Shown in pieces: positions 1 to 64,000 of a stretch of 64,000 nt of DNA. The translations under genes were made by a program, and so were the position numbers. The number at the start of each line of letters is the position of its first letter. The stretch's first letter is position 1. Origin of the DNA: Ascidia mentula (lineage: Eukaryota > Chordata > Ascidiacea > Phlebobranchia > Ascidiidae). Below the pieces are notes generated by a model that was not told the origin of the DNA, did not search any database, and saw only the letters and a list, made by a program, of their open reading frames with translations. The stretch spans positions 4,593,001 through 4,657,000 of the forward strand of contig OX387199.1 of the NCBI GenBank assembly GCA_947561715.1, written 5' to 3'.

Positions 1-3000
1 GCAGGCAAATCCCTCAACCAAAACACCTCTAAACAAACTTTTAGTTAATTCGGCAAAATATGCACTTGGAATAGTTGGGTTTATAGACTTCGTAGTCCAC
101 CAGGCATCCTGCCAATCATGCAATAGCACTGCGCAACCTGGGATAATTTGTTTCTCTTAACTTGTACAACATTCTGTTTTACTGCTTTTAGATTTGCGAC
201 GATGTGTTGCGTGGAATATTAAATTTCGGACATTATTATTTGTATGAGCAATAGAGCCAATAAAGTTTTCATAGTGAGCTGCAGACAGGGCCACGGTTTT
301 AACCTAATGTGTCTGATCATTGTAGTTATGATATGACTTACAACGATCTGGTCAGCTGAATAGCGGCATGACTTCCAGTTTGCGTTGACAATACAGCCGC
401 CATTGCCCATTGGATACCAAACTAAGTGTAACTTTTGCCGTAAGCAGGCAAAAGCTCAAACCAATTGTAATGGTAACTTAACTAACTTGTACAATTGCTG
501 CGTACAAAATGCATGTGTTCTGGTGCTGATTGGGAAGAAAATTAGCATTGAACAATAATTTCGTGTGTATGCTGAACGTGCTTCACGTACAAAGAAGAAA
601 AACTTACAATGGATAAAAGAGGAGGAAACCGGTAGAGTGACGTCACTTCGATGCAGGCGCAATTTAAATAAAGAGTAATAAGTTACGAACCTATTGATGG
701 CGTGGGTTGGGGGCGTTGGTGCACCAGACAGTCTCGCGCATGCGTAGTAGTCGCCCACCGACTCTACCATCCCAGCTACTACCCCAGCTATCATACCCAC
801 AGCACCCGTAAGGGTAACTTTGGGCATACCCCATTGACCTGGGTAGGGGAAGCGAAACCTAGTAAGCATATTTTTTTGGTTAGCACAAATGGTGTTTGTA
901 GTTATAACATACGGTATATGCTAAAGAACCACCTCACAGCTAGGTTGGCATTTGTGATCCTCATATAAGTCTGTGTTTGTGTAACATAGAAATCTGTGCA
1001 AAGTTAACCTTCAGGTGCTAATAAAAGCAACCACCTGTTTTGTTAGTCATACGTTTAAATACTACAATAGATTGTACTTGTACCGTCAACATTCGCACAG
1101 ATTTCTATGTTTCACAGATCTCTTATATGAGGATCACAACTGCCGACCTACATGTATAAGCTGGTTCTTAAGCATATACCAAAAAATACAACCTAACCAT
1201 GGCGAGTTGGCAACCACGTCGGTTCGTATATCAGTTCTTGCTCTGTAACTGGTGGCGGTTGGATCCGACGAGAAGGCACCGGTTGCGGTGAGAACTATAC
1301 TTAACGTCCAAGCTATTACAAGCGATAGCATCACCTAAAAGGCAAAAACTTTTTGCAACATACATTACCGAGATGACTTTTTGAGATATATTCTTTGGTG
1401 TCGAATGATTTTCATTCCATTCGAAATACTCACAGGGAAGGCTTTAAATACCGGCACTGAAATTGTCTCCAGGTTTCGATTGGTGAGCGATAACTTTGGC
1501 AGCAAAACATTTATGTTTTTCAGATATTGGGAAAACAAAATCATCAAAACAATCGTTCTGAAAAGGTAAATGTTTATTTATGCATATTGATACAGGAAGC
1601 AAACCTAATGATGTTTTTTAGCGATCGGCAGACAGCGCCACTGTTTCGACCTGACAGGTCTCATCAATGCAGCTGGTGTGACTTACTTCGGTTTTGTCAG
1701 TTAAATAACCAAACATTGCTTTAACTTCATAAAAGTCTTTTAAAATCTGACGAAGATTTACAAACTTAACCAATTTAACATCCAAGTGTCAAGCTGTACT
1801 TACAAGGACGCTATGCCCCATTGAACTGAGGCGTATTCGTATGCCACAACGAAGAGGTGCAAGCCTAGTAGGGTTACTGTTGGCATAACTGTTAATGGTC
1901 CGATATATCGTAGAAACAAACCGATAGTTCCGCTTGCACCCAAAAACACTTGCAGAAGCGAAGCCACTGTTATTGCACCTTGTACCTGAAATTACAGTAA
2001 TTGAAAGTTAACTAACATATTTGAATAATCCTACATTTTGAAGAAAAGTGTATTTTAGGAATCTGATGCGTTATGTTTATATGGGTTAAGTTATAAAACT
2101 ACCGAAGCAAACAGCAAGCAATGAAGGTAGGTTTCATGCATAGTCACCTCTCTCATGCGACTCATCCAAACCTCATCGGCATTTTTTATTACTCCATCCG
2201 TGTCATTGTAGAGGACAATGCTGTTGTTGGCATTCTCCGAAACCAACGCTACGGGACATTGGTTATGGGGTAGAGCCAACAACGCCAAAGTGGGCACCAA
2301 GTAGTTTACGGACGATCCTTGTAGAATAGGTAGTCTAAAAGCAATTACAAAAAACACGGTCTTTTCCTCAGGTTTCAAGTTTAATTTGGTTAATGTTGTG
2401 CGTGGTCAACGCTATTCAGTATACAGTGAAACTGTCGGTGGCAAATAAACACGTGTGACTTGCGGTACTGAAATTTTGTCTAAATTCGAAAAACAACAAG
2501 CTTAGTGAAAAACGAGATATTGCTCTGTTAGCGAAGTGTGCAACTTCAAATAAACTCCCGACTGTTACGTTTCTTGAGAGCTTGTTCATGACAACAATAC
2601 GTAAGTTACTTGGATAGACATGTTTTTTTTTCCAATTTTACTATTACCTAACTCCAATTGTGGTTTGGAGCACAGTAAAAATTCCGGCTGTGAAAAAAAC
2701 AGTGCTTATAATCATAGCGGTCGTTATGCCTCCCGCTTCGTCCTGTGTAATGCACAAACGTGGCGACAAGATCAGAGTCAGTCCAATCATTCCACAAGCG
2801 GCAAGGTAATGCTGGACAATATAAAGAAACACGTTGTGTAACAGTGGACGTTATTTATCTTCTCATGTGAAAAACGACCATCGCGCTCGGGTCTGTACAG
2901 ACACTATTTCAAATAAACAGATAATTTCTGTGCTAATGAAATTAGAGGCGTAAAATTAATCATCGTAACCAAAGTTGCAGGAAAAATAATGTTGTTACGT

Positions 3001-3635
3001 AAGTAGAACCTTTTTTTGTGAGACCAAAAACGTAGAAAAATGCATCAGTCGTAAGAACGCGCGATGGCCAAATCGTATTTTATGTCTGAAGTGTGCATAG
3101 CTCTCACAGCCAAACGAATGTTTTGATAGCACAGAGTCATCAAGCTTGCCGTTATCAGCTTGCGGAACTAAGACCTTCTGTGGGTCAAAATTTTAGTATT
3201 GGAGTAGGGTTTACCTGAAAGCCCAGCGCTATACACGTGAGCCATGGTGGATTTTCTTCAATCGAGTACAAAAGATTCTTGTCGTCCGACTTACCAATAA
3301 CGGAACTAAGGTTTTCTTCATCGTCTTCAGTTTCTTTAAGTGAAAGCGTCTTACCACAACAAAAGATATAATGGTTTTTAATCAGATTTCGGTAGTTATA
3401 AATCTGAACGGATACGCATATACATCACAGCATAAACTACCATTATTTCGTCCAACCTCCTTAACTACAAAGCTTAATAAACCAATGTAAAATAGTCTCA
3501 ACTGGCAAATAATTGACTGGTGTTGCTATACAGCAGCAGCAGATATTGCATCACAATGTTAAAATGTCGTATAACCCATGAACTTACCTCTTGACTGTCC
3601 AGCTTTATAACCTCTTCTACTTTCTCAACAACCAT
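1..3635 (-). CDS. SLC23-family nucleobase/ascorbate transporter, 5' nine exons (partial)
   Basis: Multi-pass membrane carrier of the SLC23/NAT family, expected to move ascorbate or nucleobases with sodium or protons across the plasma membrane. I place exons on the complement at 3588-3635, 3215-3349, 2648-2811, 2148-2334, 1804-1985, 1434-1557, 1198-1334, 691-858 and <1-28. All have GT/AG borders and the phases keep one frame (391 codons so far). Family landmarks in order: an acidic N-terminus ([11 protein letters not shown]), [12 protein letters not shown] joined to HYLAACG (the TM1 QH motif, split by an intron), LLQ-type TM2 followed by [44 protein letters not shown], and [10 protein letters not shown] followed by [16 protein letters not shown]. 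The NAT signature and the C-terminal half lie off the left edge. Introns 5 and 8 hold decayed hammerhead retroposons. The family call is firm; the substrate is unknown. Confidence 0.93.
262..440 (-). mobile_element. Decayed hammerhead retroposon in SLC23 intron 8
   Basis: Read on the minus strand, this stretch matches the body and ribozyme of the element at 7882-8208. The 440-340 part resembles its ACCAAACTA..., ACCGTCATCC and CTTCCACTTTGTGG segments, and 331-282 resembles the ribozyme, ending in CCCTGTC then TGCAGC. The CUGAUGA core and stem II are mutated beyond function. It is an old copy; the boundaries are approximate. Confidence 0.6.
1625..1673 (-). ncRNA. Inactivated hammerhead ribozyme relic in SLC23 intron 5
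   Basis: On the minus strand the order is GCTGCA, TTGATGA, GACCT-GTC-AGGTC, GAA, ACAG, a short loop, CTGT, C. Stem II is perfect and stem III is kept. The invariant first core base C3 is T, and the 3' strand of stem I (TGCCGA) no longer matches, so I expect no cleavage. The flank up to about 1720 resembles the TGGTGTGACT... body of the other elements. Confidence 0.75.
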
Positions 3636-5460
3636 TGTTTTTGCAAACTGTTTTGACGCTATACCCTAAATCTATATGTCATAGATGCACGTTTTGTATA
3701 AACTACGACAATAGTCTAAATTTCCAGATCAGAAGGGAGGTTCGGTATTTATCGCGGTAGGTTACTGTATCAGGTAACGGTAAGATATTCCGATAAGGAT
3801 CTGCGTTGGACAGGGCGCCCTAAGCGTTGTGGCACGCAGTCCGGTATGACACGCAGTCCAGTATTTCACGCAGTCCAACAATTTCTCCTCTATGCCTGTG
3901 TTGCTTGTCAAATACCAATTAAATCGGCTACATACGTTTTGTGTATGTTAACTCTGCGTCTCTTTACCGGAAGGATGAGGCTAATGCAGTTTCCTGCTTT
4001 GCGCTGCCAAACAAATGCCCCCATGCGTTCAATTGTTTATAAACTTGTCTGTGTGAGCATTAAATTCCGAAAAATTCGCCGCCCAATATCCTGTCCACTC
4101 AGCGTTTCTTCACTTTTCGTTATCAAACGTGTTTTCTTACCTACCTCTGTGACCTACCTAAAATCTGAGCTACGGCCCGCCACTGTGCCATGAAAACTCT
4201 GATATAATATGTCAACATCGGGTCTAACGTGAAGATATTTAACTCAAATGACAACAGTTAATACCCAGATGGATTGATGCCAAAATCTTAGCTAAGTTAC
4301 CATTGGAAATATCAGGAACATCTCCAAAAGGTATTCTTTTTTTTCGGTCTCCTGTCAACTTAGGTCAAATGCTTGTACAAGTGTGACAGACAGAAGTTAA
4401 CAGTCTCCATGGCACAAGGCAAGAATGAGAAATTTTCAGTGCAGTCAACTCGCAACGCCGCTATCGGTTTCCTCTCGCACCGAGCAAATATATTACAATA
4501 AAATCGCGTTATGTTAACCCACCAGGCGCAGAAGTTTTGTCCATAAACGTCTAAACATTATACAAACATTATACATTCTCAAAAATGTTGATTAATTTTG
4601 AAATTTCTTTCTAATGCGCGTTGGCGAACCAACCATTCTGTGCATACGGCCTGATGCCCATTAAGCTCCACACAGGAAAGGAATTGTTTTGCCGAGCATA
4701 AACCTGATACAGGTTTTTCGTTGAATCGTGTGGGGATATCCACCGTCTGCTATGGTATGAGAGGCAAGCACTTACCGACGCAATTACGATTTGCTCGCGC
4801 ACGCAACAAATTGAAACCCTAACGATGTGTACTTTTGATGAGCTCTACAGTCGCAGTTGTCACATAACTGTCCAGACCACGGACATGCAAGTACTCTTTG
4901 GTGCAACCCACAAAAATATAATAGAGCTCAACAAGCGGTTTTAATGTCATTACTTCTGCTGGTTGCAAAATCGACGTTATATATTTGTGACGTAAGAACA
5001 AGAACATTTGCATGTGTAATCGACGACAAGGTTTTTTTTGTCTCCATGCAAAAACACGCTACATTTGGTCGTTTTATCAACAGGATTGTTGAATTCCGAT
5101 AAATGCGTGTGTTATGTTTTTATGTTTGATACATTTTTTTGAGCGAATTTCATAGTGGTTACTTAAAATGTTTGTCTTGGAGATTTATAAAAATCGTGAG
5201 TTACTTTCCTAAATTTTCGTGTTTGTTTAACGTTTTGTAAATCTTGATTTGTTTTTATCAAAATTCAATAAAGCCTGGACGTGCTCGTGTTTTTTGCGAT
5301 GTCTGGCATACTTTTATCTTCATGGAATAAGCATGTGGCATGTCATGTCTGCAAATGTAGTGTTGACGTACGTATTCTAAGGTTTTCTTCTTGGTGTGTG
5401 GGACGGACACATGACCGATGTTGCTAATTTACAGCCCAACCTATTACCTTTTAACATTCG
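3636..5460. other. Intergenic stretch, nothing recognised apart from the minisatellite
   Basis: Upstream side of the SLC23 gene. Only short ORFs occur (for example 3846-4193 plus and 4611-4802 minus) and I recognise no family in them. A donor-like GGTAAGT on the minus strand near 4774 is not joined to any exon I can support. It should contain the SLC23 promoter and 5' leader, but I see no distinctive element. Confidence 0.4.
3833..3880. repeat. 17-bp minisatellite, about 2.8 units
   Basis: CACGCAGTCC plus seven variable bases occurs three times in a row (3833, 3850, 3867). It lies about 200 bp upstream of the SLC23 start codon. No function is evident. Confidence 0.85.
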
Positions 5461-5464
5461 CTCT

Positions 5465-5585
5465 CACGCACCAGCAGCGGAAAATTCTGTATAAAATTTA
5501 TTTTGCCTTGGTAGCGCACATTAGCTTTAGCACGCCACCAGCGGAAAATTTTCAACAAATATATTTTGCCTTGGTGGCGCGCAAG
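5465..5585. repeat. Two tandem inverted-repeat modules (CGCCACCA...TTGGTGGCGC)
   Basis: Each module has an arm like CACGCCACCAGCGGAAA and, about 35 bp later, its near reverse complement CTTGGTGGCGC, with AT-rich sequence between, so it could fold into a hairpin. Here the module occurs twice. Single copies lie at about 10530-10582, 19008-19058 and 24044-24092, each upstream of a family A Ly6 gene's 3' end. It may be a small foldback element. Confidence 0.6.
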
Positions 5586-6169
5586 AGCGAATATGTATTA
5601 GCTGCTATGTGCGTGAACAGTTGTTTAGTATTGTATTAAAAACGATGTGGTCGCGCCTTTGCAATTATTTTTAGCCTACGTTTGCAATCATTGTATTGAC
5701 TTCTGTGTGCCTCGTATCATCTTTTTTGGTGTTCATGAAAGAATTGTGCGATTTTAAAGCCTTTACAAGTATAAACCACAATTTTGTAGTCGAGTACCAA
5801 GTTTTGAAATAATGTATCAAAAATATCGGGATTTTTATTTTACATCTGAATAAGACATTTGATTATTGTTACTACGTTCACTTTTCTGCACGTACTTCGA
5901 TTTGTCACCAAGCATTCACCACAACAGAAAGACTTAATTCAAGTTCTGTGTATATTTAAAGCAGAATATCAGAATGTCGGAACGTTGCAATGGTAAAGGC
6001 AAAAATAGGCGTAGATATACCGAAATGTAGTTTGCATTCAATAACAGCTCCGTAACAAAATTATACATCAATGCCTGCCATTTCATAACGATTACGTTGG
6101 AGTTTTTATCGAAAAGGTATGCGTTGTATCTTCGATGGATCACACTCTGATCCGTCGAACAATTGTAAT
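5586..6169. other. Family A block spacer
   Basis: Non-coding sequence repeated with small changes at about 10620-11258, 19085-19719 and 24110-24770. Conserved pieces include GATTTTAAAGCCTTTACAAG and the GGTCACACTCTGATCCGTCG segment just past the Ly6 stop codon. This should include the 3' UTR of the neighbouring Ly6 gene. No ORF is supported. Confidence 0.5.
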
Positions 6170-7299
6170 TTAGTAAACGTTTATCATGCGCATTGCAACC
6201 CAGCCAAATATCATCGGTATAATGCCACTGAAGGCAACCAGGGACGTAGCATCACTGGTTGAGTTAGGGGGAATGGGGGTTGGTAATAATGATGGTGGTG
6301 GCATCGACGACACTGCTGTTGGTGGAACCGACGAATTTGCTGGTGGTGAAACCGACGACATTGCTGGTTCGGTAGCCATTCCAGCAGTGTAATTCATCCG
6401 TAGACTGGCAAATGTGTTGTTGTTGCAATTGTCTGTGTTGCAACAGGCAGCATCACATGCACTGAAAAAAGTGGTACATGGAATTTTTGTAAACTGTATT
6501 TTCTGACTGCACAGTTCTTACCATACTGCATAAAGTGTGTATATAATACGCGATGATATTTTAGTTACAACAAAATATAAGCGTTTCCAGTTTACTTTTC
6601 TTGGCGGGTAATATGTTGTTTACAAAGATTGACTATCTGTTAAAGTCAGTTTCATTAATTTAAGCAGTATAACCTTATATTACGTATGACATTTTGTCAA
6701 TTTTTCTGAATACATACGTGATAGCGCTGATAAAACTGGAAAAGGATGGCGACATTTGAGCTACAATAGTTTTGGTTTCCATGATGCAATTTGTTGTATT
6801 GGACATAATGACGAAGCAGTTGGCTTTAGGGAGGCAGGCCAGGCCCGAAGCTGATGCAGTCTGAGATCCTTGGCCAGCGCCAACTTTAAGGAAAAAAAAA
6901 CAGGAAAAAATATATGATTGGAACAAATTAAAAAAGGTTGCTCCTGTCTCATCGTAGTGTAGGTTATAGTAACAACATAAAGGTCAACATTTTTAGCTAG
7001 AAATTCGTTGTTTGCGACAATCGTAATGGAACAGGTTAAACAATACTGCACGCGCCATGCATTATAATATAATCGGATTTGGTGTATGGATGACATTAAG
7101 TTTAAATGCACGCATACCTACCGTCTACTCTCACACATTGAGGGTCAACCATACTCATGGGGCATGTCGACATGTTATACACGGTTTCGGACTTTCCCCC
7201 AAGAGTTAAATTCATGTAACCGGTGTAGCAGCTAATCGCGTCAGTAGAATACACTAGCGCCATAGCGGGCAGTAGTACGGTGAGACAGAAAGGTTTCAT
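6170..7299 (-). CDS. Ly6/uPAR three-finger protein, family A copy 1
   Basis: Three exons on the complement: 7122-7299, 6718-6883 and 6170-6461 (211 aa). Exon 1 gives a signal peptide (MKPFCLTVLLPAMALVYSTDA) and the first three cysteines (SCYTGY, STC, PQC). Exon 2 gives three more (ACLPKANC and TNC). Exon 3 gives ACDAACCNTDNCN, the CCxTDxCN end of the Ly6 fold, then a Ser/Thr/Pro-rich stalk and a hydrophobic end like a GPI-anchor signal. Ten cysteines imply five disulfides. Introns are phase 1 and phase 2. The intron-1 acceptor here is TTAAAG where a sister copy has TTACAG, so it may be weak. Expected on the outer cell surface; ligand unknown. Confidence 0.85.
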
Positions 7300-7881
7300 T
7301 GTATATTTCGTAGTTGTTGTTACTAGTTTGAAACAAACCTGTTGACAAGAAAATCATAAACACTTATTTTAAACGTTATTGGTATCAAGCTGCATTCAAA
7401 TAGTACCATTCGAACATTTTTTGCATTTAAAATGATTTATTTGACAGCAGAAAGCAGGTCAAAGGCTAAGCCTGGCCATTCAACTGCCTTGAACAAGATT
7501 TAAATTAAAAACCAACAAAAAGTGTTTCAAGAATTAAAATCGATACATAGAAATATTTAAGTTCCCGAACAATCGTTGCATATCAAAAGACTAAAGATCT
7601 ATTATCAACGCTTATAACTGTTAAACTATCGCCAAATCTCCAGCGCCTCTCTCAACTCTATTCTTACGTTCGGGCGCATCCGCCGCTGTAAAGTTTTTCG
7701 GTATGCGTCAGATCGGCCCCTATTGGCTGTAATTTACTTCCTTGTAGCTATAATCGACTCTTTCGGCAGTTTCCTTGAATTGTTGTTTGAAACGCTTTGT
7801 TGCCGACCCAAACTTTGTACGTATAATCACTGCACCCAATTATATAAACTTTTCGCAATTTTTAAACTTTGTATATTAGCG

Positions 7882-7920
7882 AGACCTTTTAGGTCGAAAC
7901 AGTGGCCATCTGTCTGCAGC
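7882..7920 (+). ncRNA. Truncated hammerhead ribozyme (3' part only)
   Basis: Has stem II (AGACC-TTTT-AGGTC), GAA, stem III ACAG/CTGT and the GTC cleavage site followed by TGCAGC. The CUGAUGA core and the 5' strand of stem I are missing because the insertion starts here. It cannot cut by itself. Confidence 0.8.
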
Positions 7921-8146
7921 AAATTCATATTATTGGCTCCACATTGCTTATCATATGATTATTGTGACACGGGGCCTGACGGCACTATTGGTTGAGCTTG
8001 CTTGGCCGTAGTGTTTCCACCTTGTTTGCTCCGTAAGGTTGCACCTAGTTTGGTGCCCAACGGATGACGGTGACTGTATAGTCACCACAAAGTGGAAGTC
8101 TTTGCTTGGCCGTTTGGTCTGCAAAGTTCGTCTTATAGTCACACCA

Positions 8147-8197
8147 GCTGCACTGATGAGACCTTTTAGGTCGAAACAGTGGCCATCTGTCTGCAGC
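8147..8197 (+). ncRNA. Type I hammerhead ribozyme, apparently intact
   Basis: Stem I GCTGCA (8147-8152) pairs perfectly with TGCAGC (8192-8197). The core is CTGATGA (8153-8159). Stem II is GACCT-TTT-AGGTC (8160-8172), followed by GAA (8173-8175). Stem III is ACAG/CTGT around a 7-nt loop (8176-8190). C8191 is the H17 position, with cleavage after the GTC triplet. All invariant core bases are present. The exact match to the hammerhead consensus makes chance very unlikely; whether it cuts in the cell is untested. Confidence 0.92.
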
Positions 8198-8490
8198 TTA
8201 TACACAAATTTGTATATTAGCGTTTTGCAAATTAAAGCCGTAACAAACAATAAAGTACTCCCTGCAAGAACAGCGTGATTGGCTGTCTTACAGGAACAAT
8301 ACACGAAACTTCAAATTTTTTGGACAATGATGAAAGACTTTCCTATATGAAACCGAAACCATAGCGCTTTTTCAAAAACAATCACGCAGCAACGCTAAAT
8401 ATGCTCGCCACAATTGTTACATTTACTAGTTCAGAGAATAGGATTTATCCCAGCGTCACTCGATAACTTGATACTAGTTTCTATAACGTT

Positions 8491-8600
8491 GAGGCAGTGT
8501 TGTTGTTGCAATTATCTTTGTTGCAACAGGAAGCATCACATGCACAAAAAAAGTGGTACATGAGATTTTCGTAAACTGTGTTTTCTAACTGCATAGTTCG
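8491..8600 (-). pseudogene. Ly6 family A exon-3 relic fused behind kinase K1
   Basis: The minus strand reads like the end of intron 2 and the start of exon 3 of a family A Ly6 gene (TGTGATGCTTCCTGTTGC, then AAAGATAATTGC, cysteine motif CDASCCNKDNC). The splice acceptor CAG is destroyed (TTTTTTTGTG) and the stalk and GPI tail are gone. It lies directly downstream of the broken end of the K1 kinase, marking a recombination junction. Confidence 0.75.
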
Positions 8601-8674
8601 TAACGTATTGCTTTCGCAGTCCTTGGAAAGTGTTCTTGCAAAACCTAACAGAAGCAAAAAATCGTTCCGGTTGT

Positions 8675-9789
8675 TTATATTTTGCGAGTTGCTTTTCCAC
8701 GTTCTTTAACCTCCAGCATGTTTGGTCGTTCTCTTGGATTTTGTTGCCAGCATTTTTCCATAACATCTTGCATAAGCTGAATACTTTCCTTATCCCTAAC
8801 ATCCATCCTCTTCCCCAGGATTTGTTTAATTTTGTCAGTGTTGGGTCGAGATCCGAACTTAACTGCTTCAACAAACACTTCAGGTGGTGTTGTAAATGGA
8901 TGCTGTCTAACCAGCATTGTGTAGAGCATCATGCCAAAACCAAACGCGTCTTGCTCCTTGCTCAAGGGATGACTTGGATCCTTGAGAACCTCTGGAGCTG
9001 TATAAGCTAATGTAAATTGATCTCGTTGTGGATTCTCAGTGAAAGATAGTGCATTGGTGTAGTTGCACAATTTGGCACCTCCGAAGTCTGAGAGCTTGCA
9101 ATAGAAATCTTTGGAAATGAGAATGTTTCCAGTTTTTACGTCACAATGAACCAAGCGTTTGCGTTTGTTGAAGTTGTGGACAATGCTGAGGCCCCTTGCC
9201 ACCTCTGTACACATTTGCAGAATAAGTAAGACAGGAAGTTCCACATCTGAGTTCAGCAAAAGTTTTTGAAGATTTCCGTAGTTGCAATATTCCATTACAA
9301 TGGCCATGGCATCTTTCCACTTTGTATAGCCGTACACACGGACCACGTGATCGTTGTCGGAACTATATTTGAGGGCAAGCTCATTTTCAATCCTTCATAA
9401 AACGCAAATCACATTTTTATTATTATCTGTTTTCACTACATCACTTCCTACGTTGTATGACATAATCTGAAATATACTCACATGTCTCGGATGTATTTTC
9501 CCTTTTTCATAGAATAACATTTGAGAACAACTGGACCAAGGTTTTGGTGCAAAGCAAGTCTAACTACAGAAAAACCTCCCGAACCCAAATCTCCTTTCTT
9601 TCCAGGAATGCAGAGAAATTCCTTCGGGTCGTATTCGTGTAACTGAGATTAACAAATATACGTCACCAAATGGTTAACATAATCATCGTGGCCGTGCTTA
9701 AAGCGCCCAAGCTTTGCCGAAAGCAAATTCAAATGTATTACGGAAGATTTTAAGTTATTTTCATTGCTTACCTTTGACGAACTATTCAT
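8675..9789 (-). CDS. TKL-like protein kinase K1, C-terminally truncated
   Basis: Exons on the complement: 9772-9789 (MNSSSK, with an in-frame stop six bases upstream), 9482-9642 and 8675-9392; 298 aa. Kinase features: glycine loop GSGGFSVV (26-33), VVLK lysine (47), αC region IENELALKY, HCDVKTGN catalytic loop (about 142-149), an intact DFG (162-164) and TAPEV. The HRD arginine is Cys. Compared with paralog K2 (14212-16409), a 2-nt deletion just after LEVKE shifts the frame and ends the protein 9 codons later. The downstream linker and helical tail exons are gone and replaced by a Ly6 exon relic. The kinase domain itself could be active. Substrate and pathway unknown. Confidence 0.8.
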
Positions 9790-11258
9790 TATTTAATTTC
9801 GGAATTATCAACAATTTTTTTACAAAGTTCTGATGAAAGACAAACGGCAATGATAATTATGATGATAACAGCAAAACTGTTTTCCAAATAATACAACCTT
9901 TCAACCGGTAACTTCAACAATTTGCCCTTCCTGCGGGTGTCAATCAATCAGACCAACGTCATCAAAACTTCTGCAAAGCGTGTCTTGCGATATTTCCAAA
10001 CTTACCGGATGTGACGTGTCTTCGTGATTAATGGAGAATTCCTGCGCTGGTTTTCGAAAGTCAGAACTCTCGTTAAGTGATTAACTTCTTGAAACCTTCC
10101 AAAAAATGAAACACGAAGAGCCGCAAAACTATTTCTTGTTTTCCTATATTGACTTTATACAGATACCAAACACTTAACAAATGATTATGTCGGCTGTTAA
10201 GCTATTCCTATTACACAAGGAAACATATATAGCATAGACCAATTTAAAACAAAGCAGTAGACCGTGAGATTTTTCAAAGTAAAAGTGAAACTTAATTCTA
10301 CATTGCTCAAGCCAGTATTGTGATACAGTATGTATTTGCCCATTTGTACTTAAAATATCGACTAAAAACCGCCAAGATCTTAATTAACAAAAGCAGTTGC
10401 TTTGCTACTAAAGACCTAACCACGAATCAAGATCAAATTGATATATGGGTCGGGCACTTGACCAATGCTGCCAAACGCCCGCCCGCCTTCAGAAGTTGTT
10501 CGCATCAGAATTGGTTTTACTTTAGCTTCTGCACGCCACCAGCGGAAACTATTAAAAAACAATTAATTCGGCTTGGTGGCGCACAAGAGTAGATATGTAT
10601 TAGCTGCTATGTGCGTGAACAGTCGTTCAGTATTGCATTACAAACGATGTGGTTGCGCATTTTTTATTATTTTTAGCAATGAAATGTCATATTATTTTTA
10701 ATCTTTTATCGTATTGTATTTTTTCAATGAAATGTCGTGGAGAGGAGTTGTAAGCAATTACAGGTGTTTTTCTGTTGAACATCATTATGCCTCGAAAGAA
10801 AGAAAGTGTGCGTCATGAAAGAAAGTGTGCGATTTTAAAGCCTTTACAAGTATAAATCACAATTTTGTAGTCGAATATCATTTGTCCAAGTTTTGAATTA
10901 ATGTAACATAAATATCGGGATTTTTTATTTTACATCTAAATAAGGCATTTGATTATTGTTACTACGTTCAGTTTTTTGCACTTACTTCGATTTGTCACCA
11001 AGCTTTCGCCACAACAGAAAGACTTAATTCAAGTTCTGTGTATTTTTGAAGCAGAATATAAGAATGTCGGAACGTTGCAATGGTAAAGGCAAAAGTAGGC
11101 GTAAACATACCGAAATTTAGTATTTATTTAACAACAACTCCGTAACAAAGTTTTACATCAAAGCCTGTCAATTCATAACGATTGCATTGTAATTTTTATC
11201 GAAAAGTATGCGTTTTATCTTCGATGGGTCACACTCTGATCCGTCGAACAAGTGTAAT
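9790..11258. other. Intergenic block spacer with inverted-repeat module
   Basis: Should contain the K1 upstream region, then the repeated family A spacer (similar to 18420-19719 and 23430-24770). The inverted-repeat hairpin CGCCACCA...TGGTGGCGC is at about 10530-10582. The ORF 10320-10592 covers this repeat and is not supported as a gene. Confidence 0.5.
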
Positions 11259-12250
11259 TTAGTAAAAGTTTATCATGCGCATTGCAACCCAGCCAAATAT
11301 CATCGGTATAATGCCACTGAAGGCAACCAGGGACGTAGCATCACTGGTTGAGGTCGGTGGAACGGGTGTTGGTGATACTGATGGTGATGGCATCGACGAC
11401 ATTGCTGGTTGGGTAGCCATTCCAGCAGTGTAATTCATCCGTAGACTGGCAACTGTGTTGTTGTTGCAATTGTCTGTGTTGCAACAGGCAGCATCACACG
11501 CACTGAAAAAAGTGGTATATATGGCATTTTTGTAAACTGTATTTTCTGACTGCACAGTTCTTAACATACTGCATAAAGTCTATGCATAATACGCGATGAT
11601 ATTTTAATTACAACAAAATATAGGCGTTTCCAGTTAACTTTTCTTGACGGGTAGTATGTTGTTTACAAAGATTGACTATCAGTTAAAGTCAGTTTCATTG
11701 ATTTAAGCAGTATAACCTTATATTACGTGTGACATTTTGTTCATTTTTCTGAATACATACGCGATAGCGCTGGTAAAACTGGGAAAGGATGGCAACATTT
11801 GAGCTACAAGAGTTTTGGTTTCCATGATGCAATTTGTTGTATTGGACATAAGGACGAAGCAGTTGTCTTTAGGGAGGCAACCCAGGCCCGAAGCTGATGC
11901 AGGCTGAGGTCCTAGGCCAATGCCCACTGTAAGGGGGAAAAAACAGGAAAAAATATATGATTGGAACAAATTAAAAAAGGTTGCTCCTGTCTTATTGCAG
12001 TGTAGGTTATAGTAACAACACAAAGGTCAAGATTTTTTAACAAAAACTCGTTGTTTGCGACAATCGTAATGGAACAGGTTAAACAATACTGCACGCGCCA
12101 TGGATTATAATATAATCGGATTTGGTGTAATGATGACATTAAGTTTAATGCACGCATACCTACCGTCTACTCTCACACATTGAGGGTCAACCATACTCAT
12201 GGGGCATGTCGACATGTTATACACTGTTGTGGATCGTCCCAGTAAACTGA
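11259..12250 (-). pseudogene. Ly6 family A copy 2, signal exon broken
   Basis: Exon 3 (11259-11502) and exon 2 (11761-11926) are intact with proper splice borders and the CCNTDNCN motif, followed by a shorter stalk than in copy 1. Exon 1 survives only from about 12250 down to its donor at 12164 (...TTVYNMSTCPMSM...). The signal peptide and first cysteine are lost at a breakpoint near 12240-12250. Without another first exon the product could not be secreted, so I call it a pseudogene. Confidence 0.75.
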
Positions 12251-12369
12251 AATGTCCCTACGAAAAATATTTTGCTGCCACTAAAATGTCATCGTGTACT
12301 ATATATACACTTTATGCAGTATAACCTCTTATTACTTGATACATTTTGTTCATTTTTCTGAATACATAC

Positions 12370-12660
12370 TTGATAGCGCTGGTATAAAGGGAAAGTAATG
12401 GCACGAGTTGAGGTATAATGGTTTTGGTTTCCTTGATGCAATTTACTGTACTGGACGTAATGACGGAGCAGTTGGCTTTATGGAGACAACCCAGGCCCAA
12501 AGCAGTTGCAGTCTGAGGACTTTGGCCGGCGCCCACTGTAAGGAAAAAGAGAAAAATGTGTGATTGAAACCTTTCAAAAAAAATGTTGCTACTGTCTTAT
12601 CGTATTGTGGGTTATATAGTAAGAACAGTAAAAGGACAAGAATTTTAGCTGGCAAAAACG
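12370..12660 (-). pseudogene. Ly6 family A exon-2 fragment
   Basis: Exon 2 (12370-12535, 166 nt, same phases, acceptor CTTACAG) and part of the adjoining intron 1 are present. Exon 3 is missing downstream and exon 1 upstream. It is the remains of another tandem copy, joined head to tail with copy 2. Confidence 0.75.
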
Positions 12661-12922
12661 CAAGATCAGATGGAAGAAACCAAGAACAATTTTCAACAAC
12701 TACGAAAGACGCTCTACTTATCATTGCTATTGTTGTTCACGGGATGAAGGGGTAGAATTGCCTACCAAGTGTCAATTCACTGGGGGAATCAGCTTTGCGT
12801 TTTTGTCATTTTGTGATTTATGTTTAGTGATTTATATTTTGTGAATTACGTTTCGATTTACGCATTTATGTTCAACGAATCCAAAAACATTCTCTTGTAC
12901 CTGTCATTTCCTCGGTTTGAAA

Positions 12923-13220
12923 TCACTGTATTTTCGAGGTCCACCGTGTGTCTTGTTTCGGCCACACGATGGGAGAGAGCCGTTTTTCCTCCTGTTTCGC
13001 TACGTCCCGCTTGTGTTCTTTTAGCCTAGTTTTTACCACACGAAAATTTTCTCCAATGTACGCGCCGCCAACCCCCGCTGGAAATGCTGTAAACCAAAAC
13101 CCTCGTGTCGAGCTTATCATCCACGCGGTATTTCGGATGTGACAGGAAGAAATATAGAGTCGAGGCCGACTGTTCAGAAACCTGAACGTTGACGTCAACC
13201 AGCAGACGCTTTAACGTCAC
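12923..13220 (-). mobile_element. GIY-YIG endonuclease relic of a Penelope-like retroelement
   Basis: One minus frame reads ...FPAGVGGAYIGENF then KTRLKEHKRDV and, later, DTRWTSKI, which fits the YIG block and the RxxEH/KR helix of the GIY-YIG domain at the C-terminus of Penelope-like elements. The sequence just upstream continues in another frame (SHPKYRVDDKLDTRVLVYS), so there is at least one frameshift. No reverse-transcriptase part is visible nearby. It is a dead fragment. Penelope-like elements are known carriers of hammerhead ribozymes, which makes it a candidate relative of the enzyme that moved the retroposons here. Confidence 0.6.
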
Positions 13221-14211
13221 TGAAAGTCCAGAAACATGTAACAGAATACATACATCCGTGGGTTGGCTCTCATCACCACATCTCTGTAACGAGTCACGAT
13301 TACGTCGGATAAAGAAGTGGGGATAACTGTTATCGAGAAGATCTTATGAACGAAACCCAACTCTTGTTGTTGCTCACCACCAGTGTGAGCAGCGACTCAG
13401 TCTGAGTAAGCAATGAGCGTACTACCGCAAATTAATCTGTAACCACGGCTTGCTGTCTGTTATCCTCCACACAGGAATATAAATGATCAGATCTCTAAAT
13501 AAGTGCTTAAATTTTACAATATTGCACTGTTTCAGTAACTAAAACGAACGAAAACAAAAATTAAAAACACTGAGTGTACTGTGTCCTTAGTAAGGGGTCA
13601 GAAATGCTCAGATACAGTTACATAACTTTCTTGACCTGATGGGGTTCTTAACCAGTCGAAGATGTTGAAAGAAAGAAAAATGTTGGCAGCGATAGACAGT
13701 CAATAGCACGAAATACTTCTGTGTTGTTTGATTTGGTCGTGGCAGAGATCCACGCAACCTGGAGATCACCTAGAATGTTTCGCGCTTGCGCTTTTTTTGA
13801 AGTTTATTTTGCGGTTCAAGTTTATTGCATAAATATTTGGCAAGGAAAAGATTTCGAGAAGCTTAAATTGCTATGTACAAAAAGACGAGACATTATCAGG
13901 AGATTGAGGGGATTCAACAATACAAATATTAATATGTGCAATCGGTTTCCTCGGAAAATAATTTTAAATTGGCAAATAGGCCAGCTGCCTGAATATAACC
14001 TCACATATACAATTTGCTCTTTTAACGAAATAGCAATGAACGAAAAGAGTAATCAAAAGTTTCATTGCCAAAATAAAACTTACAATACTTTTCACACGAC
14101 ATTCCGGCAAAAATATCGCACAAGATCAACATATACACCATATGCACCACAAGACAAATATAACGTATAAAACTTTGCAGTGTATTTTGCAATGAACAAC
14201 AACCTATCCCA
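13221..14211. other. Intergenic, nothing recognised
   Basis: A 149-codon plus-strand ORF (13721-14170) has no recognisable domain and no paralog in the other blocks; I do not support it. The part nearest 14211 should be the K2 3' UTR. Confidence 0.35.
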
Positions 14212-16409
14212 TTATGTCAGGGAATAGAAGAGGGCTAAACGTAACTGGCCTCTTTCTATATCATCATTAATTGTAGACTCACTGGTTCCGTCGTCTACAT
14301 TTCTGTAACATTGAACAGCTTGTTTGTATTCTTTGCACGCTTCATCGTATTTCTTCTGATATTTAAGTGCAGCACCAAGATAGGTGTAAAAATGTCCGCA
14401 AAACCTGTATTTCGACTTCCTTTCTCCCAATGCGTTTTCCGCTATTTTGATCGATTTTCTGCACGAGTCTTCCAGCAATTCCCATTCACTCAAATGAACA
14501 TAAACATTTTGTATGTAATGCCTGCACCAGCCAACTTGTTGTCCACGTATTTGATCGTCAACGTCTGGTAATTCCTGAAGAAGTTCTGTTAGGTTCTGCA
14601 TGAGTGGAATGTTGTGACACAATAAACTTTCCCTATGAGCTGAGCTACTTTTGATCATTTCAAGGCTTACAGTGCAAATTCCACCACAGCATCGATTAAT
14701 TCCATCCAAAGCGTATGTTTTGTTCACTTCTTTCTGGTACAAGACACCAGCCAAGTAATAGAACAAAGTTGCCAACACACGATTGTTCAGCGTTGACTGC
14801 TTTGCAGCGTAAACTTTCAGTTCATTAGCAGAAGCAAACTTATTACTTATGATCAGGTTCAACAGGTGAATGGCAACATCAAATGCTGATTTAAATTGTC
14901 CCTTAGTCAAAAGATCAGTGTACTCAACGATCTTGGAAAATGCCCCATCAACTATAAATAGCACACTTATTTAATTATTGTTAAAAACAACAAAATGCAT
15001 ATTTTCTCCTACCGTTTTGTTCAACGAAATCTTCCATGTCGCTGTCCTTTGAAAATGTTCCTGCAGAACCTAATAGAAGCAAATGTAAAGTTTTGTTAAA
15101 CAGCAACCTTTTCAAAAACATTCTCCTACCTCTAGAATCAAGAGATTGAGATTTCATTTCTGATTGCCAGTTGGCCACAAATGTGTTGCTCTCGGGTGAA
15201 AACTTGTCCAATGGAATATTCTCCTTACTCGCAACAACATTGTCTGAGATATCAAGATATTGCATCACGTTTGCCAAGGCCGCTACTCGTTCCGGTTGTT
15301 TGTATTTTGCGAGTTGTTTTTCCAAAGATTCTTCTACCTCCAGCAAGTTTGGTCGTTTTCTTGGATCTTGCTTCCAGCAATTTTCCATAACATCTTGCAT
15401 AAGCTGAATACTTTCCTTATCCCGAACATCCATTCTTTTCCCCAGGATTTGTTTAATTTTGTCAGTGTTGGGTCGAGATCCGGACTTAACTGCTGCTACG
15501 AATACTTCAGGTGGTGTTGTAAATGGACGACGTCTAACCAGCATAGTGTAGAGCATCATCCCAAAACCATAGGCGTCTTGCTCCTTGTTCAAGGGATGAC
15601 TTGGATCTTTGAGAACCTCTGGAGCTGTATAAGCTAATGTAAACTGATCTCGTTTTGGATTCTCAGTGGAAGTTAGAGCATTGGTGTAGTTGCACAATTC
15701 GGCACCTCTGAAATTTGAGAGCTTGCAATGGAAATCTTTGGAAACGAGAATGTTTCCAGTTTTTACGTCACAATGAACCAAGCGTTTGAGTTTGTTAAAG
15801 TTGTGGACAATGCTGAGGCCCCTTGCCACCTCTTTACACATTTGCAGAATAAGTGAGACAGGGAGTTCCACATCTGAGTTCAGCAAGATGTCTTCAAGAT
15901 TTCCGTAGTTGCAATATTCCGTTACAATGGCCATGGCATCTTTCCACTTTGTATAGCCGTACACACGGACCACGTGATCGTTGTTGGAACTATATTGGAG
16001 GGCAACTTCGTTTTCAACCCTTCACAAATCACAAATCACATTTTTATTACTATCTGTTTTACTACATCACTTCCTAAATTGTGCGACATGATCCGAAATA
16101 TACTCACATATCTTGGATGGAATTTCCTTTTTTCATAGAATAACATTTGAGAACAACTGGGCCAAGGATTTGGTGCAAAGCAAGTCTAACTACAGCAAAA
16201 CCTCCCGAACCCAAATCTCCTTTCTCTCCAGGAATGCAGAGAAATTCCTTCGGGTCGTATTCGTGTAACTAAGATTAACAAATATATGTCACCAAATAGT
16301 TAACATAATCATCATGCCTCTTGCGGCACTATATATTGCCGAGAGCAAATTCAAATGTATTACTGAAGATTTAGTTATTTGAATTGCTTACCTTTGACGA
16401 AGTATCCAT
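14212..16409 (-). CDS. TKL-like pseudokinase K2 with helical C-terminal tail
   Basis: Five exons on the complement: 16392-16409 (MDTSSK), 16108-16268, 15130-16019, 15013-15069 and 14212-14951. Phases agree throughout; 621 aa. The kinase part has GSGGFAVV (26-33), VVLK (K47), VENEVALQY, HCDVKTGN (142-149) and TAPEV (about 191-195). The magnesium-binding DFG reads NFR (162-164), so Asp and Gly are both lost and catalysis is unlikely. Residues 376-621 form a Cys- and Leu-rich helical region with TPR-like repeats (GHFYTYLGAALKYQKKYDEA, then CKEYKQAVQCYRN). It probably acts as a scaffold or allosteric partner. Its close paralogs K1 and K1' keep DFG but lack this tail. Family assignment good; role inferred. 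Confidence 0.85.
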
Positions 16410-18400
16410 TATTTAATTTCGAAATTATCAACAAATTTTTTACAAAGTTCTGATGAAAGACAAACGGCAATGATAATTATGATGATAACTGTTTTATAAA
16501 TATTATAATATTCCAATCGGTAACATCATCGATTTGCGCTTCCACCGATTAAAAATGTGTTATCAGGATTAAAATATGTCTGGTGAGTGAACGTAAGATT
16601 ATCTGTAGCAATTTTTGTAGTGATTTCAAAAGATCTTGTTGTAAAAATGACGCAAATTTTCTGTTTGAAGCTCTGTGCAGCGAAATAAATTAAATGACTG
16701 TCGCACTATGTTTGGAAACAATTGGCGCACTATGGTACAGCATACGTCGATAACAGTAACGTGGTGGTTGAGATTTTCAATAGCTTAACATTACATGAGT
16801 GCGTTGTTCTCGGTGTGTACACACGTATAACTGTGTAATTACCGATAAAGCTCAACGAAATCAGCGAAAAAGCTCTGTAACTGCCAAAAGTATTTAACGT
16901 TCGTAAATTATTGCGAACTTGTTTCTTTCTTGTGTCAAACAATGTCCAACAATTGCCCTCTGCTTTATCCTCCATGCGCAACACTGACAGATCACTGGAA
17001 CAACATAAATCAACTGTGTTCAATTCTGTCCTGCATGCGATTGCAAATGTGCGTAATACCGCAATTCAACTTGGAGATTCACTGGCAATGTTTCGTGCGG
17101 AAACGTAACAATTTGCACCAGGGATCTGAACCGGCTCAGCAAGTATGGTCACGTACAAACACTGCAATCGCAACAGCCGCATGACAAACATATGACTTCT
17201 GCACCGACCCATTATGTCAACGGACACATTTTGTGTATTAACTCCTCTCTATTTCTTACAGTAAGTAACCTCTCTGTGAAGGTCGCCGTGGGTTGGTAGC
17301 TTGCTAACTGTGAGAAACAAAAAGGCCGCGTTAACAAGCATTCCCATATTCCACTTATGGAACATAATATACAACTGATGGTTTTCGCCAGTTGGTCCGC
17401 TGACAGCAAGAATAGCAATTACCCGTTCCTTGCCAAATTAATGGGATAGTATGTATTGTTCCGAAATCATATACGTGTACGGGACCTCAATTAAACAAAC
17501 ATACTAATTTTTATTGTACACATCTACATTTTAGAATTAAGACATATTTGGCTTCTCTTTGTGACAGACTTTCCACACAGGAACTTGGGGGCCTGATACC
17601 TTCCTAAACTACCGTTTTCATAGGTAACTATTTCTGGGTTATATAACGACAGGAAACCGGCCATGAATGAAAAAGATCTGCAACGCACAGGAAAATAATT
17701 TAGCTTCAACCTTACAGCGTATGGTTAACATACTCTTTGTAAATAAAACCTAGGTGGAAAACACAACCCCAATAAAAGTGGAAGCAATTAGAAAACAGCA
17801 CAGAGGTTACCCAGGATTGCACAGTACAGGACAAGGACCACTGGAGTTCATGATAATTCTTTGCTTGATCAGGTGTTGGGCTGCATCCAGATGGAAAAAG
17901 TTCGAAACGGCGTAAACCTCCGACAATTTCTTTTTATTAATCTACCAGTAACCTTCTGTATACAACATGAAATAATAACATGGTTTAAGGATGCAATTGC
18001 TAAACGATCGATTTTGTTTAGAGGATGGGGTTGATTTCTGTAAGATGGCGAAAATGGAGGCAGACCCTTGACCAAGATTGGGAAGACCCTTTAGGATTGC
18101 GTGAAAAATCATCCCAATAATGCTACTGAAGAAAAGTTCATGACATTTGGACGTTTCTAGAAAATTCCGTGACAAGCGGCTCCTTCGTTTTCTTACAATC
18201 ATCCCTGCGATTTGTATTTTTGGCGCCATTCGTGCCAACACATCAGCGACTATGATAAGAAATCCCGGTTAGCCGAGGCTCAAACCATACCGTGCGTCGT
18301 CTTGCTTTTTTTGGACAGGCGAACATTAAACCATGTGTGCGCCAGGCAAAAGCGTTCGTCTTATGTCAACCGCTCGTAGTTCAGTGAGTTGTAACGAACA
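16410..18400. other. Intergenic, no supported gene
   Basis: Should contain the K2 upstream region. ORFs of 60-99 codons on both strands (for example 17942-18241 minus) show no family signature, no convincing splice links and no paralog elsewhere in the window. Confidence 0.35.
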
Positions 18401-18409
18401 ACCCAAACA

Positions 18410-19719
18410 TGGCCTGACCACCTACGGGTATCAATCAATCAGACCAACGTCATCAAAACTTCAGCAAAGCGAGTCTTGTGATATTTCGAAACTTACCGGA
18501 TGTGACGTGTCTTCGTGATTAATGGACAATTCTTACGCTGGTTTTGGACGAAAGTCAGAACTCTCGTTAAGTGATTAACCATTTGAAACCTTCCAAAAAA
18601 TGAAACAGGAAGAGCCGCAAAACTATTTCTTGTTTTCCTATGTTGACTTTATACAGATACCGAACACTTGAACAAATGATTATGTCTGCTGTTAAGCTAT
18701 TCCTATTACACAAGGAAACATATATAGCATGGTAAAATTAAAACAAAGCAGTAGACCGTGTGATTTTTCAAAGTAAAAGTGAAACTTAATTCTACATTGC
18801 TCAAGCCAGTATTTGCCCATTTGTACTTAAAATGTCGACTAAAAACCGCCAAGATCTTAATTAACAAAAGAAGTTGCTTTGCTACTAAATACCTAACCAC
18901 GAATCAAGATCAAATTGATATATGGGTCGGGCACTTGACCAATGCTGCCAAACGCCCGCCCGCCTTCAGAAGTTGTTCGCATCAGAATTGGTTTTACTTT
19001 AGCTTCTGCACGCCACCAGCGGAAATTATTTAAAAAATTAATTCGGCTTGGTGGCGCACAAGAGTAGATATGTATTAGCTGCTATGTGCGTGAACAGTCG
19101 TTCAGTATTGCATTACAAACGATGTGGTTGCGCATTTATTATTATTTTTAGCAATGAAATGTCATATTATTTTTAGTCTTTTATCGTATTGTATTTTTTC
19201 AATGAAATGTCGTGGAGAGGAGTTGTAAGCAATTACAGGTGTTTTTCTGTTGAACATCAGTATGCCTCGAAAGATCTTTTTTAGTGTTCATGAAAGAAAG
19301 TGTGCGATTTTAAAGCCTTTACAAGTATAAATCACAATTTTGTAGTCGAATATCATTTGTCCAAGTTTTGAATTAATGTAACATAAATATCGGGATTTTT
19401 TATTTTACATCTGAATAAGGCATTTGATTTTTGTTACTAAGTTCAGTTTTCTGCACGTACTTCGATTTGTCACCAAGCTTTCTCCACAACAGAAAGACTT
19501 AATTCAAGTTCTGTGTATTTTTGAAGCAGAATATAAGAATGTCGGAACGTTGCAATGGTAAAGGCAAAAATAGGCGTAGATATACCGAAATGTAGTTTGC
19601 TCCGTAACAAAATTTTACATCAATGCCTGCCATTTCATAACGATTACATTGGAGTTTAACGAAAAGGTATGCATTGTATCTTCGATGGGTCACACTCTGA
19701 TCCGTCGAACAAGTTTAAT
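18410..19719. repeat. Family A block spacer, second full copy
   Basis: Near-identical to about 9940-11258 and 23440-24770 (for example the shared GTGTCTTCGTGATTAATGGA segment and the inverted-repeat module at 19008-19058). Non-coding; it includes the 3' flank of the next Ly6 gene. Confidence 0.7.
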
Positions 19720-20850
19720 TTAGTAAAAGTTTATCATGCGCATTGCAACCCAGCCAAATATCATCGGTATAATGCCACTGAAGGCAACCAGGGACGTAGC
19801 ATCACTGGTTGAGTTAGGGGGAATGGGGGTTGGTAATAATGATGGTGGTGGCATCGACGACACTGCTGTTGGTGGAACCAACGAATTTGCTGGTGGTGGA
19901 ACCGACGACATTGCTGGTTCGGTAGCCATTCCAGCAGTGTAATTCATCCGTAGACTGGCAAATGTGTTGTTGTTGCAATTGTCTGTGTTGCAACAGGCAG
20001 CATCACATGCACTGAAAAAAGTGGTACATGGAATTTTTGTAAACTGTATTTTCTGACTGCACAGTTCTTACCATACTGCATAAAGTGTGTATATAATACG
20101 CGATGATATTTTAGTTACAACAAAATATAAGCGTTTCCAGTTTACTTTTCTTGGCGGGTAATATGTTGTTTACAAAGATTGACTATCAGTTAAAGTCAGT
20201 TTCATTAATTTAAGCAGTATAACCTTATATTACGTATGACATTTTGTCAATTTTTCTGAATACATACGTGATAGCGCTGATAAAACTGGAAAAGGATGGC
20301 GACATTTGAGCTACAATAGTTTTGGTTTCCATGATGCAATTTGTTGTATTGGACATAATGACGAAGCAGTTGGCTTTAGGGAGGCAGGCCAGGCCCGAAG
20401 CTGATGCAGTCTGAGATCCTTGGCCAGCGCCAACTTTAAGGAAAAAAAAAACAGGAAAAAATATATGATTGGAACAAATTAAAAAAGGTTGCTCCTGTCT
20501 CATCGTAGTGTAGGTTATAGTAACAACATAAAGGTCAACATTTTTAGCTAGAAATTCGTTGTTTGCGACAATCGTAATGGAACAGGTTAAACAATACTGC
20601 ACGCGCCATGCATTATAATATAATCGGATTTGGTGTATGGATGACATTAAGTTTAAATGCACGCATACCTACCGTCTACTCTCACACATTGAGGGTCAAC
20701 CATACTCATGGGGCATGTCGACATGTTATACACGGTTTCGGACTTTCCCCCAACAGTTAAATTCATGTAACCGGTGTAGCAGCTAATCGCGTCAGTAGAA
20801 TACACTAGCGCCATAGCGGGCAGTAGTACGGTGAGACAGAAAGGTTTCAT
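19720..20850 (-). CDS. Ly6/uPAR three-finger protein, family A copy 1'
   Basis: Duplicate of the gene at 6170-7299. Exons on the complement: 20673-20850, 20268-20433 and 19720-20011; 211 aa. All ten cysteines, both splice phases, the signal peptide, the Pro/Ser-rich stalk and the hydrophobic tail (MIFGWVAMRMINFY) are kept. There are a few substitutions against copy 1, for example LTVGGKS for LTLGGKS, and NSLVPPT for NSSVPPT in the stalk. An open frame that runs from intron 1 through exon 2 (20225-20662) is read-through, not the gene. Confidence 0.85.
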
Positions 20851-21432
20851 TGTATATTTCGTAGTTGTTGTTACTAGTTTGAAACAAACCTGTTGACAAG
20901 AAAATCATAAACACTTATTTTAAACGTTATTGGTATCAAGCTGCATTCAAATAGTACCATTCGAACATTTTTTGCATTTAAAATGATTTATTTGACAGCA
21001 GAAAGCAGGTCAAAGGCTAAGCCTGGCCATTCAACTGCCTTGAACAAGATTTAAATTAAAAACCAACAAAAAGTGTTTCAAGAATTAAAATCGATACATA
21101 GAAATATTTAAGTTCCCGAACAATCGTTGCATATCAAAAGACTAAAGATCTATTATCAACGCTTATAACTGTTAAACTATCGCCAAATCTCCAGCGCCTC
21201 TCTCAACTCTATTCTTACGTTCGGGCGCATCCGCCGCTGTAAAGTTTTTCGGTATGCGTCAGATCGGCCCCTATTGGCTGTAAATTACTTCCTTGTAGCT
21301 ATAATCGACTCTTTCGGCAGTTTCCTTGAATTGTTGTTTGAAACGCTTTGTTGCCGACCCAAACTTTGTACGTATAATCACTGCACCCAATTATATAAAC
21401 TTTTCGCAATTTTTAAACTTTGTATATTAGCG

Positions 21433-21759
21433 AGACCTTTTAGGTCGAAACAGTGGCCATCTGTCTGCAGCAAATTCATATTATTGGCTCCACATTGCTT
21501 ATCATATGATTATTGTGACACGGGGCCTGACGGCACTATTGGTTGAGCTTGCTTGGCCGTAGTGTTTCCACCTTGTTTGCTCCGTAAGGTTGCACCTAGT
21601 TTGGTGCCCAACGGATGACGGTGACTGTATAGTCACCACAAAGTGGAAGTCTTTGCTTGGCCGTTTGGTCTGCAAAGTTCGTCTTATAGTCACACCAGCT
21701 GCACTGATGAGACCTTTTAGGTCGAAACAGTGGCCATCTGTCTGCAGCTTATACACAAA
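21433..21759 (+). mobile_element. Retrozyme-like retroposon, duplicate of R1
   Basis: Same 327-bp insert and 14-bp target-site duplication (21419-21432 and 21760-21773) as R1. It was copied by the segmental duplication, not by a new insertion. Confidence 0.85.
21698..21748 (+). ncRNA. Type I hammerhead ribozyme, apparently intact
   Basis: Identical to the ribozyme at 8147-8197: stem I GCTGCA/TGCAGC, core CTGATGA, stem II GACCT-TTT-AGGTC, GAA, stem III ACAG/CTGT, cleavage after GTC at 21742. Confidence 0.92.
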
Positions 21760-22041
21760 TTTGTATATTAGCGTTTTGCAAATTAAAGCCGTAACAAACA
21801 ATAAAGTACTCCCTGCAAGAACAGCGTGATTGGCTGTCTTACAGGAACAATACACGAAACTTCAAATTTTTTGGACAATGATGAAAGACTTTCCTATATG
21901 AAACCGAAACCATAGCGCTTTTTCAAAAACAATCACGCAGCAACGCTAAATATGCTCGCCACAATTGTTACATTTACTAGTTCAGAGAATAGGATTTATC
22001 CCAGCGTCACTCGATAACTTGATACTAGTTTCTATAACGTT

Positions 22042-22150
22042 GAGGCAGTGTTGTTGTTGCAATTATCTTTGTTGCAACAGGAAGCATCACATGCACAAAA
22101 AAAGTGGTACATGAGATTTTCGTAAACTGTGTTTTCTAACTGCATAGTTC
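22042..22150 (-). pseudogene. Ly6 family A exon-3 relic, duplicate
   Basis: Copy of the relic at 8491-8600 with the same lost acceptor; it sits behind kinase K1'. Confidence 0.75.
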
Positions 22151-22225
22151 GTAACGTATTGCTTTCGTAGTCCTTGGAAAGTGTTCTTGCAAAACCTAAC
22201 AGAAGCAAAAAATCGTTCCGGTTGT

Positions 22226-23340
22226 TTATATTTTGCGAGTTGCTTTTCCACGTTCTTTAACCTCCAGCATGTTTGGTCGTTCTCTTGGATTTTGTTGCCA
22301 GCATTTTTCCATAACATCTTGCATAAGCTGAATACATTCCTTATCCCTAACATCCATCCTCTTCCCCAGGATTTGTTTAATTTTGTCAGTGTTGGGTCGA
22401 GATCCGAACTTAACTGCTTCAACGAACACTTCAGGTGGTGTTGTAAATGGATGCTGTCTAACCAGCATTGTGTAGAGCATCATCCCAAAACCAAACGCGT
22501 CTTGCTCCTTGCTCAAGGGATGACTTGGATCCTTGAGAACCTCTGGAGCTGTATAAGCTAATGTAAATTGATCTCGTTGTGGATTCTCAGTGAAAGATAG
22601 TGCATTGGTGTAGTTGCACAATTTGGCACCTCCGAAGTCTGAGAGCTTGCAATAGAAATCTTTGGAAATGAGAATGTTTCCAGTTTTTACGTCACAATGA
22701 ACCAAGCGTTTGCGTTTGTTGAAGTTGTGGACAATGCTGAGGCCCCTTGCCACCTCTGTACACTTTTGCAGAATAAGTAAGACAGGAAGTTCCACATCTG
22801 AGTTCAGCAAAAGTTTTTGAAGATTTCCGTAGTTGCAATATTCCATTACAATGGCCATGGCATCTTTCCACTTTGTATAGCCGTACACACGGACCACGTG
22901 ATCGTTGTCGGAACTATATTTGAGGGCAAGCTCATTTTCAATCCTTCATAAAACGCAAATCACATTTTTATTACTACCTGTTTTCACTACATCACTTCCT
23001 ACGTTGTATGACATAATCAGAAATATACTCACATGTCTCGGATGTATTTTCCCTTTTTCATAGAATAACATTTGAGAACAACTGGACCAAGGATTTGGTG
23101 CAAAGCAAGTCTAACTACAGCAAAACCTCCCGAACCCAAATCTCCTTTCTTTCCAGGAATGCAGAGAAATTCCTTCGGGTCGTATTCGTGTAACTAAGAT
23201 TAACAAATATACGTCACCAAATGGTTAACATAATCATCGTGGCCGTGCTTAAAGCGCCCACGCTTTGCCGAAAGCAAATTCAAATGTATTACGGAAGATT
23301 TTAAGTTATTTTCATTGCTTACCTTTGACGAAGTATTCAT
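22226..23340 (-). CDS. TKL-like protein kinase K1', C-terminally truncated
   Basis: Duplicate of K1. Exons on the complement: 23323-23340 (MNTSSK), 23033-23193 and 22226-22943; 298 aa. Glycine loop, VVLK, HCDVKTGN, DFG and APE are all intact. It shares the 2-nt deletion that ends the protein after LEVKERGKATRKI. Differences from K1 include RDKECIQ for RDKESIQ and LQKCTEV for LQMCTEV. The shared truncation suggests that either the short form is tolerated or both copies are decaying; the still-open kinase domain favours tolerance. Confidence 0.8.
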
Positions 23341-24770
23341 TATTTAATAGTTCTGATGAAAGACAAACGGCAATGAAAATTATGATGAAAACAGCAAAAC
23401 TGTTTTCCAAATAATACAACCTTTCAACCGGTAACTTCAACAATTTGCCCTTCCTGCGGGTGTCAATCAATCAGACCAACGTCATAAAAACTTCTGCAAA
23501 GCGAGTCTTGCGATATTTCCAAGCTTACCGGATGTGACGTGTCTTCGTGATTAATGGAGAATTCCTGCTCTGGTTTTGGACGAAAGTCAGAACTCTCGTT
23601 AAGTGATTAACTTCTTAAATCCTTCCAAAAAATGAAACACGAAGAGCCGCAAAACTATTTCTTGTTTTCCTATGTTGACTTTATACAGATACCGAACACT
23701 TAACAAATGATTATGTCGGCTGTTAAGCTATTCCTACATGACACAAGGAAACATATATAGCATAGACCAATTTAAAACAAAGCAGTAGAAAGTGAGATTT
23801 TTCAAAGTAAAAGTGAAACTTAATTCTACATTGCTCAAGCCAGTATTTGTCCATTTGTACTTAAAATATCGACTAAGAACCGCCAAGATCTTAATTAACA
23901 AAAGCAGTTGCTTTGCTACTAAAGACCTAACCACGAATCAAGATCAAATTGATATATGGGTCGGGCACTTGACCAATGCTGCCAAACGCCCGCCCGCCTT
24001 CAGAAGTTGTTCGCATCAGAATTAGTTTTACTTTAGCTTCTGCACGCCACCAGCGGAAACTATTAAAAAAAAATTAATTCGGCTTGGTGGCGCACAAGAG
24101 TGGATATGTATTAGCTGCTATGTACGTGAACAGTCGTTCAGTATTGCATTACAAACGATGTGGTTGCGCATTTTTTATTATTTTTAGCAATGAAATGTCA
24201 AATTATTTTTAGTCTTTTATCGTATTGTATTTTTTCAATGAAATGTCGTGGAGAGGAGTTGTAAGCAATTACAGGTGTTTTTCTGTTGAACATCAGTATG
24301 CCTCGAAAGATCTTTTTTAGTGTTCATGAAAGAAAGTGTGCGATTTTAAAGCCTTTACAAGTATAAATCACAATTTTGTAGTCGAATATCATTTGTCCAA
24401 GTTTTGAATTAATGTAACATAAATATCAGGATTTTTTATTTTACATCTAAATGAGGCATTTGATTTTTGTTACTACGTTCAGTTTTTTGCACTTACTTCG
24501 ATTTGTCACCAAGCTTTCGCCACAACAGAAAGACTTAATTCAAGTTCTGTGTATTTTTGAAGCAGAATATAAGAATGTCGGAACGTTGCAATGGTAAAGG
24601 CAAAAGTAGGCGTAAACATACCGAAATTTAGTATTTATTTAACAACAGCTCCGTAACAAACTTTTACATCAAAGCCTGTCATTTCATAACGATTGCATTA
24701 TATGTTTTATCGAAAAGGTATGCGTTATATCTTCGATGGGTCACACTCTGATCCGTCGAACAAGTGTAAT
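23341..24770. repeat. Family A block spacer, third copy
   Basis: Matches about 9890-11258 and 18420-19719, with the inverted-repeat module at 24044-24092. A short internal deletion near 23349 removes sequence just upstream of the K1' first exon. No gene. Confidence 0.65.
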
Positions 24771-25852
24771 TTAGTAAAAGTTTATCATGCGCATTGCAAC
24801 GCAGCCAAATATCATCGGTATAATGCCACTGAAGGCAACCAGGGACGTAGCATCACTGGTTGAGGTCGGTGGAACGGGTGTTGGTGATACTGATGGTGGT
24901 GGCATCGACGACATTGCTGGTTGGGTAGCCATTCCAGCAGTGTAATTCATCCGTAGACTGGCAACTGTGTTGTTGTTGCAATTGTCTGTGTTGCAACAGG
25001 CAGCATCACACGCACTGAAAAAAGTGGTACATGGAATTTTTGTAAACCGTATTTTCTGACTGCACAGTTCTTACCATACTGCATAAAGTGTATATATAAT
25101 ACGCGATGATATTTTAGTTACAACAAAGTATAAGCGTTTCCAGTTTACTTTTCTTGACGGGTAATATGTTGTTTCCAAAGATTGACTATCAGTTAAAGTT
25201 GGCTTTATTGATTGAAGCAGTATAACCTTATATTACGTATGACATTTTGTTCATTTTTCTGAATACATACTTGATAGCGCTGGTAAGAGTGGAAAAGGAT
25301 GGCACAAGTTGAGCTATAATGGTTTTGGTTTCCATGATGCAAGTTGCTACACTGGACATAATGACGGTGCAGTTGGCTTTAGGAAGGCAGGCCAGGCCAG
25401 AAGCTGTTGCAGTCTGAGGACCAAGGGCAGCGCCAACTGTAAGGGTAAAAAACAGGAAAATTATGCAATGAAAACCTATTAAAAAAGGTTGCTCCTGTCT
25501 TATCGTAGTGTAGGTTATAGTAACAACATAAAGGTCATGATTTTTTAGCAAAAACTCGTTGTTTGCGACAATCGTAATGGAACAGGTTAAGCAATGCTGC
25601 ACGCGCCATGCATTATAATATAACCGGATTTGGTGTATGGATGACATTAAGTTTAATGCACGCATACCTACCGTTTATTCTTACACATTGAGGATCAACC
25701 ATACTCATGGGGCATGTCGTCATGTTATACACTGTTGTGGATTGTTGCCCCAGAGCAGTTAAATTCATGTAACCGTTGTAGCAGCTAATCGCATCAGTAG
25801 AACACACTAGCGCCATGACGGGCAGTAGTACGGTAAGACAGAAAAGTTTCAT
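24771..25852 (-). CDS. Ly6/uPAR three-finger protein, family A copy 3
   Basis: Exons on the complement: 25672-25852, 25271-25436 and 24771-25014; 196 aa. Signal peptide MKLFCLTVLLPVMALVCSTDA, then SCYNGY, TTCPMSM, PQC, ACLPKANC and ACDAACCNTDNCN. The stalk is shorter than in copy 1 (one PPP/SPTP module) and the hydrophobic tail has GCV for GWV. The intron-1 acceptor is a good TTACAG. This is the best-formed family A gene. The block ends near 26.8 kb without a kinase gene. Confidence 0.87.
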
Positions 25853-28471
25853 TGTATATTTCGTAGTTGTTGTTACTAGTTTGACACAAACCTGTTGACA
25901 AGAAAATCATAAACACATATGTTAAACGTTGTTGGCATAAAGCTGCAACTCAAGTAGTACCATTCGAACATTTTTGTGCATTTAAAATGATTTATTTGAC
26001 AGCAGAAAGCAGGTCAAAGGCTAAGCTTGACCATTCAACTGCCCTGAACAAGATTTAAATCAAAAACCAACAAAAAGTGTTTCAAGAATTAAAATCGATA
26101 CATAGAAATATTCAAGTTCCCGAACAATCGTTGCATATCAAAAGACTAGAGATCTGTTATCAACGCTTATAACTGTTAAACTATCGCCAAATCTCCAGCG
26201 CCTCTCTCAACTCTATTCTTACGTTCGGTCGCATCCGCCGCAGTGAAGTTTTTCAGTATGCGTCAGATCAGCCCCTATTGGCTGTAATTTACTTCCTTGT
26301 AGCAAAGTTGTCGAATGTTTTTGCAGTTTCCTTAAACTCTTATTTTCTACCGAATATTTGGGCAGGGTTAACGGCCAGGAGTAATCAAATCTTGGTGCGC
26401 CAAGATACTGAATTTTACTCGAACTTATTAGTGAAATGCTCTGTTGCCAACCCAAACTTTGTACGTATAATTTCTGCACCCAATTATATTAACTTTTCGC
26501 AATTTGTGAACTTTGTATATTAACGTTTTGTAAATTTAAACCTTAACAAACGAAATAGTACTCCCTGTAAGTACAGTGTGATTGGCTGTCCCTTCAGTAC
26601 GCCAACATCTTAAAATTTTGTGGACAATTAAAGACTTTCCTATATAAAACCAAACCCATCCCTTTTTCAAAAGTCACGCAGCAACGCTAAATATGCTCAC
26701 CACAATTGTTATATCTACTAGTTCATATAATAGGATTTATCCCAACGTCACTCGATAACTTGATAATAGTTTCTATAACGTTGTGGCATTCTGGTAGATA
26801 ATCATCCAAGAATTATTGCCGGCCACACTTTTTCTAGTCAATCACACTCAGCGCACATTTTGAAACTAAGAGAAAAGCCGGCACGAGTCATCGCATTACG
26901 CGGACTGCGCGGGACCTTCTGTGCAATGTGCCCACTCCCTCCTGTGTTGTGAGTCTAAACCCGCTGGCCCTCAACAAGCTTGGCAGGTGGGAAGGAAACG
27001 CCTTCAAGCATCATGCTGCATCCGATGTTGTGATGTACGGTAACCTCTGGCTGATGTAACGCCGAAATGAAAACAACTTCAAGCTTCTTACGTCTTATTT
27101 AGGAATTTACAAAACTCACTAATACATACGGCGGCATGTTCGCGATGTAATGTTTTCTTGTAGCATTGGTTCCTGTAGCGTTCTTCTAGCGAAAACGTAT
27201 TATTTTGATCGACGTTATCGTAGCTGATAGTCAAATACATTCGTTAGAATATCGTCGGAACCGTCGATTACAATAAATATGTTTCTGAGAGAATACATTA
27301 CAAAAATGTGAAGAAACACAAGCAAAATTTCTCTATATGCAACAATCGCTTGCAGGTCATGCTGGCGATATTTAACCTCTGTGGATTAATCATCAATCCA
27401 TATCCAGAATAGGGAAGTTTGGTGCAAAAGATTTTGTATATTTAGGCAGAAGTGCCCTTATCAAGCACAACGTTCGTAAATCCACTTTACTTCCTAGAAT
27501 AACAATAACTTCGTTGGCCAAATGACAAAAGCCCCAACAGCCGCCTTCGAGACGGCAAGTTCCTGTTTAGTGTAAGCGCTTACAGTCGTGACCCTTGTCA
27601 TTGCATAGGAGGATGTAGCTCCTCGTTTCTGGCCTGTAAAGTGCGCTACGGTTTTCTTGAAACGAACGACACAACAAAACGCCGGCAGTTATTTTTGAAC
27701 TTTTTGCTGTTTAAGAAAAATGCACGTATTTGACGGTCAAATACGCAACAAAACACTATTGTGTGTCTGTCCACTTATGATAGGAAATAAACGTGTAAAG
27801 GTTCCACAATTCTTGTCGGTTCGGAAATATATAACAAGGCGACGAAAACATAATGGCCGCCACAGAAGTTCATGAAAACGTTCAACATATTTTATTTGGT
27901 GTTTTACTCGGGTGAACAAAGAACCAAGATAATCCCCATTCCTGGGTCGGTGCATGTTTTTCGTAAATAGGCATTGATCCCAGGTAGCAAGCTTATCGCG
28001 AAAGACGGAACGAGAACAAGATACCGCAACAGCTTCTAGTTTAACGCTCAAGACGGAAGTAATGTGCATACAGTTGAACTGAGTCATGACGCTACGTCAC
28101 TCCTCCACTGAGCGGCGCACAAGTTCCAGTGTTAAACTGAACAAATCCGGGCAAAAACAACATCGGTTAAGCGACCGACACATACACCAAGAAGAAAACC
28201 TGAGCGGGTTGCTTGACAAGAATACCCTGGGTTCGAATCCAAAGAAAAATATTGTATAGATAACAGTCACATTTATAGCAAGAATTTAATGTGAATTGGT
28301 TTATCGTAGTCCCTGCTGGTTTGTGGCGTTTTTACTCAAAAGTGAAAAGAGTCATTGGAAAGTAGCTCAACACAAACAAATAAAGCATAAATGACATCAG
28401 TATATGTTTGCTTGCGGAGGATTGTAGAGAAATCAATAAAATCGTAGGTCATGAACGTAATACTCGCTTAC
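25853..28471. other. Intergenic, with the empty site of retroposon R1
   Basis: The part to about 26.8 kb is homologous to 7300-8480 but lacks R1. From 26.8 to 28.3 kb the sequence is unlike the rest of the window and holds no recognisable gene. At 28310-28420 it resembles 59240-59345. A GGTTCGAATCC B-box-like string at 28230-28240 has no matching tRNA around it. Confidence 0.5.
26512..26525 (+). other. Pre-insertion (empty) site for R1
   Basis: TTTGTATATTAACG occurs once, inside sequence that otherwise aligns on both sides with the flanks of R1 (CTGCACCCAATTATAT to the left, TTTTG.AAATT to the right). It differs by one base from the duplicated 14-mer around R1. Confidence 0.88.
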
Positions 28472-28649
28472 CGTCCAATCTCAGACATCGACTATCAGAA
28501 CAGGAGGTGCTCTTAAAACTTTCTCGAGGGAGAAGAAAATTCACATCCAAATCTTTGTATCCGTCATAGCAATTGAGTGCCTCGGTATCGTACATTAAGC
28601 CAGCCAAGGCAATGATGACAACCAGCAGTTTATTAATAACACAGTTCAT
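28472..28649 (-). pseudogene. Orphan exon 1 of a Ly6 B1 gene
   Basis: Intact signal exon (MNCVINKLLVVIIALAGLM..., NCYDGY, TSC, SRC) with the GTAAGC donor at 28471. No B1 exon 2 or 3 follows down to 27.7 kb; the sequence changes at about 28440. It marks the left end of the B array. Confidence 0.75.
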
Positions 28650-30172
28650 ACTGATTTTGATGTGACGCTAACATGCAGTAAACCCTGTACAAACGGAAAG
28701 TTGTAACCAACACAAAGTCGCTTCCGCTTTTCAAATGTCCATGCATCGAGTTCCTAAAACAGCTAAACTTTTGATTCTCACATCCAACATAAAAAGCACA
28801 TCAGGAAGATACAAAAACGTTTTATACGTTTCGCCCTTTGTCTTTACTGCTAATACGACCCCTTTACCGATTCCCAAAACAATGGTTGTGCTTTCTCAGT
28901 CTGCTGGATTTGGTCGTAAATGTGCCACACATTTTTGAGCCCGTTACCACACAGCTATTGGCCCTAAAATACCTTAAAACCTCGGTGGTTTTACTAGCTG
29001 CAATAAAACACCGCTTTCTTAAACGATACCTCTTTTGGTTTTCATAACGCCACACGACATATGCCAGATAGCGAAACTCAAACATTTTGTTTCTATTGTT
29101 GGGTTAAGGTGAAAGCGATTGGGTATTTTTAGGGGGTGCATTGTTGTCTTAATTTCAGTGCGTCGGGAGTTTTGAGCCATTGTAGTTTAAAATGTATTCA
29201 GTTCCTCTTTCGATTCGCGTAAGGTATGTACATAAATTGACGACACGTCCTTGTTTGAGTAGCAAACAGATGATATCTTATAGAATCCCCTGATCACATT
29301 TATAGATTTTGAACCGAGATTTAAGCTGGTAGAATATTTGGTTTCTTAACGATATGCCACAGCTCCCTTGTGGTCAATACTTAACCTGTAACTGCATACT
29401 AAACATGGAACACGTCTTGCGATCAACGCACAGCATTCAGTCAAAAATTATCGTTGATCCTTTTGCCTGGTACACACTTAGCTCAAATATGAAATCCTCT
29501 TTGATTGTGGTTCAAATACTTAAAATTGCCACAAAGTTACTTACATACTACCAGTAAGTGGAACAACAAATCTAATTACAAGGGATGCCGCATACTGAAG
29601 TGAAAACTAACTTTTCCATTGGCACCCGTTAGTTCTCAACCGGGGCAAGACAGCGTACTATTTTTTTACCTTCTGGAATGCCTTGAGTTACATTTTATGT
29701 TGATCTGATAAACCGAAAAAACGATCACGTCACGAAATACAACTGGCTATACTGTAATTGCATGCGTGTTGAACGTGATCAATGCAAGCAAAGTCAAAAT
29801 ATACACAACAACAACAGAAATTCGCTTGTTGTGGAATGGTTTGAAAACGTCGATTTTGAGAAAACTCCATACATTTCTTCGTTGTTTGACAACGTTTATG
29901 TTGGTTTGAGTTTTTGCAATCATGCAATTGACTCTGCATTTGTAATAGCCTTCGGTGTCCTTACTTTAAAGTGAAACCGTAACTTAACACGAACTAAACT
30001 ATATGTCATGAAGTATACCCTGACCTTCGTAGGTTAGCTGATATTCATGTACAGCTTTATGGAGTAATTATAATAACAACACTTAGCCAAAACAGTAACA
30101 ATATTGCTAAATAACCTTAGCTCCAACCATCATCACGTGATGTAAAGTGACATCGTGATGTGAACTCTCAAA
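28650..30172. repeat. B-array intergenic spacer
   Basis: Non-coding unit that recurs upstream of every B1 gene and downstream of every B2 gene (34451-35904, 37344-38427, about 40200-41530, 47221-48304, 49744-51284, 53050-54327, 56290-57568, 61351-62428). Short plus-strand ORFs recur with it (29354-29557, 29762-29974), but sister copies carry stops or lack the start, so I do not call them genes. Confidence 0.75.
30131..30160. repeat. Conserved hairpin with CACGTG palindrome
   Basis: The 12-bp perfect palindrome CATCACGTGATG is followed, across a short AAAGTG loop, by ACATCGTGATG, which can pair with it as an 11-bp stem with a 2-nt bulge. It sits about 10-25 bp beyond the stop codon of the B2-type exon 3 (or the B1 hybrid exon). 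Ten copies: 30131, 35863, 38386, 41448, 42602, 48263, 51232, 54275, 57516 and 62392. Because it lies past the stop codon it could act in the 3' UTR or as an E-box-like site; neither is shown. Confidence 0.8.
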
Positions 30173-31720
30173 TTAATAAAATGTGATTAACAATAAGATT
30201 GAAGCACAAAGCATCAGAAATACTCTTCCGTCCATTTGCAAGGTGTTTCCCGAAGATGTTAAAATGGATGATACAGATGTTGTTTTTGTTGGCATGGCAC
30301 TAGTCGTCGAAGTTGTCGAACTCCTTGGAGCTTCGAGAATGCTCGCCACGCTTTGACTGTTGCAGCCGTCTGAGTCGCAACACGCCGCTTTGCATTTACT
30401 GCAATATTAAGGAATTGCACGTTTCGGTTTTGTTCTGACGACAAAACACTAAACTTATCTGGAAATCAATCACGCCATTGCAACAATTATAACTAGATAA
30501 AAATAAACCACACTATGTATAGCAAAGAATTCAACACCCTGTATTAGACCTCAGGGTATTCGTTCACCCTCTTGAAACATGCTTACAATCTTAATGAACA
30601 ATTTTCATTAGGTGACCCACTATCTTTGAGGAATTGCCTGATTTGGGGTGATCGGCTTACCAGCGATGGAACAAAACGATTAAGTAGAGTTTGTGTAGAC
30701 TGAATGCAAGCTGCCTGGCTCGATATCCCGATGAAAAGTAAAAAATCTTTTCTATCGTATTTTGTACATTAGGTTCACTGGCATCGCAACCACTTTTCCC
30801 CGACAAATCAGAGCGGGATATGAAAAATCTTGCTTCCTGAGAGGTTTGAAGTCACGACCCTGGGCATATCGGACCCAAATGGAATTCTACGGAACTCAGC
30901 GGTTAGTATGGGAAAATACAGTTTGTTTCTGCTGCCAGACATATTACTCAATAATTTAAAGCTCCTCTGGCACACAAACTAGTTGTTTGGATGACGTTTC
31001 GGTCGTTATACAAGAGACCTTCACAATAAAACACAGAAATGCTTCATGCGCATGGTCGTGACTTCAAACTTTAACAGGAGCTTCATTTTTTAAATCTCGT
31101 TCCAGCTTGTCAGCAAAAACTAACTTTGACCCGGTTTGGCTGAAATGATCTGGCTACAACACCATTGAATCACTTCCTACTTATATTGGCAACTTATTAA
31201 CTTTTTTACCTGATTCGCGGTGAATAGTTTGCCGCATTTGGTACAGTTTGAACAAGCTGTTTGTTTGTTGCTTCAGTGCAAGCTGAGAACCCAGCCATTA
31301 TAATGGTGCATTGAGCTTCAGTGTAACAATCCATGGCATAACCGGAAACGGTGTAAAAATTGCTGCGTGGGCAGTTGCTGCAAAAAAAATCGAGGTTGAT
31401 GTTGAAAGTTGCACTGCCCGTTAATCGGACATGAGCGCGCACAAGGACATTTTTTATAATTTTGCATTTGCTGCAAAACAAAATTCAAAGAATTTTTAAA
31501 CCGTTGCGTTGAAATTTGGCATATGGAGACAAATACAAAAATCAAGGTCGTACAAACCTTCCACACGCAAACACCTTTTCCCTTGACAGCATTGCTTGTC
31601 GTTTACAGCAGTGCTGTAGGATCCACCATTGTCCACAAACCCGTACTTGCAGGTCAAGGCGTTCGCACACAACGGGGACAAAAGAAGAAAATGGAAACAC
31701 AAGCTGGAAATTACCCCCAT
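30173..31720 (-). pseudogene. Ly6 family B2 copy 1, frameshifted
   Basis: Exons on the complement: 31558-31720, 31210-31377 and 30173-30398. Signal peptide MGVISSLCFHFLLLSPLCANA. Exon 2 is 168 nt where every full-length sister has 169: a run of T is one base short (AATTTTTACACC here, AATTTTTTACACC in 43692-43860), which breaks the frame before YTVSGYAMDC. Exon 1 also has an extra cysteine (DKQCCQG for DKQCGQG). Either it is a pseudogene or the run is a sequencing error. An upstream in-frame ATG at 31789 would bury the signal peptide, so I start at 31720. Confidence 0.75.
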
Positions 31721-32185
31721 AAGGTCGCGTGCACAGGTTTGAAGAACAGACAATTCGTTTCTATTAAATATTCTCTCTACCGCCCTCATACAAGCATCAA
31801 TATCACTATAAATTTGGCATTTCTACTTTGTATAGAGACTATAACGCTTAATTGTAAGTAAAGTAAATATTTAAAAGTCTGTTTTTTAGCCTTTTATGTT
31901 TGTTTTTGAAACGGTAAAAAGAGGACGTTAAACTGCCCTGTGCTAGAGAGTGTGCCTTAGAGCCCGTGCCCATCTTCTTTTGAACATTTGGCCCGAGAAT
32001 TATGCGGTTAACTCAGCCAACGGTTCCTTTTTTAAGTAACTGTGTCGTGGTGTCAAAAAGCACCCTTTCTGTTGATTCGCTGAAATGACGTAAGGCCTAA
32101 CTTTGTTTAATGATCCAAGGATGAATATTTATTAGATAGGGAAATACATATCTGTACTTTAATACTTCTTAATATAAAAATTCAT

Positions 32186-32377
32186 CATGGTTCGTCTCTG
32201 TTGTTTGGTACTCAGTATAGGGTACCCAACAGATCGACGTTGACCGGACAGGTACCACAAAGTGGAATCTAGTGTGCCTGCTAGTGTATAAGCTAGCACA
32301 GTGCCACTGCAACAGCTGCACTGATGAGACCTCACAGGTCGAAAAAGTGCGTGTACACACCCTGTCTCCAGCTTACC
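32186..32377 (+). mobile_element. Hammerhead retroposon R2, single-unit form
   Basis: A 192-bp insert between copies of AAAATTCAT (32177-32185 and 32378-32386). The body contains GGTACTCAGTATAGGGTACC and GTACCACAAAGTGG hairpins and differs from R1, so it is a second subfamily. It ends in a ribozyme followed by TTACC. The paralogous locus 44670-45152 has the same borders but one more unit. Confidence 0.8.
32315..32372 (+). ncRNA. Hammerhead ribozyme, subfamily II, weakened
   Basis: GCTGCA, CTGATGA, GACCT-CAC-AGGTC and GAA are perfect. Stem III opens AAAG instead of ACAG (one pair lost), and the 3' strand of stem I is TCCAGC (one mismatch). The GTC site is kept, with cleavage after 32366. The core is intact, so some activity is possible. 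Confidence 0.82.
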
Positions 32378-33141
32378 AAAATTCATGATCTTCTTCAAGT
32401 TTTACTTAAAACAGTTTGTAGCATTATCACAGTCAACAGCATGTACACTACCACAAGAGTTTCTAAAATCCATGCACATAAGTGTTAATCAATGTTCATT
32501 TGAATGCAACTTCAGCTTCAACACCTTATATTGCGCGACTGTTCCACTTCACCTTAACAAACGACTTGTTTTTGATGCCAAACTGAATCTATTGCATTTG
32601 TAATGACTGTGTTTAGTAAGGAGCAAATTGCACATTTATGCCTTCGAAAGGAACGTTGCATAAAAGCTGGCCCACGTGTTGTCACAACATTACAAGCCGG
32701 TGGGAGGCTTAATGCAAACCGCCACCAATTCAGAGTTCACGTAGTGTTGACAACGTTTGCACAAGGGTCATGAAAGGACAAAAAAAGAAAGACAGAAACG
32801 AATGATCCACCTCTCAATAGTTTGGATAAGTAAACATATGTTATCCTTAAATACTTAGCGGGGAGATAGACTTCGTTTGTCGAAACTTGGGTTCATTGGT
32901 TTTTGCCAGTGTATGACTTAGTTTTATAATATTCCCACTTTTTAACCTTTCTGCAGTCAAATTGACGACACTTTTGAAACATACGATGTGTATTGTTAAT
33001 CCGACTGTGGTAATAGAAGTTGTAATATGTTTTCAAAGCAACATTTAAATCATAAAACAAGCAAGAACAAAACTTCCAACCTAATTTATCCATTTTTTTT
33101 TTTTATTAAAACGAGAAATCCAATACACGGAGCGTAATTAA

Positions 33142-34450
33142 TCATTTCAACAGAACGAATATCAACATTCCAACAATGAACCACATGAGGTCACTGAAGG
33201 CACTTGAAGTTACACCAGCGCTGGTGGTTTCGGTTTGAACGGTGGAGGAAACCGTCTTCAGGTCTTCAAGAGTTCTGTTGTTACAGTTGTCAGTTTCACA
33301 GCAAGCCGCCTTACAACTGCACATAGAAATAACATGCTCTCACAACGTCATTAAAGCGTTCCTAACCGACGTAGCTCGTAAATTTTGAGCAGGGTCCACC
33401 AAATTTTTTTCACAAAGGGACGTAAAAAATGTGAATGTACTTTTGGAAACCCGGTAACCGTTTAAGACGATATAATTTTTATCACAATGTCATCTCCTTG
33501 CAAAGGGGATTTGAAGCAATAAATCCATTTTATGGCCATAAAAGCAGAATGTAAACAAAAAGACAACAGTGCAATTAAATTTAGTGAGAAAAATCAAAAC
33601 GTCATCTGACAGTGCGGTGTCAATAAATTTTTGTTGGTTTTTGGTCCAAGCCAAAGAGCGGCACTCGACCCAATCGGTTGTAGCTTGGTGACATCTGATT
33701 TAGAACAAATTTTCGTTTTTTTTTGTTTAACTATCCTTGATTAGAGTAAATGAAACCCTTACGATTTTAACGACGCAACTAGGTCTGGAATGCCTAGTTT
33801 CTCAGAAAGGGTCGTATTTGCGATTTTCTTGCAGTTTTCTTCGCTTTTTGTAGCATACGAACAGCTGCTTTCGGAGAAACATAGAAATCCACTGGGTTTC
33901 CCCACATCCATACCGTTCCAACTCCCTTCGGCTTTTTTCGAGAAAAGACAAAGTTTAAACGGGTGAATTATTTTGAAAAACAAGCAAGGACGTAGATACA
34001 CAGATTAATTAATTTTTATACCAAAAACAACCACTATGGTAAGCATTGTGGAGCCAATAATATGAATTGTGTATAAGCAGCACACCAGCTGCACTGATGA
34101 GATCTTTTAGGTCGGAGCAGTGGCCATCTGTCTGCATCTTATACACAACCACTATGCGTGGATAAAATCATTAAAATGGTACAACTCAACTTTCCTTTTT
34201 AAATTCAAAAGCACTACATTTGTTACTTTTGTTGAATATATTTTATCGTAGGTCACGAACGTGATACTTGCTTACCGTCCAATCTCAGACATCGACTATC
34301 AGAACAGGAGGTGCTCTTAAAACTTTCTCGAGGGAGAAAAATCACATCCAAATCTTTGTATCCGTCATAGCAATTGAGTGCCTCGGTATCGTACATTAAG
34401 CCAGCCAAGGCAATAATGACAACCAGCAGTTTATTAATAATACAGTTCAT
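33142..34450 (-). CDS. Ly6/uPAR three-finger protein, family B1 copy 2
   Basis: Exons on the complement: 34276-34450, 33763-33931 and 33142-33316; 172 aa. Signal peptide MNCIINKLLVVIIALAGLMYDTEA, then NCYDGY, STC, SRC in exon 1; FLCFSESSC and EENC in exon 2; SCKAACCETDNCN in exon 3. That makes ten cysteines. A short Thr-rich stalk and the hydrophobic end FIVGMLIFVLLK fit a GPI-anchor signal. Introns are phase 1 and 2, as in families A and B2. Intron 1 carries an antisense hammerhead insertion. An upstream ATG at 34516 is in frame but would bury the signal peptide. Confidence 0.85.
34039..34144 (+). mobile_element. Hammerhead retroposon R3 in intron 1 of B1 copy 2
   Basis: A 106-bp insert with a 12-bp duplication ACAACCACTATG (34027-34038 and 34145-34156). 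B1 copy 6 has the uninterrupted site (about 61050-61062). The left 40 bp are the reverse complement of the sequence that follows the ribozyme in R1 (CTTATACAC, then ATTCATATTATTGGCTCCAC), and the rest is ribozyme in forward orientation. This is a 5' inversion as made by twin priming. Confidence 0.8.
34088..34138 (+). ncRNA. Inactivated hammerhead ribozyme in B1 copy 2 intron
   Basis: Core CTGATGA and the GTC site are kept and stem II has one G·U pair. The invariant GAAA is GGAG, so cleavage should be lost. It is antisense to the host gene. Confidence 0.85.
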
Positions 34451-35904
34451 ACTGATTTTGATGTGACGCTTACATGCAGTAAACCCTGTACAAACGCAAA
34501 GTTGTAACCAACACAACGTCGCTGCCGCTTTTGGTTGTGATCAAATGTCCATGCATCGAGTTCCTAAAACAGCTAAACTTTTGATTCTCACATCCAACAT
34601 TAAAAGCAAATCAGGAAGATACAAAAACGTTTTATACGTTTCGCCCTTTGTCTTTACTGCTTGTACGACAACTTTACCGATTCCCAAAACAATGGTTGTG
34701 CTTTTCCAGTCTGCTGGATTTGGTCGTAAATGTGCCACACATTTTTGAGCTCGTTAGCACACACCTATTGGCCCTAAAATACCTTAAAACCTCGGTGGTT
34801 TTACTAGCTGCAATAAAACACCGCTTTCTTTAACGATGCCTCTGGTGAAAGCGAAAGCGATTGGTGGGCTGCTTTATTGTCTTAATTTCAGTGCTTCCGG
34901 AGTTTTGTGCCATTGTAGTTTAAAATGTATTCAGTTCGTCTTTCGATTCGCGTAACGTATGTACAATAAGTTACGCCACGTCCTTGTTTGAGTAGCAAAC
35001 AGATGATATCTTTTTTTTGAATCCCTTGATCACATTTACAGATTTTGAACCGAGATTTAAGCTGGTAGAATATTTGGTTTCTTAATGATAGGCTCACAGT
35101 TGCCTTGTGGTCAATACTTAACCTGTAACTGCATACTAACATGGAACACGTCTTGCGATCAACGAACAGCATTCAGTCAAAAACTATCGTTGATCCTTTT
35201 GCCTGGTACACACTTAGCTCAAATATGAAATCGTCTTGCATTGTGGTTCAAATACTTAAAATTGCCACAAAGTTACTTACATACAATCTGAAAGCGGAAC
35301 AACACATCTAATTACAAGGGATGCCGCATACTGAAGTAAAAACTAACTTTTCCATTAGCACCCGTTAGTTCTCAACCGGGGCAAGACAGCGTACAATTTT
35401 TTTACCTACTGGAATGCCTTGAGTTACATTTCTCGTTTTTCTGACAAACCGAAAAAACGATCACGTCACGAAATTCAACTGGCTATACTGTAATTGCATA
35501 CGTGTTGAACGTGATCAATGCAAGCCAAGTCAAAATATACACAACAGCACAGAAATTCGCTTGTTATGGACTGGTTGAAAAACGTCGATTTTGAGAAAAC
35601 TCCATACATTTCTTCGTTGATTTACAACGTTTATGTTGGTTTGAGTTTTTGCAATCATGCAATTGACTGCATTTGTAATAGCCTTCGGTGTCTTTACTTT
35701 AAAGTGAAACCGTAACTTAACACGAACTAAACTATATGTCATGAAGTATACCCTGACCTTCGTAGGTTAGCTGATATTCATGTACAGATTTATAGAGTAA
35801 TTATAATAACAACACTTAGCCAAAACAGTAACAATATGGCTAAGAACCTTTGCTCCAACCATCATCACGTGATGTAAAGTGACATCGTGATGTGAACTCT
35901 CAAA
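34451..35904. repeat. B-array intergenic spacer
   Basis: Copy of the spacer unit described at 28650-30172, with the conserved hairpin at 35863-35892. No gene supported. Confidence 0.7.
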
Positions 35905-37343
35905 TTAATAAAATGTGATTAACAATAAGATTGAAGCACAAAGCATCAGAAATACCCTTCCGTCCATTTGCAAGGTGTTTCCCGAAGATGTCACAATGGA
36001 ACTAGGCGCGGTGGCATTCAACAACACGACATGAGCTATGTTGGTCTCTTGGATCGTCACGGTATTGTTGTGCAACGCTGTAACGGTTTGAACGGTGGAG
36101 GAAACCGTCTTCAGGTCTTCAAGCGTTCTGTTGTTACAGTTGTCGGTTCCACAGCAAGCCGCCTTACAACTGAACATAGAAATAAGATGCTCTCACAACG
36201 TCATTAAAGTGTTCCTAACCGACGTAGCTCGTAAATTTTGTACAGGGTTCACCAAATTTATTTTACAAAGGGACGTAAAAAAATGTGAAGCTAATTTTGG
36301 AGACCTGGTAACCGTTTAAGACGATATAATTTTTATCACAATGTCATCTCCTTGCAAAGGGTATTTGAAGCATTAAACCCACTTTATGGGCATAAAAGCG
36401 GAATGTAAACAAAAAGACAACAGTGCAATAAAATTTAGTGAGAAAAATCAAAATTTTATCTGACAATGCGGTGTCAATAAATTTTTGTTGGTTTTCGGTC
36501 CAAGCCAAAGAGCGGCACTTGACCCAATCAGTAGAAGCTTGATGACATCTGATTTAGAACAAATTTTTGCGTAAAACAATGTTTGTTGATATCGCAGCTT
36601 AAACGCTGTTGTTTTTGTTTAACGTATCCTTGACTAGAGTAAATGAAACCCTCACGATTTTAACGACGCAACTAGGCCTGGAATGCCTAGTTTCTCAGAA
36701 AGGATCGTATTTGCGATTTTCTTGCAGTTTTCTTCGCTTTTTGTAGCATACGAACAGTTGCTTTCGGAGAAACATAGAAATCCACTGGGTTTCCCCACAT
36801 CTATATCGTTCCAACTCCCTTCAGCTTTTAGCGAGAAAAGACAAAGTTTAAACGGGTGAATTATTTTGAATAACAAGCATGGACGTAGATACACAGATTA
36901 ATTAATTTTTATACCAAAAACAACCACTATGGTAAGCATTGTGGAGCCAATAATATGAATTGTGTATAAGCAGCACACCAGCTGCACCGATGAGATCTTT
37001 TAGGTCGAAACAGTGACCATTTGTCTGCATCTTATACACAACCACTAGGCGTGGATAAAATCATTAAAATGGTACAAATTAATTTTCCCCGTTAAATTCA
37101 AAAGCACTACATTTGTTACTTTTGTTGAATATATTTTATCGTAGGTCCTGAACGTGATACTTGCTTACCGTCCAATCTCAGACATCGACTTTCAGAACAG
37201 GAGATGCTGTCAAAACTGTCTCGAGGGAGAAAAATCACATCCAGATCTTTGTATCCGTCATAGCAATTGAGTGCCTCGGTATCGTACATTAAGCCAGCCA
37301 GGGCAATAATGACAACCAGCAGTTTATTAATAACACAGTTCAT
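35905..37343 (-). CDS. Ly6 family B1 copy 3 with B2-type tail (hybrid)
   Basis: Exons on the complement: 37169-37343, 36656-36824 and 35905-36169; 202 aa. Exons 1 and 2 and the start of exon 3 (SCKAACCGTDNCNNRTLEDL, then KTVSSTVQT) are B1. The rest of exon 3 (VTALHNNTVTIQETN... to MLCASILLLITFY) is the long stalk and GPI-type tail of family B2. The frame is kept across the join. The intron-2 donor is GTGAGG, where B1 copies 2, 4 and 6 have GTAAGG. Intron 1 holds an antisense hammerhead insertion. Confidence 0.84.
36932..37037 (+). mobile_element. Hammerhead retroposon R3 in intron 1 of B1 copy 3
   Basis: Same 106-bp insert and site as in B1 copy 2. The ribozyme (36981-37031) has CCGATGA for CTGATGA (U4 to C) but keeps GAAA, so its lesion differs from that of copies 2 and 5. 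Stem III has one G·U pair and stem I one mismatch. Confidence 0.82.
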
Positions 37344-38427
37344 ATTGATATTTATGTGACGCTAACATGCAGTAACCCTGTACAAACGGAAAGTTTAACC
37401 AACACAAAGTCGCTTCCGCTTTTGGTTGTGATCAAATGTCCATGCATCGAGTTTCTAAAACAGCTAAAATTTTGACTCCCACATACAACATAAAAAGCAC
37501 ATCAGGGAGATACAAAAACGTTTTATATGATATCTCATAGAATCTCCTAATCACATTTACAGATTTTGAAACGAGATTTAAGCTGGTAGAATATTTGGTT
37601 TCTTAACGATATGCCACAGTTGCCTTGTGGTCAATACTTAACTAGTAACTGCATACTAAACATGGAACACGTCTTGCGATCAAAGTACAGCATTCAGTCA
37701 AAAACTATCGTTGATCCTTTTGCCTGGTACACACTTAGCTCAAATATGAAATCCTCTTTGATTGTGGTTCAAATACTTAAAATTGCCACAAAGTTACATA
37801 CATACAATCAGAAAGCGGAACAACACATCTAATTACAAGGGATGCCGCATACTGAAGTAAAAACTAACTTTTCCATTAGCACCCGTTAGTTCTCAACCGG
37901 GGCAAGACAGCGTACAATTTTTTTACCTACTGGAATGCCTTGAGTTACATTTCTCGTTTTTCTGATAAACCGAAAAAACGATCACGTCACGAAATTCAAC
38001 TGGCTATATATTGTAATTGCATGCGCGTTGAACGTGATCAATGCAAGCCAAGTCAAAATATACACAACAGCACAGAAATTCGCTTGATGTAGAATGGTTG
38101 AAAAACGTCGATTTTGAGAAAACTCCATACATTTCTTCGTTGTTTTACAACGTTTATGTTGGTTTGAGTTTTTGCAATCATGCAATTGACTGCATTTGTA
38201 ATAGCCTTCGGTGTCTTTACTTTAAAGTGAAACCGTAACTTAACACGAACTAAACTATATGTCGTGAAGTATACCCTGACCTTCGTAGGTTAGCTGATAT
38301 TCATGTACAGCTTTATGGAGTAATTATAATAACAACACTTAGCCAAAACAGTAACAATATTGCCAAGAACCTTTGCTCCAACCATCATCACGTGATGTAA
38401 AGTGACATCGTGATGTGAACTCTCAAA
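37344..38427. repeat. B-array intergenic spacer, short form
   Basis: Spacer copy with an internal deletion after about 37525. It is nearly identical to 47221-48304 and 61351-62428. Hairpin at 38386-38415. No gene supported. Confidence 0.7.
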
Positions 38428-39978
38428 TTAATAAAATGTGATTAACAATAAGATTGAAGCACAAAGCATCAGAAATACTCTTCCGTCCATTTGCAAGGTG
38501 TTTCCCGAAGATGTCAAAATGGATGATACAGATGTTGTTTTTTTTGGCATGGCACTAGTCGTCGAAGTTGTCGAACTCCTTGGAGCTTCGAGAATGCTCG
38601 CCACGCTTTGACTGTTGCAGCCGTCTGAGTCGCAACACGCTGCTTTGCATTTACTGCAATATTAAGGAATTGCACGTTTCGGTTTTGTTCTGACGACAAA
38701 ACACTAAACTTATCTAGAAATCAATCACGCCATTCCAACAATTATAACTAGATAAAAATAAACCACACTATGTATAGCAAAGAGTTCAACACCCTGTATT
38801 AGACCTCAGGGTATTCGTTCACCCTCTTGAAACATGCTTACAATCTTAATGAACAATTTTCATTTGGTGACCCACTAACTTCGAGGAATTACCTGATTTG
38901 GGGTGATCGGCTTACCAGCGATGGAACAAAACTATTAAGTGGAGTTTGTGTAGACTGAATGCAAGCTGCCTGGCTCGATATCCCGATGAAAAGTAAAAAA
39001 TCTTATCTATCGTATTTTATACATTAGGTTCACTGGCATCGCAGCCACTTTTTCCCGACAAATCGGAACGGGATATGGAAAATCTTGCTTCCTGAGAGGT
39101 TTGAAGTCACGACCCTGGGCATATCGGACCCAAATGGAATTCTATGGAAGTTATCGGTTAGTATGGGAAAATACAGTTTGTTGCTGATGCTGCCATGAAT
39201 ATTACTCAATAATTCAAAGTTCCTTTAGCACACAAACTAGTTGTTTGGATGACGTTTCGGTCGTTATACAAGAGACCTTCACAATAAAACACAGAAATGC
39301 TTCATGCGCATGGTCGTGACTTCAAACTTTAACAGGAGCTTCATTTTTTAAATCTCGTTCCAGCTTGTCAGCAAAAACTAACTTTGATCCAGTTTGGCTG
39401 AAATGATCTGGACACCATTGAATCACTTCCTACTTATATTGGCAACTTATTAACTTTTTTACCTGATTCGCGGTGAAACGCTTGCCGCATTTGGTACAGT
39501 TTGAACAAGCTGTTTGTTTGTTGCTTTAGTGCAAGCTGAGAACCCAGCCATTATAATGGTGCATTGAGCTTCAGTGTAACAATCCATGGCATAACCGGAA
39601 ACGGTGTAAAAAAATGCTGCGTGGGCAGTTGCTGCAAAAAAAATCGAGGTTGATGTTGAAAGTTACACTGCCCGTTTATCGGACATGAGCGCGCACAAGG
39701 ACATTTTTTTATAATTTTTCAGTTGCTGCAAAACAAAATTCAAAGAATTTTTAAACCGTTGCGTTGAAATTTGGTCGCATATGGAGACAAATACAAAAAT
39801 CAAGGTCGTACAAACCTTCAACACGCAAACACCTTTTTCCTTGTCCGCATTGCTTGTCGTTTACAGCAGTGCTGTAGGATCCACCATTGTCCACAAACCC
39901 GTACTTGCAGGTCAAGGCGTTCGCACACAACGGGGACAAAAGAAGAAAATGGAAACACAAGCTGGAAATTACCCCCAT
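38428..39978 (-). CDS. Ly6/uPAR three-finger protein, family B2 copy 2
   Basis: Exons on the complement: 39816-39978, 39463-39631 and 38428-38653; 185 aa. Signal peptide MGVISSLCFHFLLLSPLCANA; cysteines in LTCKYGF, KQCGQGKRC, MDCYTEAQC, SAC, KCKAACCDSDGCN. Short stalk (SSTTSTTSAMPTKTTSV), then MDGRVFLMLCASILLLITFY as GPI-type tail. Compared with B2 copy 5 the stalk lacks about 55 codons. The donor of intron 1 is GTTTGT. The whole frame is open. Confidence 0.85.
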
Positions 39979-41530
39979 AAGGTCGCGTGCACAGGTTTGA
40001 AGAACAGACAATTCGTTTCTATTGAATATTCTCTCTACCGCCCTCATACAAGCATCAATATCACTGTAAATTTGGCATTTCTGCTTTGTATAGAGACTAT
40101 AACGCCTAACTGTAAGTAAAGTAAATATTTAAAAGTCTGTTTTTTAGCCTTTTATGTTTGTTTTTGAAACGATAAAAAGAGGACGTTAAACTGCCCTGTG
40201 CCAGAGAGTGTGCCTTAGAGCCCGTGCCCTTTGTCTTTACTGCTTGTACGACAACTTTACCGATTCCCAAAACAATGGTTGTGCTTTTCCAGTCTGCTGG
40301 ATTTGGTCGTAAATGTGCCACACATTTTTGAGCTCGTTAGCACACACCTATTGGCCCTAAAATACCTTAAAACCTCGGTGGTTTCACTAGCTGCAATAAA
40401 ACACCGCTTTCTTTAACGATACCTCTGGTGAAAGCGAAAGCGATTGGTGGGCTGCTTTATTGTCTTAATTTCAGTGCTTCCGGAGTTTTGTGCCATTGTA
40501 GTTTAAAATGTATTCAGTTCGTCTTTCGATTCGCGTAACGTATGTACAATAAGTTACGCCACGTCCTTGTTTGAGTAGCAAACAAATGATATCTTTTTTT
40601 TTGAATCCCTTGATCACATTTACAGATTTTGAACCGAGATTTAAGCTGGTAGAATATTTGGTTTCTTAATGATAGGCCCACAGTTGCCTTGTGGTCAATA
40701 CTTAACCTGTAACTGCATACTAACATGGAACACGTCTTGCGATCAACGAACAGCATTCAGTCAAAAACTATCGTTGATCCTTTTGCCTGGTACACACTTA
40801 GCTCAAATATGAAATCGTCTTTCATTGTGGTTCAAATACTTAAAATTGCCACAAAGTTACTTACATACAATCTGAAAGCGGAACAACACATCTAATTACA
40901 AGGGATGCCGCATACTGAAGTAAAAACTAACTTTTCCATTGGCACCCGTTAGTTCTCAACCGGGTCAAGACAGCGTACTATTTTTTTTACCTACTGGAAT
41001 GCCTTGAGTTACATTTCTCGTTTTTCTGATAAACCGAAAAAACGATCACGTCACGAAATTCAACTGGCTATACTGTAATTGCATGCGCGTTGAACGTGAT
41101 CAATGCAAGCAAAGTCAAAATATACACAACAGCACAGAAATTCTCTTGTTATGGACTGGTTGAAAAACGTCGATTTTGAGAAAACTCCATACATTTCTTC
41201 GTTGTTTGACAACGTTTATGTTGGTTTGAGTTTTTGCAATCATGCCATTGACTGCATTTGTAATAGCCTTCGGTGTCTTTACTTTAAAGTGAAACCGTAA
41301 CTTAACACGAACTAAACTATATGTCGTGAAGTATACCCTGACCTTCGTAGGTTAGCTGATATTCATGTACAGCTTTATGGAGTAATTATAATAACAACAC
41401 TTAGCCAAAACAGTAACAATATTGCTAAGAACCTTTGCTCCAACCATCATCACGTGATGTAAAGTGACATCGTGATGCGAACTCTCAAATTAATAAAATG
41501 TGATTAACAATAAGATTGAAACACAAAGCA
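39979..41530. repeat. Rearranged B-array spacer
   Basis: B2 upstream sequence (to about 40225) is joined directly to mid-spacer sequence (CTTTGTCTTTACTGCTTG..., at about 40230), skipping the region that elsewhere holds a B1 gene. The same join occurs at 53058 and 56298. So a B1 gene was deleted once and the product was then amplified. Hairpin at 41448-41477. Confidence 0.75.
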
Positions 41531-41853
41531 TCAGAATACCCTTCCGTCCATTTGCAAGGTGTTTCCCGAAGATGTCACAATGGAACTAGGCGCGGTGGCA
41601 TTCAACAACACGACATGAGCTATGTTGGTCTCTTGGATCGTCACGGTATTGTTGTGCAACGCTGTAACGGCGGATGACTTTTTGAAAGATGTTGTCGTAT
41701 ATCTTTGGTGGGCTGTGTCTGGATTTCGAGTGAAAATTTTCCGTTCTGGTGATACAGATGTTGTTTTTGTTGGCATGGCATTAGTCGTCGAAGTTGTCGA
41801 ACTCCTTGGAGCTTCGAGAATGCTCGCCACGCTTTGACTGTTGCAGCCGTCTG
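41531..41853 (-). pseudogene. Orphan B2 exon 3 cut by a retrotransposon junction
   Basis: Long-form B2 exon 3 from DGCNSQSVASIL onward. The upstream part with CKAACC is replaced by retrotransposon sequence at 41853/41854. A lost A (CAGAATACCC against CAGAAATACCC) also shifts the frame before the hydrophobic tail. No exon 1 or 2 is attached. Confidence 0.85.
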
Positions 41854-42387
41854 GGGAGCAAATTAGAAAAGTGAGGCGCTGCAACTGCGGGAATAGCGGC
41901 CAGCAAACGCACGTAATCACTCTTGTCGGAGGTAAGAGCATCTATGCGTTGAACTGAAGTCCCGGCTTTTCGAATAGGAACACTAGCAAACGTTTGTGCG
42001 CTGACCAAACGCTGTCGTTGGAGATCAACTAACAAAGAATGTGGTCTTAAAAAGTCGGCGCCGAGCAGTGGAGATATCCGCCAAAACAAAATTCCATTCA
42101 AACTTTCCAGCGGGCAAATTTAGTGAGATCAGACGTGAGCCGTACGTCCGAATACTGCTGCCGTTCGCAGCCACACAAGGGTTTTGCCGGGCCTGTTTGT
42201 GTGGCGCTCAAAGCGAGTCGGTGGAAAAACGCTGATTTCTGCCCCGCGTCGACAAGAAAATTACGCCCAGACATGCGGTCCATTAAAAAAATAGGCTGCT
42301 CGTTCTGCCGGCCGTCGCAGCGGCTAAAGACGGTCGGCTTGCTCGTTTCCCCGAAATAAACATGGAGGACAACACTGACGTGCGTTT
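41854..42387 (-). mobile_element. Ty3/gypsy-type retrotransposon fragment, truncated copy
   Basis: Nearly identical to 57934-58465. It covers the aspartic-protease region and the following start of pol (LLGADFLRPHSLLVDLQ). It stops abruptly at a TGCGTTT microhomology where spacer sequence resumes. It shares its left junction with the longer copy, so it arose by duplication and then deletion. Non-functional. Confidence 0.85.
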
Positions 42388-42654
42388 GCAATCATGCAAT
42401 TGACTCTGCATTTGCAATAGCCTTCGGTGTCTTTACTTTAAAGTGAAACCGTAACTTAACACGAACTAAACTATATGTCGTGAAGTATACCCTGACCTTC
42501 GTAGATTAGCTGATATTCATGTACAGCTTTATGGAGTAATTATAATAACAACACTCAGCCAAAACAGTAACAATATTGCTAAGAACCTTTGCCCCAACTA
42601 TCATCACGTGATGTCAGGTGACATCGTGATGTGAAGGATTTATACATTCTCAAA

Positions 42655-44206
42655 TTAATAAAGTGTGATTAACAATAAGAACGAAGCACAAAGCATCAGA
42701 AATACTCTTCCGTCCATTTGCAAGGTGTTTCCCGAAGATGTGAAAATGGATGATACAGATGTTGATTTTGTTGGCATGGCACTAGTCGTCGAAGTTGTCG
42801 AACTCCTTGGAGCTTCGAGAATGCTCGCCACGCTTTGACTGTTGCAGCCGTCTGAGTCGCAACACGCCGCTTTGCATTTACTGCAATATTAAGGAATTGC
42901 ATGTTTCGGTTTTGTTCTGACGACAAAACACTAAACTTATCTGGAAATCAATCACGCCATTGCAACAATTATAACTAGATAAAAATAAACCATACTATGC
43001 ATAGCAAAGAATTCAACACCCTGTATTAGACCTCAGGGTATTCGTTCACCCTCTTGAAACATGCTTACAATCTTAATGAACAATTTTCATTAGGTGACCC
43101 ACTATCTTTGAGGAATTGCCTGATTTGGGGTGATCGGCTTACCAGCGATGGAACAAAACGATTAAGTAGAGTTTGTGTAGACTGAATGCAAGCTGCCTGG
43201 CTCGATATCCCGATGAAAAGTAAAAAATCTTTTCTATCGTATTTTGTACATTAGGTTCACTGGCATCGCAGCCACTTTTCCCCGACAAATCAGAGCGGGA
43301 TATGAAAAATCTTGCTTCCTGAGAGGTTTGAAGTCACGACCCTGGGCATATCGGACCCAAATGGAATTCTACGGAACTTAGCGGTTAGTATGGGAAAATA
43401 CAGTTTGTTTCTGCTGCCAGACATATTACTCAATAATTTAAAGCTCCTCTGGCACACAAACTAGTTGTTTGGATGACGTTTCGGTCGTTATACAAGAGAC
43501 CTTCACAATAAAACACAGAAATGCTTCATGCACAGGGTCGTGACTTCAAACTTTAACAGGAGCTTCATTTTTTAAATCTCGTTCCAGCTTGTCAGCAAAA
43601 ACTAACTTTGACCCGGTTTGGCTGAAATGATCTGGCTACAACACCATTGAATCACTTCCTACTTATATTGGCAACTTATTAACTTTTTTACCTGATTCGC
43701 GGTGAATAGTTTGCCGCATTTGGTACAGTTTGAACAAGCTGTTTGTTTGTTGCTTCAGTGCAAGCTGAGAACCCAGCCATTATAATGGTGCATTGAGCTT
43801 CAGTGTAACAATCCATGGCATAACCGGAAACGGTGTAAAAAATTGCTGCGTGGGCAGTTGCTGCAAAAAAAATCGAGGTTGATGTTGAAAGTTGCACTGC
43901 CCGTTAATCGGACATGAGCGCGCACAAGGACATTTTTTATAATTTTGCATTTGCTGCAAAACAAAATTCAAAGAATTTTTAAACCGTTGCGTTGAAATTT
44001 GGTCGCATATGGAGACAAATACAAAAATCAAAGTCGTACAAACCTTCCACACGCAAACACCTTTTTCCTTGGCCGCATTGCTTGTCGGTTACAGCAGTGC
44101 TGTAGGATCCACCATTGTCCAAAAACCCATACTTGCAGGTCAAGGCGTTCGCAGACAACGGGGACAAAAGAAGAAAATGGAAACACAAGCTGGAAATTAC
44201 CCCCAT
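42655..44206 (-). CDS. Ly6/uPAR three-finger protein, family B2 copy 3
   Basis: Exons on the complement: 44044-44206, 43692-43860 and 42655-42880; 185 aa. Signal peptide MGVISSLCFHFLLLSPLSANA, then CKYGFLDNGG, KQCGQGKRC, MDCYTEAQC, CKAACCDSDGCN. It has the short stalk and a hydrophobic tail ending LITLY. It is the closest relative of frameshifted copy 1 (shared upstream and intron text) but has the full 169-nt exon 2 and an intact frame. Confidence 0.85.
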
Positions 44207-44799
44207 AAGGTCGCGTGCACAGGTTTGAAGAACAGACAATTCGTTTCTATTAAATACTCTCTCTACCGCCCTCATACAAGCATCAATATCACTATAAATT
44301 TGGAATTTCTACTTTGTCTAGAGACTATAACGTCTAATTGTGAGTAAAGTAAATATTTAAAAGTCTGTTTTTAGCCTTTTATGTTTGTTTTTGAAACGGT
44401 AAAAAGAGTACGTTAAACTGCTCTGTGCTAGAAAGTGTGCCTTGGAGCCCGTGCCCATCTTGTTTTGAACATTTGGCCCGAGAATTATGCGGTTAACTCA
44501 GCCAACGGTCCCTTGTTTTAGTAACAGTGTCGTGGTGTCAAAAAGCACCCTTTATGTTGATTCGCTGAAATGACGTAAGGCCTAACTTTGTTTAATGATC
44601 CAAGGATGCATAATTATTAGATAGGGAAATACATATCTGTACTTTAATATTTCTTATTATAAAAATTCAACATGGTTCGTCTCTGTTGTTTGGTACTCAG
44701 TATAGGGTACCCAACAGATCGACGTTGACCGGACAGGTACCACAAAGTGGAATCTAGTGTGCCTGCTAGTGTAAAAGCTAGCACAGTGTCACTGCAACA

Positions 44800-44857
44800 G
44801 CTGCACTGATGAGACCTCACAGATCGAAACAGTGCGTGTACACACCCTGTCTGCAGC
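44800..44857 (+). ncRNA. Type I hammerhead ribozyme, first of tandem pair
   Basis: GCTGCA/TGCAGC stem I is perfect. Core CTGATGA; stem II GACCT-CAC-AGATC with one C·A mismatch; GAA; stem III ACAG/CTGT closing a longer subfamily-II arm. The GTC site gives cleavage after 44851. Confidence 0.9.
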
Positions 44858-45089
44858 TTACCAATATTATTATGGCTTTTTTTGCACATATATTGCATTG
44901 GTGTTTTGCCTTTAGCGCTATCGGTTACCAAGCAGATCCGTTTGGCCATAGTGCGCTCCACAGTGGTTCGTCTCTGTTGTTTGGTACTCAGTATAGGGTA
45001 CCCAACAGATCGACGTTGACCGGACAGGTACCACAAAGTGGAATCTAGTGTGCCCGCTAGTGTAAAAGCTAGCACAGTGCCACACAACA

Positions 45090-45147
45090 GCTGCACTGAT
45101 GAGACCTCACAGGTCGAAATAGTGCGTGTACACACCCTGTCTGCAGC
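45090..45147 (+). ncRNA. Type I hammerhead ribozyme, second of tandem pair
   Basis: GCTGCA/TGCAGC stem I, CTGATGA, perfect stem II GACCT-CAC-AGGTC, GAA, stem III ATAG/CTGT with one U·G pair, GTC site with cleavage after 45141. All invariant bases are present. Confidence 0.9.
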
Positions 45148-45911
45148 TTACCAAAATTCATTATCTTCTTCAAGTTTTACTTAAAACGGTTTGTAGCATT
45201 ATCACAGACAACAGCATGTACACTACCACAAGAGTTTCTAAAATCCATGCACATAAGTGTTAATCAATGTTCATTTGAATGCAACTTCAGCTTCAACACC
45301 TTATATTGCGCGACTGTTCCACTTCACCTTAACAAACGACTTGTTTTTGATGCCAAACTGAATCTATTGCATTTGTAATGACTGTGTTTAGTAAGGAGCA
45401 AATTGCACATTTATGCCTTCGAAAGGAACGTTGCATAAAAGCAGGCCCACGTGTTGTCACAACATTACAAGCCGGTGGGAGGCTTAATGCAAACCGCCAC
45501 CAATTCAGAGTTCACGTAGTGTTGACAACGTTTGCACAAGGGTCATGAAAGGACAAAAAAAGAAAGACAGAAACGAATGATCCACCTCTCAATAGTTTGG
45601 ATAAGTAAACATATGTAATCCTTAAATACTTAGCGGGGAGATAGACTTCGTTTGTCGAAACTTGGGTTCATTGGTTTTTGCCAGTGTATGACTTAGTTTT
45701 ATAATATTCCCACTTTTTAAACTCTCCAGTCAAATTGACGACACTTTTGAAACATACGATGTGTATTGTTAATCCGACTGTGGTAATAGAAGTTGTAATA
45801 TGTTTTCAAAGCAACATTTAAATCATAAAACAAGCAAGAACAAAACTTCCAACCTAATTTATCCATTTTTTTTTATTAAAACGAGAAATCCAATACACGG
45901 AGAGTAATTAT

Positions 45912-47220
45912 TCATTTCAACAGAACGAAAATCAACATTCCAACAATGAACCACATGAGGCCACTGAAGGCAATTGAAGTTACACCAGCGCTGGTGGTTT
46001 CGGTTTGAACGGTGGAGGAAACCGTCTTCAGGTCTTCAAGAGTTCTGTTGTTACAGTTGTCGGTTCCACAGCAAGCCGCCTTACAACTGCACATAGAAAT
46101 AAGATGCTCTCACAACGTCATTAAAGTGTTTCTAACCGACGTAGCTCGTAAATTTTGAGCAGGGTCCACCAAATTTATTTCACAAAGGGACGTAAACAAT
46201 TGTGAATGTACTTTTGGAGACCCGGTAACCGTTTAAGACGATATAATTTTAATCGCAATGGTCTCCTTGTAAAGGGGATTTGAAGCAATAAATCCATTTT
46301 ATCGGCATAAAAGGGGAATGTAAAAAAAAAGACAACAGTGCAATAAAATTTAGTGAGAAAAATCAAAACGTCATCTGACAGTGCGGTGTCAATAAATTTT
46401 TGTTGGCTTTCGGTCCAAGCCAAAGAGCGGCACTCGACCCAATCGGTTGTAGCTTGGTGACATCTGATTTAGAACAAATTTTCGTTTTTTTTTTGTTTAA
46501 CTATCCTTGATTAGAGTAAATGAAACCCTTACGATTTTAACGAGGCCACAAGGTCTGGAATGCCTAGTTTCTCAGAAAGGATCATATTTGCGATTTTCAT
46601 GCAGTTTTCTTCGCTTTTTGTGGCATACGAACAGTTGCTTTCGGAGAAACATAGAAATCCACTGGGTTTCCCCACATCAATATCGTTCCAACTTCCTTCA
46701 GCTTTTTGCGAGAAAAAACAAAGTTTAAACGGGTGAATTATTTTGAAAAACAAGCATGGACGTAGATACACAGATTAATTAATTTTTATACCAAAAACAA
46801 CCACTATGGTAAGCATTGTGGAGCCAATAATATGAATTGTGTATAAGCAGCATACCAGCTGCACCGATGAGATCTTTTAGGTCGAAACAGTGACCAATTG
46901 TCTGCATCTTATACACAACTACTAGGCGTGGATAAAATCATTAAAATGGTACAAATTAATTTTCCCCGTTAAATTCAAAAGCACTACATTTGTTACTTTT
47001 GTTGAATATATTTTATCGTAGGTCCTGAATGTGATACTTGCTTACCGTCCAATCTCAGACATCGACTTTCAGAACAGGAGATGCTGTCAAAACTGTCTCG
47101 AGGGAGAAAAATCACATCCAGATCTTTGTATCCGTCATAGCAATTGAGTGCCTCGGTATCGTACATTAAGCCAGCCAGGGCAATAATGACAACCAGCAGT
47201 TTATTAATAACACAGTTCAT
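45912..47220 (-). CDS. Ly6/uPAR three-finger protein, family B1 copy 4
   Basis: Exons on the complement: 47046-47220, 46533-46701 and 45912-46086; 172 aa. Same plan as B1 copy 2, with ten cysteines, CCGTDNCN and the tail FIVGMLIFVLLK. Exon 2 starts like copy 3 (GSWNDIDVG) but ends like copy 2 (GIPDLVASLKS). Intron 1 holds the R3 insertion in the CCGATGA version. Confidence 0.85.
46809..46914 (+). mobile_element. Hammerhead retroposon R3 in intron 1 of B1 copy 4
   Basis: Same 106-bp insert and 12-bp target site. Ribozyme at 46858-46908 with CCGATGA core lesion, GAAA kept, loop ACCAA. Shared lesion with B1 copy 3. Confidence 0.82.
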
Positions 47221-48304
47221 ATTGATATTTATGTGACGCTAACATGCAGTAACCCTGTACAAACGGAAAGTTTAACCAACACAAAGTCGCTTCCGCTTTT
47301 GGTTGTGATCAAATGTCCATGCATCGAGTTTCTAAAACAGCTAAAATTTTGACTCCCACATACAACATAAAAAGCACATCAGGGAGATACAAAAACGTTT
47401 TATATGATATCTCATAGAATCTCCTAATCACATTTACAGATTTTGAAACGAGATTTAAGCTGGTAGAATATTTGGTTTCTTAACGATATGCCACAGTTGC
47501 CTTGTGGTCAATACTTAACTAGTAACTGCATACTAAACATGGAACACGTCTTGCGATCAAAGTACAGCATTCAGTCAAAAACTATCGTTGATCCTTTTGC
47601 CTGGTACACACTTAGCTCAAATATGAAATCCTCTTTGATTGTGGTTCAAATACTTAAAATTGCCACAAAGTTACATACATACAATCAGAAAGCGGAACAA
47701 CACATCTAATTACAAGGGATGCCGCATACTGAAGTAAAAACTAACTTTTCCATTAGCACCCGTTAGTTCTCAACCGGGGCAAGACAGCGTACAATTTTTT
47801 TACCTACTGGAATGCCTTGAGTTACATTTCTCGTTTTTCTGATAAACCGAAAAAACGATCACGTCACGAAATTCAACTGGCTATATATTGTAATTGCATG
47901 CGCGTTGAACGTGATCAATGCAAGCCAAGTCAAAATATACACAACAGCACAGAAATTCGCTTGATGTAGAATGGTTGAAAAACGTCGATTTTGAGAAAAC
48001 TCCATACATTTCTTCGTTGTTTGACAACGTTTATGTTGGTTTGAGTTTTTGCAATCATGCAATTGACTGCATTTGTAATAGCCTTCGGTGTCTTTACTTT
48101 AAAGTGAAACCGTAACTTAACACGAACTAAACTATATGTCGTGAAGTATACCCTGACCTTCGTAGGTTAGCTGATATTCATGTACAGATTTATAGAGTAA
48201 TTATAATAACAACACTCAGCCAAAACAGTAACAATATTGCTAAGAACCTTTGCTCCAACCATCATCACGTGATGTAAAGTGAGATCGTGATGTGAACTCT
48301 CAAA
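47221..48304. repeat. B-array intergenic spacer, short form
   Basis: Nearly base-for-base copy of 37344-38427. The hairpin at 48263-48292 has GAGATCGTGATG in its second arm. No gene supported. Confidence 0.7.
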
Positions 48305-49743
48305 TTAATAAAATGTGATTAACAATAAGATTGAAGCACAAAGCATCAGAAATACTCTTCCGTCCATTTGCAAGGTGTTTCCCGAAGATGTCAAAATGGA
48401 ACTAGGCGCGGTGGCATTCAACAACACGACATGAGCTATGTTGGTCTCTTGGATCGTCACGGTATTGTTGAGCAACGCTGTAACGGTTTGAACGGTGGAG
48501 GAAACCGTCTTCAGGTCTTCAAGCGTTCTGTTGTTACAGTTGTCGGTTCCACAGCAAGCCGCCTTACAACTGAACATAGAAATAAGATGCTCTCACAACG
48601 TCATTAAAGTGTTCCTAACCGACGTAGCTCGTAAATTTTGTACAGGGTTCACCAAATTTATTTTACAAAGGGACGTAAAAAAATGTGAAGCTAATTTTGG
48701 AGACCTGGTAACCGTTTAAGACGATATAATTTTTATCACAATGTCATCTCCTTGCAAAGGGTATTTGAAGCATTAAACCCACTTTATGGGCATAAAAGCG
48801 GAATGTAAACAAAAAGACAACGGTGCAATAAAATTTAGTGGGAAAAATCCAAATTTTATCTGACAATGCGGTGTCAATAAATTTTTGTTGGTTTTCGGTC
48901 CAAGCCAAAGAGCGGCACTTGACCCAATCAGTAGAAGCTTGATGACATCTGATTTAGAACAAATTTTTGCGTAAAACAATGTTTGTTGATATCGCAGCTT
49001 AAACGCTGTTGTTTTTGTTTAACGTATCCTTGACTAGAGTAAATGAAACCCTCACGATTTTAACGACGCAACTAGGCCTGGAATGCCTAGTTTCTCAGAA
49101 AGGATCGTATTTGCGATTTTCTTGCAGTTTTCTTCGCTTTTTGTAGCATACGAACAGTTGCTTTCGGAGAAACATAGAAATCCACTGGGTTTCCCCACAT
49201 CCATACCGTTCCAACTCCCTTCGGCTTTTCTCGAGAAAAGACAAAGTTTAAACGGGTGAATTATTTTGAAAAACAAGCAAGGACGTAGATACACAGATTA
49301 ATTAATTTTTATACCAAAAACAACCACTATGGTAAGCATTGTGGAGCCAATAATATGAATTGTGTATAAGCAGCATACCAGCTGCACTGATGAGATCTTT
49401 TAGGTCGGAGCAGTGGCCATCTGTCTGCATCTTATACACAACCACTATGCGTGGATAAAATCATTAAAATGGTACAACTCAACTTTCCTTTTTAAATTCA
49501 AAAGCACTACATTTGTTACTTTTGTTGAATATATTTTATCGTAGGTCCTGAACGTGATACTTGCTTACCGTCCAATCTCAGACATCGACTATCAGAACAG
49601 GAGGTGTTCTTAAAACTTTCTCGAAGGAGAAAAATCACATCCAAATCTTTGTATCCGTCATAGCAAGTGAGTGCCTCGGTATCGTACATTAAGACAGCCA
49701 AGGCAATAATGACAACCAGCAGTTTATTAATAATACAGTTCAT
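48305..49743 (-). CDS. Ly6 family B1 copy 5 with B2-type tail (hybrid)
   Basis: Exons on the complement: 49569-49743, 49056-49224 and 48305-48569; 202 aa. Exon 3 is the same B1-B2 fusion as in copy 3 (KTVSSTVQT then VTALLNNTVTIQETN, tail MLCASILLLITFY), with the GTGAGG donor. The start of exon 2 (GSWNGMDVG) and the R3 ribozyme version in intron 1 match copy 2 instead. Ten cysteines kept; exon 1 reads LTCYDGY. Confidence 0.84.
49332..49437 (+). mobile_element. Hammerhead retroposon R3 in intron 1 of B1 copy 5
   Basis: Same insert with 12-bp duplication (49320-49331 and 49438-49449). Ribozyme 49381-49431 has CTGATGA intact but GGAG for GAAA, as in B1 copy 2. Confidence 0.82.
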
Positions 49744-51284
49744 ACTGATTTTGATGTGACGCTAACATGCAGTAAACCCTGTACAAACGGAAAGTTTATC
49801 CAACACAACGTCGCTGCCGCTTTCGGTTGTGATCAAATGTCCATGCATCGAGTTCCTAAAACAGCTAAAATTTTGACTCTCACATCCAACATAAAAAGCA
49901 CATCAGAGAGATACAAAAACGTTTTATACTTTTCGCCCTTTGTCTTTACTGCTTATACGACCCCTTTGTCGATTCCCAAAACAATGGTTGTGCTTTCCCA
50001 GTCTGCTGGATTTGGTCGTAAGTGTGCCACACATTTTTGAGCTCGTTAGCACACAAATATTGGCCCTAAAATACCTTAAAACCTTGGTGGTTTTACTAGC
50101 TGCAATAAAACACCGCTTTCTTTAACGATACCTCTGTTGGTTTTCATAGCGCCACACGACATATGCCAGATAGCGAAACTCAAACATTTTGTTTCTATTG
50201 TTGGGTTAAGGTGAAAGCAAAAGCAAAAATTTTTAGGGGGTGCTTTATTGTCTGAATTGCTGTGCTTCCGGAGTTTTGTGCCATTGTAGTTTAAAATGTA
50301 TTCAGTTCGTCTTTCGATTCGCGTAAGGTATGTACATAAATTGACGACACGTCCTTGTTTGAGTAGCAAACAGATGATATCTCATAGAATCCCTTGATCA
50401 CATTTACAGATTTTGAACCGAGATTCAAGCTGGTAGAATATTTGGTTTCTTAACGATATGCCACAGTTGCCTTGTGGTCAATACTTAACTTGTAACTGCA
50501 TACTAAACATGGAACACGTCTTGCGACGCACAGCATTCAGTCAAAAAACTATCGTTGATCCTTTTGCCCGGTACACACTTAGCTCAAATATGAAATCGTC
50601 TTTGATTGTGGTTCAAATACTTAAAATTGCCACAAAGTTACTTACATACAATCAGTAAATGGAACAACAAATCTAATTGCAAGGGATGCCGCATACTGAA
50701 GTAAAAACTAACTTTTCCATTAGCACCCGTTAGTTCTCAACCCGGGCAAGACAGCGTACTCTTTTTTTACCTACTGGAATGCCTTGAGTTACATTTCTCG
50801 TTTTTCTGACAAACCGAAAAAACGATCACGTCACGAAATTCAACTGGCTATATACTGTAATTGCATGCGCGTTGAACGTGATCAATGCAAGCCAAGTCAA
50901 AATATACACAACAGCACAGAAATTCGCTTGTTGTGGAATGATTGAAAAACGTCGATTTTGAGAAAACTCCATACATTTCTTCGTTGTTTGACAACGTTTA
51001 TGTTGGTTTGAGTTTTTGCAATCATGCAATTGACTCTGCATTTGTAATAGCCTTCGGTGTCCTTACTTTAAAGTGAAACCGTAATTTAACACGAACTAAA
51101 CTATATGTCGTGAAGTATACCCTGACCTTCGTGGGTTAGCTGATATTCATGTACAGCTTTATGGAGTAATTATAATAACAACACTTAGCCAAAACAGTAA
51201 CAATATGGCTAAGAACCTTTGCTCCAACCATCATCACGTGATGTAAAGTGACATCGTGATGTGAAGGATTTATACACTCTCAAA
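49744..51284. repeat. B-array intergenic spacer, long form
   Basis: Similar to 28650-30172, including the ACACGACATATGCCAGATAG segment found only in these two copies. Hairpin at 51232-51261. No gene supported. Confidence 0.7.
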
Positions 51285-52807
51285 TTAATAAAGTGTGATT
51301 AACAATAAGAACGAAGCACAAAGCATCAGAAATACTCTTCCGTCCATTTGCAAGGTGTTTCCCGAAGATGTCAAAATGGATGATACAGATGTTGTTTTTG
51401 TTGGCATGGTACTAGTCCTCGAAGTTGTCGAACTCCTTGGAGCTTCGAGAATGCTTGTCACGCTTCGACTGTTGCAGCCGTCTGAGTCGCAACACGCTGC
51501 TTTGCATTTACTGCAATATTAAGGAATTGCACGTTTCGGTTTTGTTCTGACGACAAAACACTAAACTTATCTAGAAATCAATCACGCCATTGCAACAATT
51601 ATAACTAGATAAAAATAAACCACACTATGTATAGCAAAGAATTCAACACCCTGTATTAGACCTCAGGGTATTCGTTCACCCTCTTGAAACATGCTTACAA
51701 TCTTAATGAACAATTTTCATTTGGTGACCCACTAACTTCGAGGAATTACCTGATTTGGGGTGATCGGCTTACCAGCGATGGAACAAAACTATTAAGTGGA
51801 GTTTGTGTAGACTGAATGCAAGCTGCCTGGCTCGATATCCCGATGAAAAGTAAAAAATCTTATCTATCGTATTTTATACATTAGGTTCACTGGCATCGCA
51901 GCCACTTTTTCCAGACAAATCGGAACGAGATATGGAAAATCTTGCTTCCTGAGAGGTTTGAAGTCACGACCCTGGGCATATCGGACCCAAATGGAATTCT
52001 ATGGAAGTTATCGGTTAGTATGGGAAAATACAGTTTGTTGCTGATGCTGCCATGAATATTACTCAATAATTCAAAGTTCCTCTAGCACACAAACTAGTTG
52101 TTTGGATGACGTTTCGGTCGTTATACAAGAGACCTTCACAATAAAACACAGAAATGCTTCATGCGCATGGTCGTGACTTCAAACTTTAACAGGAGCTTCA
52201 TCTAACTTTGATCCAGTTTGGCTGAAATGATCTGGCTACAACACCATTGAATCACTTCCTACTTATATTGGCAACTTATTAACTTTTTTACCTGATTCGC
52301 GGTGAATAGCTTGCCGCATTTGGTACAGTTTGAACAAGCTGTTTGTTTGTTGCTTTAGTGCAAGCTGCGAACCCAGCCATTATAATGGTGCATTGAGCTT
52401 CAGTGTAACAATCCATGGCATAACCGGAAACGGTGTAAAAAAATGCTGCGTGGGCAGTTGCTGCAAAAAAAATCGAGGTTGATGTTGAAAGTTACACTGC
52501 CCGTTTATCGGACATGAGCGCGCACAAAGACATTTTTTTATAATTTTTCATTTGCTGCAAAACAAAATTCAAAGAATTTTTAAACCGTTGCGTTGAAATT
52601 TGGTCGCATATGGAGACAAATACAAAAATCAAGGTCGTACAAACCTTCAACACGCAAACACCTTTTTCCTTGTCCGCATTGCTTGTCGTTTACAGCAGTG
52701 CTGTAGGATCCACCATTGTCCACAAACCCGTACTTGCAGGTCAAGGCGTTCGCACACAACGGGGACAAAAGAAGAAAATGGAAACACAAGCTGGAAATTA
52801 CCCCCAT
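51285..52807 (-). CDS. Ly6/uPAR three-finger protein, family B2 copy 4
   Basis: Exons on the complement: 52645-52807, 52292-52460 and 51285-51510; 185 aa. Signal peptide, ten cysteines and short stalk as in copy 2; tail ends LITLY. Exon 3 has several private changes (for example VTSILEA for VASILEA). Exon 1 and its upstream region are nearly identical to copies 2 and 5, so that part was recently copied or converted. Confidence 0.85.
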
Positions 52808-54327
52808 AAGGTCGCGTGCACAGGTTTGAAGAACAGACAATTCGTTTCTATTGAATATTCTCTCTACCGCCCTCATACAAGCATCAATATCACTGTAAAT
52901 TTGGCATTTCTGCTTTGTATAGAGACTATAACGCCTAACTGTAAGTAAAGTAAATATTTAAAAGTCTGTTTTTTAGCCTTTTATGTTTGTTTTTGAAACG
53001 ATAAAAAGAGGACGTTAAACTGCCCTGTGCCAGAGAGTGTGCCTTAGAGCCCGTGCCCTTTGTCTTTACTGCTTGTACGACAACATTACCGATTCCCAAA
53101 ACAATGGTTGTGCTTTTCCAGTCTGCTGGATTTGGTCGTAAATGTGCCACACATTTTTGAGCTCGTTAGCACACACCTATTGGCCCTAAAATACCTTAAA
53201 ACCTCGGTGGTTTTACTAGCTGCAATAAAACACCGCTTTCTTTAACGATACCTCTGGTGAAAGCGAAAGCGATTGGTGGGCTGCTTTATTGTCTTAATTT
53301 CAGTGCTTCCGGAGTTTTGTGCCATTGTAGTTTAAAATGTATTCAGTTCGTCTTTCGATTCGCGTAACGTATGTACAATAAGTTACGCCACGTCCTTGTT
53401 TCAGTAGCAAACAGATGATATCTTTTTTTTTGAATCCCTTGATCACATTTACAGATTTTGAACCGAGATTTAAGCTGGTAGAATATTTGGTTTCTTAATG
53501 ATAGGCCCACAGTTGCCTTGTGGTCAATGCTTAACCTGTAACTGCATACTAACATGGAACACGTCTTGCGATCAACGAACAGCATTCAGTCAAAAACTAT
53601 CGTTGATCCTTTTGCCTGGTACACACTTAGCTCAAATATGAAATCGTCTTTCATTGTGGTTCAAATACTTAAAATTGCCACAAAGTTACTTACATACAAT
53701 CTGAAAGCGGAACAACACATCTAATTACAAGGGATGCCGCATACTGAAGTAAAAACTAACTTTTCCATTAGCACCCGTTAGTTCTCAACCGGGGCAAGAC
53801 AGCGTACAATTTTTTTACCTACTGGAATGCCTTGAGTTACATTTCTCGTTTTTCTGACAAACCGAAAAAACGATCACGTCACGAAATTCAACTGGCTATA
53901 CTGTAATTGCATACGTGTTGAACGTGATCAATGCAAGCCAAGTCAAAATATACACAACAGCACAGAAATTCTCTTGTTATGGACTGGTTGAAAAACGTCG
54001 ATTTTGAGAAAACTCCATACATTTCTTCGTTGTTTGACAACGTTTATGTTGGTTTGAGTTTTTGCAATCACGCAATTGACTGCATTTGTAATAGACTCGG
54101 TGTCTTTACTTTAAAGTGAAACCGTAACTTAACACGAACTAAACTATATGTCGTGAAGTATACCCTGACCTTCGTAGGTTAGCTGATATTCATGTACAGC
54201 TTTATGGAGTAATTATAATAACAACACTTAGCCAAAACAGTAACAATATTGCTAAGAACCTTTGCTCCAACCATCATCACGTGATGTAAAGTGACATCGT
54301 GATGTGAAGGATTTATACACTCTCAAA
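52808..54327. repeat. Rearranged B-array spacer
   Basis: B2 upstream sequence joined directly to mid-spacer, as at 40225 and 56298. Hairpin at 54275-54304. No gene supported. Confidence 0.7.
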
Positions 54328-56047
54328 TTAATGAAATGTGATTAACAATAAGATTGAAGCACAAAGCATCAGAAATACTCTTCCGTCCATTTGCAAGGTG
54401 TTTCCCGAAGATGTCACAATGGAACTAGGCGCGGTGGCATTCAACAACACGACATGAGCTATGTTGGTCTCTTGGATCGTCACGGTATTGTTGTGCAACG
54501 CTGTAACGGCGGATGACTTTTTTAAAGATGTTGTCGTATATCTTTGGTGGGCTGTGACTGGGTTTCGAGTGGAAATTTTCCGTTCTGGTGATACAGATGT
54601 TGTTTTTGTTGGCATGGCATTAGTCGTCGAAGTTGTCGAACTCCTTGGAGCTTCGAGAATGCTCGCCACGCTTTGACTGTTGCAGCCGTCTGAGTCGCAA
54701 CACGCTGCTTTGCATTTACTGCAATATTAAGGAATTGCACGTTTCGGTTTTGTTCTGACGACAAAACACTAAACTTATCTAGAAATCAATCACGCCATTA
54801 CAACAATTATAACTAGATAAAAATAAACCACACTATGTATAGCAAAGAATTCAACACCCTGTATTAGACCTCAGGGTATTCGTTCACCCTCTTGAAACAT
54901 GCTTACAATCTTATTGAACAATTTTCATTTGGTGACCCACTAACTTCGAGGAAATACCTGATTTGGGGTGATCGGCTTACCAGCGATGGAACAAAACTAT
55001 TAAGTGGAGTTTGTGTAGACTGAATGCAAGCTGCCTGGCTCGATATCCCGATGAAAAGTAAAAAATCTTATCTATCGTATTTTATACATTAGGTTCACTG
55101 GCATCACAGCCACTTTTTCCCGACAAATCGGAGCGGGATATGAAAAATCTTGCTTCCTGAGAGGTTTGAAGTCACGACCCTGGGCATATCGGACACAAAT
55201 GGAATTCTATGGAAGTTATCGGTTAGTATGGGAAAATACAGTTTGTTGCTGATGCTGCCATGAATATTACTCAATAATTCAAAGTTCCTCTAGCACACAA
55301 ACTAGTTGTTTGGATGACGTTTCGGTCGTTATACAAGAGACCTTCACAATAAAACACAGAAATGCTTCATGCGCATGGTCGTGACTTCAAACTTTAACAG
55401 GAGCTTCATTTTTTAAATCTCGTTCCAGCTTGTCAGCAAAACTAACTTTGATCCAGTTTGGCTGAAATGATCTGGCTACAACACCATTGAATCACTTCCT
55501 ACTTATATTGGCAACTTATTAACTTTTTTACCTGATTCGCGGTGAATAGCTTGCCGCATTTGGTACAGTTTGAACAAGCTGTTTGTTTGTTGCTTTAGTG
55601 CAAGCTGCGAACCCTGCCATTATAATGGTGCATTGAGCTTCAGTGTAACAATCCATGGCATAACCGGAAACGGTGTAAAAAAATGCAGCGTGGGCAGTTG
55701 CTGCAAAAAAAATCGAGGTTGATGTTGAAAGTTACACTGCCCGTTTATCGGACATGGGCGCGCTCAAGGACATTTTGTTATAATTTTTCATTTGCTGCAA
55801 AACAAAATTCAAAGAATTTTTAAACCGTTGCGTTGAAATTTGGTCGCATATGGAGACAAATACAAAAATCAAGGTCGTACAAACCTTCAACACGCAAACA
55901 CCTTTTTCCTTGTCCGCATTGCTTGTCGTTTACAGCAGTGCTGTAGGATCCACCATTGTCCACAAACCCGTACTTGCAGGTCAAGGCGTTCGCACACAAC
56001 GGGGACAAAAGAAGAAAATGGAAACACAAGCTGGAAATTACCCCCAT
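54328..56047 (-). CDS. Ly6 family B2 copy 5, long-stalk form
   Basis: Exons on the complement: 55885-56047, 55532-55700 and 54328-54718; 240 aa. Same signal peptide and ten-cysteine domain as the other B2 genes. Exon 3 is 391 nt instead of 226: after PTKTTSVS it continues PERKISTRNPVTAHQRYTTT to SSAVTALHNNTVTIQETN and VVLLNATAPSSIV before the GPI-type tail. The added stalk is Thr/Ser-rich with NNT and NAT glycosylation sites. This appears to be the full-length version; the short forms fit an internal deletion. Confidence 0.86.
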
Positions 56048-57568
56048 AAGGTCGCGTGCACAGGTTTGAAGAACAGACAATTCGTTTCTATTGAATATTC
56101 TCTCTACCGCCCTCATACAAGCATCAATATCACTGTAAATTTGGCATTTCTGCTTTGTATAGAGACTATAACGCCTAACTGTAAGTAAAGTAAATATTTA
56201 AAAGTCTGTTTTTTAGCCTTTTATGTTTGTTTTTGAAACGATAAAAAGAGGACGTTAAACTGCCCTGTGCCAGAGAGTGTGCCTTAGAGCCCGTGCCCTT
56301 TGTCTTTACTGCTTGTACGACAACTTTACCGATTCCCAAAACAATGGTTGTGCTTTTCCAGTCTGCTGGATTTGGTCGTAAATGTGCCACACATTTTTGA
56401 GCTCGTTAGCACACACCTATTGGCCATAAAATACATTAAAACCTCGTTGGTTTTACTAGCTGCAATAAAACACCGCTTTCTTTAACGATACCTCTGGTGA
56501 AAGCGAAAGCGATTGGTGGGCTGCTTTATTGTCTTAATTTCAGTGCTTCCGGAGTTTTGTGCCATTGTAGTTTAAAATGTATTCAGTTCGTCTTTCGATT
56601 CGCGTAACGTATGTACAATAAGTTACGCCACGTCCTTGTTTCAGTAGCAAACAGATGATATCTTTTTTTTTGAATCCCTTGTTCACATTTACAGATTTTG
56701 AACCGAGATTTAAGCTGGTAGAATATTTGGTTTCTTAATGATAGGCCCACAGTTGCCTTGTGGTCAATACTTAACCTGTAACTGCATACTAACATGGAAC
56801 ACGTCTTGCGATCAACGAACAGCATTCAGTCAAAAACTATCGTTGATCCTTTTGCCTGGTACACACTTAGCTCAAATATGAAATCGTCTTTCATTGTGGT
56901 TCAAATACTTAAAATTGCCACAAAGTTACTTACATACAATCTGAAAGCGGAACAACACATCTAATTACAAGGGATGCCGCATACTGAAGTAAAAACTAAC
57001 TTTTCCATTAGCACCCGTTAGTTCTCAACCGGGGCAAGACAGCGTACAATTTTTTTACCTACTGGAATGCCTTGAGTTACATTTCTCGTTTTTCTGACAA
57101 ACCGAAAAAACGATCACGTCACGAAATTCAACTGGCTATACTGTAATTGCATGCGTGTTGAACGTGATCAATGCAAGCCAAGTCAAAATATACACAATAG
57201 CACAGAAATTCGCTTGTTGTGGAATGATTGAAACACGTCGATTTTGAGAAAACTCCTTACATTTCTTCGTTGTTTGACAACGTTTATGTTGGTTTGAGTT
57301 TTTGCAATCACGCAATTGACTGCATTTGTAATAGCCTTCGGTGTCTTTACTTTAAAGTGAAACCGTAACTTAACACGAACTAAACTATATGTCATGAAGT
57401 ATACCCTGACCTTCGTAGGTTAGCTGATATTCATGTACAGATTTATAGAGTAATTATAATAACAACACTCAGCCAAAACAGTAACAATATGGCTAAGAAC
57501 CTTTGCTCCAACCATCATCACGTGATGTAAAGTGACATCGTGATGTGAAGGATTTATACAGTCTCAAA
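56048..57568. repeat. Rearranged B-array spacer
   Basis: Copy of 52808-54327 with a few substitutions; hairpin at 57516-57545. No gene supported. Confidence 0.7.
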
Positions 57569-57933
57569 TTAATGAAATGTGATTAACAATAAGAACGAAG
57601 CACAAAGCATCAGAAATACTCTTCCGTCCATTTGCAAGGTGTTTCCCGAAGATGTCACAATGGAACTAGGCGCGGTGGCATTCAACAACACGACATGAGC
57701 TATGTTGGTCTCTTGGATCGTCACGGTATTGTTGTGCAACGCTGTAACGGCGGATGACTTTTTGAAAGATGTTGTCGTATATCTTTGGTGGGCTGTGTCT
57801 GGATTTCGAGTGAAAATTTTCCGTTCTGGTGATACAGATGTTGTTTTTGTTGGCATGGCATTAGTCGTCGAAGTTGTCGAACTCCTTGGAGCTTCGAGAA
57901 TGCTCGCCACGCTTTGACTGTTGCAGCCGTCTG
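57569..57933 (-). pseudogene. Orphan B2 long exon 3 cut by retrotransposon
   Basis: Long-form exon 3 (DGCNSQSV... to LLLITFH) with intact tail. Its 5' part with CKAACC is replaced at 57933/57934 by retrotransposon sequence, exactly as at 41853/41854. It cannot be spliced to a Ly6 exon 2. Confidence 0.87.
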
Positions 57934-59235
57934 GGGAGCAAATTAGAAAAGTGAGGCGCTGCAACTGCGGGAATAGCGGCCAGCAAACGCACGTAATCAC
58001 TCTTGTCGGAGGTAAGAGCATCTATGCGTTGAACTGAAGTCCCGGCTTTTCGAAAAGGAACACTAGCAAACGTTTGTGCGCTGACCAAACGCTGTCGTTG
58101 GAGATCAACTAACAAAGAATGTGGTCTTAAAAAGTCGGCGCCGAGCAGTGGAGATATCCGCCAAAACAAAATTCCATTCAAACTTTCCAGCGGGCAAATT
58201 TAGTGAGATCAGACGTGAGCCGTACGTCCGAATACTGCTGCCGTTCGCAGCCACACAAGGGTTTTGCCGGGCCTGTTTGTGTGGCGCTCAAAGCGAGTCG
58301 GTGGAAAAACGCTGATTTCTGCCCCCGCGTCGACAAGAAAATTACGCCCAGACATGCGGTCCATTAAAAAAATAGGCTGCTCGTTCTGCCGGCCGTCGCA
58401 GCGGCTAAAGACGGTCGGCTTGCTCGTTTCCCCGAAATGAACATGGAGGACAACACTGACGTGCGTTTTTACCACGACGGTGGTAAAAGCAGAATTTTTG
58501 AGCGTTTCTTACCTGTTGTGGTGTAGTAGGACTGAACCTCGAGCGTCTCACCGTTGATACCGCGTATTCCTCGTCTTTTCTACTAACCAACAGCAGAGCA
58601 TCCGCCTGCTGCGCTAAACTGCGAGCACAAGGAAAATCCTTTCCAGCAAAACCCGTGCGTACGGCAGCGGGCATCTTCTCAAGGAATAATTCTTTGAACA
58701 AAAAACAAGGTTCCTCACTCCCAAGCAACGCCAGCATTTTGTCCATTAGGGCAGTTGGCAGCCGGTCACCCAAAGTTGGCATGTGGAGTAATTGTTGAGC
58801 TCTTTATGATGGTGTTAAAGCAAAAGTAGTCAGCAATCGCTCCTTAATTGCTGCATACTTGTCTTCATGCGGCGGTTGTTCAAGTAAATCAATAAAACGA
58901 CTTGCTGTGTTCTGATCGAGAGCTGACACAACGTTAAAGTACTTGGTTTCCTCCTCTGTCTCTTTCTTCAAAGCAAGTTGAGCTTCCGCTTGCTGGAACC
59001 AAACACGTGGCTGCGACATCCAAAATGTGGGAAGCTTAATCGCCACAGCGTTCTGATCACTGCCATCCATCTTTATTTGAATTTTATGTCAAGAAATATA
59101 CGTTTCTGACTCGTCGGGGTCACCACAGAGGCGTTGTACTGCTTTATTGCGTTGTAAAGTAAAGACTGACTCCACGAGTCTACGCAACAGCAAAGAGAAA
59201 ACGCGGCGAAAAAAGATATTAATCCGCTTCGATTT
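57934..59235 (-). mobile_element. Ty3/gypsy-type LTR retrotransposon, 5' fragment
   Basis: Minus-strand order: LTR-like end with AATAAAG and GTGGTGACCCCGACG (about 59235-59105), gag start at 59070, gag through a CX2-type zinc-knuckle region (KFCFYHRR, near 58520), aspartic protease with LVDAGAEISVF (about 58350) and the start of pol (LLGADFLRPHSLL, 58140). It stops before the reverse transcriptase at a join inside Ly6 exon 3. Breaks: a nonsense codon in gag at 58804-58806, and gag, protease and pol segments in different frames. It is dead and is not restored here. Confidence 0.85.
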
Positions 59236-59408
59236 GTGGCCTTTTTTCCTCAAAAGTGAAGGCCATTGGAATGTAACTGAACACAAACAAATAAAGCATA
59301 AATTAAATCAGTATATGTTTGCGTGCGGAGGATTGTACGCAATTGATGCACAAATGATCAAATCTTATAGCCATGGGTAGCAAATTTATATTAACACTTT
59401 CTACATTT

Positions 59409-59580
59409 TTATGCATTTACTGTTAGCATAACTGCCCTTCCGCCCATTTTTAGGGTGTTTCCCGATGACATGACAATGAAAGCGGGCGTTGAAGTTGTCG
59501 CGGTTCTTTGTGCATCAAGAATTCTTGCTACGCTTTGGTGGTTGCATGGGTCTGAGTCGCAACATATCGCTTCACATCTA
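59409..59580 (-). pseudogene. Orphan divergent B2-type exon 3
   Basis: Proper acceptor (TTTCAG) and open frame: RCEAICCDSDPCN, then HQSVARILDAQRTATTSTPA and a truncated tail (GGRAVMLTVNA) with no hydrophobic anchor. It is clearly diverged from the other B2 exons. No B2 exon 1 or 2 lies upstream before B1 copy 6 (60213), so it is an orphan or, less likely, an alternative last exon of that gene giving a secreted form. Confidence 0.7.
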
Positions 59581-60212
59581 CTGAAATATTAAGGACTCGA
59601 ATGTTACAGTTTGAATATAACGACGAAAATGGAAACTTGAGCACGTTATGGCATTAAATTGCAATGTATAAAAATTAGTCGCAAGCCGTAAAGCGTCGAA
59701 CTGCGCATTTATGCCTTCGAAAGGAACGTTGCTTTAAAGCTGGCCCACGTGTTGTCACAACATTACAAGCCGGTGGGAGGCTTAATCCAAACCGCCACCA
59801 ATTCAGAGTCCACGTAATATTGACAACTTTTGAACAAGGATCATGGAAGGACAAAAAAAGAAAGACAGAAACGAATGATTCACCTCTAAATAGTTTGGAT
59901 AAGTAAACATATGTAATCCTTAAATACTTAGCGGGGAGATAGACTTCGTTTGTCGAAGCTTGGGTTCATTGGTTTTTGCCAGTGTATGACTTAGTTTTGC
60001 AATATTCCCTTTTTTTAACCTTTCTGCAGTCAAATCGACGACACTTTTAAAACATGCGATGTTTATTGTTAATCCGACTGTGGTAATAGAAGTTATTATG
60101 TTTTCAAAGCAACATTTAAATCACAAAACAAGTAAGAACAAAACTTCCAACCTAATTTTTCCAGTTTTTTTTTTTATTAAAACGAGAAATCCAATACACG
60201 GAGCGTAATAAT
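59581..60212. other. 3' flank of B1 copy 6
   Basis: Similar to 32640-33141 and 45410-45911 (for example TTATGCCTTCGAAAGGAACG). Non-coding. Confidence 0.6.
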
Positions 60213-61350
60213 TCATTTCAACAGAACGAATATCAACATTCCAACAATGAACCACATGAGGCCACTGAAGGCACTTGAAGTTACACCAGCGCTGGTAGTT
60301 TCGGTTTGAACGGTGGAGGAAACCGTCTTCAGGTCTTCAAGAGTTCTGTTGTTACAGTTGTCAGTTCCACAGCAAGCCGCCTTACAACTGCACATAGAAA
60401 TAAGATGCTCTCACAACGTCATTAAAGTGTTTCTAAGCGACGTAGCTCGTAAATTTTGTACAGGGTTCACCAAATTTATTTCACAAAGGGACGTAAACAA
60501 TTGTGAATGTACTTTTGGAAACCCGGTAACCGTTTAAGACGATATAATTTTAATCGCAATGGTCTCCTTGTAAAGGGGATTTGAAGCAATAAATCCATTT
60601 TATGGGCATAAAAGTGGAATGTAAACAAAAAGACAACAGTGCAACAAAATTTAGTGGGAAAAATCCAAATTTAATTTGACAGTGCGGTGTCAATAAATTT
60701 TTGTTGGTTTTCGGTCCAAGCCAAAGAACGGGCACTCGACCCAATTTGTTTAACGTATCTTTGATTAGTGTAGATGAAACCCTTACGATTTTAACGACAC
60801 AACTAGGTCTGGAATGCCTAATTTCTCAGAAAGGATCATATTTGCGATTTTCATGCAGTTTTCTTCGCTTTTCGTAACATACGAACAGTTGCTTTCGGAG
60901 AAACATAGAAATCCACTGGGTTTCCCCACATCAATACCGTTCCAACTCCCTTCGGCTTTTTTCGAGAAAAGACAAAGTTTAAACGGGTGAATTATTTTGA
61001 AAAACAAGCAAGGACGTAGATACACAGATTAGTTAATTTTAATACCATAAACAACCACTTTGGGTGGAGAAAATCAACAAAATGGTGTAAATATCCTTCT
61101 AAATTCAAAACCACTACATTTGTTACTTTTGTTGAATATATTTTATCGTAGGTCACGAACGTGATACTTGCTTACCGTCCAATCTCAGACATCGACTTTC
61201 AGAACAGGAGATGCTGTTAAAACTGTCTCGAGGGAGAAAAATCACATCCAGATCTTTGTGTCCGTCATAGCAATTGAGTGCCTCGGTATCGTACATTAAG
61301 CCAGCCAGGGCAATAATTACAACCAGCAGTTTATTAATAACACAGTTCAT
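60213..61350 (-). CDS. Ly6/uPAR three-finger protein, family B1 copy 6
   Basis: Exons on the complement: 61176-61350, 60787-60955 and 60213-60387; 172 aa. Ten cysteines, CCGTDNCN, tail FIVGMLIFVLLK. Exon 1 reads NCYDGH for NCYDGY. It is the only complete B1 gene without the R3 insertion in intron 1: the uninterrupted target ACAACCACTTTG lies at about 61050-61061, which makes it the empty-site reference. Confidence 0.86.
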
Positions 61351-62428
61351 ATTGATATTGATGTGACGCTAACATGCAGTAACCCTGTACAAACGGAAAG
61401 TTTAACCAACACAAAGTCGCTTCCGCTTTTGGTTGTGATCAAATGTCCATGCATCGAGTTTCTAAAACAGCTAAAATTTTGACTCCCACATACAACATAA
61501 AAAGCACATCAGGGAGATACAAAAACGTTTTATATGATATCTCATAGAATCTCCTAATCACATTTACAGATTTTGAAACGAGATTTAAGCTGGTAGAATA
61601 TTTGGTTTCTTAACGATATGCCACAGTTGCCTTGTGGTCAATACTTAACTTGTAACTGCATACTAAACATGGAACACGTCTTGCGATCAAAGTACAGCAT
61701 TCAGTCAAAAACTATCGTTGATCCTTTTGCCTGGTACACACTTAGCTCAAATATGAAATCCTCTTTGATTGTGGTTCAAATACTTAAAATTGCCACAAAG
61801 TTACTTACATACAATCTGAAAGCGGAACAACACATCTAATTACAAGGGATGCCGCATACTGAAGTAAACACTAACTTTTCCATTAGCACCCGTTAGTTCT
61901 CAACCGGGGCAAGACAGCGTACAATTTTTTTACCTACTGGAATGCCTTGAGTTACATTTCTCGTTTTTCTGACAAACCGAAAAAACGATCACGTCACGAA
62001 ATTCAACTGGCTATACTGTAATTGCATGCGCGTTGAACGTGATCAATGCAAGCCAAGTCAAAATATACACAACAGCACATAAATTCGCTTGTTATGGAAT
62101 GGTTGAAAAACGTCGATTTTGAGAAAACTCCATACATTTCTTCGTTGTTTGACTACGTTTATGTTGGTTTGAGTTTTTGCAATCATGCAATTGACTCTGC
62201 ATTTGTAATAGCCTTCGGTGTCTTTACTTTAAAGTGAAACCGTAACTTAACACGAACTAAACTATATGTCGTGAAGTATACCTGACCTTCGTAGGTTAGC
62301 TGATATTCATGTACAGCTTTATGGAGTAATTATAATAACAACACTCAGCCAAAACAGTAACAATATTGCTAAGAACCTTTGTTCCAACCATCATCACGTG
62401 ATATAAAGTGACATCGTGATGTTAACTC
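61351..62428. repeat. B-array intergenic spacer, short form
   Basis: Copy of 37344-38427 and 47221-48304; hairpin at 62392-62421 with one change (CACGTGATAT). No gene supported. Confidence 0.7.
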
Positions 62429-63608
62429 TCAAATTAATAAAATGTGATTAACAATAAGAATAAAGCACAAAGCATCAGAAATACTCTTCCTAGGCGCGGT
62501 GGCATTCAACAACACATGATCTATGTTGGTCTCTTGGATCGTCACGGTATTGTTGTGCAACGCTGTAACGGCGGATGACTTTTTGAAAGATGTTGTCGCA
62601 TACCTTTGGTGAGCTGTGACTGGATTTCGAGTGGAAATTTTCCGTTCTGGTAATACAGATGTTGTTTTTGTTGGCATGGCATTAGTCGTCGAAGCTGTCG
62701 AACTCCTTGGAGCTTCGAGAATGCTCGCCACGCTTTGACTGTTGCAGCCGTCTGAGTCGCAACACGCTGCTTTGCATTTACTGCAATATTAAGGAATTGC
62801 ATGTTTCGGTTTTGTTCTAACGTCAAAACACTAAACTTAAATAGAAATCAACCACGCCATTCCAACAAGTTTAACTTGATAAAAATAGTGTATAAGCTGC
62901 AGACAGATGGCCACTGTTTCGACCTAAAAGGTCTCATCAGTGCAGCTGGTGTGACTACAAGACGACTTTGCTGACCAAACGGTCAAGCAAAGACCACTTT
63001 GTGGTGACTATACAATCACCGTCATCCGTTGATAAAAATAAACCACACTTTGTACAGCAAAGAATTCAACACCCCGTTTTAACCTCAGGGTATTCGTTCG
63101 CCCTCTTGTAACATGCTTGAATACAATCTTAAGGAACAATTTTCATTTGGTAACCCACTAACTTTACCTGATTTGGGGTGATAGGCTTGCCAGCGATGGA
63201 ACCAAACGATTGAGTAGAGTTTGTGTATACTGAATGCAAGCTGCCTGACTCGATTCTATTTGTGAGCATTCAGAAGCAGTGTAGCATGACATGGCGTGGC
63301 CCGAGACGATGTAGGGGAAAATACTACCAGTTGCTGCAGACGAAGTTAAAAGTAGTGCACATATATAAAACGGTTTTAAGAAGTTATTGTCGCAAAAATT
63401 GGTCACGAAAAGTTTGACAAAGTTCAATGTCGTGCAAACCTTCAATACGAAGACACCTTTCCTCTGCTTCTCCGCACAGCATGTCATTTATAGCAGTGCT
63501 ATAAATTCCTGTGTTGTCCACAAACCCATTTCTGCACCGTAGAGCGTTCACGGCCATTGGGTACAGAAGGAGACAAAGGAAATGCAAACGCAAACTAAAA
63601 ACATCCAT
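62429..63608 (-). CDS. Ly6 family B2 copy 6, divergent, altered tail
   Basis: Exons on the complement: 63440-63608, 63168-63333 and 62429-62780; 228 aa. Exons 1 and 2 are diverged from the other B2 genes: signal MDVFSLRLHFLCLLLYPMAVNA, RCRNGF, LCGEAEERC, MSCYTASEC, QAAC. Exon 3 is a long-stalk type close to copy 5. A deletion after LNATAP shifts the frame, so the end reads KSISDALCFILIVNHILLI instead of the usual GPI-type tail. It is still hydrophobic and may or may not anchor. Intron 2 holds retroposon R4 in the same orientation as the gene. Confidence 0.8.
62889..63028 (-). mobile_element. Hammerhead retroposon R4 in intron 2 of B2 copy 6
   Basis: A 140-bp insert with the 12-bp duplication TTGATAAAAATA at 62877-62888 and 63029-63040. 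All other B2 copies have the single site (TAGATAAAAATA, for example near 30496). On the minus strand it starts inside the R1-type body (CGGATGACGGTGA...) and ends with a complete ribozyme plus TTATACAC, so it is 5'-truncated with the same 3' end as R1. Confidence 0.88.
62896..62946 (-). ncRNA. Type I hammerhead ribozyme, intact, sense within a Ly6 intron
   Basis: On the minus strand it is identical to the ribozyme at 8147-8197: GCTGCA, CTGATGA, GACCT-TTT-AGGTC, GAA, ACAG/CTGT, GTC, TGCAGC. The cut falls between 62902 and 62901. Being in sense, it would be part of the B2 copy 6 pre-mRNA and could cut intron 2. Confidence 0.92.
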
Positions 63609-64000
63609 ACAGTTGTGTGCACGTATTACTGTTTTCCTAATCAAACTAATCACGCAATTCGTGTCAAACAAATATTGCTTGCAGCACTCTCCCAAAAACC
63701 GCGCCCTCACACAATCATACATCAAACGACATGGAAATGCCTGTATGTCTTTGATATGGTTCCATTTTTTCTTCTATATTATCTACGTCAGGTTAGCCTT
63801 TGTCAGTCTCATATCAGCGGGCGTAAAAACGAAAATACAAACACCATTTATACCACGTCCTATATACCAGTTTGCGTGGGATCAGTTTAAATTAAGGATT
63901 TGTTTGTGCCCACGACAAATTGACGCATGGCCTTTAAATTAAAACTGCATAAAACACCATCGTATGCATCATGACGTTATGTTTTAGCATGTAGAACAAT
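63609..64000. other. Upstream flank of B2 copy 6, no gene seen
   Basis: An in-frame ATG at 63725 would extend exon 1 but bury the signal peptide. Plus-strand ORFs 63511-63942 and 63582-63890 run across the antisense of exon 1 and show no family signature. It should hold the promoter of copy 6. Confidence 0.4.

Follow-up and report, generated by a model that had tools for sequence, protein, structure and literature searches.

The 64-kb window (the whole stretch of 64,000 nucleotides that was analyzed) contains short, hammerhead-bearing insertions belonging to two sequence subfamilies, A and B, and to both orientations, as BLAST confirmed for a first-pass annotation (Table 1). The limits given there for one A insertion, 7882 and 8208, proved exact, since they are bounded by 14-bp direct repeats (TTTGTATATTAGCG). 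The 5' end of this insertion falls in stem II of a partial hammerhead, which is followed by a 277-nt unit and an intact hammerhead, and its 3' end lies about 17 nt past the ribozyme cut, at the first of two recurrent end sites described below (site 1). The hammerhead at 8147-8197 on the plus strand is complete and of type I, with stem I formed by GCTGCA/TGCAGC, stem II by GACCT/AGGTC, and stem III by ACAG/CTGT, and with cleavage predicted after GTC; both motif and stems agree with the plan that had been drawn for it. The unit measures 277 nt because 8 nt (TTATACAC) are absent at the inner unit boundary. Thus, of the unit sizes proposed earlier, 290 nt held for subfamily B and 277 nt for this window copy, whereas the A unit common in the genome is 285 nt. 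No coding capacity was seen in the insertion, over which no stop-to-stop frame of at least 150 amino acids extends; elsewhere in the window, an antisense open frame, unsupported as a gene, spans 44644-45147. Among the genome matches listed for the 7882-8208 copy, 125 were related, its own two places in the window being counted in.

Table 1. Retrozyme copies and associated features in the 64-kb window
Feature	Position	Strand	Basis
Decayed hammerhead remnant	1628..1683	-	BLAST
Left target-site duplication TTTGTATATTAGCG of 7882-8208 insertion	7868..7881	.	Exact 14-nt repeat of 8209-8222
Retrozyme A insertion, single arm	7882..8208	+	Exact insertion between 14-bp direct repeats
Right target-site duplication TTTGTATATTAGCG of 7882-8208 insertion	8209..8222	.	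Repeat of 7868-7881
Duplicate of 7882-8208 insertion, in 96%-identical segment (no independent event)	21433..21759	+	Self-comparison, BLAST
Intact hammerhead of duplicated 21433 copy	21698..21748	+	Motif and stem scoring
Retrozyme B, single 5'-truncated unit; hammerhead mismatched in stems I and III	32188..32383	+	BLAST, flanks, stem scoring
Short two-armed A copy	34035..34148	+	BLAST, flanks, end analysis
Segmental duplicate of 34.0-kb copy	36928..37041	+	Near-identical flanks
Retrozyme B partial dimer, 290-nt unit	44673..45164	+	Flanks common to 32.2-kb copy
Segmental duplicate of 34.0-kb copy	46805..46918	+	Common flanks
Segmental duplicate of 34.0-kb copy	49328..49441	+	Common flanks
Retrozyme A, one truncated arm ending at site 1, with 12-bp duplication TTGATAAAAATA	62879..63031	-	Motif, end analysis

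The window consists largely of long tandem and segmental duplications of 88-98% identity (5699-12237/19254-25745 and 28441-62571), among them a 6,559-bp duplication in which 5699-12237 and 19254-25745 are 96% identical. One pair of flanks is common to the copies at 34.0, 36.9, 46.8, and 49.3 kb and another to those at 32.2 and 44.7 kb, and most retrozyme copies in the window are passengers of segmental duplication that go back to few insertions. The B dimer carries two hammerheads (44800-44857 and 45090-45147), and the copy near the end of the window carries one on the minus strand (62896-62946). In the 34.0-kb copy, a minus-strand tail arm (34035-34068) that ends at the second end site (site 2) stands head-to-head with a plus-strand arm ending at site 1, and the copy is flanked by 12-bp repeats (ACAACCACTATG) at 34027-34038 and 34145-34156. 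Other repeated features of the window include a kinase open reading frame on the minus strand (8675-9394, 14981-16021, and 22226-22945), one copy of which adjoins a TPR-like open reading frame (14212-14970; below the Pfam cut-off), and a 24-bp tandem repeat of 3.2 copies that the large duplication carries twice (6293-6368 and 19843-19918). The kinase family with its TPR-like neighbor, together with flanks that look gene-like by eye, is the ground for regarding the genome as that of an animal.

The pattern CTGATGA-N-GAA-N-GTC occurred six times in the window compared to 0.72 expected, and none of 100 shuffles reached six; 50 block-shuffled windows yielded one core string altogether and none with paired stems. 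When the stem pairs of the six intact-core motifs were scored, all pairs formed in four, and mismatches were present in those at 32315 and 44800. The claim of at least twelve loci with the hammerhead plan therefore came down to these six motifs, or to 11 BLAST places if decayed, partial, and weak ones are included. As a multi-copy system the family was overcounted in the window, where most copies were made by segmental duplication, but it is borne out in the genome (195.8 Mb in 79 contigs), which holds 1,785 motifs with TGCAG next, 928 forward and 857 reverse; the reversed hammerhead pattern was found nowhere in the genome in either direction. The Rfam check that had been suggested returned no family at the gathering score, and a permissive search gave a single sub-threshold hammerhead match, to RAGATH-1 (29.6 bits versus a cut-off of 56.3 bits); the core is nevertheless complete in six window copies. 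Other hammerhead variants were encountered on contig C1, for instance one whose stem-loop II is shortened (GACCTGGTC), at C1:2664614, 2702143, 2722412, and 2735477.

The description of the family as a retrozyme-like retroelement was upheld by its type I hammerhead, its tandem units of approximately 285 to 290 nt with no coding capacity seen, and its target duplications. Metazoan non-LTR retrozymes, as portrayed in the available text of PMC7229834 (Cervera and de la Pena 2020), likewise have a type I hammerhead in a noncoding, tandemly repeated unit of about 170 to 400 nt with low G+C content, as well as target duplications of more than 4 bp, and RNA circles of such elements are reported there for coral, mussel, and axolotl. 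Here, noncoding 285- and 290-nt units with a type I hammerhead were found in dispersed tandem copies with target duplications. The same text describes the elements as tandem repeats, with no mention in it of head-to-head arms, paired sites, or a 12-bp duplication, and leaves their partner open between LINE and Penelope, the latter being named a strong candidate; LINEs or Penelope-like elements continue to be named as partners in the portion of PMC11722881 at hand. Plant LTR retrozymes are similar in being nonautonomous and ribozyme-bounded, with circular RNA intermediates, and differ in their type III hammerhead, LTRs, primer-binding site, and 4-bp duplications, according to the accessible text of PMC4918200, PMC7761336, and PMC11722881. 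The family belongs to this animal type, and its insertions carry a Penelope-type scar with a rule for its ends.

To describe insertions outside the window, 38 A loci taken from the 40 best-scoring candidates were read with 800-bp flanks, and long arms are over-represented among them because of this choice. Clustering gave some 39 B loci, for 10 of which the ends were fetched in addition to those of B loci read earlier. Seven loci were taken, irrespective of their similarity to the query, from the first 100 of the 1,785 motifs, a part of the list confined to contig C1 (an unscored sample; the eighth opposite-orientation pair in that list is L075). Ends were numbered from the first base past the ribozyme cut. 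Leaving aside the complex, three-armed L088, which was kept out of the counts, the commonest A form (31 of 38 loci) consisted of two head-to-head arms with their 3' sides facing outward, each arm amounting to between a fraction of a unit and several units. Similarly, whenever opposite-orientation hammerheads were neighbors within 1.5 kb among the first 100 of the 1,785 motifs, they were head-to-head (8/8). The truncated and variable 5' ends noted in the first-pass annotation are, in the A copies read genome-wide, mostly the inner junctions of two such arms.

Nor is there one common 3' end, as had been claimed; instead, there are two outer end sites, and the tail ending at site 2 is found in the 34.0-, 36.9-, 46.8-, and 49.3-kb window copies too. 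Site 1 lies 12 to 19 nt past the ribozyme cut in subfamily A and 6 to 19 nt past it in subfamily B, and site 2 lies 38 to 50 nt past it. In 51 of 53 simple two-armed insertions, one end was at site 1 and the other at site 2. Such mixed ends were found in 31 of 32 subfamily A insertions (30 of 31 scored by script, and the 34.0-kb copy in the window), in 13 of 14 from subfamily B (L012, L014, L018, and L086, together with nine of 10 further loci), and in all seven loci from the unscored list, three of which have imperfect duplications; for the B loci and these seven, the ends were scored by reading the printed sequence. Use of one site at both ends was never seen among two-armed insertions with a target duplication. 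Each of the 29 A insertions whose duplication is exact over at least 12 nt had one end at site 1 (positions 12 to 19) and one at site 2 (positions 38 to 49), with site 1 on the left in 15 and on the right in 14. The ends of L084, where no duplication is clear, lie at 14 and 50. The two exceptions combine site 2 with another end, at about -18 to -11 in L069 (subfamily A) and at about -7 in L114/L115 (subfamily B), and look as if a third start site had been used. In both, the odd end precedes the cut by about 7 to 18 nt, which places it some 30 nt upstream of site 1. L019, which stands outside the 53, has the site 2 tail at both ends and is likely a recombinant, because it has no target duplication and its right flank is common to L018. 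In this tally, L013, L011/L090, L015/L017, and the window duplicates were entered once or omitted. Outside it stand L010/L020/L089 and L015-L017, and also the single-arm copies L060, L063, L077, L078, L081, L087, 7882, 62.9 kb, and 32.2/44.7 kb and the A copy in L014.

Since mixed ends were nearly always found, the two strands do not pick their start independently, as is expected if one RNA serves for both. The length of the arms gave no indication of which start came first (the site 1 arm was the longer in 13 of 29), and when RNA of the site region was folded for two families of retrozyme and four of Penelope, no consistent hairpin appeared between the start sites.

The left and right flanks shared an exact match of at least 10 nt at 41 of 51 places (a few of them duplicates of one insertion), compared to 11 of 997 swapped pairs. 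Among the 29 A insertions, duplication length was 12 nt in 21, 13 nt in five, 14 nt in two, and 15 nt in one, and the composition of the duplications was 81% A+T both for the retrozymes and for the resident Penelope-like elements. Target 3' ends matched the RNA past the start by at least 2 nt in 59% of cases at site 1 and 41% at site 2 (n = 29), versus 15% and 12%, respectively, with swapped targets; this match is supporting evidence only, because it is partly tied to how the duplication is delimited.

The template was considered next to the cut site of the ribozyme. Of 62 A arms (the 34.0-kb copy being omitted), 57 read through the cut by more than 3 nt upstream. Among the remaining five, two (L073 and L085) end within 3 nt of the cut, as a cut template would give, two are too short, and one starts upstream. 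This count was preferred to one based on inner breakpoints (62/64), in which self-matching of the hammerhead stem makes the values for the 34.0-kb copy unreliable. Since both start sites are downstream of the cut, a cut monomer would yield only products of about 15 or 44 nt that stop at the cut; the read-through therefore means that, in nearly all cases, the junction in the template was closed or had never been cut. The longer arm exceeded one unit in all 29 A insertions, although the query, being longer than one unit, biases these lengths upward. Median divergence was 0 between units in one arm and between arms of one insertion and 2.1% between different insertions (L088, the 7882 copy, and L078, which adjoins a B copy, were omitted), and in 14 of 16 cases the divergence between the arms of one insertion was below that from the median other insertion. 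Arms that were mutually closer than to every other insertion were found in just three of 16, the family being too uniform for a single template to be proven in this way, and the 5-6% difference between the arms of L070 and of L076 counts against one template there. Private variants common to both arms were uninformative, as 109 of 116 locus-private variants fell in one unit piece.

A search of the genome for the GIY-YIG endonuclease domain gave 121 matches among those listed, and one resident open reading frame carries both RVT_1 and GIY-YIG. Wherever two of the 121 listed matches were opposite-orientation neighbors within 6 kb, they were head-to-head (17/17). Nine of these 17 insertions, for which both ends were fetched, all had one arm 27 to 45 nt longer than the other, target duplications of 12 to 14 bp (compared to 12 to 15 bp for the 29 A retrozymes), and, upstream of their ends, a core resembling that of a hammerhead (CTGA-N-GA ... 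GAAA). The resident arrays are multimeric, and in one of them two arms are identical over 1,363 and 1,109 bp. The scars that retrozymes share with the Penelope elements of this genome point to the enzyme that spreads retrozymes. No open reading frame for a reverse transcriptase or GIY-YIG protein fits in a unit of 285 to 290 nt, and so the retrozyme, although it looks to be inserted in the manner of a Penelope-like element, is not a member of that group. No sequence homology between the retrozyme and four resident Penelope families was noticed, and inspection by eye of these families gave no convincing match to the retrozyme start-site sequence.

Penelope-like elements studied elsewhere have the same outline. 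In the available text of PMC11167929 and PMC3846280, they have head-to-head terminal repeats with a tail of about 31 nt on one, a hammerhead close to the start sites, and short target duplications; they differ from retrozymes in encoding a reverse transcriptase and an endonuclease and in having a minimal hammerhead. Those of Adineta vaga are described in the text at hand of PMC3846280 with inverted pLTRs, an optional 31-bp tail on one of them, and duplications of 8 to 10 bp, versus 12 to 14 bp in the resident elements here, and self-priming on an antisense template is suggested there. A lizard Penelope protein both cut and extended both strands in vitro, with two start sites whose spacing equals the tail and no apparent difference between top and bottom strands in where they start, as far as the accessible text of PMC11167929 goes; that result neither predicts nor excludes the pairing of the sites. 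A link between this scar and retrozymes is absent from what was available of both papers, and no printed mixed-end rule was found in the open-access literature, while subscription papers could hold one. The presence of a Penelope-type scar on retrozymes is checkable in any genome that has both kinds of element, and, under the mixed-end rule, the tail and inverted repeats of Penelope find a simple explanation. The rule also speaks for priming of the two strands on one RNA.

Together, the results make it probable that these elements are animal-type retrozymes inserted by a Penelope-type protein, with both strands primed on an uncut and most likely circular RNA. The arms, the end sites and their pairing, the duplications, the read-through at the ribozyme cut, and the occurrence of this scar on the resident Penelope-like elements as well can be made out from the DNA itself; head-to-head arms, two end sites, and 12-bp duplications, none of which the first-pass annotation contained, bear the mechanistic information. 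From these we infer the form of the overhangs, the circularity of the template, the use of one RNA molecule per insertion, the identity of the enzyme and its partner family, and the order of steps. In the proposed mechanism, a Penelope-type protein with GIY-YIG endonuclease and reverse transcriptase would make a staggered double-strand cut in A+T-rich DNA, leaving 12-nt 3' overhangs. As template it would use a retrozyme RNA of about 277 to 291 nt, most likely a closed circle, whose ribozyme site had not been cleaved. Both DNA 3' ends would prime reverse transcription on this same molecule, the one at site 1 (approximately +15) and the other at site 2 (approximately +44). Each cDNA would then proceed back along the template, often for more than one turn, and the cDNA ends would be joined via short complementary stretches, giving head-to-head arms within a 12-bp duplication; if a sole arm survived, a single 5'-truncated copy such as that at 7882-8208 would result. 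A strict form of the rule, with one site per strand, in which a single RNA, probably a circle born of the ribozyme, primes both strands approximately 30 to 40 nt apart, is put forward tentatively, as a possibility that falls somewhat short of probable. Were it true, the Penelope tail, inverted terminal repeats, tandem units, and retrozyme dimers would be one product, and tandem Penelope arrays would themselves be copied from RNA circles.

The alternative that survives best retains the Penelope route and replaces the circle with an uncut, multimeric transcript of a tandem array. Such a template would likewise be read through the cut, give several units, and leave much the same scar, and the resident Penelope arrays are also multimeric. 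However, working hammerheads should cleave themselves in such a transcript, and a circle simply explains why the unit pieces of the single 5.5-unit arm of L060 showed no difference in any of 15 pairwise comparisons. Moreover, circles of this element class are known in coral, mussel, and axolotl (PMC7229834, in the text available). On balance, we regard the multimeric transcript as rather unlikely and a circular RNA as the preferred template.

The inner joints bear on a second alternative, in which priming happens once and the inverted arm arises by copying of a cDNA that has folded back, as in the self-priming suggested for Penelope of A. vaga (PMC3846280). Of 32 joints, 25 had an overlap of at least 1 nt (43% is expected at random), three were flush, and four contained 2 to 15 extra nt. 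The mean overlap was 4.6 nt compared to 0.66 nt at random, although it is inflated by two long overlaps (L076 and the 34.0-kb copy) and BLAST may stretch overlaps. These short complementary stretches and the head-to-head order agree with such a snap-back. It predicts equal or random outer ends, however, and the ends were mixed in 51 of 53 insertions, mostly beside a 12-bp duplication, which makes a single priming event very unlikely compared to priming of both strands on the RNA.

Mobilization by a LINE through target-primed reverse transcription, with the inverted arms produced by twin priming of the LINE-1 type, has in its favor that twin priming also involves two priming events and likewise yields inverted 5' segments and target duplications, and that RVT_1 is abundant in the genome (150 matches among those listed, LINEs and others pooled). 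In LINE-1 twin priming, however, the second primer is internal to the RNA, so that inverted arms end on the outside at scattered positions, with no fixed pair of sites, and there is a poly(A) tail. Here, the outer ends of both arms lay in two narrow zones, one each, and no A-rich tail was visible by eye at the A and B ends printed. Moreover, resident GIY-YIG elements carry the scar, in a comparison that covered Penelope-like elements, and we therefore find a LINE partner most improbable.

Inverted arms and a fixed-length duplication give these insertions some resemblance to a foldback element or DNA transposon bounded by terminal inverted repeats, but such an origin can hardly be credited, since the two ends differ by the tail in 51 of 53, single-arm copies with duplications exist (7882, L060, L063, and the 62.9-kb copy), the arms differ in tandem unit number, and the inner breakpoints are scattered. 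Equally hard to credit is a tandem satellite that spread through nothing but unequal crossing-over and segmental duplication, an explanation that suits the window, where most copies ride on segmental duplications, but not the genomic copies read, which show distinct flanks and target duplications, nor the 1,785 motifs genome-wide.

As a separate observation on reverse transcriptase sequences in this genome, the RVT_1 matches on contigs C15, C21, C49, and C51 sit in open frames of 3,977 to 19,197 codons, and frames of such length suggest stop-free tandem arrays of a reverse transcriptase repeat.
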